In this document: piece by piece, positions 1 through 64,000 of the stretch | Numbering within the stretch: the stretch's first letter is position 1 | Layout of the letters: every line of letters begins with the position of its first letter | NCBI GenBank assembly: GCA_944321145.1 | Contig: CALUKF010000005.1 | Location: forward strand, 1-64,000 | Source of the DNA: an uncultured Odoribacter sp. | GTDB lineage: Bacteria; Bacteroidota; Bacteroidia; Bacteroidales; Marinifilaceae | Length of the DNA stretch: 64,000 nucleotides | Direction: 5' to 3' | Translations under genes and position numbers: made by a program | The notes under the pieces: generated by a model | Databases searched by the model: none | Seen by the model: the letters and a program-made list of their open reading frames with translations, nothing else | Told to the model about the DNA's origin: nothing

Positions 1-56
1 CCCTTGAGTGCCGATGGTACTGCAGAAATGTGGGAGAGTAGGTCGATGCCGAATTT
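1..56 (+). rRNA. 5S ribosomal RNA, 3' end (partial)
   Basis: The first bases carry the conserved 3' half of bacterial 5S rRNA: CCGATGGTACTGC, followed by GTGGGAGAGTAGGTCG and TGCCG. The 5' part lies outside the window. The exact 3' end is estimated to within a few bases. A strong terminator follows at once, so this is the end of an rRNA operon on the plus strand. Confidence 0.93.
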
Positions 57-64
57 AATTGGAA

Positions 65-103
65 GGGAGTATTTTTCGTTCAGAGAAATGCTCCCTTTTT
101 TTT
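65..103 (+). terminator. Intrinsic terminator of the rRNA operon
   Basis: GGGAGTATTT (65-74) pairs with AAATGCTCCC (86-95), with one G-T wobble and an 11-nt loop, and is followed by a run of eight T. It sits 9 bp after the 5S gene. Confidence 0.92.
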
Positions 104-215
104 GTTATTGGGTGTGAAAATATTTGTGGATGCAAGTCCGAAATGCGGATTTTGTTGTAATTTTGTGTGGGAGTTTGAGAATTATTATTGTGAATTTAAA
201 CAGCAGGAGGTGAGT

Positions 216-809
216 ATGTCTATTTATTTTAGTTTTAGGGAGATATTGAGCGCTTTTATGGTTTTGTTTGCCGTGATTGATATTTTAGGGGCTATTCCGA
301 TTATTATCAATTTGAGGGAGAAGAATCAGAAAATAGAGGCAGGCAGGACTGCAATCATATCGTTTGTTATTTTAGTTGCCTTTTTGTTTATCGGGCAGGG
401 GTTGTTGTCTTTGTTTAATGTGGATATTTCTTCTTTTGCTGTGGCGGGGGCATTGGTTTTGTTGGTGCTTGCGGTGGAAATGATATTTGGCGTAGAGATT
501 TTTAAGAATGACAGCCCTTGTGGTTCGGCGACAATTGTGCCGTTGGTTTTTCCGTTAATTGCCGGTGCAGCATCTTTTACGACTTTGCTGTCTTTGCGTG
601 CTGAATTCAATATTTTGAATATCATTATTGCGGTGGGCTTGAATATGGTTGTTGTCTATTTTGTTCTCAAATATGTTTATTGGGTTGAGCGTTTATTTGG
701 CAAGAGCGGCGTGTATGTCATGAGGAAATTCTTTGGCATCATTTTGTTGGCGATTGCAGTTCGTTTGTTCACTTCTAATTTGACTTCGTTATTGCATAGT
801 TTTGAATAG
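216..809 (+). CDS. MarC family integral membrane protein
   Basis: A 197-residue, very hydrophobic protein with about six membrane segments and the MarC/UPF0056 pattern: an N-terminal AVIDILGAIPI segment, then VEIFKNDSPCGSATIVPLVFPLIAGAAS in which the P-x-x-x-P-L-I-A-G-x-A-S part is typical of the family. MarC proteins sit in the inner membrane; their transported substrate, if any, is unknown. The start is the ATG at 216 because AGGAGG lies six bases upstream; the longer frame to 102 begins with TTG inside the leader. The gene converges with the next one, leaving only two bases between stop codons. Confidence 0.88.
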   Translation: MSIYFSFREILSAFMVLFAVIDILGAIPIIINLREKNQKIEAGRTAIISFVILVAFLFIGQGLLSLFNVDISSFAVAGALVLLVLAVEMIFGVEIFKNDSPCGSATIVPLVFPLIAGAASFTTLLSLRAEFNILNIIIAVGLNMVVVYFVLKYVYWVERLFGKSGVYVMRKFFGIILLAIAVRLFTSNLTSLLHSFE

Positions 810-811
810 CG

Positions 812-1276
812 TCAAGTGATAAATTCGATGAACTTGTCTGCAAAGTTGATGTATAAAAGTGTCCATGTAAGGAACCGGACGAAACGTCCGATTAGCATGC
901 AGAGGGCGGAGGTAAAGGGTTTGATTTTGTAAAAGCCGAGGGCAATGGCAAAAAGGTCGCCTACAAAGGGCAGCCAGGTGAATAGTGCAAGCCATACGCC
1001 GTAGCGGTCGACGTATTTCTTTTGCTGAATGAGTTTTTCTTCTTTGATTTTGAACCATTTTTCAATCCATTCCCATTTCCCAATCCAGCCAATGCCATAC
1101 GAAGTCAATCCGCCAAGCCAATTGCCAATGGTGGCTATGCCAAGGCAAAGCCATTCGTTGCCTCCAAGCGTCAAGACGCCCACGAGGAGCACATCTGCGC
1201 TCATCGGAATAATTGTTGAAGCCAAGAAGGAGCCGATAAACAGTCCCCAATATCCTAAGTCAATGAGTGTATCCAT
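812..1276 (-). CDS. YqaA family membrane protein (DedA/SNARE-associated superfamily)
   Basis: A 154-residue membrane protein. After the start MDTLIDLGYW come hydrophobic helices, the motif GNWLGGLTSYGIG near residue 50, and the family signature WLALFTWLPFVGDLFAIALGF near residues 95-115. These fit the short YqaA branch of the DedA superfamily, whose better known members move lipids or protons across the inner membrane; the role of YqaA itself is not settled. I chose the ATG at 1276; an upstream extension to 1315 is not conserved in character. Convergent with the MarC gene. Confidence 0.85.
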   Translation of the reverse strand: MDTLIDLGYWGLFIGSFLASTIIPMSADVLLVGVLTLGGNEWLCLGIATIGNWLGGLTSYGIGWIGKWEWIEKWFKIKEEKLIQQKKYVDRYGVWLALFTWLPFVGDLFAIALGFYKIKPFTSALCMLIGRFVRFLTWTLLYINFADKFIEFIT

Positions 1277-1410
1277 ATCAATGAAATATGTGCAAAGATA
1301 CAATCCTTCTTTCATTCTTCCTATGAAAACTCTCCAATTCCCACAGGATTTTATTAATTTTGCGCCCGGAAATGGCAGAGCAGGAGTCGGAGAGTATAAA
1401 CGTCAAAAAC

Positions 1411-3072
1411 ATGGAATGGTTAAGTAGTATATTTGTTGAGCATAGTGTCATTCAGGCAGTTGTTGTGGTTGGGCTGATTTCAGCAATAGGCTTGGCTTTA
1501 GGGAAAATCAGTATTTGCGGTGTCTCTTTGGGAGTAACTTTTGTTTTCTTTGCCGGTATTGCAGCCGGTCATTTTGGGCTTTCGATTGATCCGCAAATGT
1601 TGAATTATGCAGAGAGCTTTGGTTTGATTATATTCGTATATGCTTTGGGCTTACAGGTGGGACCCGGTTTTTTCGGTTCTTTTCGGAAAGGGGGAATCAC
1701 ATTGAACCTGTTGGCTTTTGCAGTGATTTTGGCTGGCACGCTATTGGCGTTGTTATTTTACGCCGTGACGAACGTTTCTTTGCCGGACATGGTGGGGATA
1801 TTGAGCGGGGCGGTTACGAATACTCCTGCATTGGGTGCAGCCCAACAGACCCTCAAGCAAATGGGAATTGACGCAGCAGACCCGGCTTTGGGATGTGCGG
1901 TGACTTATCCTTTGGGGGTTGTAGGGGTAATTTTGGCGATTATTGCCCTGCGGAAGCTATTCCCGAAGCGGGCTACGGAGGTGAAGCACGAAGACGACAA
2001 AGAACACCAGACCTTTATTGCAGGCTTTGAGGTCAGGAATCCCGGCATCTTTGGCAAAAACATGCGCGAGGTTGCCCATCTGATTCCCAATCGCTTCGTC
2101 GTCTCGCGCCTGTGGCGGGAGGGCAAGGTGACTATTCCTAACTCCGAAACTGTGCTTTTAGAGGGTGACCGGCTTCTGGTGATTACCACGGAGGCAGATG
2201 AAGACGCCCTGAAAATGCTGTTCGGTTTGGAAGAGAAAACCGATTGGAACAAGGAGGACATCGATTGGAACGCCATTGATAGCCAGCTAATATCCCAACA
2301 AATAGTCATTACCCGCTCGGAAATAAACGGCAAGCGTTTAGGCGCTTTGAGGGTTCGTACCCATTACGGCATCAACATCACCCGCATCTCCCGTGCCGGC
2401 GTGCAACTGCTGGCGACTCCTGATTTGATTCTCCAGCTTGGCGACAAACTGACGGTCGTAGGCGAGGCGGCAGCGATTGCCAACGTTGAAAAAGTCTTGG
2501 GCAATCGCGTTGTGCTGCTCAAAGAGCCTAATTTGGTGACGGTTTTTGTCGGTATTGTTTTGGGTTTGGCTTTAGGCGCGATTCCTTTTTCCATCCCTGG
2601 GGTAGATTTCCCCGTGAAGTTGGGCATTGCGGGGGGACCGATTATTGTGGGGATTCTGATGGGTGCATTCGGTCCGCGTTTCCATTTGGTGACTTACACC
2701 ACTCGCAGCGCCAACCTGATGCTCCGTGGATTAGGCTTATCGCTTTATTTGGCTTGTTTAGGCTTGGATGCGGGCGTGCATTTCTTCGAGACCGTTTTTC
2801 GTGCCGAAGGGCTGCTTTGGCTGCTGTTAGGTTTTGCCATAACCTTTGTCCCTGTGATATTGGTCGCAGCCATCTCCTTGCGTTTCATGAAGATTGACTT
2901 TGGCTCTTTGGTCGGCATGCTTTGTGGCAGCATGGCGAACCCCATGGCGCTGAACTACGCGAACTCCACGATTGTAGGTGACAATCCGGCTGTCTCTTAT
3001 GCCACTGTGTATCCCCTTTCGATGTTCGTACGGGTGATTATTGCCCAATTGCTTTTGATGCTCTTCCTTTGA
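1411..3072 (+). CDS. Putative transporter, YidE/YbjL/AspT type, with two TrkA-C domains
   Basis: About 553 residues. Two hydrophobic blocks (roughly residues 1-185 and 375-553) flank a soluble middle containing two RCK_C/TrkA-C units, each ending in a pattern like EGDRLLVI or LGDKLTVVGE. This is the plan of the AspT/YidE/YbjL antiporter family with duplicated membrane halves (each half has a GxxxNTPALG or GSMANPMALNY motif). Substrate is unknown; AspT itself exchanges aspartate and alanine, but this sequence does not allow that call. The start MEWLSSIFVEH at 1411 matches the usual family N-terminus; an ATG at 1372 is an alternative. A TAATTTTG -7 box lies at 1355-1362. Confidence 0.87.
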   Translation: MEWLSSIFVEHSVIQAVVVVGLISAIGLALGKISICGVSLGVTFVFFAGIAAGHFGLSIDPQMLNYAESFGLIIFVYALGLQVGPGFFGSFRKGGITLNLLAFAVILAGTLLALLFYAVTNVSLPDMVGILSGAVTNTPALGAAQQTLKQMGIDAADPALGCAVTYPLGVVGVILAIIALRKLFPKRATEVKHEDDKEHQTFIAGFEVRNPGIFGKNMREVAHLIPNRFVVSRLWREGKVTIPNSETVLLEGDRLLVITTEADEDALKMLFGLEEKTDWNKEDIDWNAIDSQLISQQIVITRSEINGKRLGALRVRTHYGINITRISRAGVQLLATPDLILQLGDKLTVVGEAAAIANVEKVLGNRVVLLKEPNLVTVFVGIVLGLALGAIPFSIPGVDFPVKLGIAGGPIIVGILMGAFGPRFHLVTYTTRSANLMLRGLGLSLYLACLGLDAGVHFFETVFRAEGLLWLLLGFAITFVPVILVAAISLRFMKIDFGSLVGMLCGSMANPMALNYANSTIVGDNPAVSYATVYPLSMFVRVIIAQLLLMLFL

Positions 3073-3076
3073 CCTT

Positions 3077-4102
3077 TCAATCCATCATCAGGCTCATATA
3101 AGGTCGGATGCCTTGAAAACAGAGCACCTGCCGGGTAAGTTCATCAATCGAAATGCCCTCGGTCGTTTCTTCTGCTCCTTGGACGCATGTACCGTGGGCT
3201 AAAACATAGGTGCCGTTGTTCTCGCTCAGGAGGTCGTCCCTTACCTTGACCGTCCAGCAGAGGTCGGGATGCTGTGCTGCCAGCCGCTCTAAAACCTCCT
3301 TCACCCGTATGAGCCGTGCCATTCCGTACGGCGTTCCTTCCCCTGCCTCCGTGCGATAAAGCACCTTCTTCCCTTTCCACATCTGCGCCGTCTCTTGCAA
3401 CAGAGCCTGCTGCACGCCTTGCGAGTCGCACGCCATTTCCTTAACCCGCACCTGCCTTTCTTCCGGCAGCGCGAAAGCGATGCCTTGGATTTGCTGTTGG
3501 CAACCACGGGCAAGAAATAACTTCCCTCCCGACAAATAGTGTTCTTCAACCACCGCCTGGAAGTCCCTCCGGTCATGCTCTACGAAACACGCCCTCTTCT
3601 CCAACTGTCCCGTGAAATAAGCATGCACCTCCTCCACAGGCGTCTCTTCAATACCGGCATAGGCTGTGACCGCCCCAACCCTCTCGCTCGCCGGAGCATC
3701 CGTCGCCTCCCAAGCTGCATAGAACTGCCGGAACACCGTGCCATACCCCATTCTCCCATAGTAATCAAACAGCCATCCTTCTGCCGGAATCAGGAACGTA
3801 AGCTCAGTCCCCCGCTCATACATCTGCCGGAACCCTTCCTTCAGCAACTCGCTCATGATGCCTCGGTTGCGCGCTTCCCGCCGGGTACAGGCACCCGAAA
3901 TATAGGCAGCATCCAGGCTGCCCCCTTGCCACCTCAGCCGGTAAGGCAACATCAGAGCCGCCGCCGTAGCTTCCCCTCCCGCCTCATACAGCAGCGCATG
4001 CCTGTCGTCATACTTCCGGTCGAAGTAGAAACGGACAAACTCCTCGCTGTCCCCAAAGTTCTCCAGCCAGAGCCGGAAGATGGCATCGCGTTTTGAACTC
4101 AT
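3077..4102 (-). CDS. GNAT family N-acetyltransferase, Eis-like
   Basis: A 341-residue acyltransferase. The N-terminal half has the acetyl-CoA binding loop CTRREARNRGIMSELL (R-x-x-G-x/A motif A of GNAT enzymes) and the beta-strand TFLIPAEGWLFDYYGRMGY; the C-terminal half looks like the second GNAT and sterol-carrier-like parts of Eis-type enzymes. Acceptor substrate unknown. Its ATG overlaps the stop of the upstream DUF2156 gene by four bases (ATGA), so the two are translationally coupled in a minus-strand operon that begins at 6758. The stop codon is four bases from that of the convergent transporter gene. Confidence 0.85.
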   Translation of the reverse strand: MSSKRDAIFRLWLENFGDSEEFVRFYFDRKYDDRHALLYEAGGEATAAALMLPYRLRWQGGSLDAAYISGACTRREARNRGIMSELLKEGFRQMYERGTELTFLIPAEGWLFDYYGRMGYGTVFRQFYAAWEATDAPASERVGAVTAYAGIEETPVEEVHAYFTGQLEKRACFVEHDRRDFQAVVEEHYLSGGKLFLARGCQQQIQGIAFALPEERQVRVKEMACDSQGVQQALLQETAQMWKGKKVLYRTEAGEGTPYGMARLIRVKEVLERLAAQHPDLCWTVKVRDDLLSENNGTYVLAHGTCVQGAEETTEGISIDELTRQVLCFQGIRPYMSLMMD

Positions 4103-5031
4103 ACCGACGGACTGACTGCTTCTGTTTTCATCAATACTTTCTCCGGATTGTAGGACAACTTCGCTTGCCGCAGCCCGGGAATGCCCAAGTCCTCCTCCCG
4201 GTTCACGTGCAGGAACTCCTCCGGCAGGCTTGCAGCAAAGAACTGGTTGATGGCGCTATAGGAGCCGTCCACATGGATATCCGCTTTCTCGAAATGCACC
4301 CCGAACGTATTCCGTCCGATGGGCGCGCCGAACGTGAAAGCCGCCACTTCCCCTGCCACCCGGATAACGCCCCCGCGCAGCCCCAACGCCTCCCAGTGCG
4401 CAAAGGCATGCCTCATCGCCTCCCGTTCGTTCCGGATATTCTCGTCCTCCTCAAATTGATGCCGTTGGCACCACGACGCCTCAAATGCCAGGCAATCCTC
4501 AATGTCGCTCTTCTCCAACTCCTTGTACTCGAAGTCATACTCCCGCCTGAACTTATTCACGTGGTTCCGCTTCGCTTGGTAATGCTTCCCTTTCAGCTCT
4601 GCCAAGTCCTGCCGCCGGTAGATATAATCCGCCAAGTCCCGTTCTTCCGTGCATTGGAAATCTGCCAGTCCCCACTCGCCCCGGTGCCTCTCGATTTCCT
4701 CCGTTTCCCCTCTGAGGCACAGCCGTTCGCCCTGCCTTGCTGCCGTCTCCTTCAGTGCTGCCAGCGTCTTCCGCACAGCCTCTGCCTCCCGCTGTCCGCC
4801 TTCGCCCAGAGGCAGGAAATACACATGCCCCCAACGCGCGTGCGCAAAGCGGACGACCAGCATCCCCTCCACAATCGCATAGCTCGACCCCGTCAGGAAA
4901 TGCCAGCTGCACAGGTTGGCAAACGAGAGGTCGCAATCCTGCGCCCCCGACGGCAGGATAAACCGCTCGGCGATTTCCCTGTCCTCCAAGCCAAAATCCT
5001 TAAACTCCTCCATGTCTTCTGTCATTGCCAT
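4099..5031 (-). CDS. DUF2156 / phosphatidylglycerol lysyltransferase-like domain protein
   Basis: A 310-residue protein fitting DUF2156, the GNAT-fold domain that is also the soluble C-terminal domain of MprF lysyl-lipid synthases. Visible features are the N-terminal DCDLSFANLCSWHF block, the YIYRRQDLAELKGKHYQAKRNHVNKF block near residues 138-163 (the K-x-R-N-H part is typical), and VHFEKADIHVDGSYSAINQFFA near the end. There are no membrane helices, so it is not a full MprF. Overlaps the upstream LysM gene by ten bases and the downstream GNAT gene by four, so the three are one operon. Aminoacyl or acyl transfer is inferred from the fold only. Confidence 0.85.
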   Translation of the reverse strand: MAMTEDMEEFKDFGLEDREIAERFILPSGAQDCDLSFANLCSWHFLTGSSYAIVEGMLVVRFAHARWGHVYFLPLGEGGQREAEAVRKTLAALKETAARQGERLCLRGETEEIERHRGEWGLADFQCTEERDLADYIYRRQDLAELKGKHYQAKRNHVNKFRREYDFEYKELEKSDIEDCLAFEASWCQRHQFEEDENIRNEREAMRHAFAHWEALGLRGGVIRVAGEVAAFTFGAPIGRNTFGVHFEKADIHVDGSYSAINQFFAASLPEEFLHVNREEDLGIPGLRQAKLSYNPEKVLMKTEAVSPSV

Positions 5032-6758
5032 TTTTCGACCTTTACTTCAAAGTCCGAAGTATATTGGATAATGTAAAAAGCGTGGTTCTCCGCGTTCCTG
5101 CCTCTCGGCGCTGTCGCAAAGCGGAACATCGAGCACCCCGTTTCCGCGCCCCCTGCCGGGAGCACCTCCGGCACCTGCCCTTTGTGCGCCGCTGCCAGCT
5201 CCATAAAATACAGCCCCAAGTCAAACGCCCGGAACGCCATCCCCGACGGCTCGCTGTAAAAATACTTGCGGTACTCCTCCGTCAGCCGCTTTCCTGCAGC
5301 CGAAGTATAATCCGTATAGTGGTACGTGAACACCCTCGTGTCCAGCTTGAAATACGTTTCGTGGTCGACCGATGTGAACCGTTGCCAGTCCGGCAGCCCC
5401 ACCACCGAGATGGGATAATCGTCCGCCAACGCCGAGAGCATTGGCAGCACATTGCTCACGTCCGCCTCCTTGTCCGTCGGCAGGATGATGATATTCTCGC
5501 GGTCGGGCACCAGCATCGTCCGCAGCGTGTCCAGCGGCGACCGTTCCATCCCCCACATGAAGATGCGCATCCCCTGCAGCTTTGCGAGGCTGTCCTGTAA
5601 AATCCGCCGTTCCGCGTCCGAAGCCCCCTCATGCCCTGTGCGGATATTCACCAGATTCGCGTCCGCGCTCCGCATCGCGAGCCACCGCACCATCTCGCCC
5701 ACCACCACTTCAAACGACGGGTTCACCTGCACCGCATTCGCATACGCCCCCAGCCCCTCGCCCTGTGACGACAGGGGATAAACCACCGGGATACTCTTGT
5801 CCTGCAGGTTGTCCATCAGTGTCTTATATGTCTGTGCATAGACCGGACCTATCACCAAATCCGGATGCAGCCGGTTCACCTCCGCAGCCACGGCATGCGT
5901 CTTTTGCGTGCTCCGCTCCGTGTCGTACACGTGCAGGCTCACCCGGTATCCCTTCCGCTTCAGGCTGTCCGCCGCCAGCAGCATCCCCTCGTAGAACGCC
6001 ACGAACTGCTCCGTCCTCGGCGTAATCTTCACCTGTTGGAAATCCGGCAGCGAATCCTGGTAGGGCGCCACCTCCTTTGCCAGCAATGGCAGCAGCAACA
6101 CCACCCGCACCGTCGAATCCTCCGCCGCCGTCACCTCCTGTGGCGTCATCACCTCCTCCTGCACCGCCAGCGTGTCTTTCGTGATTGTTGGAACCTCTGC
6201 CGTCACTTCCTCCGCCTGCTTTTCCTCGCTGCCGCCTTCCACTTTCACCTCCGCAGCCTTCACCTCCACCAGCAGTGCCGGGTCAATCTCCTCCAGCGGC
6301 AGCCGCACCACCGCCCCGATTGCCAGCGGCTGGTTCGTCGAATAGTCCGGGTTGTGCTTCAGCAATCGCCGCGGTCGCATCCCGTACCGCCGTGCAATCG
6401 AATAAATCGTCTCTCCCTTCTCCACCCGGTGGTAATAATACTTCCCGTCCTGCTGCACGAACGGCTTCTCCGCCTCCTGGGCTTTCGCCTCCGCCTGCTG
6501 CTCCACAAAAGGGATTTTCAGCACCTCATACAGGCTCAGCGCATTGTCCGCCTTCTCGTTCAACGCCTTCACCTCCTCCACGTCCGCCCCGTAAGCCTTG
6601 CAAATCGAGTAAAGCGTTTGTCCCGCCTCCACCGTGTGCAGGTAATAACTCTTCCCCCGGATGACCACCACGTCCGACGACCGTTCCACCGCCGTCCCCT
6701 GCGCTGTCGCCTCTGCGCACAGCCAGCACAATAAAAACGCTATAATAAATCTCTGCAT
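5022..6758 (-). CDS. Exported protein with two LysM domains and a periplasmic-binding-like domain
   Basis: 578 residues. A signal peptide (MQRFIIAFLLCWLCAEATAQ) is followed by two LysM domains at about 38-85 (HTVEAGQTLYSICKAYG) and 105-150 (HRVEKGETIYSIARRYG), a Glu/Val-rich linker, and from about residue 220 a type-1 periplasmic-binding-protein fold (VRVVLLLPLLAKE, FYEGMLLAADSLKRKG, PDLVIGPVYAQT). LysM binds peptidoglycan, so the protein probably sits on the wall in the periplasm; the C-terminal domain resembles ABC amino-acid-binding proteins and LpoA-like regulators. First gene of the operon with DUF2156 and GNAT genes. The coding strand is strongly G-rich. Confidence 0.88.
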   Translation of the reverse strand: MQRFIIAFLLCWLCAEATAQGTAVERSSDVVVIRGKSYYLHTVEAGQTLYSICKAYGADVEEVKALNEKADNALSLYEVLKIPFVEQQAEAKAQEAEKPFVQQDGKYYYHRVEKGETIYSIARRYGMRPRRLLKHNPDYSTNQPLAIGAVVRLPLEEIDPALLVEVKAAEVKVEGGSEEKQAEEVTAEVPTITKDTLAVQEEVMTPQEVTAAEDSTVRVVLLLPLLAKEVAPYQDSLPDFQQVKITPRTEQFVAFYEGMLLAADSLKRKGYRVSLHVYDTERSTQKTHAVAAEVNRLHPDLVIGPVYAQTYKTLMDNLQDKSIPVVYPLSSQGEGLGAYANAVQVNPSFEVVVGEMVRWLAMRSADANLVNIRTGHEGASDAERRILQDSLAKLQGMRIFMWGMERSPLDTLRTMLVPDRENIIILPTDKEADVSNVLPMLSALADDYPISVVGLPDWQRFTSVDHETYFKLDTRVFTYHYTDYTSAAGKRLTEEYRKYFYSEPSGMAFRAFDLGLYFMELAAAHKGQVPEVLPAGGAETGCSMFRFATAPRGRNAENHAFYIIQYTSDFEVKVEKWQ

Positions 6759-6843
6759 AAATCTTCTATCTTAAGTCAATAACATTTCACGCCTTGATGC
6801 CACAAATTTAGGAATAAAGTATCGATAATTGAAAAAACTCCGC

Positions 6844-6851
6844 TAATTTTG
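6844..6851 (+). promoter_or_regulatory. Probable -7 box for the PASTA-rluA operon
   Basis: TAATTTTG matches the Bacteroidota -7 consensus TAnnTTTG and lies 20 bp before the ATG at 6872. No good -33 TTTG is visible at the usual distance, so confidence is moderate. Confidence 0.5.
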
Positions 6852-6871
6852 CACGCAATATCAGAATAACC

Positions 6872-7693
6872 ATGAAGAACATAGCTCAGAAACTCAAACT
6901 TACCGCCGTCAACCTTCTGATAGCCGCCGCATTAGTCGTCGCTATCGCCGCCGGCGTGCTCCATTGGCTCGACAAGTACACAGCCCACGGCACCTTCATC
7001 GCCGTCCCCGACTTCACCTCATGCACCCCCGAGGAAGCAGCCACCCTTGCCGCTGCCGAAGGGCTTCGCGTCCAGGTTATTGACTCCATTCACGACCGCG
7101 AAGCGCCCCGGGGAGCCGTCGTCAAGCAAAACCCCGCCATCGGCGAGCACGTCAAAGCCGGGCGGCTCATCCACCTCATCATCAATGCCCGTACTTCCGA
7201 GAAAGCCGTGTTCCCCAGCCTCAAGAACACCGCCTACCGCCAGACCCTCCAGACCCTCGAAGCCCGCGGCTTCCGCATTGGGCGCATTGAATACATGCCC
7301 TCCGAGTTCCGCAACCTGGTGCTCCAGCTGAAAACCGGCGGCGAGGAAATCCCCGCAGGCACGCTCCTCCCCAAAGGCACCGTGGTTGACATCGTCCTGG
7401 GTTCCGGCAACGGCTCCACCCTTGCCCCCATCCCTTCCGTCAAGGGCAAAACCCTCGAAGAGGCAGTCGCCCAGCTCCGCAACGCCTATTTTAATATCGG
7501 TACGGTCACTCCCGACACCCTCGTGGAGCCCGGCATCGCCCTCAACAAGGCATTGGTATACCTCCAGCAGCCCTCTGTCGACACCCCCGTCGAGCGCGGT
7601 TCGGACATCCGCCTCTACGTCACCTTCGACCCCCGCAAAGCCGCCATGCCCGATTCCCTCCTCATCACCGATACCCTCACCCTAATCCCTTGA
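6872..7693 (+). CDS. PASTA domain membrane protein
   Basis: 273 residues: a short basic N-terminus, one membrane helix (about 13-33), then three PASTA repeats exposed to the periplasm (about 42-110, 112-180 and 185-255; for example VPDFTSCTPEEAATLAAAEG and IPSVKGKTLEEAVAQLRNA). PASTA domains bind peptidoglycan fragments or beta-lactams in PBPs and Ser/Thr kinases; here there is no kinase or transpeptidase part. Three bases separate it from the next gene, a pairing that is common in Bacteroidales. Codons end in C to an extreme degree, unlike plus-strand genes 2 kb downstream. Confidence 0.9.
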   Translation: MKNIAQKLKLTAVNLLIAAALVVAIAAGVLHWLDKYTAHGTFIAVPDFTSCTPEEAATLAAAEGLRVQVIDSIHDREAPRGAVVKQNPAIGEHVKAGRLIHLIINARTSEKAVFPSLKNTAYRQTLQTLEARGFRIGRIEYMPSEFRNLVLQLKTGGEEIPAGTLLPKGTVVDIVLGSGNGSTLAPIPSVKGKTLEEAVAQLRNAYFNIGTVTPDTLVEPGIALNKALVYLQQPSVDTPVERGSDIRLYVTFDPRKAAMPDSLLITDTLTLIP

Positions 7694-7696
7694 CCC

Positions 7697-8764
7697 ATGG
7701 CTGAATACCTCGACGACACCGAAGACCTCTTCGACGACACCCCCGATGCCGCCCCCGCCCTCTACGAGCACCACCGCATCGAAGTCGAGCCGGGGCAATC
7801 CCCCCTCCGCATCGACAAATTCCTCCTCACCCGCCTCCCCAACGCCTCCCGCACCAAGATACAGGAAGCCGCCGACGCAGGCAACATCCTCGTCAACGGC
7901 TCCCCCGTCCGTTCCAGCTACAAAGTGCGCCCCCGCGACCTCGTCACCCTCGTCATGGCATACCCCCGCCGCGAATACCGCATCGTCCCCGAAGACATCC
8001 CCCTCGACATCCTCTACGAGGACGACTCCCTGCTCGTCATCAACAAGCCAGCCGGCATGGTCGTCCACCCCGCCTTCGGGCATTGGTCGGGCACCCTCGT
8101 CCATGCCCTCGCATGGCACCTCCGCGGCAACCCCCTCTTCGACTCCGGCGACCCCCGTCCCGGGCTCGTCCACCGCATCGACAAAGACACCTCCGGGCTC
8201 CTCGTCATCGCCAAGACCGAGCAGGCGAAAGCCCACCTCTCCGCCCAATTCTTCCACAAAACCACCTCCCGCCGCTACATCGCCGTATGCTGGGGCAACC
8301 TCGACGCCGACGCCGGCACCATCACCGGGCACATCGGGCGCAACCTCCGCGACCGCAAAGTCATGGCATGTTTCCCCGACGGCTCCCACGGCAAGCCCGC
8401 CGTCACCCACTGGCGCGTCCTCGAACGCCTCGCCTACGTCAACGTCGTCGAGTGCATCCTCGAAACCGGGCGCACCCACCAAATCCGCGCCCATTTCCAG
8501 CACATCCGCCACCCCCTCTTCAACGACGCCGACTACGGCGGCGACCAAATCCTCAAAGGCACCACCTTCGCCAAATACCGCCAATTCGTCTCCAACTGCT
8601 TTGCCGCCTGCCCCCGCCAGGCGCTCCACGCCAAGACCCTCGCCTTCGACCACCCCCTCACCGGCGAGCGCCTCTCCTTCGACTCCCCCCTCCCCCCCGA
8701 CATGCGCGACCTCATCGCCCGCTGGCGCGAATACACCGCCTCCCGATTAACGACGAACGACTAA
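7697..8764 (+). CDS. RluA/RluD family 23S rRNA pseudouridine synthase
   Basis: 355 residues. An N-terminal S4 RNA-binding domain (about 35-85, LRIDKFLLTRLPNASRTKIQ) is followed by the pseudouridine synthase domain with the catalytic motif GLVHRIDKDTSGLLVIAKT, whose first Asp is the nucleophile, and with INKPAGMVVHP and ETGRTHQIRAHF. This is the arrangement of RluD, which modifies helix 69 of 23S rRNA; target specificity is inferred. The last residues (SRLTTND and stop) are encoded by the heptamer repeat at 8747-8774, so the natural 3' end seems to have been replaced by repeat DNA. Codons are strongly C-ending. Confidence 0.9.
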   Translation: MAEYLDDTEDLFDDTPDAAPALYEHHRIEVEPGQSPLRIDKFLLTRLPNASRTKIQEAADAGNILVNGSPVRSSYKVRPRDLVTLVMAYPRREYRIVPEDIPLDILYEDDSLLVINKPAGMVVHPAFGHWSGTLVHALAWHLRGNPLFDSGDPRPGLVHRIDKDTSGLLVIAKTEQAKAHLSAQFFHKTTSRRYIAVCWGNLDADAGTITGHIGRNLRDRKVMACFPDGSHGKPAVTHWRVLERLAYVNVVECILETGRTHQIRAHFQHIRHPLFNDADYGGDQILKGTTFAKYRQFVSNCFAACPRQALHAKTLAFDHPLTGERLSFDSPLPPDMRDLIARWREYTASRLTTND

Positions 8765-8774
8765 CGATGAACGA
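8747..8774 (+). repeat. Heptamer tandem repeat, left copy
   Basis: Four tandem 7-bp units of the form nnAACGA (TTAACGA, CGAACGA, CTAACGA, TGAACGA). They supply the last codons and the stop of the pseudouridine synthase gene. A second array of the same heptamers lies at 9238-9277. Confidence 0.75.
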
Positions 8775-8778
8775 AAAA

Positions 8779-8803
8779 GAGGAGTATGATGGCATTTTGA
8801 CAC
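8779..8803 (+). repeat. Solitary end copy of the 30.1-kb inverted-repeat element
   Basis: The 25 bases beginning GAGGAGTATGATG and ending GCATTTTGACAC match, with one missing base, the inner side of the left arm (reverse complement) of the element at 30079-30247. No partner arm is seen here, so it looks like a remnant. Confidence 0.7.
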
Positions 8804-8881
8804 AGTTCCATCAAAGAAAACGGAAAAAATACCTCCAAAAACAGGGGAAAATACCCCCAAAATTGGAAAAATCAGCCTAAT

Positions 8882-8938
8882 ATTTGTATTCCCTCCTTTC
8901 TCCCTCATGTTCAGCACCTTTCCCCGTTCTGTCAGGCT
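8882..8938 (+). other. Pyrimidine-rich left arm of repeat element A
   Basis: The top strand here is mostly C and T (runs such as CCCTCCTTTCTCCCTC and CCTTTCCCCGTTCT). It directly abuts the 11-bp-period core. Similar pyrimidine-rich stretches lie left of the cores at 30.4 and 58.3 kb. No gene is visible. Confidence 0.55.
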
Positions 8939-9004
8939 ATCATCTACGAGTCATCTCCGATTCACTTACGAGTCATTAACGTCTAAAAGTAGTAGATGAC
9001 TCGC
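8939..9004 (+). repeat. Six-unit 11-bp-period core, element A
   Basis: Cut every 11 bases from 8939, the first four units agree on nTCAyyTACGA (ATCATCTACGA, GTCATCTCCGA, TTCACTTACGA, GTCATTAACGT). The sixth unit, AGATGACTCGC, is close to the reverse complement of ACGAGTCATCT found at 8946-8956, so the core can also fold back on itself. Flanked by a pyrimidine-rich left arm and a purine-rich right arm like the cores at 30399 and 58312. Confidence 0.72.
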
Positions 9005-9038
9005 TACAGAAAACAAGGATAAACATTCTTGCCTGTCC

Positions 9039-9209
9039 GAGGGGAGGGGAAGGGGATGGGAAACAGCAGGGAAACGAGGGAGAAGAGACGGAAAAGGAAG
9101 GCAAAGGAAAGCAAAGAAAAGAGTGGGGGGGGAGAGATGGAAAAGAAAGAAAAGACCAAGAAAGGCAGAGGAAACGGAGGGAAAAATGGTGGGGGAAGGG
9201 GCGGAAGGC
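9039..9209 (+). other. Long purine-rich tract, right arm of element A
   Basis: About 170 bases of the top strand are almost only A and G, including GGGGAGGGGAAGGGG and an eight-G run. No convincing coding frame: all frames give lysine, arginine, glutamate and glycine strings. Such tracts can form triplex or quadruplex structures. The similar stretches after the other two 11-bp cores are shorter. Confidence 0.7.
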
Positions 9210-9237
9210 GTCGCCCACGGTGCTGCTTTACCCCGGT

Positions 9238-9277
9238 GATTAATCGATGAACGAGTAACGATGAATGATTAACGAGG
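9238..9277 (+). repeat. Heptamer tandem repeat, right copy
   Basis: Heptamers TGAACGA, GTAACGA, TGAATGA and TTAACGA, preceded by a TTAATCGA variant, in the same orientation as the array at 8747-8774. The two arrays bracket about 460 bp that hold the 11-bp core and its two arms. Confidence 0.7.
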
Positions 9278-9312
9278 GGGGAGGAGCGAGGCGGGGGCGG
9301 GGAGGAGGGGAT

Positions 9313-9348
9313 GAAAAAAGGGGCGCATCTGCGGATGCGCCCCTTTTG
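9313..9348 (-). terminator. Intrinsic terminator of the tRNA operon
   Basis: GGGGCGCATC pairs with GATGCGCCCC around a 4-nt loop. On the minus strand the stem is followed by TTTTTT, 10 bp after the last tRNA. It could also stop plus-strand transcripts because of the TTTT on the other side. Confidence 0.9.
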
Positions 9349-9358
9349 TGCCTTCAGG

Positions 9359-9442
9359 TGCCCAGGACAAGACTCGAACTTGCACAGCCGAACGGCCACT
9401 ACCACCTCAAAGTAGCGTGTATACCAATTTCACCACCTGGGC
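9359..9442 (-). tRNA. tRNA-Leu (anticodon GAG)
   Basis: On the minus strand the acceptor arms GCCCAGG and CCTGGGC pair. The anticodon stem CTACT/GGTAG carries a loop TTGAGGT giving anticodon GAG (reads CUC and CUU). A long variable arm (TGGCCGTTCGGCTG) and the T-arm AAGTTCGAGTCTTG are present. CCA is not encoded. Third gene of a Gln-Leu-Leu operon. Confidence 0.95.
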
Positions 9443-9468
9443 TAATGAAAAAGAACTCCTTGAATGGG

Positions 9469-9552
9469 TGCCCAAGATAGGACTCGAACCTACACAGCCG
9501 AACGGCTACTAGTACCTGAAACTAGCGTGTATACCAATTTCACCACTTGGGC
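9469..9552 (-). tRNA. tRNA-Leu (anticodon CAG)
   Basis: Acceptor arms GCCCAAG and CTTGGGC pair on the minus strand. Anticodon stem CTAGT/ACTAG with loop TTCAGGT gives anticodon CAG (reads CUG). It has the class II variable arm of leucine tRNAs. It differs from the neighbouring Leu gene mainly by paired stem changes, which suggests an old tandem duplication. Confidence 0.95.
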
Positions 9553-9563
9553 TTGTCGTGATG

Positions 9564-9634
9564 TTGTCCCACCAGGACTCGAACCTGGACTGACAGAACC
9601 AAAATCTGCTGTGCTGCCATTACACAATGGGACA
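9564..9634 (-). tRNA. tRNA-Gln (anticodon TTG)
   Basis: Acceptor arms TGTCCCA and TGGGACA pair on the minus strand. The anticodon loop TTTTGGT gives TTG (reads CAA, and CAG by wobble). First gene of the tRNA operon, 28 bp downstream of a clear promoter -7 box. Confidence 0.95.
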
Positions 9635-9661
9635 AGTTGCTGGTGCCATCATTGACGGGCG

Positions 9662-9692
9662 CAAAGGTAATGCCTTTTTTGGAATCTGCAAA
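9662..9692 (-). promoter_or_regulatory. Promoter of the tRNA operon
   Basis: On the minus strand TTTG (9689-9692) and TACCTTTG (9662-9669) are 19 bp apart, an exact match to the Bacteroidota housekeeping promoter TTTG-N19-TAnnTTTG. Confidence 0.82.
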
Positions 9693-9907
9693 GAAAAAGC
9701 GGAAAAAATGTTTTAGGAAATATTAGTCGGGGGGATTTTGGGTTTTTTCGGGGAAATTGTGTACTTTCGCCCTGCCGTTTGCGCTGTGCGCGGCAGCGCG
9801 GGGAAGGGGGCGCGGAACGGAGGCGTGGCGAAGGGGCGCGGAGCAGGGCGGGCGGCAGGCTTAGTGAATTGTATTTTAACAGGATAACAGAGAAAATTTT
9901 TCTACGC

Positions 9908-12900
9908 ATGAAGATTTACACCATTAAAGACCATCCGAATTGGAGTTTTAAGTTGATTAACCGGGTGACCGGCTGGGTGGTTTTCCTTGTTGCTACTTTA
10001 ACGTATATGCTCACGGCGGAGCCTACGGCGAGCTTGTGGGACTGCGGGGAGTTTATCACGACGTCAGTGGGATTGCAGGTGGGTCATCCTCCCGGGGCGC
10101 CGTTGTTTATGATTATCTCGCGGCTGTTCGCGATATTGGCGCCGTCGGCGGATACGCAGGCGCTGATGATTAATTATATGTCGGGGCTGTGCTCGGGGCT
10201 GACGGTGATGTTCCTGTTCTGGTCGATTGTGCACCTGGCGCGGAAGGTTGTGCTGCGTGGCGGGGAGGAGATGACGGCGGGGCAGTTCTTCGCGATTCTG
10301 GGCGCCGCGCTGGTGGGGGCACTGGCGTATGCGTTCTCGGACACGTTCTGGTTCTCGGCGGTGGAGGGGGAGGTTTATGCGATGTCGTCGCTGTTCACGG
10401 CGGTGGTGTTCTGGGCTATCCTGAAGTGGGAGAATGTGGCGTTCGAGCCGTATGCGAACCGGTGGCTGGTGCTGATAGCTTACCTGATGGGGTTGTCCAT
10501 CGGGGTGCATTTGCTGAACCTGTTGGCGATACCGGCAATCGTGTTTGTCTATTATTTCAAGAAGTATAAGCCGACGGTGCGGGGCGTGGTGAAGACGGGG
10601 ATTATCGCGGTGCTGATTCTGGGAGTGGTGAATTTTGGCATCATTCCGGGCGTGGTGAAGGTGGCATGCTGGTTTGAGCTGCTGTTCACGAACGGGATGG
10701 GGCTGCCGTTCAATACGGGGGTTGTGGTGTATGTGCTGCTGATTATCGGCTTGCTGACGTGGGGCATCCGTTATACGCTGAAGAAGGGGATGGCGATTTG
10801 GAATACGATTCTGACGTGTTTCATGGTCATCCTGCTGGGGTATTCGTCTTATGCGATGGTGGTCATCCGCTCGCTGAGCGACCCGGTGATTGACGAGAAC
10901 AGCCCGGACAATGTGTTTGCGTTGCTGTCGTACTTGAACCGCGAGCAGTATGGCGATTCGCCGCTGCTGTACGGTCCTTATTATAACGCGCCGATCCTGG
11001 ATTACAAGGACGGGGCGCCGATTTACTACCAGAACAAGGAGACGGGCGTGTATGACATTATCGGGTATAAGCAGGAGTATGAGTATGACAAGCGGTTCTG
11101 CACGGTGTTCCCGCGCATGCACAACGGGTCGCGGTCGTATTATCCGCAGCTGTACCAGACTTGGGGCGGCAAGAGCAACGGGGCGACGTATAACGTGAAC
11201 GGGGAGATGCGCACTTGCCCGAGCTTCGGGAACAATATGCGCTACTTCTTCAATTACCAGCTGGGGCACATGTACTGGCGGTATTTCATGTGGAATTTCT
11301 CCGGGCGGCAGAATGACATCCAGGGGAACGGGGACATCATGCACGGGAATTGGATTACGGGCATCAAGTTCCTGGACGAGATGCGCCTGGGGAACCAGGA
11401 CGAGCTGCCGGACACGCTGAAGGCGGAGAAGGCGCACAATAAGTATTATATGCTGCCGTTCATCCTGGGGATTATCGGGATGTTCTACCAGTACCGGAAA
11501 GGGCGCGAGGGGAAGCAGGACTTCTGGGTGGTGATGATGCTCTTCTTCCTGACGGGGTTGGCAATCATCCTCTATACGAACCAGCCTCCGATGGAGCCGC
11601 GCGAACGGGATTATGCGTTGGCGGGGTCGTTCTATGCCTATGCGATTTGGATAGGGCTGGGCGTGCTGTCGCTGTGGGAGTTCCTGTGCAAGAAGGTGAA
11701 GAACGCGAAGCCGGCGACACAGGCGGGGCTTGCTGCGGGGGTGACGGTGGTGTGCCTGTTTGCGGTGCCGGTGAATATGGCAGCGCAGAACTGGGACGAC
11801 CACGACCGTTCCGGACGCTATGCGACGCTGGCGCACGCGAAGAATTACCTGAACTCGTGCGAGGAGAACGCGATTCTCTTCACGTACGGGGATAATGATA
11901 CGTTCCCGTTGTGGTACGCGCAGGAGGTGGAAGGCATCCGGCGGGATGTGCGGATTGTGAACCTGAGCCTGCTGCTGGGGTCGTGGTATATCGACCAGTT
12001 GCGGCGCGCGGCTTACGAGACGCCGGCAGTGCCCATCTCGTTCACGCACGAGCAGTACCGCGAGAGCAAGCGGGACATTATGCCGATTGTCGACCGGTAT
12101 CCGCAGGCGAATGTGAAGGAGGTGATGGAGTTCATCGCGAGCGACCTGCCGCAGACGAAGCTGACGGGCTACGGGGAGCCGATGGATTATGTGCCGACGA
12201 GGAAGATTATCATCCCGGTGGATTCCGCGAAGGTGGTGGCAAACGGGGTGGTACGCCCGGAGGATGCCGATAAAATCGTGAAGCAGCTGGAGATTACGCT
12301 GAAGGGCAATTCGCTGAACAAGTCGCAGCTGATGGTGCTCGACATCATCGCAAATGCGGACTGGACACGCCCCGTGTACTTCGGCATCGGGATGGGGACG
12401 GACGCTTATATGGGCTTCGAGAAGTATTTCCAGCTGGAGGGCGCGGCTTACCGCTTGGTGCCCATCGAGACGAAGGATGCGGAGTACTTTGACTACGGGC
12501 GCATTGACAGCGATATTCTCTACGACAACCTGATGAACAAGTTCGAGTGGGGCAATATCAAAGACCCGAAGGTGAACATTGATTACTTCCACGACAACAC
12601 GATTGCCGTGATGAAGTACCGCAATACGTTCCTGCGGCTGGCAGAGACGCTGTACACGGAAGGAAAGGACGAGCAGGCGATTGCCGCCCTGGACAAGTGC
12701 ATGGAGGAGCTGCCGCTCAACCAGGTGCCGGTAGACAACACGCTGCTGAATTACATCCCGCTGTACTACCACTTGGGGGCAACGGACAAGGCAAATGCGC
12801 TGTTGATGGAGCTGGCGGAGAACAATTACCAGATGTTGCGCTATACGCACTCCCTCTCGCCGAAGTTCGCGCGGATGGGAAGCGTGCAGCAGGAGGAGAA

Positions 12901-13090
12901 TATCAGCATCCAGGTTATCCAGATGCTGGTCGGCATGGCTTACGAGGCAGGACAGGATGAGGTGGCAGAGCAAATCAAGCGCAAGGTGGAGAGCATTTAC
13001 AATCCGGTGCTGCTCCAGCCCGAACGGATGCCGGCACAGCCGGCAGGCGGCGCGGCAGGACAGGCGCAGGACAGCAATGAGAGTAAATAA
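9908..13090 (+). CDS. DUF2723 membrane protein, probable lipid-linked-sugar glycosyltransferase
   Basis: 1060 residues. An N-terminal polytopic membrane part (about 10-620, ten or more helices) carries the DUF2723 signature EPTASLWDCGEFITTSVGLQ, with Asp and Glu in the first loop as in GT-C enzymes, and QVGHPPGAPLF; a soluble C-terminal part begins around residue 630 and has helical repeats near the end. DUF2723 proteins are placed among GT-C-fold transferases that use polyprenyl-phosphate sugars. The start is the ATG at 9908, preceded by a G-rich 130-nt leader (TACTTTCG near 9755 may be the -7 box). Codons are extremely G-ending. Confidence 0.88.
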   Translation: MKIYTIKDHPNWSFKLINRVTGWVVFLVATLTYMLTAEPTASLWDCGEFITTSVGLQVGHPPGAPLFMIISRLFAILAPSADTQALMINYMSGLCSGLTVMFLFWSIVHLARKVVLRGGEEMTAGQFFAILGAALVGALAYAFSDTFWFSAVEGEVYAMSSLFTAVVFWAILKWENVAFEPYANRWLVLIAYLMGLSIGVHLLNLLAIPAIVFVYYFKKYKPTVRGVVKTGIIAVLILGVVNFGIIPGVVKVACWFELLFTNGMGLPFNTGVVVYVLLIIGLLTWGIRYTLKKGMAIWNTILTCFMVILLGYSSYAMVVIRSLSDPVIDENSPDNVFALLSYLNREQYGDSPLLYGPYYNAPILDYKDGAPIYYQNKETGVYDIIGYKQEYEYDKRFCTVFPRMHNGSRSYYPQLYQTWGGKSNGATYNVNGEMRTCPSFGNNMRYFFNYQLGHMYWRYFMWNFSGRQNDIQGNGDIMHGNWITGIKFLDEMRLGNQDELPDTLKAEKAHNKYYMLPFILGIIGMFYQYRKGREGKQDFWVVMMLFFLTGLAIILYTNQPPMEPRERDYALAGSFYAYAIWIGLGVLSLWEFLCKKVKNAKPATQAGLAAGVTVVCLFAVPVNMAAQNWDDHDRSGRYATLAHAKNYLNSCEENAILFTYGDNDTFPLWYAQEVEGIRRDVRIVNLSLLLGSWYIDQLRRAAYETPAVPISFTHEQYRESKRDIMPIVDRYPQANVKEVMEFIASDLPQTKLTGYGEPMDYVPTRKIIIPVDSAKVVANGVVRPEDADKIVKQLEITLKGNSLNKSQLMVLDIIANADWTRPVYFGIGMGTDAYMGFEKYFQLEGAAYRLVPIETKDAEYFDYGRIDSDILYDNLMNKFEWGNIKDPKVNIDYFHDNTIAVMKYRNTFLRLAETLYTEGKDEQAIAALDKCMEELPLNQVPVDNTLLNYIPLYYHLGATDKANALLMELAENNYQMLRYTHSLSPKFARMGSVQQEENISIQVIQMLVGMAYEAGQDEVAEQIKRKVESIYNPVLLQPERMPAQPAGGAAGQAQDSNESK

Positions 13091-13118
13091 CATGAATGAT
13101 AAACATTAATCACAACGT

Positions 13119-14232
13119 ATGATTACAACAGATCAACTGAAGGCAGTTGAAGAGCGCAGCGGCGCCCTGAGGAGGTATCTTTGACATCGATCGGAAGAAG
13201 ATCGAATTGGAGGAAATAGAAATGCGCACGCAGGCACCTGATTTTTGGAGCGACGCGAAGAATGCGGAGAAAATCATGAAGCAGGTGCGCGAGTTGAAAG
13301 GCTGGATTGAAGGCTGCGAGGAGGTGAGCCGGGCGGTGGACGACCTGAATGTGCTGTTCGACTTTGCCAAGGAAGGTGAGGCGACGGAAGAGGAGGTGGA
13401 CGCGCAGTATGCGAAGACGCTGGAGGCGGTGGAGAGCCTCGAATTGAAGAACATGCTCCAAGGGGAGGCGGACGCGATGAGTTGCGTGCTGAAAATCAAC
13501 TCCGGCGCAGGCGGCACGGAAAGCCAGGACTGGGCGTCGATGCTCATGCGGATGTATATGCGGTGGGCGGAGGCGCACAATTATAAGTTGTCTGTCGCCA
13601 ACCTGCAGGACGGGGATGAGGCAGGCATCAAGACCGTGACGATGAACATTGAAGGCGATTTCGCTTACGGGTATCTGAAGGGGGAGAACGGGGTGCACCG
13701 GTTGGTGCGCGTGTCGCCCTACAATGCCCAGGGGAAGCGGATGACTTCGTTCGCGTCGGTGTTCGTGACACCGCTGGTGGACGATACCATCGAGATTGTC
13801 ATCAACCAGGCAGCCATCAGTTGGGATACTTTCCGTTCGGGCGGTGCCGGCGGGCAGAATGTGAACAAGGTGGAGTCGGGCGTGCGCCTGCGCTACCAGT
13901 ACAAAGACCCTTACACCGGCGAGGAGGAGGAAATCCTGATTGAGAACACGGAGACGCGCGACCAGCCTAAGAACAAGGAGAATGCCCTGCGGCAGTTGCG
14001 TTCCATCCTGTACGAGAAAGAACTGGAGCACCGCATGGCTGAGCAGCAGAAAGTGGAGAGCAACAAGAAGAAAATCGAATGGGGTTCGCAAATCCGCAGT
14101 TACGTGTTTGACGACCGGCGGGTGAAAGACCACCGCACCAATTATCAAACCTCTGACGTAACGGGGGTCATGGACGGAAAAATCGACGCTTTTATCAAAG
14201 CCTACTTAATGGAATTCGGCGGGGTGGAGTAA
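13119..14232 (+). CDS. prfB: Peptide chain release factor 2 (programmed +1 frameshift)
   Basis: The reading frame from ATG 13119 runs 21 codons to an in-frame TGA at 13182-13184; skipping the T at 13182 continues the protein to 14232, giving 370 residues, the normal RF2 length. The catalytic loop GGAGGQNVNKVESG is intact. The stop-recognition tripeptide region reads VSPYNAQGKRMTSF, so SPY in place of the common SPF. RF2 ends translation at UGA and UAA, and low RF2 raises frameshifting at the TGA, so the gene regulates itself. Joined frame: 13119-13181 plus 13183-14232. Confidence 0.95.
13168..13185 (+). promoter_or_regulatory. prfB programmed +1 frameshift site
   Basis: AGGAGG, a three-base spacer, CTT and TGAC (13170-13185) reproduce the classic RF2 site: an internal Shine-Dalgarno, a slippery CUU codon and UGA followed by C, a context that weakens termination. 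Confidence 0.95.
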
Positions 14233-14249
14233 TCCTCCCCGCTTTTTTA
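14219..14249 (+). terminator. Intrinsic terminator of prfB
   Basis: GCGGGG pairs with CCCCGC, extended by GGA/TCC past one mismatch, followed by TTTTTT. The stem overlaps the last codons of prfB. Confidence 0.8.
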
Positions 14250-14282
14250 TGCTTGTCTTGACAGGAAAGAGAAGGGATGGGC

Positions 14283-14318
14283 AAAAAACAGGGCGGAAGC
14301 TGATGCCTCCGCCCTGTT
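14283..14318 (-). terminator. Intrinsic terminator of the TPR gene
   Basis: On the minus strand CAGGGCGGA pairs with TCCGCCCTG and is followed by TTTTTT, 25 bp after the TPR gene stop. Confidence 0.85.
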
Positions 14319-14342
14319 CCGCATTGTATATGAAAACTTGGT

Positions 14343-15029
14343 TTATTTTGCCTTCAGTTGTGCGCGTTCGATGTATTTCTCGATGTCCCGGGCTTCGGAA
14401 GAGTTGGGATATTCGCGATTCACGCGCTCATAGCTTTTCAGGGCTCCTGCATAGTCGCCTGCCTGTTCCAATGCCAGGCCTTCTTTCATCAGGAACATGG
14501 GGGTTGAAAAGTCGTTGGCTTTCGAAGCGGCAGCCTTTTGGTAGTGGCTGGCTGCTTGCTTGTAGTCGCCTAATTGCATGTAGGCGTCGCCGATGTTGGC
14601 GATTGCCATGTTGGAAAGCAACAAGTCGTCTGAGGAAAATGCTTTCAGGTATTTGATGGCATTTTCGTATTCTCCGATGTACAAATAGGAGAGTCCTGCA
14701 TAAAGGTTGGCAAGGTTGCCGCTGGGGGTAGAGCCGTATTTGTCGATGATTTCGATGAAACCCAATACATTGCCGTCTCCATTGAGAGCGAGGCGGAAGG
14801 AATCCCTTTCAAAATAGCTCTGTGCTCCGTATATTTGATTGGCGGCTTCTGTAGCCTTGGGCTCGGAGATGAAACGGTTGTACCCGAAATAGGCAGCCAC
14901 GATAACTATGATGCCAATGATGACGTTAACAATCATCTTTTGGTTTTTCTCTACAAACTGTTCGCCACTGGTGAGGGCGCCTTCAAGTTGTTCAAAACCG
15001 TCTTCTTTCTTTTTCTGTTCTTTTGCCAT
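14343..15029 (-). CDS. Membrane-anchored tetratricopeptide repeat protein
   Basis: 228 residues: a charged cytoplasmic start, one membrane helix (about 33-53, VNVIIGIIVIVAAYFGYN), then TPR units (for example NLANLYAGLSYLYIGEYENAIKYL and AIANIGDAYMQLGDYKQAASHYQ) in the periplasm. The layout is that of YfgM-like proteins, which work with the PpiD foldase at the Sec translocon; that link is inferred from architecture, though a PpiD-like gene does lie 5 kb away. Divergent from recF; CAAAGATA at 15064-15071 gives a minus-strand -7 box TATCTTTG. Confidence 0.85.
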   Translation of the reverse strand: MAKEQKKKEDGFEQLEGALTSGEQFVEKNQKMIVNVIIGIIVIVAAYFGYNRFISEPKATEAANQIYGAQSYFERDSFRLALNGDGNVLGFIEIIDKYGSTPSGNLANLYAGLSYLYIGEYENAIKYLKAFSSDDLLLSNMAIANIGDAYMQLGDYKQAASHYQKAAASKANDFSTPMFLMKEGLALEQAGDYAGALKSYERVNREYPNSSEARDIEKYIERAQLKAK

Positions 15030-15182
15030 ATTTTCGTTTGTTTGAATGCTTTTTTACAACGCGCAAAGATAGTGCTTTTCGTTGAATATTGAAATGCTTG
15101 CTGCTTTTTTTTGCTTTCTTTTTCAAGGCTGTCGTGAAAAAGCGTATTTTTGTAGCGGATAAACGGAAAGCCGATATAGCGT

Positions 15183-16289
15183 ATGATATTAAAAGAACTG
15201 CATATAGTCAATTTCAAGAATATTGCGGAAGCCTCGTTGGATTTGTCGGAGGGGTTTAATTGTTTTGTTGGCAGGAATGGGGTGGGGAAGACGAATGTGT
15301 TGGATGCCGTTTATCATCTTTCGATGTGCAAGAGTTTCTTCGGATTGTCTGACCAGCAGAATATCCGCCATGGGGAGGCTTTTTTTATGGTTCAGGGAGT
15401 GTATGCCCGGGAGGGAGGGGATGAGGTGGAGGTCTGCTATGCGATGAAGCGGGGGCAGAAGAAGGTCTTGAAGAAAAACGGGAAGGTGTATTCCCGCCTC
15501 TCGGAACACGTCGGGCTTTTGCCCTTGGTGATGATAGCTCCGGAGGATGCGCTTTTGATTGATGGGGGAAGCGAGGAACGCCGCCGTCTGATGGATGGCA
15601 TCATTAGCCAGTACAATCGGGAGTATCTTTATCAGTTGATTCGTTATAATCGGGTGTTGGCGCAGCGGAATGCGTTGTTGCGTGGGGCGGAGGGCAAGCG
15701 GCTGGATGGGGAAATGCTGGAGGCATGGGACGGGCAGTTGGCAGAGAGCGGGGAGGAAATTATGCGGGAGCGGAGGCGTTTTTTAGAGGAATTTACGGGC
15801 ATGTTCCGCCGCTATTATGAAGCATTGTCGTTGTCGCGTGAGGAGGTGGAATTGGCTTACAAGCCATCCGTGGGGACGGGTAGCTTGTTAGAAGCTTTCC
15901 GGGCGTCTTGGGAGCGAGACCGGGTGTTGATGTATACGACAACGGGCATTCATCGGGATGATTTGTCTTTTTCTATTGGGGCTTATCCGATTAAGAAATT
16001 AGGGTCGCAGGGACAGAAAAAGACTTTCCTCGTGGCTTTGAAGCTGGCGCAGTATGCTTGGCTTGCACGAATGACAGGGGTGAAGCCCCTGTTGCTTTTG
16101 GATGATATATTTGACAAACTGGATGCAGACCGGGTGGCGCAAATCGTGCAGGTGGTGGGGCAAGAGGCTTTTGGTCAAGTGTTTATTACGGATACCCACC
16201 GAGAGCGGTTGGATGAAATCTTGCGCTTGCAAGAATCTCCCTGCCGTTTCTTTACTGTGGAAGGCGGGGAGGTACGTGTGGAGCAATGA
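15183..16289 (+). CDS. recF: DNA replication and repair protein RecF
   Basis: 368 residues, normal for RecF. The Walker A motif is GRNGVGKTNVLDAV near residue 30, the ABC signature region is KKLGSQGQKKTFLVALKLAQ, and Walker B is PLLLLDDIFDKLD near residue 305. RecF is a cytoplasmic SMC-like ATPase that binds single/double-strand junctions with RecR and loads RecA at gaps. The -7 box TATTTTTG lies at 15145-15152, giving a short leader before ATG 15183. Confidence 0.96.
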   Translation: MILKELHIVNFKNIAEASLDLSEGFNCFVGRNGVGKTNVLDAVYHLSMCKSFFGLSDQQNIRHGEAFFMVQGVYAREGGDEVEVCYAMKRGQKKVLKKNGKVYSRLSEHVGLLPLVMIAPEDALLIDGGSEERRRLMDGIISQYNREYLYQLIRYNRVLAQRNALLRGAEGKRLDGEMLEAWDGQLAESGEEIMRERRRFLEEFTGMFRRYYEALSLSREEVELAYKPSVGTGSLLEAFRASWERDRVLMYTTTGIHRDDLSFSIGAYPIKKLGSQGQKKTFLVALKLAQYAWLARMTGVKPLLLLDDIFDKLDADRVAQIVQVVGQEAFGQVFITDTHRERLDEILRLQESPCRFFTVEGGEVRVEQ

Positions 16290-16301
16290 TGCTACAAGTT
16301 G

Positions 16302-17228
16302 TCAGTCGCTATTCAGAATCATCTGGAGGAAAGTGCCGGGACGTGCGAAGTGCTCGGGGGTGATTTTCCAAGTGAGTTTGTGAATGGGCGAAAGGGCTTT
16401 GATTTGCTCCCAACGTTCGGGGGTATAAGGGTCTGTGAGTTCAGAAAGGAGGGTGTGGGGAATCGTAGAGTTGAAGTAGGGAATCGCTTTCCATTGTGCT
16501 GCGAGATGGGGCTGGGATTCGTCTGATGCAAGAGAGAAGAGCAGGTGGAAAAGGAAATAGTGGCAGAGGTGGTTGTGGCGTTTCCAATAGTCAGTGAGCA
16601 TTTGTTGGGTGCGGACAAGGAGTTCTTGGTTGGGATGGGCTACGATGAACCAACTGCTCATTTTGATGATTCCTGTGTTGGCATGCTGTGTCTTGTAACA
16701 AAAAAGCGGGGCATGGAGGATGTAGTCGGGAATTGGGGCAGTCAGGTAAGTGGTGGCATCCATCCAGATGCCTCCATATTGGGCTAAAAGGTAAATGCGC
16801 AGGATGTCAGAGAAGTGCGTGTTTGTAATTGTGCCTTTCGCCTTTTTGCGCAAGATGTAATCAGGGAAGGTAACATATTGCGGGAAATTGCTTTCTGTGA
16901 TGACGATGACTTCTCTGTTGTTGCTGTATTTTCGGATGGATGCAAGGCATTTCTTGACAATGAGCGGGGCTTCCTTTTCTCCTTGTAACCAGCAAGTCCA
17001 TATTTTATCGGGATAAGGGTTGGCGGCAGGCATAGTTGCCTGGTAGACGTGCTTAAATTGTAAATATGCCCCCCCCAATGACTTATGAACCTTGTATGCC
17101 CATTGTGAGTTGAGAATGTCCGGGTCGCTGAGGTAATGGAACCGTTGTACTTTGCGCCAGGCTTCTTGGAGACAGTAGCGCCAGCCTTTTTTCTTGAGAA
17201 TATTGCGGTAAGTGGAGAATGTGCGCAT
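16302..17228 (-). CDS. Glycosyltransferase, capsular polysaccharide synthesis (GT32-like)
   Basis: 308 residues with the signature of the Caps_synth/GT32 group: DKIWTCWLQGEKEAPLIVKKCL near residue 78, then SDILRIYLLAQYGGIWMDATTYL, where the W-M-D-A-T stands in for the DxD nucleotide-sugar site. A cytoplasmic, retaining transferase is expected; sugar and acceptor are unknown. Lies 15 bp downstream of a GT2 gene on the same strand, so probably co-transcribed, and ends 12 bp from the stop of recF. Confidence 0.85.
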   Translation of the reverse strand: MRTFSTYRNILKKKGWRYCLQEAWRKVQRFHYLSDPDILNSQWAYKVHKSLGGAYLQFKHVYQATMPAANPYPDKIWTCWLQGEKEAPLIVKKCLASIRKYSNNREVIVITESNFPQYVTFPDYILRKKAKGTITNTHFSDILRIYLLAQYGGIWMDATTYLTAPIPDYILHAPLFCYKTQHANTGIIKMSSWFIVAHPNQELLVRTQQMLTDYWKRHNHLCHYFLFHLLFSLASDESQPHLAAQWKAIPYFNSTIPHTLLSELTDPYTPERWEQIKALSPIHKLTWKITPEHFARPGTFLQMILNSD

Positions 17229-17243
17229 GATGGATGATTGTTT

Positions 17244-18152
17244 TTAATGTGTGAGTAGACCTTTGGTGACAAATCGACGGAAATAGATGAGCATAAGACC
17301 TTTGTATGGCGTTCCACGGAATAGGTAGCCGAGGGCAATCAGGCAGGTGGCAATCCATTTTGCGCCTTCCTTGACAATGGCTTTCAGGTAGGCGGCGTGG
17401 GAATGGTTCAGGGTGCGGAGGCGTTCACTTTTGCCTGCGCCTTCTGCTAGTTGCCGGATATAACTTCGGGTCGTACGTTTTTCAGGGATGATGTGCTGGA
17501 TTTCAATGTCGGGGAAATAGTAAATCTTCTTGCCTTGTCTTTTCAGGGTGTTGAAGAGTTCCTTTTCCTCGCCTCCCATCAAGTTGTCTTTGCACCTGCC
17601 GAGGGCTGTATTGAACCCGCCTTCGGGCACGTTTGCCCGCCGGATGCCCATATTGGCTCCGATGGGATAACTTTTGCCTTTGAAAAGGCAGGTTTTTTGA
17701 CCTTTGTCAATGGCAGAAACCCAGATGTAAGTCCATTTCCCAAGCCAGGGCGGAGTATGCCCGCTCTCAAATAGGGGAGTGATTTTACCGCCGAATGCGG
17801 CAGCATCCGGATAGCGTTGCAGGTATTCTGCCAAGTGTTGCAGATAATCTTTTTCCACGAATGAGTCATCGTCCAGGAAAACGAACGTTGTGCCTTGTGC
17901 TTCCTGCATGCCTCGGTTGCGGGCATAAGACAAGCCTTGTCGAGTTTCTAAAAAATAGCGGTAGCGGACAGCCGGGTAGGCGGATTGGAAACGGCGGCAT
18001 TCGGCTGCCGTGTTGTCTGTGCTGTTGTTGTCTACCAATACAATTTCGAACCGTTCGGGCGGGAAAGCATTGGTGGCAATGCGTTCGAGCGTCCGGTAAA
18101 TGTATCTGTCTCTGTTGTATGTACACACTATAATAGAAATTTCGGTGCTCAT
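17244..18152 (-). CDS. Glycosyltransferase family 2
   Basis: 302 residues. The GT-A fold start ISIIVCTYNRDRYI, the nucleotide site FEIVLVDNNSTDNT and the metal site FVFLDDDSFVEKDYL are all present, followed by a C-terminal membrane-near segment rich in basic and hydrophobic residues. An inverting transferase of a surface glycan; substrates unknown. First gene of a two-gene minus-strand unit and divergent from the GT4 gene at 18227. Confidence 0.9.
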   Translation of the reverse strand: MSTEISIIVCTYNRDRYIYRTLERIATNAFPPERFEIVLVDNNSTDNTAAECRRFQSAYPAVRYRYFLETRQGLSYARNRGMQEAQGTTFVFLDDDSFVEKDYLQHLAEYLQRYPDAAAFGGKITPLFESGHTPPWLGKWTYIWVSAIDKGQKTCLFKGKSYPIGANMGIRRANVPEGGFNTALGRCKDNLMGGEEKELFNTLKRQGKKIYYFPDIEIQHIIPEKRTTRSYIRQLAEGAGKSERLRTLNHSHAAYLKAIVKEGAKWIATCLIALGYLFRGTPYKGLMLIYFRRFVTKGLLTH

Positions 18153-18226
18153 GTCTGTTTTCTTGCAATTTGATATGCCAAAGATAATAATATTTGCTAT
18201 TTTTGGTTGTTGTTTAAATCAATTTT

Positions 18227-19360
18227 ATGCGAATAGTCATTTTAGGTCCGGCTCATCCTTACCGGGGAGGCATTGCAGCCCTGAATGAGCGTTTGGCAAT
18301 AGAGTTACAAAAAGCGGGACATGAGGTTACCTTGTTGAATTTCAAGGTGCAGTATCCCGATTTTCTCTTTCCGGGGAAGACACAATACACCACAGATGCA
18401 GCTCCGGAAGGGTTGCAGATTGTCCGGAAAGTCAATTCTGTCAATCCCTTGAATTGGTTGTCTACGGGATATTTTTTGCGACGGATGGTGCCGGATTTAG
18501 TGCTTGTGCGCTTCTGGTTGCCTTTTATGGGACCGGCGTTGGGCACGATTTGTCGTTTGGCTCGGAGAAATCGGCATACAAAAGTCATTTGCATTGCCGA
18601 TAATATCATCCCACACGAAAAGCGTCCGGGCGACCGTCTTTTCACTCGCTGGTTTGTGGGTGGGGTGGATGGTTTTCTTGCCATGTCGAAAGAAGTGTTT
18701 CAGGACATTGCACTTTTTGTGCGGAATCCTCGCCGTGTTTTTGCGCCGCATCCGATTTATGACCACTATGGCGTGAAAATCAGCCGAGAAGAGGCCTTGC
18801 AGCAATTACATTTGGATCCGTCTTTCCATTACCTTTTGTTTTTCGGGTTTATTCGTGACTACAAAGGTTTGGACTTGCTCTTGGGTGCCATGGCGGACGA
18901 AAGAATTCGGGAGAAACCGTTGAAATTGATTGTAGCAGGTGAATATTACGGTAATCAAATGTACTATGAATCATTGATTGAGCGTTACAAATTACGCGAC
19001 CGCTTGGTGATGCACACCGAATACATCCCTTCCCATCAGATCAATCGTTATTTTTGTGCTGCAGATTTGATTGTACAACCCTATAAATCAGCCACACAGA
19101 GTGGAGTGACCCAAATTGGCTATCATTTCGACAAACCTATGCTGGTGACCAATGTGGGTGGATTGGGAGAAATCATTGCCGATGGTCGTTCTGGTTATGT
19201 TGTTGCGCCGGAAAGCCATGCCATTGCAGATGCTATCGTTGATTTTTACGACAACGGGCGCGAAGAGGCATTCGTGGCAGAAACCAGGCAGTTGAAAGCC
19301 TGTTTTTCGTGGGAGAATTTTACGGAGAAGATATTTTCAATTTATAATGAAATAAAATGA
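18227..19360 (+). CDS. Glycosyltransferase family 4
   Basis: 377 residues with GT-B organisation. The N-terminal domain starts GPAHPYRGGIAALNERLAIEL (Gly-rich acceptor loop). The C-terminal domain has LLFFGFIRDYKGLDLLLGAM, AADLIVQPYKSATQSGVTQIGY (E/D-x7-E region degenerate) and a UDP-sugar-side NVGGLGEIIADG. A retaining sugar transferase of an envelope polymer; specificity cannot be read. One base separates its stop from the methyltransferase start, so they are one unit. Confidence 0.88.
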   Translation: MRIVILGPAHPYRGGIAALNERLAIELQKAGHEVTLLNFKVQYPDFLFPGKTQYTTDAAPEGLQIVRKVNSVNPLNWLSTGYFLRRMVPDLVLVRFWLPFMGPALGTICRLARRNRHTKVICIADNIIPHEKRPGDRLFTRWFVGGVDGFLAMSKEVFQDIALFVRNPRRVFAPHPIYDHYGVKISREEALQQLHLDPSFHYLLFFGFIRDYKGLDLLLGAMADERIREKPLKLIVAGEYYGNQMYYESLIERYKLRDRLVMHTEYIPSHQINRYFCAADLIVQPYKSATQSGVTQIGYHFDKPMLVTNVGGLGEIIADGRSGYVVAPESHAIADAIVDFYDNGREEAFVAETRQLKACFSWENFTEKIFSIYNEIK

Positions 19361-19361
19361 T

Positions 19362-20147
19362 ATGCAGGAGAGACATTTAGATGGTCAGCGTTACTTTAAG
19401 GAGTTGGCATATACGTCAGAGAAATATTTGATTCCTTTTATTGAGAGCGAACTGCCCGTGACGCCTGGAATGCGGGTGCTGGAAATCGGTTGTGGCATGG
19501 GCGGCAATTTGGCGCCTTTTGTAGAGCGGGGATGCCGGGTAACCGGAGTAGATTTGGGGCAGGACAGAATAGCCAATGCCGCACAGATGCTCCATGCCGA
19601 GGGTAATCCTGATATTGAATTGATTGCTGCTGATATTTTTACGGTCTCTCATTTGCATCGGTGCTTTGACCTGATTGTGGTACATGATGTCATTGAGCAT
19701 ATTCCTGAGAAAGACCGTTTCTTTGAATCTGTGCGGGAATTTCTAAAACCGGGCGGACTGCTCTTTATGGCTTTCCCGGCGTGGCAAATGCCTTTCGGAG
19801 GGCAGCAACAGATTTGCCGCAGCCGCCTGTTGTCTCACCTGCCTTTCTTTCACTTGTTGCCGCGTCCTCTCTACAAGGGCATGCTCACACTTTTCAAAGA
19901 ACCGCAGGGGACAATTGCCGAGTTGCTTTCTATTAAGGAATGTGGTATTTCGATAGGACAATTCCGGCGCTACCTGAAAAAGCACCATTATTCCATCCGC
20001 CGGCAGATGCTTTATTTTATCAACCCGCATTACGAAATCAAGTTTCATTTGCGTCCTCGCCGCCTTGCCCGCTGGTTGGGCAAATGCCCTTATGTTCGCA
20101 ATTTCTTCTGCACCTCTGCTTTCTTCCTCTTGAAAGACCAATTATAA
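19362..20147 (+). CDS. Class I SAM-dependent methyltransferase
   Basis: 261 residues. SAM-binding motif I is VLEIGCGMGGNLAPF near residue 40, followed by the acidic VTGVDLGQDRI, and motif IV is FDLIVVHDVIEHIPEKDRF. The family (Methyltransf_11/23) often methylates sugars or quinones; its tight coupling to a GT4 gene points to modification of a glycan. Nothing in the C-terminal half identifies the acceptor. Confidence 0.88.
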   Translation: MQERHLDGQRYFKELAYTSEKYLIPFIESELPVTPGMRVLEIGCGMGGNLAPFVERGCRVTGVDLGQDRIANAAQMLHAEGNPDIELIAADIFTVSHLHRCFDLIVVHDVIEHIPEKDRFFESVREFLKPGGLLFMAFPAWQMPFGGQQQICRSRLLSHLPFFHLLPRPLYKGMLTLFKEPQGTIAELLSIKECGISIGQFRRYLKKHHYSIRRQMLYFINPHYEIKFHLRPRRLARWLGKCPYVRNFFCTSAFFLLKDQL

Positions 20148-20205
20148 GCAATTTTCGAGGATAGCTGCTTGTCTTTTGCCTTTGGGTAAATCCGTGAGAG
20201 GCGAG

Positions 20206-20245
20206 GATAAAAATGGGGGGATGCGCCTGGCGGCAACATCCCCCT
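20206..20245 (-). terminator. Intrinsic terminator of the PpiD-like gene
   Basis: On the minus strand GGGGGATG pairs with CATCCCCC around a 13-nt loop and is followed by ATTTTTA. It lies 24 bp after the stop at 20269. Confidence 0.75.
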
Positions 20246-20268
20246 CGTATGTAGAAAGGAGGTTTCTA

Positions 20269-22389
20269 CTAATAGAACTTGTATCTTTGGTCTTTCACCT
20301 CTCCGTGCTTGATGATAGCCTGAAGGGCTTGGTAATTGGCGCGGTAAAGGTTCATTTGCTCCTGCGTTGCTTTGGCTTCTGCCAGCATATCCGGAGTGAC
20401 TTCTTCGGTAGTGCGGTTGTTTACCATAATGACAAACACGCCTTGGTTGCCTTCAATCGGAGCGGATATTTTGCCTTGCTCCAGCAAAGAAGCTGCTGCA
20501 ATGACACGCGGTTCGATGCCGGCTCCCGGGATTTGGAAAGAATTGAAACTTACTTCGGTTGCTTCTTTTACATCCTCACCTGCCTTTTGGGCAACAGAAA
20601 GCAAACTTTCGCTGCCTCCCATCATGCCGGCGAGTTCTTTTTTCAGTATCTCGGCTTTTTTCTTTTGGGTCAGGATGCGTTTGATGGTTACTGCCACATC
20701 ATTGATGGGGGCTGTGCCCTCTTCGTTGATTTGTGTCAATACGGCAACTGTGTATTTGTCCCCATTCGTGAAGATGATGGACTCATCGGTCGTGTGTACC
20801 ACTCCCGGCTTTTCTGCCAAGTAAATCTGGCGGATCATCTCGCGGGCGTCCTCCATGCCGGCTATGCCCCGGTCGTTTTTGTTTACGGTGGCAATCCGTT
20901 TGGTCAAACCTGTTTCTTCTGCTTTCTTATCGAAGTCTGCAGCGCTGTTGATGTTGGTTGCGAAACTGCGGGCATCGTTATAAATCTTGTTGGTCGTTTT
21001 ATTGGAGGGAATTACCTCTTTTTCGATGGTTGCCATTTGGATTTTTTCCTCCGGCTTAGCCATATCGGTGATTTCTACCACGTGTGCCCCGAATTGGGTT
21101 ACTACGACTTTCAGGTCGTTTTTCTTTGCGAAGAATACGCTGTCGCTGAAAGGCTGTACCATCATGTTTTGACGGAACCAACCCAAGTCTCCGCCGTTTA
21201 CGGCAGAATTTTGGTCAATAGAGTTTGCTCTTGCCAATTCTTCGAAATCTGCACCGTTTTTCAACAGGTTGGCAAGGCTGTCAGCAATGGCTTTTGCTTG
21301 TTCATAACCGACTGTACGCGGGTCGATGAGGATGTGGCGTGCACGCACAGAATCCGGCAGCATCCGCTTGCTCCCCACACGCGAGATTTTATAGGCATTG
21401 TTTTCCAAATAAGGTCCGAATACGCCGCCTTTGTCTGAGAAAAGGAAGTCGGCAAGGCTGTCATTGCTGATTTCATTTCTCTTATAATAGGTCAAGTCAG
21501 CTTTCACGTCTGACGAAAGGTTTACAAATTCCATCGGGTCTTCGCTTGCTGCAAATTCCTCTACCAGCTCTTTTACGGTTTTTTCCGTATCGGTGTAGTC
21601 TTCACCGGAAGGGTCAATGTCGAAATTGACATAGGCGATTCTTCTGGATTCTGCCTGTTGGAACCGAGCCTTGTTTTCGTTATAGTAAGCCTTGATTTCT
21701 TCGTTGCTAATCTGAATGGTCGAATCGTCAATCGTGTTGTAGTTTTTCACGATGTAGCTGATGTCGGCTTTAGAGGCATTGCCTTCTGTGTTGGCTTTTG
21801 CTTGTGCGTCAGTGACGAACATGGCTTTTGCCACGAGGTCGCCGTACTTGCTCAGCATGCGGTTGTCGGTGACTTCCCGTTCGATGTTCAACCAATAAGC
21901 CCGGTCTGCCGGATTGGGGGAAGCGAGAATCTGCTGCACAATCTGGCGTGCACGCTCCCGGTCAACAACTCCCGTATTGGGGTCGGCAAAAAGCTGGCGT
22001 ACGGCAGGCGTCATGTTGTCGCCCAACAATACGTCGTACAATTCGTCTCCTCCCACAGTCAGTCCCAACTCTTCATATTCCGTTCCCATCAGTTTCTCCA
22101 TCACCATTTGTTGCCAAATGTTGTTTTGGAGCATGACTTGCTGTTCTTCCGTCAGGGAAGACAATCCGTTGGTCATTTTCACTAACTCTTCCTGTTGGGT
22201 CAGTGTGTTTTGGTAATCGATAATCGATACGCTTTCACCTGCGATTTCCCCAACTTGGTTGCGTTCACCGCTGAACATACTGGAACCGGAGCTCAACGCG
22301 TCTCCGACGATAAATGCTATCAAAGCAAGACCTATTACAATGCTGACGAGTAAACCGCCGCGGTCTCTAATTGTCTGTAATGCTGCCAT
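20269..22389 (-). CDS. PpiD-like periplasmic peptidyl-prolyl isomerase/foldase
   Basis: 706 residues: one N-terminal membrane helix (about 12-32, LLVSIVIGLALIAFIVGDAL), a SurA_N-like chaperone part, a parvulin domain at about 345-445 (RARHILIDPRTVGYEQA ... NGGDLGWFRQNMMVQPFSD ... GAHVVEIT) and a second half with another parvulin-like remnant. PpiD proteins are anchored in the inner membrane and help newly exported proteins fold. Length and order match Bacteroidota homologues. A short gap of about 90 bp separates it from topA. Confidence 0.9.
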   Translation of the reverse strand: MAALQTIRDRGGLLVSIVIGLALIAFIVGDALSSGSSMFSGERNQVGEIAGESVSIIDYQNTLTQQEELVKMTNGLSSLTEEQQVMLQNNIWQQMVMEKLMGTEYEELGLTVGGDELYDVLLGDNMTPAVRQLFADPNTGVVDRERARQIVQQILASPNPADRAYWLNIEREVTDNRMLSKYGDLVAKAMFVTDAQAKANTEGNASKADISYIVKNYNTIDDSTIQISNEEIKAYYNENKARFQQAESRRIAYVNFDIDPSGEDYTDTEKTVKELVEEFAASEDPMEFVNLSSDVKADLTYYKRNEISNDSLADFLFSDKGGVFGPYLENNAYKISRVGSKRMLPDSVRARHILIDPRTVGYEQAKAIADSLANLLKNGADFEELARANSIDQNSAVNGGDLGWFRQNMMVQPFSDSVFFAKKNDLKVVVTQFGAHVVEITDMAKPEEKIQMATIEKEVIPSNKTTNKIYNDARSFATNINSAADFDKKAEETGLTKRIATVNKNDRGIAGMEDAREMIRQIYLAEKPGVVHTTDESIIFTNGDKYTVAVLTQINEEGTAPINDVAVTIKRILTQKKKAEILKKELAGMMGGSESLLSVAQKAGEDVKEATEVSFNSFQIPGAGIEPRVIAAASLLEQGKISAPIEGNQGVFVIMVNNRTTEEVTPDMLAEAKATQEQMNLYRANYQALQAIIKHGEVKDQRYKFY

Positions 22390-22482
22390 TTATTAATAGT
22401 TTTAATGTTTTTTGCAATACTCCATTTCAGGGGTACGAAGGTATATAAATCTGTGCTCTTATGCAAATAATTTCATCCTATT

Positions 22483-24858
22483 TTATTTTTCTGTTTTTTT
22501 CTTTGTGCTTCTTTTAGTGGTCTTGGACGAAGCGGCAGCCTTTGTCTTGCTGGCGGAAGCCGTTTTGGCAGAGGACTTTTTCGTCTTTTGGGCTGTTTCT
22601 TTTTCAATGATTTCCATACATTTCTCCAAAGTCAGCTCTTCGGCTTTCAAAGTCTTTGGAATCTTGTAATTGGATTTGTTGAAGCAGATATAAGGACCAT
22701 AGCGTCCGTTTAATATTTGTACGCCGTTGTCGAAAACCCGTATCTGTTTTTGGCGGTCGCTTTCGCGTTTTTCTTCAATGCGTGCGATGGCGGTTTCCAA
22801 AGTAATCGTGCCCGGTTCGTCCTCGCCCTTTTTCAGGGATACGAAAGCGTTGTTGTGCTTGATGTAAGGGCCAAAACGCCCGATGGCTACCGACACTTCT
22901 TTGCCTTCATATTCTCCGAGTTTTCGTGGGAACTTGAACAGCGCGAGTGCTTCTTCCAGCGTGATGGTTTCCAGCAATTGCCCCTTTTGCAGTCCGGCGT
23001 AGCGCGCCTGCTCGCCTTCTCCGATTTGTGCGATGGGTCCGAACCGTCCGATGCGGACGCTGACCGGCTCTCCGGATGCCGGATCTGTCCCCAAAAGGCG
23101 TTCCCCGCTGTTGCGTTCGGAGTTTTTCAGCGTAGACTCTACATTTTCATGGAAGGGACTGTAAAATTCGCCAATCATTTTCTGCCATTCTTCTTTGCCT
23201 TCTGCCACCCGGTCGAGCGATTCTTCCGCTTCGGCAGTGAAATTGTAGTCCATGATGTTTTTGAAGTGTGCTGAAAGGAAGTCGGTGACTACCATGCCCA
23301 TATCCGACGGGAAGAGTTTTTTCTTTTCTGCACCGAATGTTTTCTTGGATACGCTGCTCTTGATATCTTTCCCTTTCAGGGTCAGCGTTACCACTTCTTT
23401 TTCCACTCCTTCTCGGGACTCGCGGATGATATACCCCCGGTTCTGGATGGTTGTGATGGTCGGGGCGTATGTCGAAGGGCGTCCGATGCCCAATGCCTCC
23501 ATTTTCTTTACCAGGCTGGCTTCCGTGTAACGCGGCGGATGTTGCGTGAATTGCTCTTGTGCCGTAATGGCTTGGCGTTCCAGCCGGTCGCCTTTTTTTT
23601 TTTTTTGCAGCAAGTCGGTATGCTCGTCTTCCGTCTCGTCGTCATACGACTCCATATATACACGCAGGAAACCGTCAAACGTGATGACCTCGCCGATGGC
23701 GGTGAAAGGCTCTTTCCGGTTCGACAGGGAAATGACGATGCTGGTGCGTTCCAATTCGGCATTTGCCATTTGCGACGCCAGCGTGCGTTTATAAATCAGT
23801 TCATACAATTGTTGTTCATTGCGGTCGCCCTCAATGGTGGGGCGGTTCATGTAAGTCGGGCGGATGGCTTCATGCGCTTCTTGCGCCCCTTTGGTTTTGG
23901 TGGCATAATTCCGGGGCTGGGAATACCGTTCGCCCAGCGTCGTGCGAATGACCTCCTTTGCTGTGTTAATGGCAAGTGCGGACAGGTTCACGGAGTCTGT
24001 ACGCATATAGGTAATCAACCCGTGTTCATATAATTTCTGCGCAACCGCCATGGTTTGTGACACAGACAAACCCAATTTGCGGGAAGCCTCCTGCTGCAAA
24101 GTCGAGGTGGTAAAAGGCGGTGCAGGCTTGCGGAGGGTCGGTTTGGTTTCTACGCTTGCCACCGTAAATTCTGCATCGCGGCAGGCTTCTATATAGGCGA
24201 GGGCGGCTTCCTTGCTGGCGAAACGCTCCTGCACCTCTGCTTTCAACGTGGCATGGGCGGCAGTGGCGAATTGCCCTGTCACGCGGTAATATGCCTGCTC
24301 TTTAAACGCATTGATTTCCCGTTCCCGTTCGACAATCAACCTTACGGCAACCGATTGTACACGCCCTGCCGACAACGAGGGTTTCACTTTTTTCCACAAC
24401 ACGGGCGATACCTCAAACCCCACCAGCCGGTCCAACACCCTCCGTGCCTGTTGGGCATCTACCAAATTCTTGTCAATATTCCTCGGATGTGCAATCGCAT
24501 ACAGGATGGCATCCTTTGTAATTTCATGGAATACAATGCGCTTTGTGTTCTCCGGTTTTAGTTTCAGTACCTCAAACAAATGCCAGGCAATGGCTTCTCC
24601 CTCGCGGTCCTCATCGGAAGCCAGCCACACGGTCTTTGCTTCCTTTGCCAATGCCTTCAATTCCTTCACAACCATTTTCTTGTCTGCGGATATTTCATAT
24701 TTCGGTTGGAAATTATGTTCAATATCCACGCCCAAATCCTTTTTCTCCAAATCCCGGATATGCCCGAAGCTCGATTTGACCGTAAACCCTTTGCCCAGAA
24801 ACTGCTCAATGGTTTTGGCCTTTGCCGGAGACTCGACTATCACTAAGTTCTCTATCAT
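22483..24858 (-). CDS. topA: DNA topoisomerase I
   Basis: 791 residues. The Toprim domain starts NLVIVESPAKAKTIEQFLG with WLASDEDREGEAIAWHL (the acidic DxDxxG-like triad). The active-site tyrosine is in GLITYMRTDSVNLS near residue 290. After the core come Bacteroidota-type C-terminal repeats (VRIGRFGPIAQIG, VAIGRFGPYIKHN, LNGRYGPYICF) in place of Cys4 zinc fingers, then a Lys/Ala/Ser-rich tail. The enzyme relaxes negative supercoils. A run of 14 A (23593-23606 as T on the top strand) encodes Gln-Lys-Lys-Lys-Lys around residue 420, an unusual length for an essential gene. Confidence 0.96.
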   Translation of the reverse strand: MIENLVIVESPAKAKTIEQFLGKGFTVKSSFGHIRDLEKKDLGVDIEHNFQPKYEISADKKMVVKELKALAKEAKTVWLASDEDREGEAIAWHLFEVLKLKPENTKRIVFHEITKDAILYAIAHPRNIDKNLVDAQQARRVLDRLVGFEVSPVLWKKVKPSLSAGRVQSVAVRLIVEREREINAFKEQAYYRVTGQFATAAHATLKAEVQERFASKEAALAYIEACRDAEFTVASVETKPTLRKPAPPFTTSTLQQEASRKLGLSVSQTMAVAQKLYEHGLITYMRTDSVNLSALAINTAKEVIRTTLGERYSQPRNYATKTKGAQEAHEAIRPTYMNRPTIEGDRNEQQLYELIYKRTLASQMANAELERTSIVISLSNRKEPFTAIGEVITFDGFLRVYMESYDDETEDEHTDLLQKKKKGDRLERQAITAQEQFTQHPPRYTEASLVKKMEALGIGRPSTYAPTITTIQNRGYIIRESREGVEKEVVTLTLKGKDIKSSVSKKTFGAEKKKLFPSDMGMVVTDFLSAHFKNIMDYNFTAEAEESLDRVAEGKEEWQKMIGEFYSPFHENVESTLKNSERNSGERLLGTDPASGEPVSVRIGRFGPIAQIGEGEQARYAGLQKGQLLETITLEEALALFKFPRKLGEYEGKEVSVAIGRFGPYIKHNNAFVSLKKGEDEPGTITLETAIARIEEKRESDRQKQIRVFDNGVQILNGRYGPYICFNKSNYKIPKTLKAEELTLEKCMEIIEKETAQKTKKSSAKTASASKTKAAASSKTTKRSTKKKTEK
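23593..23606 (-). repeat. 14-base homopolymer inside topA
   Basis: Fourteen T on the top strand, read as A on the coding strand, form codons CAA AAA AAA AAA AAA. Any gain or loss of one base would shift the frame in the middle of topoisomerase I. Confidence 0.9.
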
Positions 24859-24963
24859 ATTCTAAACCTGCAAGCGTTTTTATACGCCAAAGTTAATGTT
24901 TCAAAATCAGGCTGCAAACCTACGAAAAAAAACAATAACTCAAAAAACACTTGTGCGAAATTA

Positions 24964-25004
24964 TAAAAAAAGCCCTCCGGAGCACGAAGGCATGCCGGAG
25001 GGCT
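24964..25004 (-). terminator. Intrinsic terminator of kbl
   Basis: AGCCCTCCGG and CCGGAGGGCT form a perfect 10-bp stem with a 14-nt loop; on the minus strand it is followed by TTTTTTT. It starts 19 bp after the kbl stop. Confidence 0.92.
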
Positions 25005-25022
25005 CAGGGTATGTGCATGGAG

Positions 25023-26213
25023 TTATTTAATGACATTCAACTTCTTGCCAATCTTGATGAAGGCAGCGATGGCGCGGTCAAGCTGTTCGCGCGTGTGGGC
25101 AGCGGAAAGCTGGATGCGGATGCGTGCCTGTCCTTTCGGAACCACCGGATAGTAGAAACCAGTGACGTAGATGTTCTCTTTTTGCAGTTCGGCAGCGAAT
25201 TGCTGTGAGAGGACTGCATCGTAGAGCATCAGGGCGGCAATGGCCGATTCAGACGGCTTGATGTCGAAACCTGCCTCAACCAATTTTGTGCGGAAGTAAA
25301 CGGCGTTCTCCATTACTTTGTCGCGCAATGCCGTGCTTTCCATGAGCATGTTGAATACTTCGATGGAAGCCCCGCAAACTGCCGGAGACAAGGAGTTGGA
25401 GAAAAGATAAGGCCGTGAACGCTGGCGCAGCATCTCGATGATTTCCTTCTTGCCGGTGGTATATCCGCCCATGGCGCCGCCGAGGGCTTTGCCGAGCGTG
25501 CCGGTGAAAATATCAATGCGGTCCATCACGCCATTGTATTCAGCGGAGCCGCGTCCCGTCTTGCCGATGAAGCCGGCTGCATGGCTGTCGTCCACCATGA
25601 CGAGGGCATTGTATTTCTCGGCAAGGTCGCAAATCTCTTTCAGTTTGGCGATGTCGCCGTCCATAGAGAACACGCCGTCCGTCACGATGATGCGGAAACG
25701 CTGTGCCTGTGCGATTTTCAATTGCTCTTCGAGGTCTGCCATGTCGGCATGTTTATAACGGTAGCGCACAGCCTTGCAGAGGCGCACGCCGTCGATGATG
25801 GAAGCATGGTTGAGCTCGTCGGAGATGATGGCGTCTTCTTGGTTGAAGAGCGGCTCGAACACTCCGCCGTTGGCGTCAAAGCAAGCAGCGTAGAGGATGG
25901 TATCCTCCGTGCCGAAAAATTGGGCGATTTTTCCTTCCAATTCTTTGTGGATATCTTGCGTGCCGCAGATGAAGCGCACGGATGCCATGCCGTAGCCCCG
26001 GTCGTCGAGTGCCTTCTTGGCAGCTGCGATTACCCGTGGGTTGTCTGCCAGCCCGAGGTAGTTGTTGGCACAGAAATTCAATACGGATTCTCCCGTAGTC
26101 AATTTGATTTCAGCTCCTTGTGGAGTGCAGATGATGCGCTCGGCTTTGTATAAGCCTGCATCTTTGATGGACTGTATTTCAGTCTTCAGATAGTCTTGAA
26201 ATTTTCCGTACAT
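25023..26213 (-). CDS. kbl: Glycine C-acetyltransferase (2-amino-3-ketobutyrate CoA ligase)
   Basis: 396 residues, the family's usual length. The start MYGKFQDYLKTEIQSIKDAGLYK and the block NFCANNYLGLADNPRV are typical of the alpha-oxoamine synthase family; the PLP lysine lies in FTGTLGKALGGAMGGYTTG and DDSHAAGFIGKTGRG is present. It converts 2-amino-3-oxobutyrate plus CoA to glycine and acetyl-CoA in threonine breakdown, in the cytoplasm. The partner threonine dehydrogenase is not next to it. A family member with another acyl substrate cannot be fully excluded, but the overall match to KBL is strong. TAATTTTG on the minus strand (26246-26253) may be its -7 box. Confidence 0.92.
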   Translation of the reverse strand: MYGKFQDYLKTEIQSIKDAGLYKAERIICTPQGAEIKLTTGESVLNFCANNYLGLADNPRVIAAAKKALDDRGYGMASVRFICGTQDIHKELEGKIAQFFGTEDTILYAACFDANGGVFEPLFNQEDAIISDELNHASIIDGVRLCKAVRYRYKHADMADLEEQLKIAQAQRFRIIVTDGVFSMDGDIAKLKEICDLAEKYNALVMVDDSHAAGFIGKTGRGSAEYNGVMDRIDIFTGTLGKALGGAMGGYTTGKKEIIEMLRQRSRPYLFSNSLSPAVCGASIEVFNMLMESTALRDKVMENAVYFRTKLVEAGFDIKPSESAIAALMLYDAVLSQQFAAELQKENIYVTGFYYPVVPKGQARIRIQLSAAHTREQLDRAIAAFIKIGKKLNVIK

Positions 26214-26326
26214 AGCTGTAAAATTTGCTTTGTGTAATTTGACCTCAAAATTATAGCTTTTTTGGGAGATTGTGTCTCTTGTGCGAGGATTTTTTCGTAT
26301 GCGGGGGAAGTTTCTAGAAAATTATT

Positions 26327-26356
26327 TTTGGAGGAAAGAAATAATGTGTATTTTTG
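26327..26356 (+). promoter_or_regulatory. Promoter of the riboflavin operon
   Basis: TTTG (26327-26330), 18 bp, TATTTTTG (26349-26356). Transcription would begin near 26362, about 20 bases before the FMN riboswitch. Confidence 0.72.
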
Positions 26357-26379
26357 GGGCGTTGTTTTAGAAATGATTT

Positions 26380-26491
26380 CTTCAGGGCAGGGTGGAAATC
26401 CCTACCGGCGGTGATAGTCCGCGACTCCCTGGATGGGGACTGAATCGGTGGAATTCCGATACCGACGGTGAGAGTCCGGATGGAAGAAGAG
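26380..26491 (+). promoter_or_regulatory. FMN riboswitch (RFN element)
   Basis: All hallmark blocks of the RFN aptamer are present in order: CAGGGCAGGGTG, AATCCCTACCGGCGGTGAT, AGTCCGCGACTCC, GGTGGAATTCCGATACCGAC and GGTGAGAGTCCGGATGGAAG, closed by the TCTTC/GAAGA P1 stem. It binds flavin mononucleotide and switches off riboflavin synthesis genes. It is followed by an intrinsic terminator and ribD. Confidence 0.97.
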
Positions 26492-26534
26492 ACTGGACAA
26501 TGGCTTGGTTTTTCACTGTGTCTTTGTTGGTATG

Positions 26535-26558
26535 CCCTGAAGCGATTCAGGGTTTTTT
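26535..26558 (+). terminator. Riboswitch expression-platform terminator
   Basis: CCCTGA pairs with TCAGGG around AGCGAT and is followed by TTTTTT, ending four bases before the ribD ATG. The 3' arm CAGGG is also the only purine-rich stretch near the start, so the same hairpin could hide the ribosome site. Confidence 0.88.
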
Positions 26559-26561
26559 ATT

Positions 26562-27662
26562 ATGGTAAAGGAAGAAGATATTCGATTTATGGAGCGTGCC
26601 ATTGAGTTGGCACAGCGAGGAAGAGGATGGGTGAACCCGAATCCTTTGGTCGGAGCGGTGATTGTCCGTGACGGCAGGGTGATTGGCGAAGGCTGGCACG
26701 AGCATTACGGGGGGTGGCACGCAGAGCGGAATGCCTTGCGGAATGCCACGGAGGACGTGGCAGGCGCGACAATGTATGTGACGCTGGAGCCTTGCTCCCA
26801 TTATGGGAAGACACCTCCTTGTGCAAATGCGGTCATCCTTGCAGGCATCCGCCGCGTAGTGGTGGGCATGGTCGACCCGAACCCGCTTGTAGCAGGAAAG
26901 GGCATTGACTTGTTGCGCCAGGTGGGCGTGGAAGTGGAGGTTGGCGTCTGTGAGGAGAAAGTGCGCGAACTGAACCGTGTGTTTCTGAAATACATCACCA
27001 CACGGCACCCATGGGTGGTCATGAAGACAGCGATGACGCTGGACGGGAAAATTGCAACGGCATCGGGCGACTCGAAATGGGTGACAGGGGAAGAGTCCCG
27101 TCGGATGGCGCACGAATTGCGGTCGGCTTGCATGGGCATATTGGTGGGGGCAGGAACGGTGGCTGCGGACGACCCGATGCTGAATTGCCGGTTGGAAGGG
27201 AATTACCGCCAGCCCGTGAGGATTGTCGTGGACACCGGGGCGAATATTTCTTTGGAGCGGCGTCTGGTGACGACGGCGCATGACTACAAGACGATAGTGG
27301 CATACGTGGAAGCCTCAGACAGGATGCACTTGCAGCGTTTGCAGGAACAGGGGGTGGAATTGATGCAATGCAAGCCATGGGAAGGGAAGGTGGACGTATG
27401 GAATTTATTGGAACAGTTGGGGAGGCAGGGCATCGATTCGCTCTTGTTGGAAGGGGGAAGCGCTTTGAACGGCACGTTTTTAGACCGGCGCTTGGTGGAT
27501 GAGGTATATGCCTTCATTGCGCCGAAGTTAGTGGGAGGGGCGGAAGCGAAAACGCCCATAGGCGGCAGAGGAAGGCAATGGATGGGCGATGCGACGGTGT
27601 TGAGGCGGATGGAGTTGCAGAGAGTGGGTGAAGATATATTGATTCACGGATTTATCAATTGA
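26562..27662 (+). CDS. ribD: Bifunctional riboflavin deaminase/reductase RibD
   Basis: 366 residues. The N-terminal cytidine-deaminase-like domain has the zinc site GGWHAERNAL (His-Ala-Glu) and LEPCSHYGKTPPCANAVI. The C-terminal reductase domain (from about 150) has TLDGKIATASGDSKWVTG and ends with LLLEGGSALNGTF. The enzyme deaminates and then reduces the pyrimidine product of GTP cyclohydrolase II. First gene of the ribD-ribE-ribBA-ribH operon, under the FMN riboswitch. Confidence 0.96.
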   Translation: MVKEEDIRFMERAIELAQRGRGWVNPNPLVGAVIVRDGRVIGEGWHEHYGGWHAERNALRNATEDVAGATMYVTLEPCSHYGKTPPCANAVILAGIRRVVVGMVDPNPLVAGKGIDLLRQVGVEVEVGVCEEKVRELNRVFLKYITTRHPWVVMKTAMTLDGKIATASGDSKWVTGEESRRMAHELRSACMGILVGAGTVAADDPMLNCRLEGNYRQPVRIVVDTGANISLERRLVTTAHDYKTIVAYVEASDRMHLQRLQEQGVELMQCKPWEGKVDVWNLLEQLGRQGIDSLLLEGGSALNGTFLDRRLVDEVYAFIAPKLVGGAEAKTPIGGRGRQWMGDATVLRRMELQRVGEDILIHGFIN

Positions 27663-27663
27663 G

Positions 27664-28302
27664 ATGTTTACAGGGATAATCGAAGAAATCGGAAAAGTCA
27701 AAGCGATACGGCGGGGAAGCCGGAGCGTGGTTTTGGACATAGAAGCCGTGCGTGTATTGGAAGGGACACGGGTGGGCGACAGCATCGCGACGAACGGGGT
27801 GTGCCTGACGGTGACGGGAATCGGCGGCAATGGCTTCTCGGCAGACGTGATGCCCGAGACTTTGCACCGCTCAAACTTGGGGGCATTGCGTCCCGGCGAC
27901 CGGGTGAATTTGGAACGTGCATTGTGCTTGAACAGCCGTTTGGGCGGCCATTTGGTTGCCGGCCATGTAGACGGGGTCGGCACCGTGTCGGATCGGGTGC
28001 AGGACGACAACGCCGTGTGGCTGACCGTGGCGGCAGCTCCGGAAATATTGCGCTATGTGATTGAGAAAGGGTCGATTGCCATTGACGGGGTCAGCCTGAC
28101 GGTGGCATACGTGGACGATGCGGTGCTGAAAGTGTCCGTCATCCCCCATACGCAGGAAGAGACGACTTTGCTGGACAGGCGCATCGGCGACCGGGTGAAC
28201 TTGGAGAACGACATGGTTGCCAAATACGTGGAGAAATTGATGGGGGCATCTGGCAAGCAGGGCGGCCTGACGCTGGAGTTTTTGCAGGCGAACGGATTTT
28301 GA
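27664..28302 (+). CDS. ribE: Riboflavin synthase, alpha subunit
   Basis: 212 residues beginning [15 protein letters not shown], the highly conserved start of riboflavin synthase. It has two lumazine-binding repeats; the first contains [15 protein letters not shown] and the second [14 protein letters not shown]. It dismutates two 6,7-dimethyl-8-ribityllumazine molecules to riboflavin. One base separates it from the ribD stop, which indicates coupling. Confidence 0.96.
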
Positions 28303-28326
28303 ACAAAGTGTATATTATATAAAGAT

Positions 28327-29577
28327 ATGGAAGATTTTAAGTTTAGTACGATAGAAGAAGCAGTAGCCGATTTGCGGGCAGGCAAGATGATTATTGCCGT
28401 GGACGATCCCGACCGGGAGAACGAGGGCGATTTGATTTGTGCTGCCGAGCATGCTACTTTAGAGAACGTCAATTTCATGGCATCCTACGCCAAAGGGCTG
28501 ATATGCATGCCGATGAGCAAGGAGATGACTGCCAGGCTGGGCTTGACGCAGATGGTGGCAAACAACACGGACAACCATTGCACGGCGTTCACCGTTTCCA
28601 TCGACCACATTTCGACGACGACGGGCATTTCTGCCCTGGAGCGTTCCATCACGGCAATGAAATGCGTGGAGGACGGGGCGAAGCCCAGCGACTTCCGCCG
28701 TCCGGGGCACATGTTCCCCTTGGAAGCAAAACCCGGCGGGGTCTTGGAACGGATGGGGCACACGGAGGCAACAGTCGACCTGATGCGCATTGCCCACCTG
28801 AAAGAATGCGGCTTGTGCTGCGAAATCATGCGGGAAGACGGCACGATGATGCGCACCCAGGAGCTGAAGGAATTTGCCAAGAAGTATGGCATGAAAATCA
28901 TCACCGTGGCAGACCTGATTAACTACCGCCGTCGGACGGAAATCCTCGTGGAGCGGGTGACGGAGGCGGACATGCCGACGAAGTACGGGAATTTCAAGGC
29001 TTACGGCTACGTCAATAAAATCAGCGGCGAGCACCATGTGGCTTTGGTGAAGGGCGACATCGCGAATGGCGAGCCGGTGCTCTGCCGCGTGCATTCGGAA
29101 TGCCTGACGGGCGACGCTTTCGGTTCTTTGCGTTGCGACTGCGGCGAGCAGCTTGTCGAAGCCATGAAGCGGATTGAGAAGGCAGGACGCGGCGTGCTCC
29201 TCTACATGCGCCAGGAAGGGCGCGGCATCGGCTTGATAAACAAGCTGAAAGCCTACCATTTGCAGGACGAGGGCATGGACACCGTGGAAGCCAATTTGGC
29301 ACTGGGCTTCAAGGCGGATTTGCGGGAATACGGCACCGGGGCGGAAATCCTGGCAGACTTGGGCGTGAAGAAGATGATACTGATGACCAACAATCCCTTG
29401 AAGATAAAAGGGCTGGACGGTTTCGGGCTGGAAATCGTGGGACGCGAGCCTATCGAGATGACTTGCAACGAGAAGAACGAATTCTACATGTACACGAAAT
29501 ACAAGAAAATGGGGCATCTCCTCCATGTCCGCAGCGAAGAAGAAATCAAGGAGGCACAGGCAAAGTTGCACAAATAA
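28327..29577 (+). CDS. ribBA: Bifunctional 3,4-dihydroxy-2-butanone-4-phosphate synthase / GTP cyclohydrolase II
   Basis: 416 residues. The RibB half (about 1-205) has [12 protein letters not shown] and [24 protein letters not shown]; the RibA half (about 210-416) has the zinc site [20 protein letters not shown] and the GTP site [16 protein letters not shown]. It makes both precursors of lumazine, from ribulose 5-phosphate and GTP. Third gene of the operon, 24 bp after ribE. Confidence 0.97.
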
Positions 29578-29583
29578 AACAGA

Positions 29584-30051
29584 ATGATTATGAATACATT
29601 GGAAGGAAAATTATTGGCAGAAGGACAACGTGTGGGCATCGTGGCGGCACGTTTCAACGAGTTTATCACCTCTAAGCTGCTCGGCGGGGCAATTGACGCA
29701 TTCGTCCGTCATGGCGGCGACGACAACAACGTGGATGTGGCTTGGGTGCCGGGGGCATTTGAAATCCCCTTGGTGGCAAAAAAAATGGCGAAGAGCGGCA
29801 AGTACGACGCTGTAATCTGCTTGGGGGCAGTGATTCGCGGCGCAACGCCCCATTTCGACATGGTGGCAAACGAAGCGACCAAAGGCGTGGCATCCGTAGG
29901 TTTGCAGACCGAGGTGCCCGTGATATTCGGCATCCTGACGACGGACTCCATCGAGCAGGCAGTGGAACGCGCAGGCACGAAAGCCGGCAACAAGGGCTTC
30001 GACGCGATGACGACTGCCATCGAGATGGTCAATCTCTTGAAGGCCATTTAA
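29584..30051 (+). CDS. ribH: 6,7-dimethyl-8-ribityllumazine synthase
   Basis: 155 residues with the family blocks [50 protein letters not shown] and [17 protein letters not shown]. It joins the RibB and RibD products into lumazine and usually forms an icosahedral shell. Last gene of the riboflavin operon; ATG at 29590 is an alternative start. Confidence 0.96.
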
Positions 30052-30078
30052 CCCGCCCTTCTTGACCCGCCCGGAACA

Positions 30079-30247
30079 AGGGGCAGTGTCAAAATGCTCA
30101 TCATACTCCTCCGTCTGCTTCGCAGCCACCTCCTCTATCTTAGAGGAGGAGCTTGAATACCAGACATTTCAAACTCTCCCTCTAAGATAGAGGGAGTACC
30201 CCGAAGGGGGGAGGGAGTATGGAAAAAGGCATTTTGACACTGCCCCT
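30079..30247 (+). repeat. 169-bp inverted-repeat (MITE-like) element
   Basis: Nineteen bases at each end (30079-30097 starting AGGGGCAGTGTC, and 30229-30247) are perfect inverted copies. Inside them the arms continue imperfectly (CATACTCC on one side, GGAGTATG on the other) and each arm contains a palindrome around CTCTATCTTAGAG or CTCTAAGATAGAG. A T-rich run follows (CTCTTTTTG), so it may also end the riboflavin operon transcript. No coding capacity. A single end copy lies at 8779-8803. Confidence 0.82.
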
Positions 30248-30296
30248 CTTTTTGTGCCCTGTTGTTTCGTAACTTTCCCTTTTCCCGTCTCCTGCC
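30242..30296 (+). other. Pyrimidine-rich left arm of repeat element B
   Basis: The top strand is mostly C and T (CCCCTCTTTTTGTGCCC, CTTTCCCTTTTCCCGTCTCC). About 100 bp of mixed then AT-rich DNA, including a small ACCGTTCCGGCTAATAACCGGT hairpin, separates it from the 11-bp core. No gene seen. Confidence 0.5.
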
Positions 30297-30398
30297 GAAT
30301 TTCACACAAGGGGCTCCCAAACGGCTCCCTTTGGGCACCGTTCCGGCTAATAACCGGTATTTTATAATTAAATAATGATAAATATAAACCTTATTATC

Positions 30399-30464
30399 CC
30401 TAATCGTGATTAGTCTTATATAAGACTTATATTAGACTTGATATACGGTTGTATTAGCGTATAG
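30399..30464 (+). repeat. Six-unit 11-bp-period core, element B
   Basis: Cut every 11 bases from 30399 the units are CCTAATCGTGA, TTAGTCTTATA, TAAGACTTATA, TTAGACTTGAT, ATACGGTTGTA and TTAGCGTATAG; the consensus is TTAGACTTATA. By my count 51 of 66 positions match the core at 58312-58377 unit for unit without a gap. A purine-rich arm follows. It lies between ribH and the sigma factor gene. Confidence 0.8.
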
Positions 30465-30466
30465 TG

Positions 30467-30533
30467 CCGGAAAGGAGGTGGAAGACAGGGAGTTGGGAGG
30501 AGTGAGGGGTGGGAGGAAAGGAGGGGTGGAAAT
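30467..30533 (+). other. Purine-rich right arm of element B
   Basis: The top strand is nearly all A and G for about 65 bases (GGAAAGGAGGTGGAAGACAGGG, GGGAGGAGTGAGGGGTGGGAGG in separate runs). It comes two bases after the 11-bp core and about 80 bp before the sigma factor ATG. Not coding. Confidence 0.6.
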
Positions 30534-30613
30534 TTTTTGTGTTAAAATGGTAATTTTGCTCACCCCTTTTGGGTACTTTTGGTGCTATAGTGACGTAAAC
30601 GGATTTATGAATC

Positions 30614-31174
30614 ATGGAAAGGAAACCAGAATCGATAAATTTAAAGGACGAACGGACGTTCCGGGATTTGTTCAAGCGCTTTTATGCGAGCGCGTGCCAG
30701 TTTGCAGGGCATTTCCTGAGGGACAAGATGTTGGCAGCGGATATGGCGCAGGAGTCGTTCCTGTATATGTGGGAGCATGTGCAGGTGTTGGAGAATGAGA
30801 TGGCTTTCAAGTCTTATTTGTACCATTGCGTGAAAAACAAGTGCCTGAATTATATCCGTGACCATCGCGTGGAGCTGAGCATGCAGGATTTGGAGGAGGA
30901 TTGGGAGGACGGCGTGCAGCTCGACCATTGGATTATTGAGAATGATTTGCGGAGGAGGATTTTGGAGGAAATCAATAAGTTGCCCGAGGTGCGGAGGGAG
31001 ATTATGCTGATGCGGTTGGAGGGCAATTCGTTTGAGGAGATTTCGAAGGAGTTGAATTTGAATATTAATACGTTGAAGACGAATAAGAAGCAAGCCTACA
31101 GGGAGTTGCGCCTGCGGCTGGCGGATTTGGGGAATTGCATCGTATTGTTGTTGTTTATGTTTGTATGTGTTTAA
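30614..31174 (+). CDS. ECF sigma factor (FecI-like, Bacteroidetes type)
   Basis: 186 residues. Region 2 (about 15-85) has FRDLFKRFYASACQFAGHFL and DMAQESFLYMWEH; region 4 (about 115-165) has INKLPEVRREIMLMRLEGNSFEEISKELNLNINTLKTNKKQAYREL, of which the I-x-x-x-L-x-x-x-x-N-T-L-K part is the promoter -35 reader. It directs RNA polymerase to the downstream uptake genes and is normally held by the FecR anti-sigma protein encoded 10 bp later. Strongly G-ending codons. No clear -33/-7 promoter; the 11-bp repeat core ends 150 bp upstream. Confidence 0.92.
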   Translation: MERKPESINLKDERTFRDLFKRFYASACQFAGHFLRDKMLAADMAQESFLYMWEHVQVLENEMAFKSYLYHCVKNKCLNYIRDHRVELSMQDLEEDWEDGVQLDHWIIENDLRRRILEEINKLPEVRREIMLMRLEGNSFEEISKELNLNINTLKTNKKQAYRELRLRLADLGNCIVLLLFMFVCV

Positions 31175-31184
31175 AAGGAATGTT

Positions 31185-32324
31185 ATGGAAAGGGAAAGGA
31201 AAGACATATTAATCAGCGATTTGATATATAAGAGCCTGCGCGGTTCGTTGAAGGGGGACGAGGCGGATATTTTGGACGCGTGGCTGGAGAAGCCGGAGAA
31301 CAGGGCTTTTTTTATGGAGTTGAAGAATTCAGACCGGTTGTATAAGGGTTTGGAGAAGTTGGAGTATGCCGATGGGACGCAGGCGTGGGCGGCGATGGAG
31401 AAGAGGATGGCAGGCATGCGGCGGAGACGGTGGATGAGGCGTTTTTACGGGATGGCTGCAGTGCTGGTTGTCGGGATGGGCGTGGGGCTGGTGTGGACGC
31501 TGTTCCGGGACGGCGGGGTGGTGGTGCCGATGGATTTGCCTCTGGCGGAGGAGCGGGAGACGTCCTCGACGGTTTGGAAGATGGGGGGCAATGCGGTGTA
31601 TCTGGCGGATACGCTGGAGAAGCTGGTGATGCCCCAGGAGGCGGAGATGGCGGAGGTGAAGAATGAGGAGCCGGCGGCGCAGGAGATGCAGGAGTTGCTG
31701 ACGGGGGAGAGGGACCGGATTGAGCTGGTGCTGGCGGACGGGACGAAGGTGTGGCTGAACGGCGGGAGCGGGTTGAAGTTCCCGGCGCGTTTTGAGGCGG
31801 GAAGCCGGCGCGTGGAGTTGGCAGGGGAGGCTTATTTCGAGGTGGCGAAGGATGCGGGGCGCCCGTTTACGGTGGTGACTGCTTCGGCTGAAATCGAGGT
31901 GCTGGGGACGAGTTTCAATGTGCTTGCCTCGGAGGGGGAGGGTTGCGTGGCGACGTTGGTGGAGGGACGGGTGCGGATTGAGGATGCGGAGGAGCGGGAG
32001 GTGGTTCTGGCGCCGGGGGAGCAGGCTGTGCAGGTTGACGGCGAAGGCTGGACGGTGGGGCAGGTGGAGACGCGGTATTATACGGCTTGGCGCGAGGGGC
32101 TGTTTGCTTTCAAGGACAGGAGCCTGGGGGAGATTTTGGGGCATCTCGCGGCGTATTACGGCGTGGAGTTTGCGTTTGAGGATGAGGGGACGGCGGCATT
32201 GACTTATACGACGATGGTGAAGCAGTATGAGCGGGTGGAGGATGTGCTGCAGGTGTTGGAGGGGACGGGCAACTTCACTTGCCGTCGCAATGCGGAGGGC
32301 ATTTATGAGGTGAAAAGGAAATAG
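31185..32324 (+). CDS. FecR family anti-sigma factor (DUF4974)
   Basis: 379 residues: an N-terminal cytoplasmic anti-sigma part, one membrane helix (about 88-106, MAAVLVVGMGVGLVWTLF), the periplasmic FecR domain (about 175-270, RIELVLADGTKVWLNGGSGLKFP, then VELAGEAYFEVAKDAGRPF) and the C-terminal DUF4974 (KDRSLGEILGHLAAYYGVEF). It passes the ligand signal from the STN domain of the TonB-dependent receptor to the sigma factor. Start ATG at 31185, with AAAAGGAA upstream; the frame back to 31161 overlaps the sigma gene. Confidence 0.93.
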   Translation: MERERKDILISDLIYKSLRGSLKGDEADILDAWLEKPENRAFFMELKNSDRLYKGLEKLEYADGTQAWAAMEKRMAGMRRRRWMRRFYGMAAVLVVGMGVGLVWTLFRDGGVVVPMDLPLAEERETSSTVWKMGGNAVYLADTLEKLVMPQEAEMAEVKNEEPAAQEMQELLTGERDRIELVLADGTKVWLNGGSGLKFPARFEAGSRRVELAGEAYFEVAKDAGRPFTVVTASAEIEVLGTSFNVLASEGEGCVATLVEGRVRIEDAEEREVVLAPGEQAVQVDGEGWTVGQVETRYYTAWREGLFAFKDRSLGEILGHLAAYYGVEFAFEDEGTAALTYTTMVKQYERVEDVLQVLEGTGNFTCRRNAEGIYEVKRK

Positions 32325-32402
32325 GCAGGGGAAGGTCGAAAGTTCCCTGCCTACCACTCAATAAAAACAGTAGTAATAACCATTTAAATTAATCGCAAAT
32401 CT

Positions 32403-35400
32403 ATGAAAAAAAGATGGATTTCTCTTTTTCAGCAGCAAGGAATTTTGCAGCATTTGAAATGGATGCGGAGCATCTGCGTGTTGCTTTTCCTGTTTGGCTC
32501 AACGAGCCTGATGGCACAAAGCGTGCCGACGTTCACCATGGATTTCAAGGACAGCAGTCTGACGGAAATCTTTGATTATTTCACTGCGCACAGTGATTAC
32601 GTGTTCACGTACAACAGTGCGGAGGTACGGCAGCAAGAGGTGAAAATTAACGCTTCGTTCCGCGATGCGACGCTCTCCGAGATTCTGACGGAGTGCTTGA
32701 AGGATACGCCTTTTACTTTTGAGATTATTGACCAACACGTGGTGATTAAGAGGCGCCCGAAACCGCAGGCTGAGGCTTTGACTTTGCAGGGGACTGTCTA
32801 CGACGAGGACAACCAGCCGCTGCCGGGCGTGACGGTGATTCTGAAGGGGACGACGCTGGGGACGGCAACGGACATTGACGGCAAGTATACGTTGACGTTG
32901 CCGGGGAATACGCCGAATCCGGTGCTTCTGTTCTCTTTTGTCGGCATGAAAACGCAGGAAATTGCCATGGGCGGACGTGCTACAATCGATGTCACAATGG
33001 AAACCGATGCGGCTGAAATCGATGAAGTAGTGGTGACCGGTATTTTTAATAAATCGCAAAGTAATTTTACGGGGGTGGCTGTAACAGTGACTACCAAAGA
33101 ATTGCAGCGTTTCGGTAATCGAAATTTATTGCAATCATTGCATAATATAGATCCTTCTATTAATATCATAGAGAATAATGAATTTGGTTCCAATCCGAAT
33201 CGTTTGCCAGAGATACAAATCCGAGGTAATTCAAGTATACCTAATATCAATGAATTACAAGATCAAACACGAGTAGATTTGAACACTCCTTTGATTATTT
33301 TGGACGGTTTTGAAACAACTCTTCAAAAGTTGATTGATATTAACGAGAATGAAGTGGAAACATTGACTGTGTTAAAAGATGCGTCAGCGACCGCAATTTA
33401 TGGTTCGAGAGGTGCGAATGGCGTAATTGTAATTACGACAAAACGCCCAGCGATGGGAGAGTTGCGCATTTCTTATAAAGGTGATTTGAACATTGAAATA
33501 CCAGATCTGACAGGTTATGATTTGTTAGAAGCTCGCGAGAAGTTAGAATTGGAACAGCGGGTGGGGTTATATTCAAAACCTTCTAATGCTGACCAGGATT
33601 GGCATTTAAAGAGATATTACAGTTATTTGTTGAATGAAGTAAATAGCGGAGTGAACACCTATTGGCTTTCAAAGCCTTTACAAGTGTCTGTCGGACAAAG
33701 ACAAGCTTTGCGTGTAGAAGGTGGTGACAAGTCATTTCGCTATGCAGCTTCATTGCAGTGGAATGATATACGTGGAGTTATGAAAAAATCCTATCGAAAA
33801 ACGTTTAATGGATCAGTACAGTTATCTTATTATTGGAAAAATCTGAAGTTTTCCAATAATTTGATGATTGCTTTTGGGAAACGGCAAGAATCCCCTTATG
33901 GCGATTTTAGTGAATACGCTAAAATGAATCCATACTGGAGGACACATGATGAAAATGGGAAAATTTTGAAGACGTTGGGAGACTCCGGAGAATATGACTC
34001 TGCTTATCGATGGTCGCAATTGCCTACAAATCCATTATATAACGCTACATTGAATACTTTTGATCGAGGAAATAATACGGAGATTACCAATAATTTTATA
34101 TTTGAGTGGAGCATTTCGGATATTTTGGATTTCCGAGGACGTTTGGGAATTACAAAGAATACCGATGAAACGAATGTTTTTAAACCTGCAGAGCATACTG
34201 ATTTTGCCAATTATTCGGAGGATGACATGTTTCGGAAAGGAAGCTATACTTATGGTATTACAAATAGTTTTTCTTGGGAAGGCAGTTTAAATATGGTCTA
34301 TCATCAGAACATTGGCAAGCATTTGTTAGTTGGTGGTTTGGACGTTAATTTGCGTGAAGATATTTCTACTGGTGCAAGTTTTAAGGCGGAAGGTTTTACG
34401 AATGAGAATTTTGACAATATATTTAATGGTTTGCAATATGTTGAAGGAGGTAAACCATCTGGAAGTGAAGCGACTACTCATGCGATTGGAGTGACTGGAA
34501 ATGTGAATTATACTTTTGACAATCGTTACTTTATTGATTTGTCTGGGCGTATTGATGGTTCTTCTCAATTTGGGGCAGACCGACGTTTCGCTCCGTTTTG
34601 GGCATTAGGTATCGGCTGGAACATGCATAATGAACGTTTTTTTCACTCCATAGAGTGGTTGGATATGTTGAAATTAAGAATGTCAGTAGGTACATCTGGT
34701 TCCCAAAATTTTAGTGCTTATCAAGCTATACAGACTTATCGTTATTTCTTGGATGATAAATATTATGCTTGGAATGGAAGTACTTTGATTGCGATGGGAA
34801 ATCCTGATTTGAAATGGCAACAAAAACTTGATTACAATTTTGGATTGGATGTAAAATTGTATGACAGTCGAATTACATTAGGCGCAGACATTTATGTTTC
34901 AAAGACCAATGACTTGATTTCAACACTTACCCTTCCGGCTGCGAATGGTTTTACAGCTTATATCGAGAATATAGGGAAGTTGAAAAATAGGGGATATGAA
35001 TTTCGGTTAAATGCTTATTTAATACGTAGGGATGATTGGAATTGGTCTGTTTCTATAGCAGGAGTTCGCAATAAAAATGAAATTATAGAAGTTTCTAAGG
35101 CGTTATTGGATGCTCAAGAAGCTATGGAAGCGAATGATTTGGTTAACCCCAATGTTCAATACCGTCCGGGATATTCAAGTAACACTATTTGGACTGTGCG
35201 ATCTGCGGGAATAGATCCCGGTAGTGGGAAAGAAGTATTTATTACAAAAGATGGAAATTATACTTATGAGTGGAATGCGTCAGATGTTATTGCAACAGGA
35301 GTAACAGAACCTAAATTGGAGGGTAATATTTCAACTATGTTGCGGTATCGTGGTTTGTCATTGAATATGTCTTTTGGTTATCGTTTTGGCGCGCAGTTGT

Positions 35401-35768
35401 ATAATAGTACTTTAGCCAATAAAGTCGAGGTGTCTGAATCTGCGATTGGTTGGAATGTGGATGCGCGTGTCTTTCATGATCGTTGGAAAAATGTAGGAGA
35501 TGTCGCATCTTTCAAAGGGTTAGACGATTTTAGCGTAACTAACAAGACATCACGTTTTGTGCAGGATGAAAAAACATTCAGATGTCAGAGTATGAATGTG
35601 CAATATGAGTGGAAATCGAAATATTTAGATGAACATTTAGGTATTGATTATTGTTTGTTTGCATTCAGTACTTCGGACTTGTTTTATATTTCATCTGTTA
35701 AGCGGGAGCGAGGAACGTCATATCCTTTTTCTCGGCAATTTAGCTTAGGTTTAAATGTGGTATTTTAA
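32403..35768 (+). CDS. SusC/RagA-type TonB-dependent receptor with STN domain
   Basis: 1121 residues. Signal peptide to about residue 39 (SLMAQS); STN domain about 45-115, the signalling part that contacts FecR; carboxypeptidase-regulatory-like domain about 128-205 (GTVYDEDNQPLPGVTVILKG, IDGKYTLTLPG); TonB-box region DEVVVTGIF at about 208-216; plug with TVLKDASATAIYGSRGANG; then a 22-strand barrel ending in F. It imports a SusD-captured ligand across the outer membrane. Composition changes sharply near residue 214 (base 33045): the first part is GC-rich like the sigma/FecR genes, the rest is AT-rich like the following five genes. Confidence 0.93.
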   Translation: MKKRWISLFQQQGILQHLKWMRSICVLLFLFGSTSLMAQSVPTFTMDFKDSSLTEIFDYFTAHSDYVFTYNSAEVRQQEVKINASFRDATLSEILTECLKDTPFTFEIIDQHVVIKRRPKPQAEALTLQGTVYDEDNQPLPGVTVILKGTTLGTATDIDGKYTLTLPGNTPNPVLLFSFVGMKTQEIAMGGRATIDVTMETDAAEIDEVVVTGIFNKSQSNFTGVAVTVTTKELQRFGNRNLLQSLHNIDPSINIIENNEFGSNPNRLPEIQIRGNSSIPNINELQDQTRVDLNTPLIILDGFETTLQKLIDINENEVETLTVLKDASATAIYGSRGANGVIVITTKRPAMGELRISYKGDLNIEIPDLTGYDLLEAREKLELEQRVGLYSKPSNADQDWHLKRYYSYLLNEVNSGVNTYWLSKPLQVSVGQRQALRVEGGDKSFRYAASLQWNDIRGVMKKSYRKTFNGSVQLSYYWKNLKFSNNLMIAFGKRQESPYGDFSEYAKMNPYWRTHDENGKILKTLGDSGEYDSAYRWSQLPTNPLYNATLNTFDRGNNTEITNNFIFEWSISDILDFRGRLGITKNTDETNVFKPAEHTDFANYSEDDMFRKGSYTYGITNSFSWEGSLNMVYHQNIGKHLLVGGLDVNLREDISTGASFKAEGFTNENFDNIFNGLQYVEGGKPSGSEATTHAIGVTGNVNYTFDNRYFIDLSGRIDGSSQFGADRRFAPFWALGIGWNMHNERFFHSIEWLDMLKLRMSVGTSGSQNFSAYQAIQTYRYFLDDKYYAWNGSTLIAMGNPDLKWQQKLDYNFGLDVKLYDSRITLGADIYVSKTNDLISTLTLPAANGFTAYIENIGKLKNRGYEFRLNAYLIRRDDWNWSVSIAGVRNKNEIIEVSKALLDAQEAMEANDLVNPNVQYRPGYSSNTIWTVRSAGIDPGSGKEVFITKDGNYTYEWNASDVIATGVTEPKLEGNISTMLRYRGLSLNMSFGYRFGAQLYNSTLANKVEVSESAIGWNVDARVFHDRWKNVGDVASFKGLDDFSVTNKTSRFVQDEKTFRCQSMNVQYEWKSKYLDEHLGIDYCLFAFSTSDLFYISSVKRERGTSYPFSRQFSLGLNVVF

Positions 35769-35779
35769 ATTTGTGAGTT

Positions 35780-37141
35780 ATGAGACGTTTTTATTTATCG
35801 TTGATGTTATTAGTTAGTTTTTCTTGCCAAAATTGGTTGTCGGTGTATCCTTCTGGAGAGATGCCCGTAGAGGAACAATTTGGTTCTGAACAGGGAGTAA
35901 AAGATGCTTTGGCAGGAGTTTATGTTTTGGTAAAAGACCCATCTCTTTATGGAGCTGCTTTAAGTTTTACTTATATTGAAAATATGGCATCTTTATGGGA
36001 TGTAACATCTTCTTCAATGGAAGAGTCATTTGGAGTACATAATTATCAGGAAGTTACATCTGTTGTCGATAATATTTATGGGAAATTGTATAATGCGATA
36101 GCCAATGTTAACAATATCCTGGAGCACATGGATTCTTCTGTTTTGCAGACCCCTGGGATGTATGAGATTATTCGTGGAGAAAGTTTGGCATTGCGTGCAT
36201 TTTTACATTTTGATTTGATGCGTTTGTTTGGTCCGGTTCCTCAACATGAAGATTTAGGAGGAGCCAAACTCCCTTACGTCAAGGTATTGTCTAAAGAAAC
36301 AAAGCTTCCGATTCCTTGGGATGAGTATAAGGATTTATTGAAGGCTGATTTATTGGAGGCCGAGAATTTATTAAAAGATTATGATCCTATTATTTCTGGG
36401 AAAAGCTCTGAGGATGAATTTCTTTTGAATAGGACTTGCCGGATGAATTATTATGCGGTAAAGGCATTGGAAGCGCGAGTTTATTTGTGGTATGGAGAAA
36501 ATGATGCAGCCTATAATGCAGCAATAGAAGTTATTAACGCTTGCGATGAGGAGGGGAATAAAATATTTGATATAGCTTCAATTAAAGATGCTTTTTCTAC
36601 TTCTGATTATACAATTGTGCCTGAGCAAATATTCGGGTTGTACGATCATCAGTTAACGGATAAATATACAACTTACTTTTCAAATGGAACCTTATATAAA
36701 GGAAATGATAGCAAGGAAATTATGAGTGATTTGTATGGTAATACAGGAACTGATTTGCGGGAGTTGAATTTATGGGAATTGCAAGTTTTGATAAATGATG
36801 AACGCTATACGCTTAAGAAATATGATAAAGCTAAGCAACTTCCTTTAATTCGTTTGAGTGAACTTTATTTTATTGCAATAGAAACAGCTCCTGCAGAACA
36901 AGCCCAGTCATTATGGGATAGTTTTTTGGAATCTAGAGTCTTGTCGTTGGAAGAACTGCCAGTAGAGTCGAAAGCGAAATCTGAAAAAATACTGCAGGAA
37001 TTCAGGAAAGAGTTTTATGGAGAGGGGCAGTTATTCTATATGTATAAACGTTATAATTCTCCTCGTGAGGATATCCTTTTTGCGGATCCTCGTTTAGTGG
37101 TTAATTACATATTGCCATTGCCAAAAACAGAATTGAAGTAA
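35780..37141 (+). CDS. RagB/SusD family nutrient-binding lipoprotein
   Basis: 453 residues. A lipoprotein signal with the lipid-bearing Cys in VSFSCQNWL near residue 16 is followed by the SusD start pattern EEQFGSEQGVKDALAGVY and by the TPR-like ESLALRAFLHFDLMRLFGPVP, the hallmark of the family. SusD caps its SusC partner on the outer surface and binds the ligand. It lies 11 bp after the receptor gene. AT-rich. Confidence 0.92.
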   Translation: MRRFYLSLMLLVSFSCQNWLSVYPSGEMPVEEQFGSEQGVKDALAGVYVLVKDPSLYGAALSFTYIENMASLWDVTSSSMEESFGVHNYQEVTSVVDNIYGKLYNAIANVNNILEHMDSSVLQTPGMYEIIRGESLALRAFLHFDLMRLFGPVPQHEDLGGAKLPYVKVLSKETKLPIPWDEYKDLLKADLLEAENLLKDYDPIISGKSSEDEFLLNRTCRMNYYAVKALEARVYLWYGENDAAYNAAIEVINACDEEGNKIFDIASIKDAFSTSDYTIVPEQIFGLYDHQLTDKYTTYFSNGTLYKGNDSKEIMSDLYGNTGTDLRELNLWELQVLINDERYTLKKYDKAKQLPLIRLSELYFIAIETAPAEQAQSLWDSFLESRVLSLEELPVESKAKSEKILQEFRKEFYGEGQLFYMYKRYNSPREDILFADPRLVVNYILPLPKTELK

Positions 37142-37161
37142 TAGCGTAAAAAGAGAATATT

Positions 37162-37920
37162 ATGAACTGGAAAATTTTAGGGACTGTGGCATTCGTTGTT
37201 TTAGCAGCCTGCCAAAATGAGCAATATATGGTGTATGAGGATGATGCCCGTTTGCAATTTGGGCCAACACCTGATAAAATCTATACAGCGCAATCTTCTT
37301 ATGAAGATACATTGAAGAATTTTTCCTTCTTGTCAGTACCCTCTGATAAGAAAGTGGACACGGTATATTTTGATCTTTATTGCATGGGAAGGGTTAGTGA
37401 TGTAGATCGACCGTATAAATTGGAACAGGTAGTGCTAGATAGCGTCACTAATGCAGAAGCTGGTGTGCATTTTATGGATTTTGATGATCCGAATTTAGAA
37501 GACATGTATGTGATGCCGGCGCATAGTTCACATGCGTTAGTGCCTGTAATAGTTTTAAAAGACACTTCTTTATCAAGCAAAGAATATGTGCTAGAGTTCA
37601 AAATAAAAGAAAACGAATATTTTAAATTAGGAGATTCTACATTAATGTGGCGCCGTTTGATTGTTGCCGATGTTGTTGTCAAACCTACATTATGGTCGGA
37701 TGCATTGTTTGGCAGATATAGCAAAGTAAAGCATCGTTTTATGCAAGATCAGACAGGAATGTTGTGGGATGATGAAGACATTAAGGCGGCTACTTCTGAT
37801 GTATCCATGCAGTATTATTGGCAAGGTCGTTTCCAGAAGTTGCTTCATGACTATAATAATGACCCTGCAAATGAAGATGTACCTCTGAGAGATGAAGAGG
37901 GGGTATTGGTGGAATTTTAA
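37162..37920 (+). CDS. DUF4843 lipoprotein
   Basis: 252 residues with a lipoprotein signal (VLAACQNEQYMVYE; Cys about 16) and the DUF4843 pattern DDARLQFGPTP near residue 30, FSFLSVP and the VDTVYFDLYCMG strand. DUF4843 proteins follow SusC/SusD in many Bacteroidota loci and are probably surface or periplasmic accessory lipoproteins; the function is unknown. Part of the operon, 20 bp after susD-like gene. Confidence 0.85.
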   Translation: MNWKILGTVAFVVLAACQNEQYMVYEDDARLQFGPTPDKIYTAQSSYEDTLKNFSFLSVPSDKKVDTVYFDLYCMGRVSDVDRPYKLEQVVLDSVTNAEAGVHFMDFDDPNLEDMYVMPAHSSHALVPVIVLKDTSLSSKEYVLEFKIKENEYFKLGDSTLMWRRLIVADVVVKPTLWSDALFGRYSKVKHRFMQDQTGMLWDDEDIKAATSDVSMQYYWQGRFQKLLHDYNNDPANEDVPLRDEEGVLVEF

Positions 37921-37937
37921 TATTAAAAATAATAGAA

Positions 37938-39482
37938 ATGATAGATATGATGAAAAGATTGTGGACAATATGGATGAGTTTGTTGCTGATTTCTTGTTTT
38001 CAAGATCAAGGAAATTATAACTATGTTGATAATGAACTAATTCAAATATCTGGAATTTTAGATCGGTATACCGTAGTTCAATTTGTTGATACGCTGAGCC
38101 TAAATCCGGAAATAACTTCAAATTATGCAGATGCGGATTTTGATTATATTTATTGGGTGTACGATGAAAATTTACCGTCTGAGAGTCCAGACACGCTTTC
38201 TGTAGGTACTAAAAATTTGGAGAATTATATTGTAGGGCTTGAATCTAAGGTTTATAAACTGATTTTTCAAGTGACAAATACGAAAACTGGTGTTCAGGCT
38301 TTTCATGAATCTGAGTTAAATGTAACAACTTCTTCCAATCATGGTTGGTATATTTTTAAAAGTTCGAATGGACTGTGTGACCTGGATTTTTACAATATGT
38401 CTGGAGAGAAGTCGGAAGATGTGTTATTGTTATCTTCAGGGCGGCAATTAGAAGGAGAGCGGGCAGAGCGTTTGACAGTAGGTACGAATTATGCAGATCC
38501 GTTTGACTATGATGAAGGAACGAATACATTTAAAAAGACAACAGTACTTTTTCCTGTCAGCGATAAAGATGCCAAAGCTGTAAAATTATCTACGGGTAAA
38601 ATTCTGAATGACTTCTCAGAAATGTTTTTGGAAGCACCTGCAGAACCTTATGCTCCTGGAATGGCTTTTGCAGGAGCGATGGCTCAGTTTATTACGAATA
38701 ATGGGCAAGTGTATTATTATTGGCCTTACACTTCTGCGATGAGTAAATTTGCGGCAAAGTTGGAATTTAATTCGGATTTTGAGCCTTATCGTTTATCTAA
38801 ATACATAATGTATGCGACTCCCAATCCCATCGCTTTTGATGAACTGTCCTCTAGCTTTGTTTCTATTCCAGGGAACAGTACTTATTTGATAGGAATGGTA
38901 GATGGAACAGGAACAGAATTGTCTGCGACGGAAAATAATATGGATTTATTATGGGCCGGTAGTAAAGGGTTATATGACATAGAGCACTACGCAATCATGT
39001 CAGACAAAGAGGATGCCTCTCAAAAATATATGGCTTTCCTTACTTGTCTTGGAAATACTGCAACGATAAAATTGGATTGTTTGCTTTCGGATGATCCTTT
39101 ATATAGCGCAAGCTTGTTTGCTTTGAATCATTCTACGACAAAATTTCTGTATTTTGTATCAGAAAACAAAGTATATGCAAGAAGTATTGCAGCTATTCCT
39201 GGGGTAAATTCTGTATTAGATTTGGAACTTCCTAAGGGCGAGATTGCTTTCTTGAAGCATATTTATTGTAATGATTATGCAAATCCGGCAAATTCTATGA
39301 ATAAGTTATTGGTAGGTGCGATAAATGGAGATGCTTATGAAATTAAAGGATATGACTTGGATGCAGGAGGACGTCCGGCGAGTGCACAAGCTTCTTTGCA
39401 TTTCACTGGAAATGGTTGCCCGGGAGACGTATTATTCGTGTTTCCAGGTATTACGTCTACTACATTTGTTCCATCATATTGA
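37938..39482 (+). CDS. PKD-like family lipoprotein
   Basis: 514 residues. Lipoprotein signal MKRLWTIWMSLLLISCFQDQ with Cys about 18, then DQGNYNYVDNELIQISG, the usual start of the Bacteroidota PKD-like lipoprotein family, a PKD-like beta domain to about residue 130, and a long C-terminal beta-rich part. These proteins travel with SusC/SusD/DUF4843 sets; ligand binding on the cell surface is inferred. ATG 37950 is a possible alternative start. AT-rich like its neighbours. Confidence 0.83.
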   Translation: MIDMMKRLWTIWMSLLLISCFQDQGNYNYVDNELIQISGILDRYTVVQFVDTLSLNPEITSNYADADFDYIYWVYDENLPSESPDTLSVGTKNLENYIVGLESKVYKLIFQVTNTKTGVQAFHESELNVTTSSNHGWYIFKSSNGLCDLDFYNMSGEKSEDVLLLSSGRQLEGERAERLTVGTNYADPFDYDEGTNTFKKTTVLFPVSDKDAKAVKLSTGKILNDFSEMFLEAPAEPYAPGMAFAGAMAQFITNNGQVYYYWPYTSAMSKFAAKLEFNSDFEPYRLSKYIMYATPNPIAFDELSSSFVSIPGNSTYLIGMVDGTGTELSATENNMDLLWAGSKGLYDIEHYAIMSDKEDASQKYMAFLTCLGNTATIKLDCLLSDDPLYSASLFALNHSTTKFLYFVSENKVYARSIAAIPGVNSVLDLELPKGEIAFLKHIYCNDYANPANSMNKLLVGAINGDAYEIKGYDLDAGGRPASAQASLHFTGNGCPGDVLFVFPGITSTTFVPSY

Positions 39483-39525
39483 TAAAATAGAATTAATGTA
39501 CAACAATGTCTAATAAATTGATATT

Positions 39526-40590
39526 ATGAGAAAACTTTTATTTTTGAATTTAGTTATGTTGTTTTGGCTACTGCCTGTGGCAGGTGCTTTGGGACAACAA
39601 AAAGTAGAAATCCGTTATGAGGAAAATTATGCCGAGGCATTAAAGAAAGTCGGCTCTAAGAAGCGTGATTTATTATTAGTTTTTTGTGAACAAAAAGGGC
39701 ATCCTGATTGCGCCAAGATGGATAATTATACATTAAAAATACGCCAAGTATGTGATTTCCTTAATGAAAACTTCATCAATGTACGAATGGATGTTACAAT
39801 TCCCGAACATGAGAACTTTATTAAAGAACATGCGCTATACATGTATCCAACTTTTCTAGTGTTAGATAAAAATGGCGAAGAAGTTGGATGTTTTTGCGGG
39901 TATAATAATCCGGAAGTTTTTTTAGAAAAGTTGCAGTATGCCATGAATCCGGTACATGCCATAAAGAATTGCTTGGCAACTTTTGAAAATTTTCGGACAA
40001 CGATGAATGCTAAAGCATGTTTGGAAGCCTATTATCAAGCTGGACGAATTGGCGAAATGGTAGAATTCTTAAGGAAGATCTATTATATTTTTCCTCCAGA
40101 GGACAGATTTTCTCCTGCCATGTGGAAATACGTGAAGTTGGCATTATTGGATGTGAATTCCCCAATTTTTGCTAATTTTCTAAATGAAAAATATATGGCT
40201 AATTATTATCTTGGCAAAACTATTGTAGACGAGACATTGTCAAAGGCAATGAGGCAGTATGCGTTGTGGTATGTTTCAGGTCAATTAAAACAAGTGAATG
40301 ATGCTCAGGCATTATCCTTGATTGGTCGTTTGGGATTAATTGACGATCAAAACGCTGCTTCTTATTATATTGTTACTGCATGTACTTTATATGCACAAAG
40401 AGAAATTACAGGACGTGGCTATGAAAACATTCTGAATTATCTGTCAGTAGAAAAAGTATGTGCTTTAGCAGAGGAAGATCGGGAATTTGTTTACTGCTTT
40501 TTGAAAAGTATAAAAGGGATGCCTAAGAAATTAATGGACAATTATGAAAAGGAATGGAAATCTTATTTTGAAAAACAATTGGCAATATAA
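39526..40590 (+). CDS. Exported thioredoxin-fold protein without CXXC
   Basis: 354 residues: signal peptide (MRKLLFLNLVMLFWLLPVAGALG), a thioredoxin-like domain (about 30-150) and an alpha-helical C-terminal half. The expected active-site stretch reads LLLVFCEQKGHPDCAKM, so two Cys eight positions apart in place of CXXC; the cis-proline region YMYPTFLVLDKNG is kept. It probably does not act as a normal dithiol oxidoreductase. Co-directional with the SusC/SusD set and paired with a true CGPC thioredoxin downstream. Confidence 0.8.
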   Translation: MRKLLFLNLVMLFWLLPVAGALGQQKVEIRYEENYAEALKKVGSKKRDLLLVFCEQKGHPDCAKMDNYTLKIRQVCDFLNENFINVRMDVTIPEHENFIKEHALYMYPTFLVLDKNGEEVGCFCGYNNPEVFLEKLQYAMNPVHAIKNCLATFENFRTTMNAKACLEAYYQAGRIGEMVEFLRKIYYIFPPEDRFSPAMWKYVKLALLDVNSPIFANFLNEKYMANYYLGKTIVDETLSKAMRQYALWYVSGQLKQVNDAQALSLIGRLGLIDDQNAASYYIVTACTLYAQREITGRGYENILNYLSVEKVCALAEEDREFVYCFLKSIKGMPKKLMDNYEKEWKSYFEKQLAI

Positions 40591-40602
40591 TATTTAGATA
40601 TC

Positions 40603-41304
40603 ATGAAAAAGATAGTTTTAGTAGTTTGTATTTTGATAGCAGCTTTTTCTCATTTGGAAGCCCAGGAGGTACGTTTTCAAAATCTTCCCTTCTCGGAAGT
40701 ATTGGAATTAGCTAAAGAGCAGAATAAAATGATTTTTGTGGATTGTTATACCTCATGGTGTGGGCCTTGTCGATTTATGACTGATAGTATTTTTACGACG
40801 AAACGTTGTGGAGATTATTTTAATGAACATTTTATTTCTGTGAAGTATGATATGGAGAAACCTGAGGCGGATGGTTTTAAAGAAAGATATACCGCATCAT
40901 CTTTCCCGACATTCTATTTTTTGTCTCCTCAGGGAGAGGTCATGCATAGGATGGTTGGGGCGTCTCAGACTGTAGAGGCGTGGTTAGAACGAGTAGATGC
41001 TGCTGTACAAGAAGGCTGGCAGTTGGATCATCTACGTCAAAATTTTCGAAAGGAAGCTAATCAGAACAATTTGAAGGCTTATTTGAACGGTTTGATAAAG
41101 ATTCGTTTTAGTGAAGGAATTTCTGATCTGTTTGTTGAACTTTTCAAGAGAAGTGCAGATAAAATCAATTTCTTGTATGACCATAAAGAATTTATAGTAA
41201 GGTATTTGTCGGAAAGGCAAATGAAAACCTTTCTGCAAGCGATAGCAAGTTGTGATGGATATTTGCCTGAAATGAACTTAGTATTTGAAGGAGTTCCTCT
41301 TTAA
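40603..41304 (+). CDS. Exported thioredoxin family protein (CGPC)
   Basis: 233 residues: signal peptide (MKKIVLVVCILIAAFSHLEAQ), thioredoxin domain with MIFVDCYTSWCGPCRFMTDSIF (active site C-G-P-C near residues 52-55) and the cis-Pro segment SFPTFYFLSPQGE, then a helical tail of about 90 residues. A periplasmic disulfide reductase or a DsbE/TlpA-like helper is likely. Last gene of the uptake locus, 12 bp after the CXXC-less paralogue. Confidence 0.86.
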   Translation: MKKIVLVVCILIAAFSHLEAQEVRFQNLPFSEVLELAKEQNKMIFVDCYTSWCGPCRFMTDSIFTTKRCGDYFNEHFISVKYDMEKPEADGFKERYTASSFPTFYFLSPQGEVMHRMVGASQTVEAWLERVDAAVQEGWQLDHLRQNFRKEANQNNLKAYLNGLIKIRFSEGISDLFVELFKRSADKINFLYDHKEFIVRYLSERQMKTFLQAIASCDGYLPEMNLVFEGVPL

Positions 41305-41329
41305 ATAATTTGGTAGTTATTTTCTTAAT

Positions 41330-41366
41330 GAGGCCGACCCAAAAGTTTGAGTTGGTCTCTTTTTAT
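41330..41366 (+). terminator. Terminator of the SusC/SusD locus
   Basis: GAGGCCGAC pairs with GTTGGTCTC (two G-T pairs) around 12 bases and is followed by TTTTTAT. It lies 25 bp after the last thioredoxin stop. Confidence 0.8.
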
Positions 41367-41432
41367 TTGTACTACTGATGGAGTCTCAATACAAATATCC
41401 CATTCTCAGAAGGGTGAAATTCCTTTTGGGTC
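41336..41432 (+). repeat. Inverted repeat after the SusC/SusD locus
   Basis: GACCCAAAAG (41336-41345) and CTTTTGGGTC (41423-41432) are perfect 10-bp inverted copies 77 bp apart; AGGGTGA/TCACCCT makes a second small hairpin at 41411-41437. The arms compete with the terminator stem. The rest of the 41305-41582 gap is AT-rich and holds only the promoter of the next gene. Confidence 0.55.
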
Positions 41433-41525
41433 ACCCTCTTTTAGGTCAAATATTATGCTTGTGTTTGTAATGGTTCTTGTTGAAAATAGTTGAGAGCGGA
41501 ATGATTGGAAAATTCTGTCCGAGCG

Positions 41526-41556
41526 TTGCATTCCCGTAAATATTGTGCTACCTTTG
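41526..41556 (+). promoter_or_regulatory. Promoter of the AAA-ATPase/PDDEXK gene
   Basis: TTG (41526-41528), 20 bp, TACCTTTG (41549-41556), about 26 bp before the ATG at 41583. Confidence 0.75.
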
Positions 41557-41582
41557 TGACATCAAGCAATAACATGATACTT

Positions 41583-43322
41583 ATGGCAACGAAGAGAATA
41601 CCTTACGGCATTAGCGATTTTCAGCGTCTTTTGGAGGATGATTATTATTATGTGGACAAGACCCGTTTTATTGAAGAGATTGAAAAATCCCCCAGCTTTC
41701 TTTTCTTGATTCGCCCGAGGAGGTTTGGAAAGTCGCTGTTCCTGAATATGCTGAAGCTGTATTATGACATCAACACGCGCGACCAGTTCGACCAGTCGTT
41801 CGGGAAATATTATATCGGGCAACACCCCACGCCGGAGCACAATTCCTACTTGATATTGAGCTTCAACTTCGCGCAGGTGAACCCGGCTCCGGAGGTGTTG
41901 TTGCAATCTTTTGAGGAACATGCGGCATTGTGCTTTAAGGATTTCAACGAAAAGTATGCCCACCTGTTAGGGGAAGACTATTTGGAGGGGTATGAAAAGA
42001 CGGTGAATGCCGAGAACCGTCTGGAGTACGTCGCTTTGTGCTGCAAGCAGAGGAATCTGCCTGTTTACCTGATTATCGACGAGTATGACAACTTTACCAA
42101 CGTGGTACTCTCGAAATATGGGCATAGCCGTTACCACGACTTGACGCACGAGGCGGGCTTTTTCCGTTTCTTTTTCAATAAAATCAAAGGGGCGACAACG
42201 GATGTCGGGGCATCGTTTAAGCGGATGTTCATTAGCGGCGTGTCGCCGGTGACGTTGGATGATGTGACGAGCGGTTTCAACATTGCTTCAATGATTACGC
42301 TGGATCCGCGTTTCAATGAAGTGCTGGGTTTCACGGAGGGGGAGGTGCGGGAGATGCTGGAATATTACAAGGCGGAAGGCAAGTGGGACGGCAACACGGA
42401 CGAAGTATTAGCTGTCATGCGGGAATGGTATGACAATTATTGCTTTGCCGAAGATTGTACGGATGTGAAGATGTATAACCCGGACATGGTGCTCTACTTT
42501 GTGAATTACCTCACGGCGAACAAAGCAATGCCCAAAATACTTGTGGACAACAATGTGCGGACGGATTACAAGAAATTGAAATACTTGATTTTCTTGGACA
42601 AGCATTTGAATGGCAACTTTTCGCGCATCAAACAGATAGCGGAGGAGGGAAAAATCAAGGCAAACATTCAAAACGGTTTCCCGGCAGAGAACTTGATTGA
42701 TCCGGACAATTTTATCTCTTTGCTTTTTTATTTTGGCATTCTGACCATCGACCGAATAGAGCGTGGCAAACCGGTATTGCGGGTGCCGAACTTGACGATA
42801 CGTCAGGTGTTGTTCTCGTATGTTGAACAGGGTTATTACGAAGCCGGGATATTCAAAATGAAGATGTTGCAATTCGATGATTTGATGTCCGGCATGGCTT
42901 ACGACGGGGATTGGCGGCCAGTGTTCGAGTACTTTGCCGAGGAGGTGCGCAACCAAACGGGCATCCGTGATTACATTGAGGGGGAGAAGGCGATTCAGAC
43001 ATTGCATCTCGTGTACATGAATTTGACGAACTATTTCGTCATTTTCCCAGAGCAGGAAATGGCGAAAGGCTTCTCCGACTTATGGATGTCGCCGAATTTC
43101 TTGAATCATCCGGAGATGCAGTACTGTTATGTGGTGGAGTTCAAATACCTGCGGCATGAGGCGACGGACGAAGAGGTGGCGGCGAAGTTGGATGAAGCCC
43201 GCACCCAGCTCCAGCAATATTCCCACGATACCAAATACGAAAAGGTCAAAGGGCACACCACGCTGAAACGTATTGCCGTGGTGTACCGTGCATGGGAGCT
43301 TGCCGCTTTGGAGGAGTGTTAA
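41583..43322 (+). CDS. AAA-ATPase-like protein with C-terminal PD-(D/E)XK nuclease domain
   Basis: About 579 residues. It starts MATKRIPYGISDFQRLLEDDYYYVDKT, the usual beginning of the AAA-ATPase_like family; Walker A is RPRRFGKSLFLNML near residue 45 and Walker B is PVYLIIDEYDNF near residue 160. The C-terminal domain has the nuclease-like YVVEFKYLRHEATDEE with E-x-K. Bacteroidota genomes often carry many copies; the role is unknown, possibly DNA mobility or defence. Start chosen to fit the promoter; ATG 41574 is an alternative. Single-gene unit. Confidence 0.88.
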   Translation: MATKRIPYGISDFQRLLEDDYYYVDKTRFIEEIEKSPSFLFLIRPRRFGKSLFLNMLKLYYDINTRDQFDQSFGKYYIGQHPTPEHNSYLILSFNFAQVNPAPEVLLQSFEEHAALCFKDFNEKYAHLLGEDYLEGYEKTVNAENRLEYVALCCKQRNLPVYLIIDEYDNFTNVVLSKYGHSRYHDLTHEAGFFRFFFNKIKGATTDVGASFKRMFISGVSPVTLDDVTSGFNIASMITLDPRFNEVLGFTEGEVREMLEYYKAEGKWDGNTDEVLAVMREWYDNYCFAEDCTDVKMYNPDMVLYFVNYLTANKAMPKILVDNNVRTDYKKLKYLIFLDKHLNGNFSRIKQIAEEGKIKANIQNGFPAENLIDPDNFISLLFYFGILTIDRIERGKPVLRVPNLTIRQVLFSYVEQGYYEAGIFKMKMLQFDDLMSGMAYDGDWRPVFEYFAEEVRNQTGIRDYIEGEKAIQTLHLVYMNLTNYFVIFPEQEMAKGFSDLWMSPNFLNHPEMQYCYVVEFKYLRHEATDEEVAAKLDEARTQLQQYSHDTKYEKVKGHTTLKRIAVVYRAWELAALEEC

Positions 43323-43386
43323 TGACGGCATTTTGTTTAGAGGTGGCGGTTTAAATTCTATATTTGCAATAAAAATTCATAGGGAA

Positions 43387-44529
43387 ATGAGAACGGTATT
43401 TACATTGCTTTGGACGTGCCTGTTGATGCAGCCCGCGTGGGCGCAGGAAAGCAGGATTTTCCGCACGCAGCCTTATCTGCAAAGTCCGGTGGATGGCGGC
43501 GTGACGGTCACTTGGTTAACACATGTGCCGGTTTACAGCTGGGTGGAGTATGGCACGGACATGGCGCATTTGTCGGTCGCCCGGACGCTGCTGGACGGGC
43601 AGGCACTCTGTAACAATAAGATTCACCGGATACGCCTTTCCGGCTTGGAAGGAGGGAAAACGTATTATTACCGGGTGTGTTCACGGGAGATTCTGGCTTA
43701 TGGTGCTTACAGCAAGACGTTTGGCAATACGGCGCGGTCGGAGTTCCACACGTTCCGCCTGCCGGAGGAGGACGAGACGGATTTCACGGCACTCATCTTT
43801 AACGATGTGCATAAACAGTTCAAGACAATCGATGCCCTTTATGAGCAGGTGAAGGATTGCGGGTATGATTTTGTCATTTTCAATGGCGACGTGATTGACG
43901 ACCCTGCCAATGAGCGGGAGGCGGTGGAAGCACTCATGCATTACAACGAGACGGTGGGGGCTGCGGATGTGCCGGTGTTCTACCTGCGGGGGAATCATGA
44001 AATCCGCAATGCTTATTCCATCGGGTTGCGGGATTTGCTGGAGTATGTGCATGGCAAGACTTACGGGGCGTTCAATTGGGGAGATACGCGTTTTGTGATG
44101 CTGGATTGTGGGGAGGACAAACCCGACGACCATTGGGTGTATTACGGGCTGAACGATTTTTCGGGTTTGCGTGAGGAGCAGGTGGGTTTTCTGGAGGAGG
44201 AGTTGAAGTCGAAGCCTTTCCGCCGGGCTGCCAAACGGGTGCTTGTGCACCATATTCCGCTTTATGGTAATGATTACGACTATAATCCTTGTCTGGAGTT
44301 GTGGGGCGCGATGCTGGAAAAAGCGCCGTTCAATGTTTCCCTGAATGCGCATACGCACGTATATGCTTATCATCCGAAAGGGAGCCTGGGGAACAACTAT
44401 CCCGTCTTTATTGGCGGAGGCTATGACTTGGACGACGCGACGGTGATGGTGCTCACGAAGCGGGGCGATGTGCTGAAGCTGAAAGTCTTGAATGTCCAAG
44501 GTGAGGTGTTGAAGGAAATGGAGTTGTAA
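43387..44529 (+). CDS. Exported metallophosphoesterase with N-terminal fibronectin-like domain
   Basis: 380 residues. Signal peptide (MRTVFTLLWTCLLMQPAWAQ), a purple-acid-phosphatase-like N-terminal beta domain (about 22-125), then the calcineurin-like core: ALIFNDVHKQF (D-x-H), FVIFNGDVIDD (G-D-x-x-D), YLRGNHEIRN (G-N-H-E), VLVHHIPLY and LNAHTHVY. It hydrolyses phosphomono- or diesters in the periplasm; the substrate is unknown. TATATTTG at 43359-43366 is its likely -7 box. Confidence 0.88.
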   Translation: MRTVFTLLWTCLLMQPAWAQESRIFRTQPYLQSPVDGGVTVTWLTHVPVYSWVEYGTDMAHLSVARTLLDGQALCNNKIHRIRLSGLEGGKTYYYRVCSREILAYGAYSKTFGNTARSEFHTFRLPEEDETDFTALIFNDVHKQFKTIDALYEQVKDCGYDFVIFNGDVIDDPANEREAVEALMHYNETVGAADVPVFYLRGNHEIRNAYSIGLRDLLEYVHGKTYGAFNWGDTRFVMLDCGEDKPDDHWVYYGLNDFSGLREEQVGFLEEELKSKPFRRAAKRVLVHHIPLYGNDYDYNPCLELWGAMLEKAPFNVSLNAHTHVYAYHPKGSLGNNYPVFIGGGYDLDDATVMVLTKRGDVLKLKVLNVQGEVLKEMEL

Positions 44530-44548
44530 TTGTAGTCGCTTCTAGGAC

Positions 44549-44594
44549 GGTGCCGTCCGGCAAATGCTACGGCAGGGATGGGTGGCACCTTTTT
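44549..44594 (+). terminator. Probable terminator of the phosphoesterase gene
   Basis: GGTGCC (44549-44554) pairs with GGCACC (44584-44589), with an inner GCCG/CGGC hairpin, followed by TTTTT. Confidence 0.55.
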
Positions 44595-44677
44595 GCAGTC
44601 TGACAGGGAAATAGTCGGTAGAAGCATGAAAATTCATTAGTGCATGCTTGCTTGGGAGAAGTTTTTCGTGTTTTGCT

Positions 44678-44707
44678 TTTGATTTTGCCGATTTTATATT
44701 ACCTTTG
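44678..44707 (+). promoter_or_regulatory. Promoter of the DUF177-rpmF-fabH operon
   Basis: TTTG (44678-44681), 18 bp, TACCTTTG (44700-44707). Transcription would start near 44713, about 15 bp before the proposed GTG start. Confidence 0.75.
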
Positions 44708-44728
44708 CGGCGTTTTATTCCAAAGGAC

Positions 44729-45241
44729 GTGGACAAGTTGAGAGAATATAAAATAGCATTCCGAGGATTGGGAGAGGGCAAGCACTCTTTTGATTTCGTG
44801 TTGGACAAAGCGTTTTTTGATTGCTTTGAGGCAACGAAGGGTACGGAGGGGCGTGTGGATGCTGAGGTGACGGTGGTGAAAAGTTCGCTCTTGATGGAAG
44901 TAAAAATACGGTTTGGCGGAGTGGTGAAAGCTGTGTGCGACCGTTGCCTTGGGGAGTTGGATTTGCCGGTGGAGGGGGAGATGGACTTGTTTGTCAAGGA
45001 GAGCAGCCGGGAGGAGGGGAATGGCGATGATTATATCATTGTGGCGCCTGAGGATGATTTTTTGGATATGGGCAGTTATTTGTATGAAGCTTATATGCTG
45101 AATTATCCGATGCGTGTGGTGCACGAGGAGGGAGAGTGTGATGAGAGCATGCAGGAAGTGCTCCGTGAATATGTGAGAGACGAAGAAAATAAGCCTACAG
45201 ACCCGCGATGGGACGAGCTTAAGAAATTAATTAATAAATAA
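44729..45241 (+). CDS. DUF177 (YceD) family protein
   Basis: About 170 residues. The central zinc-ribbon-like motif VKAVCDRCLGELDLPVEGE (C-x-x-C) and the acidic D-x-x-D-L/MGSYLYEAYMLNYPMRVVHEEG block are typical of YceD/DUF177, a protein linked to 23S rRNA maturation and nearly always encoded just before rpmF, as here. No ATG fits: the promoter places the start after 44713, so I use GTG 44729 (V-D-K-L-R-E-Y-K-I); TTG 44738 is the alternative and has better spacing from AAAGGA. Confidence 0.85.
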   Translation: MDKLREYKIAFRGLGEGKHSFDFVLDKAFFDCFEATKGTEGRVDAEVTVVKSSLLMEVKIRFGGVVKAVCDRCLGELDLPVEGEMDLFVKESSREEGNGDDYIIVAPEDDFLDMGSYLYEAYMLNYPMRVVHEEGECDESMQEVLREYVRDEENKPTDPRWDELKKLINK

Positions 45242-45258
45242 CTAAAAACAATAGAGAA

Positions 45259-45444
45259 ATGGCACATCCGAAACATCGAACCTCAAAAATGAGCAGAAAT
45301 AAGAGAAGAACGCATGATGCAATCACTGCGCCGGCAGTAGTGAAGTGTTCTAATTGTGGTGCTGCTGTACAGTATCATACGGTATGTCCTGAGTGTGGAT
45401 ATTACAGAGGCAAACTGGCTATCGAGAAAGCAGTAGTCGCATAA
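45259..45444 (+). CDS. rpmF: 50S ribosomal protein L32
   Basis: 61 residues starting MAHPKHRTSKMSRNKRRTHD, with a complete zinc ribbon (CSNCG and CPECGYY). L32 is a structural protein of the large subunit. It lies 17 bp after the DUF177 gene, the usual bacterial arrangement ahead of fatty acid synthesis genes. Confidence 0.97.
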   Translation: MAHPKHRTSKMSRNKRRTHDAITAPAVVKCSNCGAAVQYHTVCPECGYYRGKLAIEKAVVA

Positions 45445-45529
45445 ATGTGCGGCATGGAGCGTGATTTTATTTATACACAGCCTGCCTCCTAAGCTTTAGG
45501 GGGCTATGTGCATTTATAAAGTTTTTGTT

Positions 45530-46537
45530 ATGCAGGTAGATAGACCGAGAGCCATGATAACAGGAGTCGGGGTGTATTATCCCGATTATATCCTGACGAA
45601 CGAGGAGTTGAGCCGCATGGTGGATACTTCTGACGAGTGGATAATGACCCGCGTGGGCATTAAGGAGCGGCGTATTATGAAAGACCCGGCGAAAGGCAGT
45701 GCGTGGATGGGGGCGAGAGCTGTGGAGCAGTTGTTGGAGAAGACGGGCACGAAACCTGAGGAGGTGGATTTGCTGGTTTGCGCAACCGTGACGCCGGACA
45801 TGCATTTCCCGGCTAATGCGCAGGTGATTGCCGACATGGTGGGCATCAAACACGCCTTCGGCTTTGACTTGAATGCGGGGTGTTCCGGCTTTTTATACGG
45901 GTTGGTGACGGCTTCGCAGTTTGTGGAAAGCGGACGCTATAAAAAAGTGGTGTTGGTGGGGGCAGAGAAAATGTCGGTGATTACGGATTATACAGACCGC
46001 AAAACTTGCCCGTTGTTTGGTGATGCGGCAGGGGCGGTGTTGTTGGAACCGACGTTCGACGAAGTGGGAATGATGGATCATATCCTGCGTTCGGACGGCA
46101 TGGGCAGAGACCATTTGTTTATGAAAGCAGGCGGTTCGCTGAATCCTCCGACAATCGAGACAGTAACCAATCGGGAACATTACATTTATCAGGACGGGCA
46201 GTTTGTGTTCAAACATGCAGTGACCAACATGGCAGATACGGCAGCAGAAATCATGGAAAAGAATGGTTTGAAGCCGGAAGACGTGGCATGGCTGGTGCCC
46301 CATCAGGCAAATTTGCGTATCATTGACGCAACAGGCAGGCGCATGGGGTTGGAGCCTTCAAAGGTGATGATTAATATCCAGAAATACGGAAATACGACTT
46401 CGGCAACCATCCCCTTGTGTTTATATGAATGGGAAAACCAATTGCATCGGGGCGACAATTTGATATTGGCTGCTTTCGGAGCTGGTTTCACATGGGGAGC
46501 CGTGTGGCTGAAGTGGGCGTATGACCCGAAGAATTGA
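45530..46537 (+). CDS. fabH: 3-oxoacyl-[acyl-carrier-protein] synthase III
   Basis: 335 residues. The catalytic Cys is in [14 protein letters not shown], the His in [13 protein letters not shown] and the Asn in [13 protein letters not shown]. The enzyme condenses acetyl- or branched acyl-CoA with malonyl-ACP to begin fatty acid synthesis. Start ATG 45530; a longer frame from 45506 has an unrelated leader. An 8-bp hairpin without a T run (45485-45503) lies between rpmF and fabH and might tune expression. Confidence 0.95.
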
Positions 46538-46538
46538 A

Positions 46539-46566
46539 AAAAAAGCCGCGCATGCGCGGCTTTTTT
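46539..46566 (+). terminator. Terminator after fabH
   Basis: The fully self-complementary GCCGCGCATGCGCGGC (46545-46560) is flanked by AAAAAA and TTTTTT, so it works in both directions. It starts two bases after the fabH stop. Confidence 0.93.
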
Positions 46567-46605
46567 CATGAAAATATGCTATCTTTCGCTCTCAATTTAT
46601 AGTGT

Positions 46606-46953
46606 ATGGACCAAGAAGATTTACAGATAGGGCAGGAAATGAACCGCATTGCGGCGGATGCCAGCATTGTGGCTCAGGTAGAGTCGGAAAAGCCGGTTTG
46701 TTTGGAAGGGACAATCACGGGTTCTGTCCGTTGCAGCAGCCGCTTGGAGGTCAGGCAGGGAGGGCTGGTAAAAGGAGAGGTGCGTTGTGGGACGTTGGTG
46801 CTGGAAGGAATGGTGGACGGGAATGTGGAAGCAGACCGGGCGATTCTTGGGGCTGCCGCTGAAATCAAGGGCGCATTGCTGACAGGCAGGTTGGAAATTG
46901 CTGCCGGCGCGAAGATTGGATTGGGATTGAAGTTCAAGAACAAGTTGAAATAA
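46606..46953 (+). CDS. Bactofilin family protein (first of two)
   Basis: 115 residues made almost wholly of the bactofilin beta-helix with Gly/Val-rich six-residue steps: LEGTITGSVRCSSRLEV, GLVKGEVRCGTLVLEG, MVDGNVEADRAILGAAAEIKG. Bactofilins polymerise into filaments that position cell-wall enzymes or polarity proteins. There is no M23 peptidase gene next door. Paired with a second, different bactofilin 14 bp downstream. Confidence 0.88.
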   Translation: MDQEDLQIGQEMNRIAADASIVAQVESEKPVCLEGTITGSVRCSSRLEVRQGGLVKGEVRCGTLVLEGMVDGNVEADRAILGAAAEIKGALLTGRLEIAAGAKIGLGLKFKNKLK

Positions 46954-46967
46954 ATAAGATATAGATT

Positions 46968-47330
46968 ATGGCAAAAGAAACTCCAAGCACTGTGGTAAAC
47001 CTTTTGTGCGAAGGCACAATGATTGAAGGTGATATCAAGACAAAGAATGACATCCGCATAGACGGAGCCGTAAAGGGTAAAATCATTACATCGAGTCGGT
47101 TGGTTTTGGGAAATTCGGCAAATATTGAGGGCAATATCGAGTGTGTTAATGTGGATGTGATGGGAACAGTGAACGGCGATATCTTAGGGACGGGCACTGT
47201 GGCACTGAAAGTGCCGGCAAAGGTGAAAGGGAATATTGTGGCAGGAGTCATTTCCATCGAGCCGGGTGTGGTGTTCGACGGCACATGCCAGATGTTGAAT
47301 AAGGAAGGGCAACACAAGAAAGAGGCGTGA
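46968..47330 (+). CDS. Bactofilin family protein (second of two)
   Basis: 120 residues. The core matches canonical bactofilins more closely than its neighbour does: VNLLCEGTMIEGDIKTKNDI, DGAVKGKIITSSRLVLG, NIEGNIECVNVDVMGTVNGD, VKGNIVAGVISIEPG. Short tails of about 10 residues on each side. Co-transcribed with the first bactofilin, so mixed filaments are possible. Confidence 0.92.
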   Translation: MAKETPSTVVNLLCEGTMIEGDIKTKNDIRIDGAVKGKIITSSRLVLGNSANIEGNIECVNVDVMGTVNGDILGTGTVALKVPAKVKGNIVAGVISIEPGVVFDGTCQMLNKEGQHKKEA

Positions 47331-47349
47331 TGATGGGGAGGCTTTGATA

Positions 47350-47378
47350 AATAAAAAGCCGCTTATGCGGCTTTTATT
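47350..47378. terminator. Bidirectional terminator between the bactofilins and frr
   Basis: AAAAGCCGC pairs with GCGGCTTTT around TTAT, with A runs on the left and T runs on the right. It serves both convergent genes and touches the last base of the frr stop codon. Confidence 0.9.
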
Positions 47379-47941
47379 TATATCGTCATGATATCTTTTT
47401 CTTTTTGGGCTAAGATTTCATCGACTTTTTTGTTGTAGCTGTCGGTGATTTTCTGTACTTCGGTCTCGGCATCCTTGGCGGCATCTTCGGGCAAGCCGTC
47501 TTTCACCATTTTCTTAAAGGTGTCAATGGCATCGCGGCGGGCATTGCGGACGCTCACTTTGGCAGTTTCTCCAATGCCTTTGGACTGTTTGACCAATTCT
47601 TTGCGCCGTTCTTCTGTCAAAGGCGGCACATTGATGCGGACGATTTCGCCGTTGTTGTCCGGGTTAAAGCCAAGGTTGGCATTCATGATGGCTTTCTGGA
47701 TGGGTGCCAGCATGCTCTTTTCCCACGGTTGTACGGCGATGGTGCGCGGGTCGGGAGCGGTGATGTTGGCTACTTGCGAAAGGGGGGTCGGCGAACCATA
47801 ATAGTCTACCAATACGTCATTCAGGATTTTGGGATTGGCTTTCCCTGCCCTGATTTTTGCTAATTCGTTTTCGAGATGGGCGATTGCATTCTGCATTTGC
47901 TCTTTGGCTTCGTCCATGTACATTTTTACTTCCTCGTTCAT
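47378..47941 (-). CDS. frr: Ribosome recycling factor
   Basis: 187 residues, the usual length. The three-helix bundle pattern is clear: AIAHLENELAKIRAGKANPKIL, TPLSQVANITAPDPRTIAVQPW, RINVPPLTEERRKELVKQ and VRNARRDAIDTFKKM. With EF-G it splits the post-termination ribosome. Here it stands alone on the minus strand, without the pyrH gene that often precedes it. Confidence 0.97.
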   Translation of the reverse strand: MNEEVKMYMDEAKEQMQNAIAHLENELAKIRAGKANPKILNDVLVDYYGSPTPLSQVANITAPDPRTIAVQPWEKSMLAPIQKAIMNANLGFNPDNNGEIVRINVPPLTEERRKELVKQSKGIGETAKVSVRNARRDAIDTFKKMVKDGLPEDAAKDAETEVQKITDSYNKKVDEILAQKEKDIMTI

Positions 47942-48004
47942 ATATGCTGATTTTGTTTGTTTTCAATTCTGTGGGCAAATATAGGTAATTTTCTGTTTTC
48001 TGCT

Positions 48005-48826
48005 TTATCTGGGGAACGGATATTTTGGACCAACTATCGGAACATGGACTGGACGTTGATGGTGGGCACTCATTTTGAAATTGATAGGCATCGTATGCCT
48101 CACCTTTACAATCTTATCGCCCAGCATCCCAGGAAACCATTTAGGCATGCCGCAAACGACCCGATAGGCTGCTCTGTCCAATAAAGGATGGACGCCTTTC
48201 ACTATTGCGACATCGCAGATGGAACCGTCTTTATCAATTACAAAACTTACATAAACTTTTCCTTCAATGCCTTGTTTTATTGCATCAGCGGGATAGTGGA
48301 CATTGCGGGCAATCCACAATTGGGGATTGCCTTCTGAAAACTGCGGCATTCGAGTCAAACGCTTATCTGCCATGTCGCATGAAGATGCCTTATCAACGCT
48401 TTTCGGTTCTCCTTTTATGACATATACCGGTTTGTAAGGATGAAAACGGATGTAAAATTGATGCAGGGAAGCTACATCCTTGCCGTCCAGTTTGGCTGGA
48501 GACCACTTGGGCATTGTTTTTATCAGTCGGAAAGCCTCTTCGCTCAAGGCTTCGTGGGGGCTTGAAATGATTCGTGGAGAAGAGATTTTACCGTTTTTCC
48601 CGATAATGCATTCAATAAAGACTTGCCCGCTTAGGTTGTTGTCTCTCATTTCTTTAGAATATCTTATGTTATTGATAAGCCAAGTTGCTAAAGAAGAATC
48701 TCGGAATTGGGCAGGAAAATCGACCTCGGTATAGACTTTTTCTTTTCCTTTATCATTGCTATCATGGGCAAAGCACAAATGGCTTGCTGCAAAAACAAGA
48801 AGTAAGGGCAACAGTACTTTTTTCAT
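48005..48826 (-). CDS. Exported protein with two tandem TonB C-terminal domains
   Basis: 273 residues. A cleavable signal peptide (MKKVLLPLLLVFAASHLCFAHD) is followed by two TonB_C domains: about 33-130 (SGQVFIECIIGKNGKISSPRIISSP ... MPKWSPAKLDGK) and about 175-265 (IEGKVYVSFVIDKDGSICDVAIVKG ... MPKWFPGMLG). There is no proline-rich linker and no permanent membrane anchor, so it is unlikely to transduce energy from ExbBD as classic TonB does. Function unknown; possibly a periplasmic adaptor for TonB boxes or peptidoglycan. Start ATG 48826 is chosen because the signal peptide begins there. Confidence 0.82.
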   Translation of the reverse strand: MKKVLLPLLLVFAASHLCFAHDSNDKGKEKVYTEVDFPAQFRDSSLATWLINNIRYSKEMRDNNLSGQVFIECIIGKNGKISSPRIISSPHEALSEEAFRLIKTMPKWSPAKLDGKDVASLHQFYIRFHPYKPVYVIKGEPKSVDKASSCDMADKRLTRMPQFSEGNPQLWIARNVHYPADAIKQGIEGKVYVSFVIDKDGSICDVAIVKGVHPLLDRAAYRVVCGMPKWFPGMLGDKIVKVRHTMPINFKMSAHHQRPVHVPIVGPKYPFPR

Positions 48827-48956
48827 ATTCAATGGTTTTAAGTAAATGACAGACCAAATATAACGCAAATATCTTAAATTTCCAAATAACCGGGCAAACT
48901 ATTTCCCAATTATGGGAAAAGGGTTATCTTTGTTCTTTCTTAGGATAGAAGAATAT

Positions 48957-50213
48957 ATGACAAGAAAAGATTTTGAGTTGATGGCGCCCGTTGGGTCATA
49001 CGAATCCTTGTATGCGGCATTGCAAGGCGGGGCGGATTCCGTGTATTTTGGCGTGGAAGGCTTGAACATGCGTGCCCGTTCGTCTGCCAATTTTACGTTG
49101 GGGGATTTGCGGCACATTGTGGAGGTTTGCACGGAGCGGGGAGTGAAGACCTACCTGACCGTGAATACAGTCATTTACAACGATGAATTGGAAAAGATGC
49201 GCGAGGTCATTGATTGCGCCCAGGAAGCCGGGGTGACAGCCATCATTGCCTCGGATTTGGCTGCCATCCTGTATGCCCGTTCGGTAGGGGTGGAGGTACA
49301 CATCAGTACGCAATGCAATGTTTCTAACTATGAAGCGGTGCGTTTTTTTGCGCAATACGCGGATGTCATGGTGCTGGCACGGGAGCTTGTCTTGGAACAA
49401 GTGGCGGAAATCCATCGTCGGATTATGCAAGAAGATTTGCGGGGGCCGAAAGGCGAACAGATTAAAATCGAGATGTTTGCTCACGGCGCTCTCTGCATGG
49501 CGGTGTCCGGTAAATGCTACCTGAGCCTCCACGAGCGCAATGCCTCTGCCAACCGGGGCGCTTGCAATCAGATTTGTCGGCGGGCTTATACGGTGCGCGA
49601 CCGGGACAGTGAAATTGAATTAGACATCGAGAACGAATACATCATGTCGCCGAAAGACCTTTGCACGGTAGGGTTTATCAATAAATTGGCAGATGCCGGC
49701 GTGCGGGTCTTTAAGATTGAGGGGCGTGCCCGTTCGGCGGAATACGTCCGGACGGTTTGCGAATGTTATAATGAAGCCATTTGCGCTTATCTGGCAGGCG
49801 ATTACACAGCCGAGAAGATTGCTGCCTGGAAGGAGCGCCTTTCCACTGTTTTCAACCGGGGCTTTTGGGACGGCTATTATTTGGGGCAGCGTTTGGGCGA
49901 ATGGAGCGAGGTGTACGGTTCTAAAGCTACAAAGAAGAAAGTGCTTTTGGGAAAGGTGACGAACTTTTTCACCAACCTGCAAGTAGCGGAGTTTAAGCTC
50001 GAATCTTTCGACCTGCAAGTCGGGGATGAAGTCCTGATTCAGGGACCCACGACGGGAACCATACAGATGACCGTTCGGGAATTGCGCTTGGATTTGCAGC
50101 CGGTCGACCGGGTGGAGAAGGGGGCAGTCTTTTCCATGGCAATCGGAGAAAAGGTGCGCCGGGGGGATAAGTTGTATAAATGGGTAGATACCACCGAAGA
50201 ATTAATGCAGTAA
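48957..50213 (+). CDS. Peptidase U32 family protein (TrhP/YegQ-like)
   Basis: About 418 residues. It begins MTRKDFELMAPVGSYESLYAALQGGADSVYFG, close to the YegQ/TrhP branch, with HISTQCNVSNYEAVRFF and the Cys-rich block HGALCMAVSGKCYLS ... GACNQICRRAY that gives four cysteines for an iron-sulfur site. TrhP makes 5-hydroxyuridine at tRNA position 34; other U32 proteins modify rRNA or ubiquinone, so the exact target is inferred. TATCTTTG at 48925-48932 is a likely -7 box and supports the ATG at 48957. Confidence 0.87.
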   Translation: MTRKDFELMAPVGSYESLYAALQGGADSVYFGVEGLNMRARSSANFTLGDLRHIVEVCTERGVKTYLTVNTVIYNDELEKMREVIDCAQEAGVTAIIASDLAAILYARSVGVEVHISTQCNVSNYEAVRFFAQYADVMVLARELVLEQVAEIHRRIMQEDLRGPKGEQIKIEMFAHGALCMAVSGKCYLSLHERNASANRGACNQICRRAYTVRDRDSEIELDIENEYIMSPKDLCTVGFINKLADAGVRVFKIEGRARSAEYVRTVCECYNEAICAYLAGDYTAEKIAAWKERLSTVFNRGFWDGYYLGQRLGEWSEVYGSKATKKKVLLGKVTNFFTNLQVAEFKLESFDLQVGDEVLIQGPTTGTIQMTVRELRLDLQPVDRVEKGAVFSMAIGEKVRRGDKLYKWVDTTEELMQ

Positions 50214-50225
50214 ATAAACATAAGA

Positions 50226-51392
50226 ATGAGTGATATGAAAAGAAGAATGTTGTTATTTCCGGCGCTTATCGGCGTGCTTTGTTTCTCTTGCATTCAAGCG
50301 GAAGAACCGAATGCCGAGGCGGACATCGAGGAATGTGTGATTCTGAATGCAAACGGCCAGCCTGACCAGAACATCAAGGGCAAGGTGGTTTTGACCAATA
50401 CGCGCATCATGGCTCAAGCAACGCCTTATATTGATTTGACCCAATTGGCGTTGGACGTTAAATTGACACCGGGGGCGACCATTGCTCCCGCCCCCTCAAA
50501 GGTCTTGGATTATTCCACGATCCAAAAATTCACAGTGACTTCCGAAAGCGGAGAATGGCAGAAGGAATATACCGTGACAATAGACACTTTCGATTTGCCG
50601 ACTAAATACAGGTTCGAGCAGTCGGAACTGAACGAAAGCGGCAAGTATTTTGAGTTTTTTGAGACGACGGAAGGCAAGGAAGGGCTTATCCGCCAGAATA
50701 TTTGGGCATCCGGCAATGCAGGCTTCTCTTTGACGGGGGCAGGCTCCACTCCTGACGATTTCCCGACGGTTTCCGTGGTGAATGGCAAAGAGGGCATGGG
50801 CGTGCGTTTGGAAACCAAGAGCACAGGTCCTTTCGGGCAGATTGCAAAAATGCCGATTGCTGCGGGCAATCTTTTTATTGGCAGTTTCGATGTTGCCAAT
50901 GCCTTGAATGACGCCATGAAAGCCACCCGTTTCGGTTTGGCTTTCGGAAAGAAGCCGGTGGAGCTGAAAGGATACTACAAGTACAAACGTGGCGCGCAGT
51001 TAACCGATGTCGCTGCTGACGGCGACACCCTTCATATTGCGGGGGAGGACACGTTTGACATTTATGCGGTATTGTATAAATCCGAAGGATTGGAGGAAGG
51101 GACATTGGATGGCGACAATGTGCTTTCGAGCAAGAATATCATAGCGTTGGCACGTGTAGACAACACACAGCATGTGAATCCTCCCGGCACGGATTTGAAC
51201 AATGTCGAATACACCCCCTTTTCCGTAAAGTTCGATTACGAGGATAAAGCCACCCCCTTCAACGAGGAGGAAGCGAGGGCTTATAAATACAATCTGACAG
51301 TGGTATTTACCTCCAGCGTGCGTGGGGCTGAGTTTGTCGGTGCCATTGGCAGCGTCCTCTATGTCGATGAAGTAGAAGTTGTTTGTGAATAA
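50226..51392 (+). CDS. PCMD domain lipoprotein
   Basis: 388 residues. The lipoprotein signal ends LCFSCIQAEEPNAEADIE (Cys about 22). An N-terminal Ig-like domain (VILNANGQPDQNIKGKVVLTN ... WQKEYTVTID) precedes the putative carbohydrate metabolism domain from about 125, with NIWASGNAGFSL, FPTVSVVNGKEGMGVRLETKS and KGYYKYKRG, and the final YVDEVEVVCE. PCMD proteins are surface lipoproteins of Bacteroidota with a jelly-roll fold; the ligand is unknown. The next gene, a beta-barrel, is its usual partner. Confidence 0.84.
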   Translation: MSDMKRRMLLFPALIGVLCFSCIQAEEPNAEADIEECVILNANGQPDQNIKGKVVLTNTRIMAQATPYIDLTQLALDVKLTPGATIAPAPSKVLDYSTIQKFTVTSESGEWQKEYTVTIDTFDLPTKYRFEQSELNESGKYFEFFETTEGKEGLIRQNIWASGNAGFSLTGAGSTPDDFPTVSVVNGKEGMGVRLETKSTGPFGQIAKMPIAAGNLFIGSFDVANALNDAMKATRFGLAFGKKPVELKGYYKYKRGAQLTDVAADGDTLHIAGEDTFDIYAVLYKSEGLEEGTLDGDNVLSSKNIIALARVDNTQHVNPPGTDLNNVEYTPFSVKFDYEDKATPFNEEEARAYKYNLTVVFTSSVRGAEFVGAIGSVLYVDEVEVVCE

Positions 51393-51403
51393 AGAGAAGA
51401 GAT

Positions 51404-52177
51404 ATGAAGAATGTTTTATTACTGATATTGCTGTGCGCCTCCTTGGGCGTATATGCTGACGGGCGGGAAAAAACCGCTTTAAAGAAATCTTATTTCTACG
51501 GCTTGGAATACCGCATCAAGGGCGGTTTTAACTTCGGGGGCACCTCCCCGCTTCCTTTGCCTGCCGAGATTCGCAAAATCGAAGGCTTCCGTCCCGGTTT
51601 GCAGATTGCCATCGAAGGGAATGTCATCAAATGGATAGACACCCAAAAGAAGTGGGGCACCTTGATTGGAATCCGTTTGGAAAGCAAAGGCATGAAGACC
51701 GATGCCAAGGTAAAGAACTATTACATGGTGATGGACGCCACCGAGGGCGACCAGACCGGTCACATGGAAGGCAATTGGACGGGCTATGTCAAGACGGACG
51801 TAAAGAATTCCTTCCTGACCATCCCCATTCAAGTGATACACAAACTATCCCCGCGTTGGGATATCAAGTTCGGTCCTTATTTGTCTTATCTGACGGACGG
51901 CGAGTTTTCCGGTTCTGCCTACGACGGTTACCTGCGCGAAGGCAATCCCACCGGCACCAAGGTGAATGTGACGGAAGCGACTTATGATTTCTCCTCCGAC
52001 CTCCGCAAATTCCAATGGGGCATAGACGTCGGCGGTGAATGGAGAGCCTATCGCCACCTGAGCATCTACGCCGACTTGACTTGGGGGCTGAATGCCGCTT
52101 TTCCCAAAGACTTTAAGAGCATCAGTTTCAAAATGTACAACATCTACCTGAACTTCGGCTTCGGGTATGTATTCTAA
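51404..52177 (+). CDS. Outer membrane beta-barrel protein
   Basis: 257 residues. Signal peptide (MKNVLLLILLCASLGVYADG), then alternating strands such as YRIKGGFNFGG, WGTLIGIRLESKGMKTDA, FLTIPIQVIHKLSPRWDIKFGPYLSYL and a final MYNIYLNFGFGYVF ending in Phe, as expected for BAM-inserted barrels (PorT/OmpW-like group). It lies 11 bp after the PCMD gene and is probably co-transcribed. Function beyond an outer membrane role is not visible. Confidence 0.82.
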   Translation: MKNVLLLILLCASLGVYADGREKTALKKSYFYGLEYRIKGGFNFGGTSPLPLPAEIRKIEGFRPGLQIAIEGNVIKWIDTQKKWGTLIGIRLESKGMKTDAKVKNYYMVMDATEGDQTGHMEGNWTGYVKTDVKNSFLTIPIQVIHKLSPRWDIKFGPYLSYLTDGEFSGSAYDGYLREGNPTGTKVNVTEATYDFSSDLRKFQWGIDVGGEWRAYRHLSIYADLTWGLNAAFPKDFKSISFKMYNIYLNFGFGYVF

Positions 52178-52203
52178 CTCCTCTCCGTTAGGGGCGTAAA
52201 GTC

Positions 52204-53697
52204 ATGGGCATCATCATCCGGCAGAGCATCAAAGCGACGGTATTCAACTACGTGGGAGCCTTTATCGGCTTCCTCACTACCTTTTTTGTGCTCACCAAGT
52301 TCCTGGCGCCCGAAATCATTGGTTTGACAAAAGTGGTCTACGAGGTCTCCGCCATGGTGGCAGGCTTTGCCCAGTTGGGCACTTCCGCTTCTGCCATGCG
52401 CTTTTTCCCCTACTTTCGCGACCCGTCGAACAGCCACAACGGCTTTTTCTTCTATCTGATGCTCATGCCTGCTGTGGGGTCGGTTGTCTTTATCGGGCTG
52501 TTTCTCTTGTTTAAGAGGTACGTCGTTGACTTTTTCATTGACAAGTCCGCCCTTTTGCTCGATTATTACGACTGGCTGATACCCATGATTATCTTCCTGA
52601 CTTTCTGGACGGTATTGGAGACCTACTCCAGCATCCTCCTGCGCATCGTGGTGCCGAAGTTCATCAAGGAAATCGGCATCCGGGTGCTTCTCCTCGCCGT
52701 CTATTTGCTCTATGCCTTGAAAGTATTGGATGTTACCGGTTTGGTCATTGCTTACATCTCCGTTTACGGGATAGCGATGCTCGCCCTTTTCGTTTACATA
52801 TCCCGCATCACCTCCGTCTCCCTGAAGCACAATTTCGCCTTTATCGACCGTGATTTGGGCAGGAAGATTATGAAATACACGCTCTTCCTCCTGCTGAGTG
52901 CCTTGAGCGGCAACATTATATGGCAACTCGACCTTTTCATGGTCAGTGCCCAGGAAGGCTTGGACGATGCCGGCATTTATACCATTGCCGCCTACATGGC
53001 GTTTGCCATCGAACTTCCGGCACGCTCCATCACTTCCATTTCTTCCCCCTTGGCTGCCACAGCCTTGAAGGAAGGCGACTGGCAACAGGCAAACCGCCTC
53101 TACAAAAAAGTTTCCCTCCACCAATTCATGGCAGGCACCCTTTTTTTCTTGCTGGTGTGGGTGAACATCGACAATATCTTTGACATCATTCCTCATGGCG
53201 AGATTTACGAAGCAGGGAAATGGGTGGTCTTCTTCATTGCCCTTTCCAAAATCATCTCCATGACCCTCTCTTTCGGAGGGACGTTGATATCCTTCTCCCG
53301 CTACTATTATTGGAGCCTCTATTTCACCTTCTTCCTCACCGCCTTGACCATCACGACCAACTATTATTTCATCCCCCTCTGGGGCATCTCCGGTGCAGCC
53401 CTCGCAACCCTCCTCACCTGCATTGTCAGCTACACCTTCCAGCAATGGATTGTCATGTGGAAAATCAAAGGCAACCCCTATTCCTGGGGCATCGCCAAAC
53501 AATTGCTCCTCGTCCTCGCCCTCTTCGCCTTCAACGCATTGCTGCCCCGTTGGACGGCGAACCCCTTTGTCGATGTCGCTTACCGCTCCTTGATTATCGC
53601 TGCGCTCTGGTTGCTCCTTGCTTACAGGCTCCGCATCTCCGACGAATTGTGCCGCCTCGTCCGCTCTACCCTAAACAAGCTGACCACTCGCGGATAA
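52204..53697 (+). CDS. Polysaccharide flippase (Wzx/MATE-like, oligosaccharide repeat exporter)
   Basis: 497 residues with about 12-14 membrane helices. The N-terminus GIIIRQSIKATVFNYVGAFIGFLTTFF and the block LGTSASAMRFFPYFRDP are typical of Bacteroidota lipopolysaccharide biosynthesis flippases. It would move lipid-linked glycans from the cytoplasmic to the periplasmic side of the inner membrane. It overlaps the convergent GT4 gene by 32 bases at the 3' end. Confidence 0.9.
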   Translation: MGIIIRQSIKATVFNYVGAFIGFLTTFFVLTKFLAPEIIGLTKVVYEVSAMVAGFAQLGTSASAMRFFPYFRDPSNSHNGFFFYLMLMPAVGSVVFIGLFLLFKRYVVDFFIDKSALLLDYYDWLIPMIIFLTFWTVLETYSSILLRIVVPKFIKEIGIRVLLLAVYLLYALKVLDVTGLVIAYISVYGIAMLALFVYISRITSVSLKHNFAFIDRDLGRKIMKYTLFLLLSALSGNIIWQLDLFMVSAQEGLDDAGIYTIAAYMAFAIELPARSITSISSPLAATALKEGDWQQANRLYKKVSLHQFMAGTLFFLLVWVNIDNIFDIIPHGEIYEAGKWVVFFIALSKIISMTLSFGGTLISFSRYYYWSLYFTFFLTALTITTNYYFIPLWGISGAALATLLTCIVSYTFQQWIVMWKIKGNPYSWGIAKQLLLVLALFAFNALLPRWTANPFVDVAYRSLIIAALWLLLAYRLRISDELCRLVRSTLNKLTTRG

Positions 53698-54856
53698 TGT
53701 GCTCCTCGTCGAAACGCTTGCAGTCCTCAATCGCATGCCGTGCGAGCCTTTCCCGCTCCTCCTCATTGTCCATCAGCCGCTCCAAGGCTTCGGCAAACGC
53801 TGCCGCATTGCCCTGTGGCACAAGCACCCCATTCCGCCCGTCTTGTATAATGTCATGTATCGCTGCATAGGTGTCGAAGGCAATGGGCACTGCCCCCATC
53901 TGCTGCGCTTCCGTCAGCACAATGCCGAAACCCTCGTATGCCGAAGTCAGCATGCAAATCGCTGCCCGCCGGTAATACTCCTGTGGCGGCAGCCTCCCCT
54001 CGAAGTCCGCTTGCTGCAATCCCAATCGTTGCGCCAGGTGGCGGTAATATCCTTCGTCCTCTCCCGTCCCCACAATTTTCAACCGCCACTCCGGGAATTT
54101 GCCCCCTCGCTCCACCCGCTGCCAGATTTTCAGTGCCGTGGAAATCCTTTTTACCCGTTCGCTCAGGCGGGCTACAATCACCACCTCCTTCCGCTTCCGC
54201 AAAATTTCCTCTTCCGGCAAATACGCTTGAAAAGACAGGCTGTTCCCAATCGCCCAAAACTTCTTCCTCTCCCCTTCTGCTTTCCCTGCCAACTGTTCCA
54301 CCAGCGGGATATAGCTTGCCGACAGCAATACAATCTCATCCGCCGCCTCCCACATAAACGCATAATCCCTCCGCGTCCTTTGCGCCACGAGCCTTCGGAA
54401 TATGCCCCTCGGCAGCAACGCCACCATTCCCTTCTTCAGCGTGCGTATCTTCCCTTGTCCGTGCAGCAGCCGGTAAAACTCTGCCCCTGCGCTCGGCGGC
54501 ACAAACTCCTTCCCCGGCATGCTGTGGTAACAATAGAGCAACTTGCACCCCTCCACGCTTCGCGTTGCTCGGCTCACCACCGCCAGCTTCTTCAGTGGCC
54601 AGCACTCCTGCACAATCACCCGTGTAATGCCATGCCTTCGGATAAACGCTGCCAACTCCTGCGACGCCTCTTCCGTGAAATCCAGTTTCTGCACCGCCCG
54701 GAACAGCCCGTTCACCGTCGGCGTATCCTTTTCAAAATTAGCCCCGTAGCATGCCATCCCCCGCCCCTCGAACGCCTTCGCCAGCACCCACGTAATCCGC
54801 TGTATCCCCGAATGCAGCGGATTCACCTCGCTATTATTAACAAACAAAATATTCAT
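53666..54856 (-). CDS. Glycosyltransferase family 4
   Basis: 396 residues, GT-B type. It starts MNILFVNNSEVNPLHSGIQRITWVLAKAFEGRG. The C-terminal domain has VVIVARLSERVKRISTALKIWQRV, the ICMLTSAYEGFGIVLTEAQQMG donor-binding motif (E-x7-E) and a NVLVPQG-like NGVLVPQGN. A cytoplasmic retaining transferase for an envelope glycan; sugar unknown. Transcribed against the flippase gene. TACATTTG on the minus strand (54861-54868) is a possible -7 box right at the start codon, so the leader would be extremely short and I do not rely on it. Confidence 0.88.
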   Translation of the reverse strand: MNILFVNNSEVNPLHSGIQRITWVLAKAFEGRGMACYGANFEKDTPTVNGLFRAVQKLDFTEEASQELAAFIRRHGITRVIVQECWPLKKLAVVSRATRSVEGCKLLYCYHSMPGKEFVPPSAGAEFYRLLHGQGKIRTLKKGMVALLPRGIFRRLVAQRTRRDYAFMWEAADEIVLLSASYIPLVEQLAGKAEGERKKFWAIGNSLSFQAYLPEEEILRKRKEVVIVARLSERVKRISTALKIWQRVERGGKFPEWRLKIVGTGEDEGYYRHLAQRLGLQQADFEGRLPPQEYYRRAAICMLTSAYEGFGIVLTEAQQMGAVPIAFDTYAAIHDIIQDGRNGVLVPQGNAAAFAEALERLMDNEEERERLARHAIEDCKRFDEEHIIREWSACLG

Positions 54857-54918
54857 GTAGCAAATGTAGAAACATTTTTTTTAGTTTCCCCCAGACTCAA
54901 AAATTTCTTTCCAAATCC

Positions 54919-54949
54919 TTTGTAATCTCAGCATAAACTTTTATCTTTG
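54919..54949 (+). promoter_or_regulatory. Promoter of the Abi/HEPN locus
   Basis: TTTG (54919-54922), 19 bp, TATCTTTG (54942-54949), a textbook Bacteroidota promoter. Transcription would begin near 54956, just before the hairpin leader. Confidence 0.85.
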
Positions 54950-54954
54950 CATCA

Positions 54955-55006
54955 ACAGATTCCGCCACGCTTCCCATTGCACAGCGTACCAGGGCGGAAC
55001 TTTTGC
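54955..55006 (+). ncRNA. Candidate structured leader or small RNA of the Abi gene
   Basis: Just after the promoter a two-part stem forms: TTCCGCC (54960-54966) pairs with GGCGGAA (54993-54999) and ACGCT (54967-54971) with AGCGT (54983-54987), with an 11-nt loop and a 5-nt bulge, followed by CTTTTG. It looks like a compact small RNA or attenuator between promoter and ATG 55019. Abi/HEPN toxins of the AbiF group are reported to act with a neighbouring RNA; that this is such an RNA is inference. Confidence 0.5.
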
Positions 55007-55018
55007 TTTATACAAGTT

Positions 55019-55915
55019 ATGGAATATACAAAACAACCAATAGACTATTCTCAGCAAATACAAATGCTGAAAGAACGGGGGTTAATCTTCCAAGATGAAA
55101 AAGGGGCATTAGAACAACTCCGAATCATTAGTTATTTCCGGTTAGCGAACTATTTGCGTCCCATGGAAGAAGATAAAGTAAGCCACATATTTAAGTCTGA
55201 AAGCTATTTTGAGAATGCCTTGAATTTGTATTACTTTGATAAGGAATTACGAGCACTGATATTTACTGCTATTCAAAGTATTGAAATAGCATTACGCACA
55301 AAAATCATTCATTACGTTTCTTTAAAATATGGTGCGTTTTGGTTTGCTGATATCAGCCTCTGCTCTGACCAACGGAGGTTTGCTGAAAACTTAAACCATA
55401 TTCAACAAGAACTACAGCGTTCAAAGGAAGATTTCATATTGGAGCATTACGGTAAATATACTTATCCGGCCTTTCCGCCTGTATGGAAAACATTGGAGGT
55501 CGTTTCTTTCGGTACGCTTTCTAAACTATATTACAATTTGTCAGACAAAAAAGTAAAGAAGCAAATAGCTCAAGATTTAGATGTGCCACAACACTTGTAT
55601 TTGGAAAGTTGGATAAAATCAGCAACAGTTTTGCGTAATTGCATCGCCCATCATGCCCGTATTTGGAATCGACGTTTCCCACAAATGCCGCATTTGCCTC
55701 AGAAGATGCCAAAAGCGTGGGTAAACAACAATCAAGTCCCGATGATGAAACTTTATCCCCAACTTTGTTTTTTAGCTTATTTGCAAAACAGCATTCACCC
55801 GAACAATACTTTCAGACAACGTTTCTTCGCTTTGTTGGAGGCTTATCCTAATGTAGATACTAAGGCTATGGGATGTCCGGCAAATTGGCGGAAAGAACCG
55901 CTTTGGAATATCTAA
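55019..55915 (+). CDS. Abi family (Abi_2, AbiD/AbiF-like) HEPN protein
   Basis: 298 residues matching the Abi_2 family: the start YSQQIQMLKERGLIFQDEKGALEQL, then IISYFRLANYLRP, and two R-x4-H motifs, R93-TKII-H98 and R206-NCIA-H211; the second (RNxxxH) is the HEPN RNase signature. Such proteins stop growth or cut RNA after phage infection. The gene is AT-rich between C-rich neighbours, so it was probably acquired. Start ATG 55019; an upstream in-frame TTG lies inside the promoter. It has its own promoter and leader hairpin. Confidence 0.87.
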   Translation: MEYTKQPIDYSQQIQMLKERGLIFQDEKGALEQLRIISYFRLANYLRPMEEDKVSHIFKSESYFENALNLYYFDKELRALIFTAIQSIEIALRTKIIHYVSLKYGAFWFADISLCSDQRRFAENLNHIQQELQRSKEDFILEHYGKYTYPAFPPVWKTLEVVSFGTLSKLYYNLSDKKVKKQIAQDLDVPQHLYLESWIKSATVLRNCIAHHARIWNRRFPQMPHLPQKMPKAWVNNNQVPMMKLYPQLCFLAYLQNSIHPNNTFRQRFFALLEAYPNVDTKAMGCPANWRKEPLWNI

Positions 55916-55926
55916 AACATTTACTC

Positions 55927-57117
55927 ATGAAACTCGTCGCATACCTCATCGGCTATCTCCTCAGGGCATTCTCCTTCTGCGTGCCCCGGAGCAAAAAAAT
56001 CTGGGCGTTTGGCAGCTTCCGTGGCGCCTTCACGGACAATGCCAAATACCTCTTCATCCACGTCTCCCGTGCGTGCCCCGAAGTATTCCCCGTTTGGATA
56101 TCCTACAAAGCCGCCACCGTCCGTGCCGTCCGTGCGGCAGGGCTGCGTGCCTGCTCCCTCTTCTCCCTCCCCGGCTTATACTACGCCCTCCGTGCCGGCA
56201 TCTACTTCTTCAACGCCTACAGCTCCGACATCTGCTACTTCACCGCCGGGCGCGCCCTCTGCGTCAACCTCTGGCACGGCGTCGGGCTCAAGAAAATCGA
56301 GTTCTGCGTCGACAAAGGCGCCCTCTACGACCGCTACGTCCGCAAAACCCTGCGCGAGCGTTTCTACTATCCCCAAGTCTATCGCCGCCCCGACTACTTC
56401 CTTTCCTCCACGCCCTTCCAGACCGTCAAATTCGCCCAAGCCTTCCGCATTCCCGAAAGCCGCTGCCTCCCTCTCGGCTATCCCCGCAACGACCTCCTCC
56501 TCCTCCCCGAACCCGCACGCCGCGGCTTCATCCGCCAATACGCCCCCCCTGCCACGGAGGAACTCATCCAAAAATGCCGCTCATACTCCCGCGTATTCCT
56601 CTACATGCCCACGTGGCGCGAATCCCAGCGCAACCTCTTCGCCGAGCACCTCAACCTCGAAGCCCTCCACCTCCTCATGCAGCGCAAAAACGCCCTCCTC
56701 CTCCTCAAGCCCCATGCCAACGTCCGCCTCGACGCGCGCCTCCGCCGCATGGAATACTCCAACCTCCTTCTCCTCGAAGGTGGCTTGGACGTCTATCCCC
56801 TCCTCCCTTACACCGACGTCCTCATCACCGACTACTCCTCCGTCCTCTACGACTACCTCCTCATGGACAACAAAGGCGTCATCCTCTACCTCTACGACTA
56901 TGCCGAATACATCAACGAACGCGACTTCAACTACCCCTTCCTCGAAAACGTGGCGGGCGAATTGGCATACACCTTCCCCGAGCTCCTCTCCGCCATCAAG
57001 CGCGACACCTACGACACCTCGCGCTACCCCCTCATCCGCTCCCGTTTCTGGGGCGATTACCATGGCGATGCCTCCCGCACCGTGGCGCAATACTTCCTCG
57101 ACAAAATCAAATCATAG
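55927..57117 (+). CDS. CDP-glycerol/CDP-ribitol glycerophosphotransferase family protein (TagB/TarF-like)
   Basis: 396 residues. It starts MKLVAYLIGYLLRAFSFCVPRSKKIWAFGSF. The family marks are the N-terminal GSFRGAFTDNAKYLF and CVNLWHGVGLKKIEF and the C-terminal FLYMPTWRESQ, LLLKPHANV and VLITDYSSVLYDYLLM. These enzymes add polyol-phosphate units from CDP-glycerol or CDP-ribitol to a glycan. A CDP-ribitol-type synthase gene lies 2.6 kb downstream. ATG 55873 is in frame but lies inside the Abi gene. Codons are strongly C-ending, unlike the Abi gene just before it. Converges with the GT2 gene and overlaps it by six bases. Confidence 0.88.
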   Translation: MKLVAYLIGYLLRAFSFCVPRSKKIWAFGSFRGAFTDNAKYLFIHVSRACPEVFPVWISYKAATVRAVRAAGLRACSLFSLPGLYYALRAGIYFFNAYSSDICYFTAGRALCVNLWHGVGLKKIEFCVDKGALYDRYVRKTLRERFYYPQVYRRPDYFLSSTPFQTVKFAQAFRIPESRCLPLGYPRNDLLLLPEPARRGFIRQYAPPATEELIQKCRSYSRVFLYMPTWRESQRNLFAEHLNLEALHLLMQRKNALLLLKPHANVRLDARLRRMEYSNLLLLEGGLDVYPLLPYTDVLITDYSSVLYDYLLMDNKGVILYLYDYAEYINERDFNYPFLENVAGELAYTFPELLSAIKRDTYDTSRYPLIRSRFWGDYHGDASRTVAQYFLDKIKS

Positions 57118-58137
57118 CTTCACCCGCCTGCAAAACGGATTGAACACCAGCACCAGGAAGACAATCTTCGTCAGCGGATAATGCCCCAGCCGCCCGAACG
57201 CCCTCCTCACCGCCGCCTGCATCACCCCGTCCCTCCGTATCCGCCCCAACTGCCCCACCGCTTTCATGACCGGCAACTTCCTCAATTCGTGCCGGAAACT
57301 TGTGTAACACAGCAGCACAACGGCATCCGTGTAATTGTCCTTTTCTTCCTCCAGTCTGCCTTTCTCCTTTAAGAAATCATGCAAATCTTCCAGATACCTT
57401 GTCACATGCTTGAGTGACTTGAAGCTGTAGCTTGCCCCCGCATTGCTGGCATGCCACACATGTGTATAGAGGGCTTCCGGCACATGGCTCGTTTTGCGGG
57501 CATGCAGGAAAGCTTGCAGCAAAAACACCCTATCTTCGAAAGTTGTGACCCGGTTGTCCGGGAACGCAATGTGGTATTGGCTCAGAAAATCCCGTTTGAA
57601 CAGGCTGTTCCACACATACCCGTTGTTGCTGAAAAGGGTTTGGTTGTTGCGTGCCGGGCGGAAATTGACCAGTTCCGAGAACTGCCTCCGGATAAATTCA
57701 GTTTCGGGGAAATCATGGGGTATCCCCCGTCGCCACTTTGCTCCGCCTCGCGCAATCCAATAATCCGCCACCACCACCTCCGCCCCCGTTTCCTTGCCCC
57801 GTGCGTACAGCTTCTCGAACATCTCCGGCTCCACCAAATCATCGTGGTCGCAGAACCCGATATACTCTCCCCGTGCCACCTTCAGCCCCTCGTTGCGGCT
57901 GAACCCCACATGCAGATTCTCCCGGTTGCGCACGATGACAACCCGTCCGTCCCGTGCGGCATACTCCTCCGCCACCCGGTCGCTCCCGTCCGTCGGGCAA
58001 TCCAGCACAAGCACAATCTCAATCTCCCGGAGCGTCTGCCCCACAAGGCTGTCCAACAGCGGCGCCAGATACTTCCCCGCATTGTAAACCGGCACAATGA
58101 TACTCACTTTCGGTGTTTCCATAACTGCATTTTTCAT
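57112..58137 (-). CDS. Glycosyltransferase family 2
   Basis: 341 residues. GT-A start PKVSIIVPVYNAGKYLAPLLDSL, nucleotide loop VLVLDCPTDGSDRV and metal site GEYIGFCDHDDLVEPEMF are all intact; a basic hydrophobic tail follows. Probably adds a sugar or polyol-linked sugar to the same glycan as the TagB/TarF-like protein. On the minus strand CAAAGATA at 58143-58150 gives a TATCTTTG -7 box seven bases before the start, which would imply a nearly leaderless transcript. Confidence 0.9.
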   Translation of the reverse strand: MKNAVMETPKVSIIVPVYNAGKYLAPLLDSLVGQTLREIEIVLVLDCPTDGSDRVAEEYAARDGRVVIVRNRENLHVGFSRNEGLKVARGEYIGFCDHDDLVEPEMFEKLYARGKETGAEVVVADYWIARGGAKWRRGIPHDFPETEFIRRQFSELVNFRPARNNQTLFSNNGYVWNSLFKRDFLSQYHIAFPDNRVTTFEDRVFLLQAFLHARKTSHVPEALYTHVWHASNAGASYSFKSLKHVTRYLEDLHDFLKEKGRLEEEKDNYTDAVVLLCYTSFRHELRKLPVMKAVGQLGRIRRDGVMQAAVRRAFGRLGHYPLTKIVFLVLVFNPFCRRVKL

Positions 58138-58168
58138 TTGCGCAAAGATATAAATAATCGGGATAAAA

Positions 58169-58262
58169 TCCCCCTCTTCCCCGCCGGAAACGCCTTGGAA
58201 ACGCCTCCCCGTCCCTCCCCCTCCCGCCTCTTTCCCCGTCCCATCCGCCTCCTCTCCCGCCC
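58169..58262 (+). other. Pyrimidine-rich left arm of repeat element C
   Basis: The top strand is mostly C and T, with runs such as CCCCTCTTCCCCGCC and CTCCCCGTCCCTCCCCCTCC. It ends about 50 bp before the 11-bp core and follows the start of a minus-strand gene. Not coding. Confidence 0.6.
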
Positions 58263-58311
58263 ATTACCATGAATTTTTAATAAATAAACACTATATCATT
58301 CCATGATTATC

Positions 58312-58377
58312 GCTAATCGAAATTACACTTATATTAGAGTTACATTAGACTTAATATAGTGTTGAATTAGTGTAATG
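58312..58377 (+). repeat. Six-unit 11-bp-period core, element C
   Basis: Cut every 11 bases from 58312 the units are GCTAATCGAAA, TTACACTTATA, TTAGAGTTACA, TTAGACTTAAT, ATAGTGTTGAA and TTAGTGTAATG. They line up one to one, without gaps, with the units at 30399-30464. Both cores follow an AT-rich lead-in ending in ATTATC. The purine-rich right arm runs to about 58461. Confidence 0.8.
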
Positions 58378-58389
58378 CGCTGGATGTGA

Positions 58390-58461
58390 ACCGAAAGGGA
58401 AGGTGATGGAGGCAGGGTGGCAGGCAGGGATTTTTCAGGGGAATTTTGCGGGAGGGAATGT
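58390..58461 (+). other. Purine-rich right arm of element C
   Basis: The top strand is rich in A and G (GAAAGGGAAGGTGATGGAGG, CAGGGTGGCAGGCAGGGA, GCGGGAGGGAATG). It is less pure than the arms of elements A and B. No coding frame. Confidence 0.5.
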
Positions 58462-58516
58462 GCGGTTATTCGAAGGATTTTGCCTGTTTTGAAAGGATTA
58501 TAGGCTAAATGTTTGA

Positions 58517-58544
58517 GAAAAGGTTGTAGTTGTATAACCTTTTC
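58517..58544 (+). promoter_or_regulatory. Inverted repeat, possible operator of the Fic gene
   Basis: GAAAAGGTT (58517-58525) and AACCTTTTC (58536-58544) are perfect 9-bp inverted copies with a 10-bp spacer. They lie just upstream of the -7 box TACCTTTG (58557-58564) and cover the -33 region, where a repressor could act. Confidence 0.6.
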
Positions 58545-58592
58545 GTGAATTTTTCATACCTTTGTGTTGTTCATTGGTAAATTTATATTCGC

Positions 58593-59660
58593 ATGAAGTA
58601 TCTTAATGTCAAGAAAGCATTGGCGGCGTGGCGGGATTTGCAGCCGCTGTCGGAGAAGGACAGGGAGAGGCTTAGCCGCCGGTTCACTGTGGATTTCAAT
58701 TATAACAGCAACCACATCGAGGGCAATACGTTGACATACGGGCAGACGGAAATCCTGCTGCTTTTCGGCAAGGTGATTGGCGAGGCGGACGTGCGCGATG
58801 TGCAGGAAATGACAGCCAGCCATGTAGGCTTGCGAATGATGGCAGAGGAGGCTGCCGTGAAGGAAATGCCGTTGACGCAGAACTTCATCCGGACGTTGCA
58901 CAAGACGCTGTTGCGTGAGGATTACACCGTCTACCATAGTTTGCCGGGGGGCGTACAAACGAGTTACATGATACATGCCGGGCAGTACAAGACGCGCCCT
59001 AATAGCGTGATTACGCGATATGGGGACAGGTTCGAGTATGCTTCTCCCGAAGAGACGCCGGGGCTCATGGGCGATTTGGTGGATTGGTATAATGCTGCGG
59101 AGCAGGAAGGGAAGCTTTCGCCTGTGGAGTTGGCTGCGTTGTTTCATTACCGTTATATACGCATCCATCCTTTCGAGGACGGCAATGGACGTATCGCCCG
59201 GCTGATGGTGAATTATATCCTGGCACGCCATGATTATCCGATGATTGTGGTGCGCAGCCGCAAAAAGAATGAATATTTGGAGGCTTTGCATCGGGCGGAT
59301 CTCGAAGTGGGTCCCGTGCCCAGCGACGGTGCCCGTGCCGGCATTCGTGAGATACGCCCTTTTTTGAAGTATTTCAATGAGTTGGTGGCTGCGGAGGTGT
59401 ATAATGATGTGCTGTTTGTGAGCGAGAGGAATGAGAATGTGTGGTGGTATGACGGGGAACGGATTGCATTCCGGACGCCCAATTATACGAAGATATTGAA
59501 CGCGATGCGGACGCAACCGACGTTGACGCTTGCGGACATGAAGGAGGAGACGGGCATCAGCGTGACGGCCATACAGAAGTTGTTGGAGCAGCTGATTTCC
59601 AAGAAATATGTGGAGCGTGGAGAGAAAGATGGCAGCTGGAGGGTGTTTGTGACGCAATAA
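58593..59660 (+). CDS. Fic family protein (class II, self-inhibited) with C-terminal winged helix
   Basis: 355 residues. The inhibitory motif S-x-x-x-E-G occurs as SNHIEGN near residue 37, before the Fic core, which marks class II. The catalytic motif is HPFEDGNGRIAR with His192. The C-terminal part (about 300-355, LTLADMKEETGISVTAIQKLLEQL) is a helix-turn-helix. Fic enzymes transfer AMP from ATP to target proteins; the Glu finger blocks ATP until released. The HTH and the inverted repeat upstream suggest autoregulation. Target unknown. Confidence 0.92.
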   Translation: MKYLNVKKALAAWRDLQPLSEKDRERLSRRFTVDFNYNSNHIEGNTLTYGQTEILLLFGKVIGEADVRDVQEMTASHVGLRMMAEEAAVKEMPLTQNFIRTLHKTLLREDYTVYHSLPGGVQTSYMIHAGQYKTRPNSVITRYGDRFEYASPEETPGLMGDLVDWYNAAEQEGKLSPVELAALFHYRYIRIHPFEDGNGRIARLMVNYILARHDYPMIVVRSRKKNEYLEALHRADLEVGPVPSDGARAGIREIRPFLKYFNELVAAEVYNDVLFVSERNENVWWYDGERIAFRTPNYTKILNAMRTQPTLTLADMKEETGISVTAIQKLLEQLISKKYVERGEKDGSWRVFVTQ

Positions 59661-59727
59661 AGTGCGGGAATGTGCGGTTATTCGAAGGATTTTGCCTACT
59701 TTTGTTTCCGTACTAAATTGGAAAGAA

Positions 59728-60459
59728 ATGAATGTAGCTGTAATATTGGCGGGAGGCGTTGGCAGCCGTTTGGACAGCAGCCATCCCAAGCAGTTTTTTA
59801 AAGTGGCAGGGCGGACGGTGATTGAGCATACGATTGGCGTGTTTGAGGGGAATGCGGGGATTGACGAGATTGCCGTGGTGGTGCATCCTGCGTATATGAC
59901 GACGGTGGAGGAGTTGGTGTTGAAGAACGGGTGGCGGAAGGTGCGGAAGCTCTTGAAGGGGGGCTCGGAGCGGTATTATTCGAGCCTGGCGGCGATTGAG
60001 GCGTATGATGGGATGGAGGGGGTGAACCTGATTTTCCATGACGCGGTGCGCCCGTTGGTGAGCAACCGGGTGATTGACGACACGGTGCGGGCGTTGGAGC
60101 GGTGGAAGGCGGTGGACGTGGCGGTGCCGGCGGTGGACACGATTATTTCGACGGAGGGGGAGTGGGTGGACGCGATTCCGGACAGGAGCAAGCTCCGCCG
60201 GGGGCAGACGCCGCAGGGGTTCCGCCTGGAGACGATACGCGAGGCGTACCGGCGGGCGTTGAGAGACCCGGAGTTCCGTTCGACGGATGACTGCGGGGTG
60301 GTGTTGAAGTATTTGCCGGAGGAGCGGATTTATGTGGTGCGGGGGGAGGAGTCGAATATGAAGCTGACATATAAGGAGGATACGTATTTGTTGGACAAGT
60401 TGTTCCAGTTGCGTTCGTTTTCGTTGCAGGGGCAGCGGGAGTCGTTTGAGTTGCTGTAA
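59728..60459 (+). CDS. IspD/TarI family cytidylyltransferase (N-terminal half of a probable CDP-ribitol synthase)
   Basis: 243 residues. The nucleotide site LAGGVGSRLDSSHPKQF is at the start (residues 6-22), with FHDAVRPLVSNRVIDDTVRAL, VDTIISTEGEWVD, QTPQGFRLETI and STDDCGVVLKY. It transfers CMP from CTP to a sugar or polyol phosphate. TarI (ribitol 5-phosphate) fits better than IspD (methylerythritol phosphate) because a reductase follows in the same frame. The TAA at 60457-60459 is followed, still in frame, by Gly-Lys and the reductase, so this looks like a fused gene broken by one stop codon. Codons are G-ending. Confidence 0.85.
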   Translation: MNVAVILAGGVGSRLDSSHPKQFFKVAGRTVIEHTIGVFEGNAGIDEIAVVVHPAYMTTVEELVLKNGWRKVRKLLKGGSERYYSSLAAIEAYDGMEGVNLIFHDAVRPLVSNRVIDDTVRALERWKAVDVAVPAVDTIISTEGEWVDAIPDRSKLRRGQTPQGFRLETIREAYRRALRDPEFRSTDDCGVVLKYLPEERIYVVRGEESNMKLTYKEDTYLLDKLFQLRSFSLQGQRESFELL

Positions 60460-60465
60460 GGGAAG

Positions 60466-61089
60466 GTGTTGGCAGTGTTCGGGGGGAGTTATGGCATCGG
60501 GGCGGAGGTGGCTGCGCTGGCTCGGGAGCACGGGGCGAGGGTGTATTGTTTTTCGCGTTCGCTGAACGGGGTGGATATTGCGGCGGCGGAGGATGTGCGG
60601 CGGGCTTTGCGGGAGGTTGCCGAGGCGGAGGGAAGGGTGGACATGGTGGTGAACACGGCGGCGGTGTTGGTGCGGGAGCCTTTGATGAATATGGGGTATG
60701 AGGAGATGGCGCGGATGGTGCAGGTGAATTATATGGGGATGGTGCATGTGGCGGTGGAGAGTTTCCCTTACCTGAAGGAGTCGCGCGGGAAGTTGTTGTT
60801 TTATACGTCGAGCTCTTATACGCGGGGGCGGGCGTTCTACAGCCTGTATTCGTCGACGAAGGCGGCGGTGGTGAATTTCGTGCAGGCGGTGGCGCAGGAG
60901 TGGGAGCCTTGGGGGATACAGGTGAATTGCGTGAATCCGGAGCGGACGAAGACGCCGATGCGGGTGAGGAATTTCGGGGCGGAGGACGAGCGGACGTTGC
61001 TGACGGCACGGGAGGTGGCGGTGGAGTCGCTGAAGACGTTGCTGTCGGATTTTACGGGACAGGTGATTGATGTGAAATTGAATAAATGA
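60466..61089 (+). CDS. SDR family reductase (C-terminal half of a probable CDP-ribitol synthase)
   Basis: 207 residues. The cofactor loop AVFGGSYGIGAEVAALA is at the very start and the catalytic Tyr-x-x-x-Lys is in SLYSSTKAAV. With the first codons GGG AAG (60460-60465) the sequence reads as the usual GKV...GGxxGIG start of a dehydrogenase. It would reduce ribulose 5-phosphate to ribitol 5-phosphate, as the reductase half of Bcs1/Acs1 does. Only GTG 60466 is available as a start, six bases after the upstream TAA and in the same frame, so translation would need re-initiation or readthrough. Confidence 0.82.
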   Translation: MLAVFGGSYGIGAEVAALAREHGARVYCFSRSLNGVDIAAAEDVRRALREVAEAEGRVDMVVNTAAVLVREPLMNMGYEEMARMVQVNYMGMVHVAVESFPYLKESRGKLLFYTSSSYTRGRAFYSLYSSTKAAVVNFVQAVAQEWEPWGIQVNCVNPERTKTPMRVRNFGAEDERTLLTAREVAVESLKTLLSDFTGQVIDVKLNK

Positions 61090-61096
61090 TAGAGTT

Positions 61097-63583
61097 ATGG
61101 ATTTTGGTTTGTTTTGGAAGAAGGCGCGCCCGCATGTGTTGGCAGTGGCGGCGTTTCTGGCATTGTCGTTGGTTTATTTTGCCCCGAAGTTTGAGGGGCT
61201 GGAGTTGCGGCAGGGGGATGTGGAGAAGTATTTGAGCATGTCGCAGGAGGCGAGGGAGTATTATGAGAAGGAGGGGGTGGGCACGTCGTGGACGGGGTCG
61301 ATGTTCTCGGGGATGCCGACTTATACGATTACGACGCAGGGGGGACCGCGGAATTTGCTGGATTATGTGGAGTGGCCTTTCAAGAAGTTGGACGGGTCGG
61401 ATTGCGGGGTGGTGTTTTTCTCGCTGGTGTCGACGTATATTCTGATGCTGGTGCTGGGGGCGAGTGTGCCGGTGGCGGTGCTGGGGGCGGTGGCGTATTC
61501 GTTTTCTTCGTATAGCATTATTATCCTGCAGGCGGGGCATATCACGAAGGCGTGGGCGATGGCATACGTGCCGCTGGTGTTTGCGGGGTTTGTGTGGGTG
61601 ATGAGGCGGCGGTGGCTGGCGGGGGGATTGCTGTTCGCGCTGGCTCTGGCATTGCAGGTGAAGAATAACCATCCGCAGATTACGTATTATCTGGCGTGGT
61701 TTTGCGTGATTGTGTATATCGGTTATGCCGTGCAGCGGATCAGGGCGCGGGAGTGGAAGCCGTTGGGGATTTCGCTGGCGACGTTGGTGGGGGGCATTGT
61801 GGTGGCGTTCCTGTGCAATGCGGGGCATTTGTATGCGACGTATGAGCTGTCGCAGGAGAGCATCCGGGGACGCTCGGAGTTGACGCATGCGGTGGACGGG
61901 AAGACGGACAAGTCGAGCGGCTTGGACAAGGATTATGCCTTTGCGTGGAGTTATGGGAAGGGGGAGACGTTCACGCTGCTGATTCCTGATTTTTACGGCG
62001 GTGCTTCAGGCGGCGAGCTGGGGCAGGATTCGCATGTGGCGAACACGTTGCGGCAGCAGGGGTACCAGGTGCCGAACCCGTTGCATTCTTATACGTATTG
62101 GGGCGACCAGCCTTTTACGTCGGGACCGGTGTATTTCGGGGCGGTGGTGTGTATGCTTTTCGTGTTTGCGCTGTTTCTCGTGCGGCATCCGCTGAAGTGG
62201 TGGCTGGCGGGGGGTGCGGCGTTTTTCGTGTTGTTGAGTTGGGGACGGAATTTTGATGCGTTCAATACGTTCTTGTTCCATTATTTGCCGATGTACAATA
62301 AGTTCCGGACGGTGTCGATGGCGTTGGTGATTCCGCAGTTTGTGTTTGCGGTGATGGCAGTGTGGGGGCTGGTGGAGTTGTTCCGAGGGAAGCATGAGCG
62401 GCGGGAAGTGCTGCGGGCGTTGTATTATGCGGTGGGGATTACGGGGGGCTTGTGCCTGCTGTTTGCGCTGTTTGCGCCGATGAGTTTCCGTTCGGTGCTG
62501 GACGGGCAGTACGGGATGCCGGGGTGGTATATGGACGCGTTGGCGGCAGACCGGGAGGCGTTGCTCAGGTCGGATGCGTGGCGGTCGCTGTTGTTCATCG
62601 TGTTGGGGGGCGGATGCCTGTACCTGTATGTCCGGGCGGACAAGCCTTCGCGTTATTTGCCGTGGATGCTGGCGGCGCTGGTGCTGATAGATTTGTGGGG
62701 CGTGGACAGGCGTTACCTGGGCAAGGCGAATTATGTGAAGCCGGCACTGGTGCAGCAGCAGTTTACGCCTTCGGTGGCAGACCGGATGATTTTGCAGGAC
62801 AAGGATATATCGTACCGGGTGTTGTCGCTGGCAGACCCGTTTAATGACAGCAGCCCGTCGTATTTCCACAAGAATATCGGAGGGTATAATGCGGCGAAGT
62901 TGCGTCGTTACCAGGATTTGATTGAGATGAAGTTGGCTCCGGAGGTAGAGCTTGTGAAGCAGGGGCTGATGCAGGCAAAGACGGCGGAGGAGGCGGAAGG
63001 GGTGTTCCGGGCGACGCCTGCGCTGAATATGCTGAACCTGCGTTACCTGATTATCGACCCGGGGCATGCGCCGGTGCGTAATCCGTATGCTTTCGGGAAT
63101 GCGTGGTTTGTGCCGGAGGTGGAGATTGTGGCGGACGCCGATGAGGAGATGGAGCGGCTGCAGACGGCAGACCCGCACCGGCTGGCGCTGGTGGACAAGC
63201 GTTTCGAGGGGATGCTTGCAGGGGGAACGTGGGGATATGATTCGCTGGCGACGGTGGAGTTGACGAGCTACAAGCCGGACAGGCTGGAATACCGTTATAA
63301 GTCGTCGGTGCCGGGAGTGATTTTGTTCTCGGAGGTGTATTATCCGCACGGCTGGAAGGCTGAAATCGACGGGGAAGAGGCGGAGCATTTCCGGGCGAAC
63401 TGGATTTTGCGGGGGATGCAGGTGCCTGCAGGAGAGCATACCATTTCTTTCTACTTCCATCCGGACATGTATCTGGCAGGCAGGTGGACGACGACGATTT
63501 GCTCTGGGCTGTTGATTTTGGCACTCGTGGGAGTGTTGGCGTATGTCGGAAGAAAGGGGCTGAAGAAGGAGCGGATAGCGTAA
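61097..63583 (+). CDS. YfhO family membrane protein
   Basis: 828 residues: a first helix at about 12-30, a large loop with EGVGTSWTGSMFSGMPTYT, then about a dozen helices to residue 530 (FSSYSIIILQAGHITKAWAMAY), a soluble domain from about 540 (DKDISYRVLSLADPFNDSSPSYFHKNIGGYNAAKLRRYQ, in which SYFHxxxGGY is a family mark) and a last helix at 797-815. YfhO proteins add sugars to lipoteichoic acid in Gram-positives and are inferred here to be GT-C transferases of envelope polymers. Seven bases follow the SDR stop, so it is in the same unit. G-ending codons. Confidence 0.88.
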   Translation: MDFGLFWKKARPHVLAVAAFLALSLVYFAPKFEGLELRQGDVEKYLSMSQEAREYYEKEGVGTSWTGSMFSGMPTYTITTQGGPRNLLDYVEWPFKKLDGSDCGVVFFSLVSTYILMLVLGASVPVAVLGAVAYSFSSYSIIILQAGHITKAWAMAYVPLVFAGFVWVMRRRWLAGGLLFALALALQVKNNHPQITYYLAWFCVIVYIGYAVQRIRAREWKPLGISLATLVGGIVVAFLCNAGHLYATYELSQESIRGRSELTHAVDGKTDKSSGLDKDYAFAWSYGKGETFTLLIPDFYGGASGGELGQDSHVANTLRQQGYQVPNPLHSYTYWGDQPFTSGPVYFGAVVCMLFVFALFLVRHPLKWWLAGGAAFFVLLSWGRNFDAFNTFLFHYLPMYNKFRTVSMALVIPQFVFAVMAVWGLVELFRGKHERREVLRALYYAVGITGGLCLLFALFAPMSFRSVLDGQYGMPGWYMDALAADREALLRSDAWRSLLFIVLGGGCLYLYVRADKPSRYLPWMLAALVLIDLWGVDRRYLGKANYVKPALVQQQFTPSVADRMILQDKDISYRVLSLADPFNDSSPSYFHKNIGGYNAAKLRRYQDLIEMKLAPEVELVKQGLMQAKTAEEAEGVFRATPALNMLNLRYLIIDPGHAPVRNPYAFGNAWFVPEVEIVADADEEMERLQTADPHRLALVDKRFEGMLAGGTWGYDSLATVELTSYKPDRLEYRYKSSVPGVILFSEVYYPHGWKAEIDGEEAEHFRANWILRGMQVPAGEHTISFYFHPDMYLAGRWTTTICSGLLILALVGVLAYVGRKGLKKERIA

Positions 63584-63607
63584 AAATATTGTATATTTGC
63601 ATAGGGA

Positions 63608-63898
63608 ATGAAAGAAGGAAAAACCAAGAGAATCGACGAGCTGATTGGGGCAGCGCTCCGGCAGATGGGGTTGGAGAAGCCTTTCCTGGAGCAGGAGGTG
63701 TGCAGGGTGTGGCAGGAGGTGGTGGGGCAGATGATTGCCTCGCGGACGGCGAGTTTGCGGGTGGCGGACGGGAAGCTGTTCGTCACGTTCACCTCGGCGG
63801 TGGTGAGGAATGAGATTCTCATGGTGAAGGAAGGGCTGATGCGGGCGTTGAACGACCGGGTCGGCAAGCATGTGATAAGCGATATAATCATAAAATGA
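63608..63898 (+). CDS. DUF721 (DciA-like) family protein
   Basis: 96 residues with the DUF721 pattern IDELIGAALRQMGLEKPFLEQEVCRVWQEVVG, of which V-C-R-V-W-x-E-V-V-G is typical, and GKLFVTFTSAVVRNEILMVKEGLMRALN. Members related to DciA help load the replicative helicase; others are of unknown function. TATATTTG at 63592-63599 is a likely -7 box. Confidence 0.85.
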   Translation: MKEGKTKRIDELIGAALRQMGLEKPFLEQEVCRVWQEVVGQMIASRTASLRVADGKLFVTFTSAVVRNEILMVKEGLMRALNDRVGKHVISDIIIK

Positions 63899-63906
63899 CA
63901 GGCGTT

Positions 63907-64000
63907 ATGAAGTTGATAGAATCGAGCGACATTTTGAAGGCATCCAGATTAGACCGTTTCGGGCATAATGCAGGCAGCGACTTGGTAGCCAAGCTGGTGA
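63907..64000 (+). CDS. Partial gene, possibly a membrane-associated acyltransferase
   Basis: The frame from ATG 63907 (MKLIESSDILKASRLDRF and onward) stays open to the window edge, eight bases after the DUF721 stop. The start resembles the N-terminus of some Bacteroidota lysophospholipid acyltransferase/hemolysin-like proteins, but 31 residues are too few for a firm call. Confidence 0.4.
   Translation, partial: MKLIESSDILKASRLDRFGHNAGSDLVAKLV

Follow-up and report, generated by a model that had tools for sequence, protein, structure and literature searches.

The window analyzed here, a 64,000-nucleotide stretch from an uncultured Odoribacter sp., carries two collinear 66-bp sequences at 30.4 and 58.3 kb, and these raise the question of whether they are copies of one element and, if so, of what kind. 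An earlier note, made from the letters alone, had claimed that 30399 to 30464 and 58312 to 58377 agree without gaps at 51 of 66 positions, and this count proved exact (8, 9, 8, 10, 8, and 8 matches per unit), as did the claimed period of 11 bp. The second-best 66-mer across the whole window, on both strands, reached 32, and the best score in 1,000 dinucleotide shuffles of the 58.3-kb neighborhood was 35, ruling out chance similarity. Assembly duplication of one locus was also ruled out, as 15 of the 66 positions and the flanking genes differ. Just 2 of the 720 permutations of unit order reached 51; thus, the collinearity is real and extends beyond a common period, which supports the view that the conserved unit order reflects a single element and not tandem expansions that arose separately.

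Four copies of a two-armed element

Searching the window's own genome (G000) identified two more collinear copies, on contigs C56 and C60. The first was recovered by plain BLAST with a single window copy and is therefore independent of the profile. In a four-sequence profile search of the genome, the four copies scored 56 to 64 bits and everything else ≤ about 18 bits. The array is indeed a single element, as had been proposed, but the 66 bp represent just one arm of a larger, two-armed structure. Similarly, the "degenerate first unit" (CTAATCG) is present in both window copies but is actually a palindromic center, CTAATCG..GATTAG, which reads CTAATCG-NN-ATTAG across the ungapped four-copy alignment. 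What had been missed is that a second, inverted arm exists, that the flanks are polar, and that a genome-wide class, described below, surrounds the family. The parts of these four copies, termed family 1, are as follows.

30399 to 30464, plus strand: conserved 66-bp arm of copy C5a, matching 58312 to 58377 at 51 of 66 positions (profile match, 63.9 bits); units after the center, ATTAGTCTTAT / ATAAGACTTAT / ATTAGACTTGA / TATACGGTTGT / ATTAGCGTATA
30400 to 30413, no strand assigned: palindromic center of C5a, CTAATCG-TG-ATTAG, with CTAATC and ATTA invariant in all four copies
30336 to 30399, minus strand: weaker inverted arm of C5a, with leftward 11-bp steps beginning ATTAGGGATAA / TAAGGTTTATA / TTTATCATTAT
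30465 to 30535, plus strand: purine/G-rich right flank of C5a, the left flank being C rich (GC skew, −0.28 left and +0.71 right of the center)
58312 to 58377, plus strand: conserved 66-bp arm of copy C5b (profile match, 63.6 bits)
58275 to 58312, minus strand: inverted left arm of C5b (inverted repeat 58281 to 58296 and 58354 to 58369, 88%; period-11 z, 5.7)
58378 to 58433, plus strand: purine-rich right flank of C5b (GC skew, −0.58 left and +0.55 right)
G000 contig C56, 15952 to 16017, minus strand: family 1 copy C56 (BLAST; E value, 2e−4)
G000 contig C60, 3003 to 3068, minus strand: family 1 copy C60 (motif search)

Inverted-repeat arms were detected in C5a, with a period-11 window starting at 30284 (z, 5.1), and reading of the sequence placed CCGG at the end of both arms. 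The clearest inverted arm was that of C60, which proceeds outwards in 11-bp steps (ATTAGAGTTGA / TTATGTGTTTA / TTATGTTTTAT / TTAATCAAAAA). Beyond the arms, the outer regions of family 1 are C rich on the left and G rich on the right. The exact family 1 pattern had no match among one genome each for 84,980 species (own genome excluded), and a related center pattern was absent from viral contigs. The element is thus a single species-restricted family.

C5a lies beside ribH and an ECF sigma factor gene, while the neighbors of C5b encode a glycosyltransferase and a Fic protein. Commonly regulated genes were rejected as an explanation, since no neighboring function is common to the arrays. Orthology at ribH was rejected, as synteny is not preserved. 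At C5a there was no terminator-like site, and the single promoter-like match (10 of 12 positions) was within chance expectation. Between ribH and C5a sits a ∼165-bp MITE-like element (30082 to 30246) with 17-bp inverted ends (GGGGCAGTGTCAAAATG / CATTTTGACACTGCCCC); an end resembling that of this element occurs at 8791 to 8803, beside the GAGTC array listed below.

A genome-wide class with an 11-bp step

To find arrays, sequence was compared with itself at lags of k, 2k, and 3k. In an unbiased 400 kb of G000, 20 period-11 arrays were found, compared with 0 to 1 at each of eight other periods; extrapolated to the whole genome, this gives about 150 arrays. Across 437 kb of chosen stretches there were 33 windows at k = 11 and 0 to 3 at periods 8, 10, 13, 14, 16, and 17; 7-bp repeats were also seen in these stretches. 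Motif pairs accumulated at spacings of 11 and 22, not 23, and the 11-bp step was held over >10 units. The arrays are phased and two-armed, about 100 to 250 bp in size, and their reverse-complement matches share a single register modulo 11 (mean z, 3.4, versus about 0 at 10, 12, and 13). Unit sequences are unrelated between families (for example, ATTAGACTTAT, ACCTATTNNNN, TACCACATCAC, CACCTGCAACT, CCTGAATTGAA, TTCGATTNNNN, CGAGTCATCTN, and CGGTACTCCTC). Family 1 is part of a large class of intergenic elements, apparently not described before, that occurs in gut bacteria of the Odoribacter type, and what defines this class is the strict 11-base spacing outwards in both directions from a palindromic center, not the letters. 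The earlier note knew of no Bacteroidota element with a name and such a form; none was found in Rfam, and searches of the open-access literature did not bring up palindromic arrays phased at 11 bp in this phylum. Because catalogs of intergenic repeats usually rely on sequence similarity, they would overlook a class whose members have nothing but an 11-bp step and inverted symmetry in common.

Weak profile matches of family 1 led to a second family, the largest of the class. Its element is ∼240 bp long and is present in about 21 copies, most of which are 81 to 97% identical to the query copy. Its layout is an overall inverted repeat of layered 11-mers, with GC-rich units outermost, followed by GTTACACTTNN, then ACCTATTNNNN innermost, and CCTATTCCAATATAATAAGAATAGG at the center. 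One arm and the center are nearly invariant while the opposite arm drifts, an asymmetry also seen in family 1. No sharp ends could be identified in family 2; similarity fades over ∼30 bp at each end with no fixed end motif. By the usual criteria for MITEs, family 2 is multicopy and short (under ∼1 kb), and the class is noncoding and intergenic; as for terminal inverted repeats, the whole element is an inverted repeat, while similarity fades at its ends. One family 2 element (L134, contig C27 of G000) is split near its center by an insertion of ∼12.8 kb (about 2300 to 15190), one end of which adjoins a serine recombinase-like start (MKAAVYLRVSTQQQ), and about 7 bp (TTATAAT) is present at both junctions.

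A further family is represented within the window.

8890 to 9060, no strand assigned: GAGTC-family array, TACGAGTCATC / TCCGATTCACT / TACGAGTCATT, inverted GATGACTCG (period-11 z, 6.5)

This array, C rich at its left end and G rich at its right end, is one of three collinear copies over about 170 bp (the window, L127, and L211). The CTGTT/AACAG arrays at L126, L210, and L220 have a common 5- to 6-bp motif at 11-bp spacing with differing spacers, and motif pairs are in excess at a spacing of 11. Entire unit layers change together along an arm. The array at L116 (10450 to 10560; GTTTCTGTTTC / GAAACAGAAAG) has a very strong fold (z, −11.6); farther out, CAATCTATGTACAGACCGGCACTTT and AAAGGTGCCGGTCTGTACATAGATTG match each other.

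Using our own gene calls, 37 of the 39 placed arrays were in intergenic DNA, which makes up 15% of the sequence. Gene pairs around the arrays were tandem, divergent, or convergent in 19, 14, and 4 cases, following the background of 151, 68, and 23, and with no gene-context preference a promoter or terminator role was rejected. A switch from C rich on the left to G rich on the right (skew, −0.23 and +0.24) was found in 34 of the 39 arrays and in every gene context, and was absent from array-free gaps. The 74 neighboring proteins had no common function (the most common family, sigma-70, had five members), and no transposase family stood out among them.

Distribution across species

Density varied within Odoribacter: one period-11 window was identified in 260 kb of G002, and none in 160 kb of G004 or 200 kb of G007. 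Four genomes of g3, the genus of G016 and G019, yielded 11 windows in 440 kb, and other genera of the bacterial family yielded one weak match in 420 kb. A family homologous to family 2 is carried by G001, taken as Candidatus Odoribacter faecigallinarum from a pattern match in named genomes, and G019, from another genus, has a family 2-like layout with different letters. Comparison of G014 with G016 at ∼90% identity gave no exact insertion ends. Stretches L152 and L154 of G016 contained several 7-bp-period arrays (12 windows in 100 kb with z ≥ 4.5), so that this genus shows another kind of minisatellite beside its 11-bp arrays.

Presence and absence of arrays could be followed between species at orthologous gaps, one of them in the window.

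26214 to 26561, no strand assigned: array-free intergenic region with an FMN riboswitch; the orthologous gap in G001 (L077) does hold an array

The flanks of this filled and empty pair were too diverged for the ends to be fixed. The riboswitch itself (26374 to 26495) is followed after a few kilobases by ribBA and ribH, which end just before C5a. Upstream of polA, an array is present in G000 and absent from G001, and the gene further upstream also differs. At L096 and L079, homologous arrays occupy one position across species. Upstream of a dnaK-like gene, both G000 and G001 have arrays, 23 and 22 nucleotides after a common CTTGTT, but the units differ (AGTTGAACCTG versus AGATGATAAGG) and no register was clearly best; the gap also exists in four further genomes of Odoribacter, where it has no array. 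This is one instance, and as arrays occur in roughly 15% of longer gaps, it may be coincidence.

Possible mobile elements or host sites, and related systems

The explanation tentatively favored here is that the arrays are dispersed MITE- or foldback-like nonautonomous elements, with phased arms that are candidate binding sites of a cooperative protein. Each consists of a short palindromic center and two outward arms in strict 11-bp steps, AT rich near the center in the families seen in detail, with flanks that are G/purine rich on the outward-reading strand. A protein would assemble cooperatively on the arms, about one subunit per turn, in both directions from the center; candidates are a trans-supplied recombinase or transposase and a host DNA-organizing protein that recombinases exploit. 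Both family 1 and family 2 keep the center and one arm constant while the other arm drifts. Mobility is supported by the dispersed collinear copies of family 1 (four), family 2 (about 21), and the GAGTC family (three), by the specificity for period 11 and the inverted symmetry at modulus 11, by presence and absence between species and the variation in density within the genus, and by the skew switch in every gene context together with foldback potential and the lack of a common neighbor type; intergenic placement blind to gene orientation is as for insertions tolerated only between genes. Counting against it, neither sharp ends nor a target site duplication was found, plasmid and phage collections contained no relatives, and the 74 array-neighboring proteins did not point to a cognate transposase or binding protein. 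Many families with a common architecture and no common sequence are also unlike classical MITEs, the position common to L096 and L079 counts against mobility, and free insertion accounts less well than a hotspot or replacement in place for arrays of different families at nearly the same dnaK-like spot. Face-specific conservation within units is also weak (lag-22 correlation z, 1.3; lag 16 to 17 z, −2 to −3).

The earlier note suggested that the 11-base period presents the same helical face six times, and the exact step is supported. At 10.5 bp per turn of B-DNA, however, the face drifts by ∼0.5 bp per unit, or ∼100° over six units, and would be constant only if the DNA were underwound or wrapped. 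The accompanying idea of a cooperative DNA-binding protein also needs amending, as a single protein with a single specificity cannot cover a class with many unrelated unit sequences. Overall, the note's interpretation is partly supported, with cooperative binding and bending remaining proposals.

The main rival to mobile elements, a possibility of some weight though a less likely one, is that the arrays are host-function sites kept in place, either operators or nucleoid-organizing sites. A cooperative protein family of fast-changing specificity would form a filament outwards from the dyad, one subunit per 11-bp turn, with spacing and symmetry under selection and the letters turning over. Exact spacing does persist where letters do not in the CTGTT/AACAG set, the same dnaK-like site holds different units in two species, whole unit layers shift together along an arm, and BldC on its 9-bp repeats (PMC5859096) provides a precedent for head-to-tail multimers that bind direct repeats. 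Against this, placement is blind to gene orientation and neighbor function, the near-identical dispersed copies of family 2 look copied, and there is no known protein; the sampled stretches of two congeners are array free, so a host function would be dispensable within the genus. Motif sharing without collinearity in the CTGTT arrays and unit replacement at one site favor host arrays, while copy-like dispersal and indifference to genes favor mobility. A doubtful further proposal would have chromosomal sites defined by geometry and not by sequence, a palindromic dyad with two outward arms of exact 11-bp step, read through architecture-dependent recognition or by a rapidly diversifying protein family. 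At a given chromosomal position, one species could then have an entirely different set of units from another, with phase and polarity unchanged. If true, this would be a bacterial parallel to fast-evolving satellites or PRDM9-type recognition.

It is unlikely that the arrays are a functionless by-product of repair or copying, arising from any seed by hairpin template switching or templated addition of 11-nucleotide repeats and surviving between genes. The strict 11-nucleotide step, the inverted symmetry, the confinement to intergenic DNA, and an architecture that is constant though units are unrelated between families would all be expected, but local generation does not yield collinear family copies at unrelated places, and family 2 keeps one arm while the other drifts. 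Least probable is an RNA element, such as a transcribed hairpin, terminator, or regulator, for which 11 bp would match the pitch of A-form RNA. Arrays do fold better than shuffles (mean z, −3.3, versus −1.0 for controls; 14 of 20 below −2), as inverted arms necessarily pair, but of the four family 1 copies, C56 folds no better than shuffles and C5b folds just slightly better than the average control. A conserved RNA hairpin was dismissed because compensatory change is hardly seen in 16 copies of family 2 (2 of 30 pairs; covariation term, −0.54). The terminator-free C5a and the lack of preference for gene ends also argue against an RNA element, and a known RNA family was rejected, since no array had an Rfam match.

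The arrays are best placed among the dispersed intergenic repeats, although there is a genuine possibility that they are something more. One gut-bacterial genome has roughly 150 such sites, and whatever sets their strict 11-bp count would be a novel machine for recombination or copying or else a novel means of decorating chromosomes. Arrays are present in some Odoribacter species and not in the samples of others, so both ideas are testable by strain comparison.

Among known systems, the eukaryotic foldback transposable elements have long inverted arms of short tandem subrepeats in layered modules. The arrays resemble them in having inverted arms of layered tandem subrepeats and differ in that foldback elements are eukaryotic, kilobase sized, and of other subrepeat lengths; to our knowledge, no foldback-type elements have been described in bacteria. 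Direct repeats of about one turn also occur in ParR-parC, BldC, and PhoB/OmpR-type sites, and those in parC of plasmid R1 are 11 bp. BldC protomers load head to tail on 9-bp repeats (PMC5859096). However, ParR-parC- and BldC-type sites belong to one locus or regulon with one consensus, whereas the arrays occupy about 150 chromosomal sites with two inverted arms and many unrelated units. The enterobacterial REP, BIME, and ERIC sequences are likewise high-copy, lineage-restricted, intergenic imperfect palindromes but are defined by sequence and have no 11-bp phasing. REPs are tagged sequences of 20 to 40 bp (PMC3733652) that have been connected with RAYT transposases (PMC2817692); membership in REP/BIME was rejected, as the arrays are phased, two-armed, and about 100 to 250 bp. 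The nearest described relative is the BrickBuilt MITE of Porphyromonas gingivalis, also in the Bacteroidales, with about 20 dispersed, strictly intergenic, noncoding, and species-restricted copies containing tandem minisatellite units within a larger repeat (PMC4596501). BrickBuilt has a 23-nucleotide direct repeat between a leader and a tail, short terminal inverted repeats of known sequence, and one unit family, in place of two inverted phased arms (PMC4596501). With a period of 11 rather than a 23-nucleotide unit and a different architecture, the arrays fall outside BrickBuilt.
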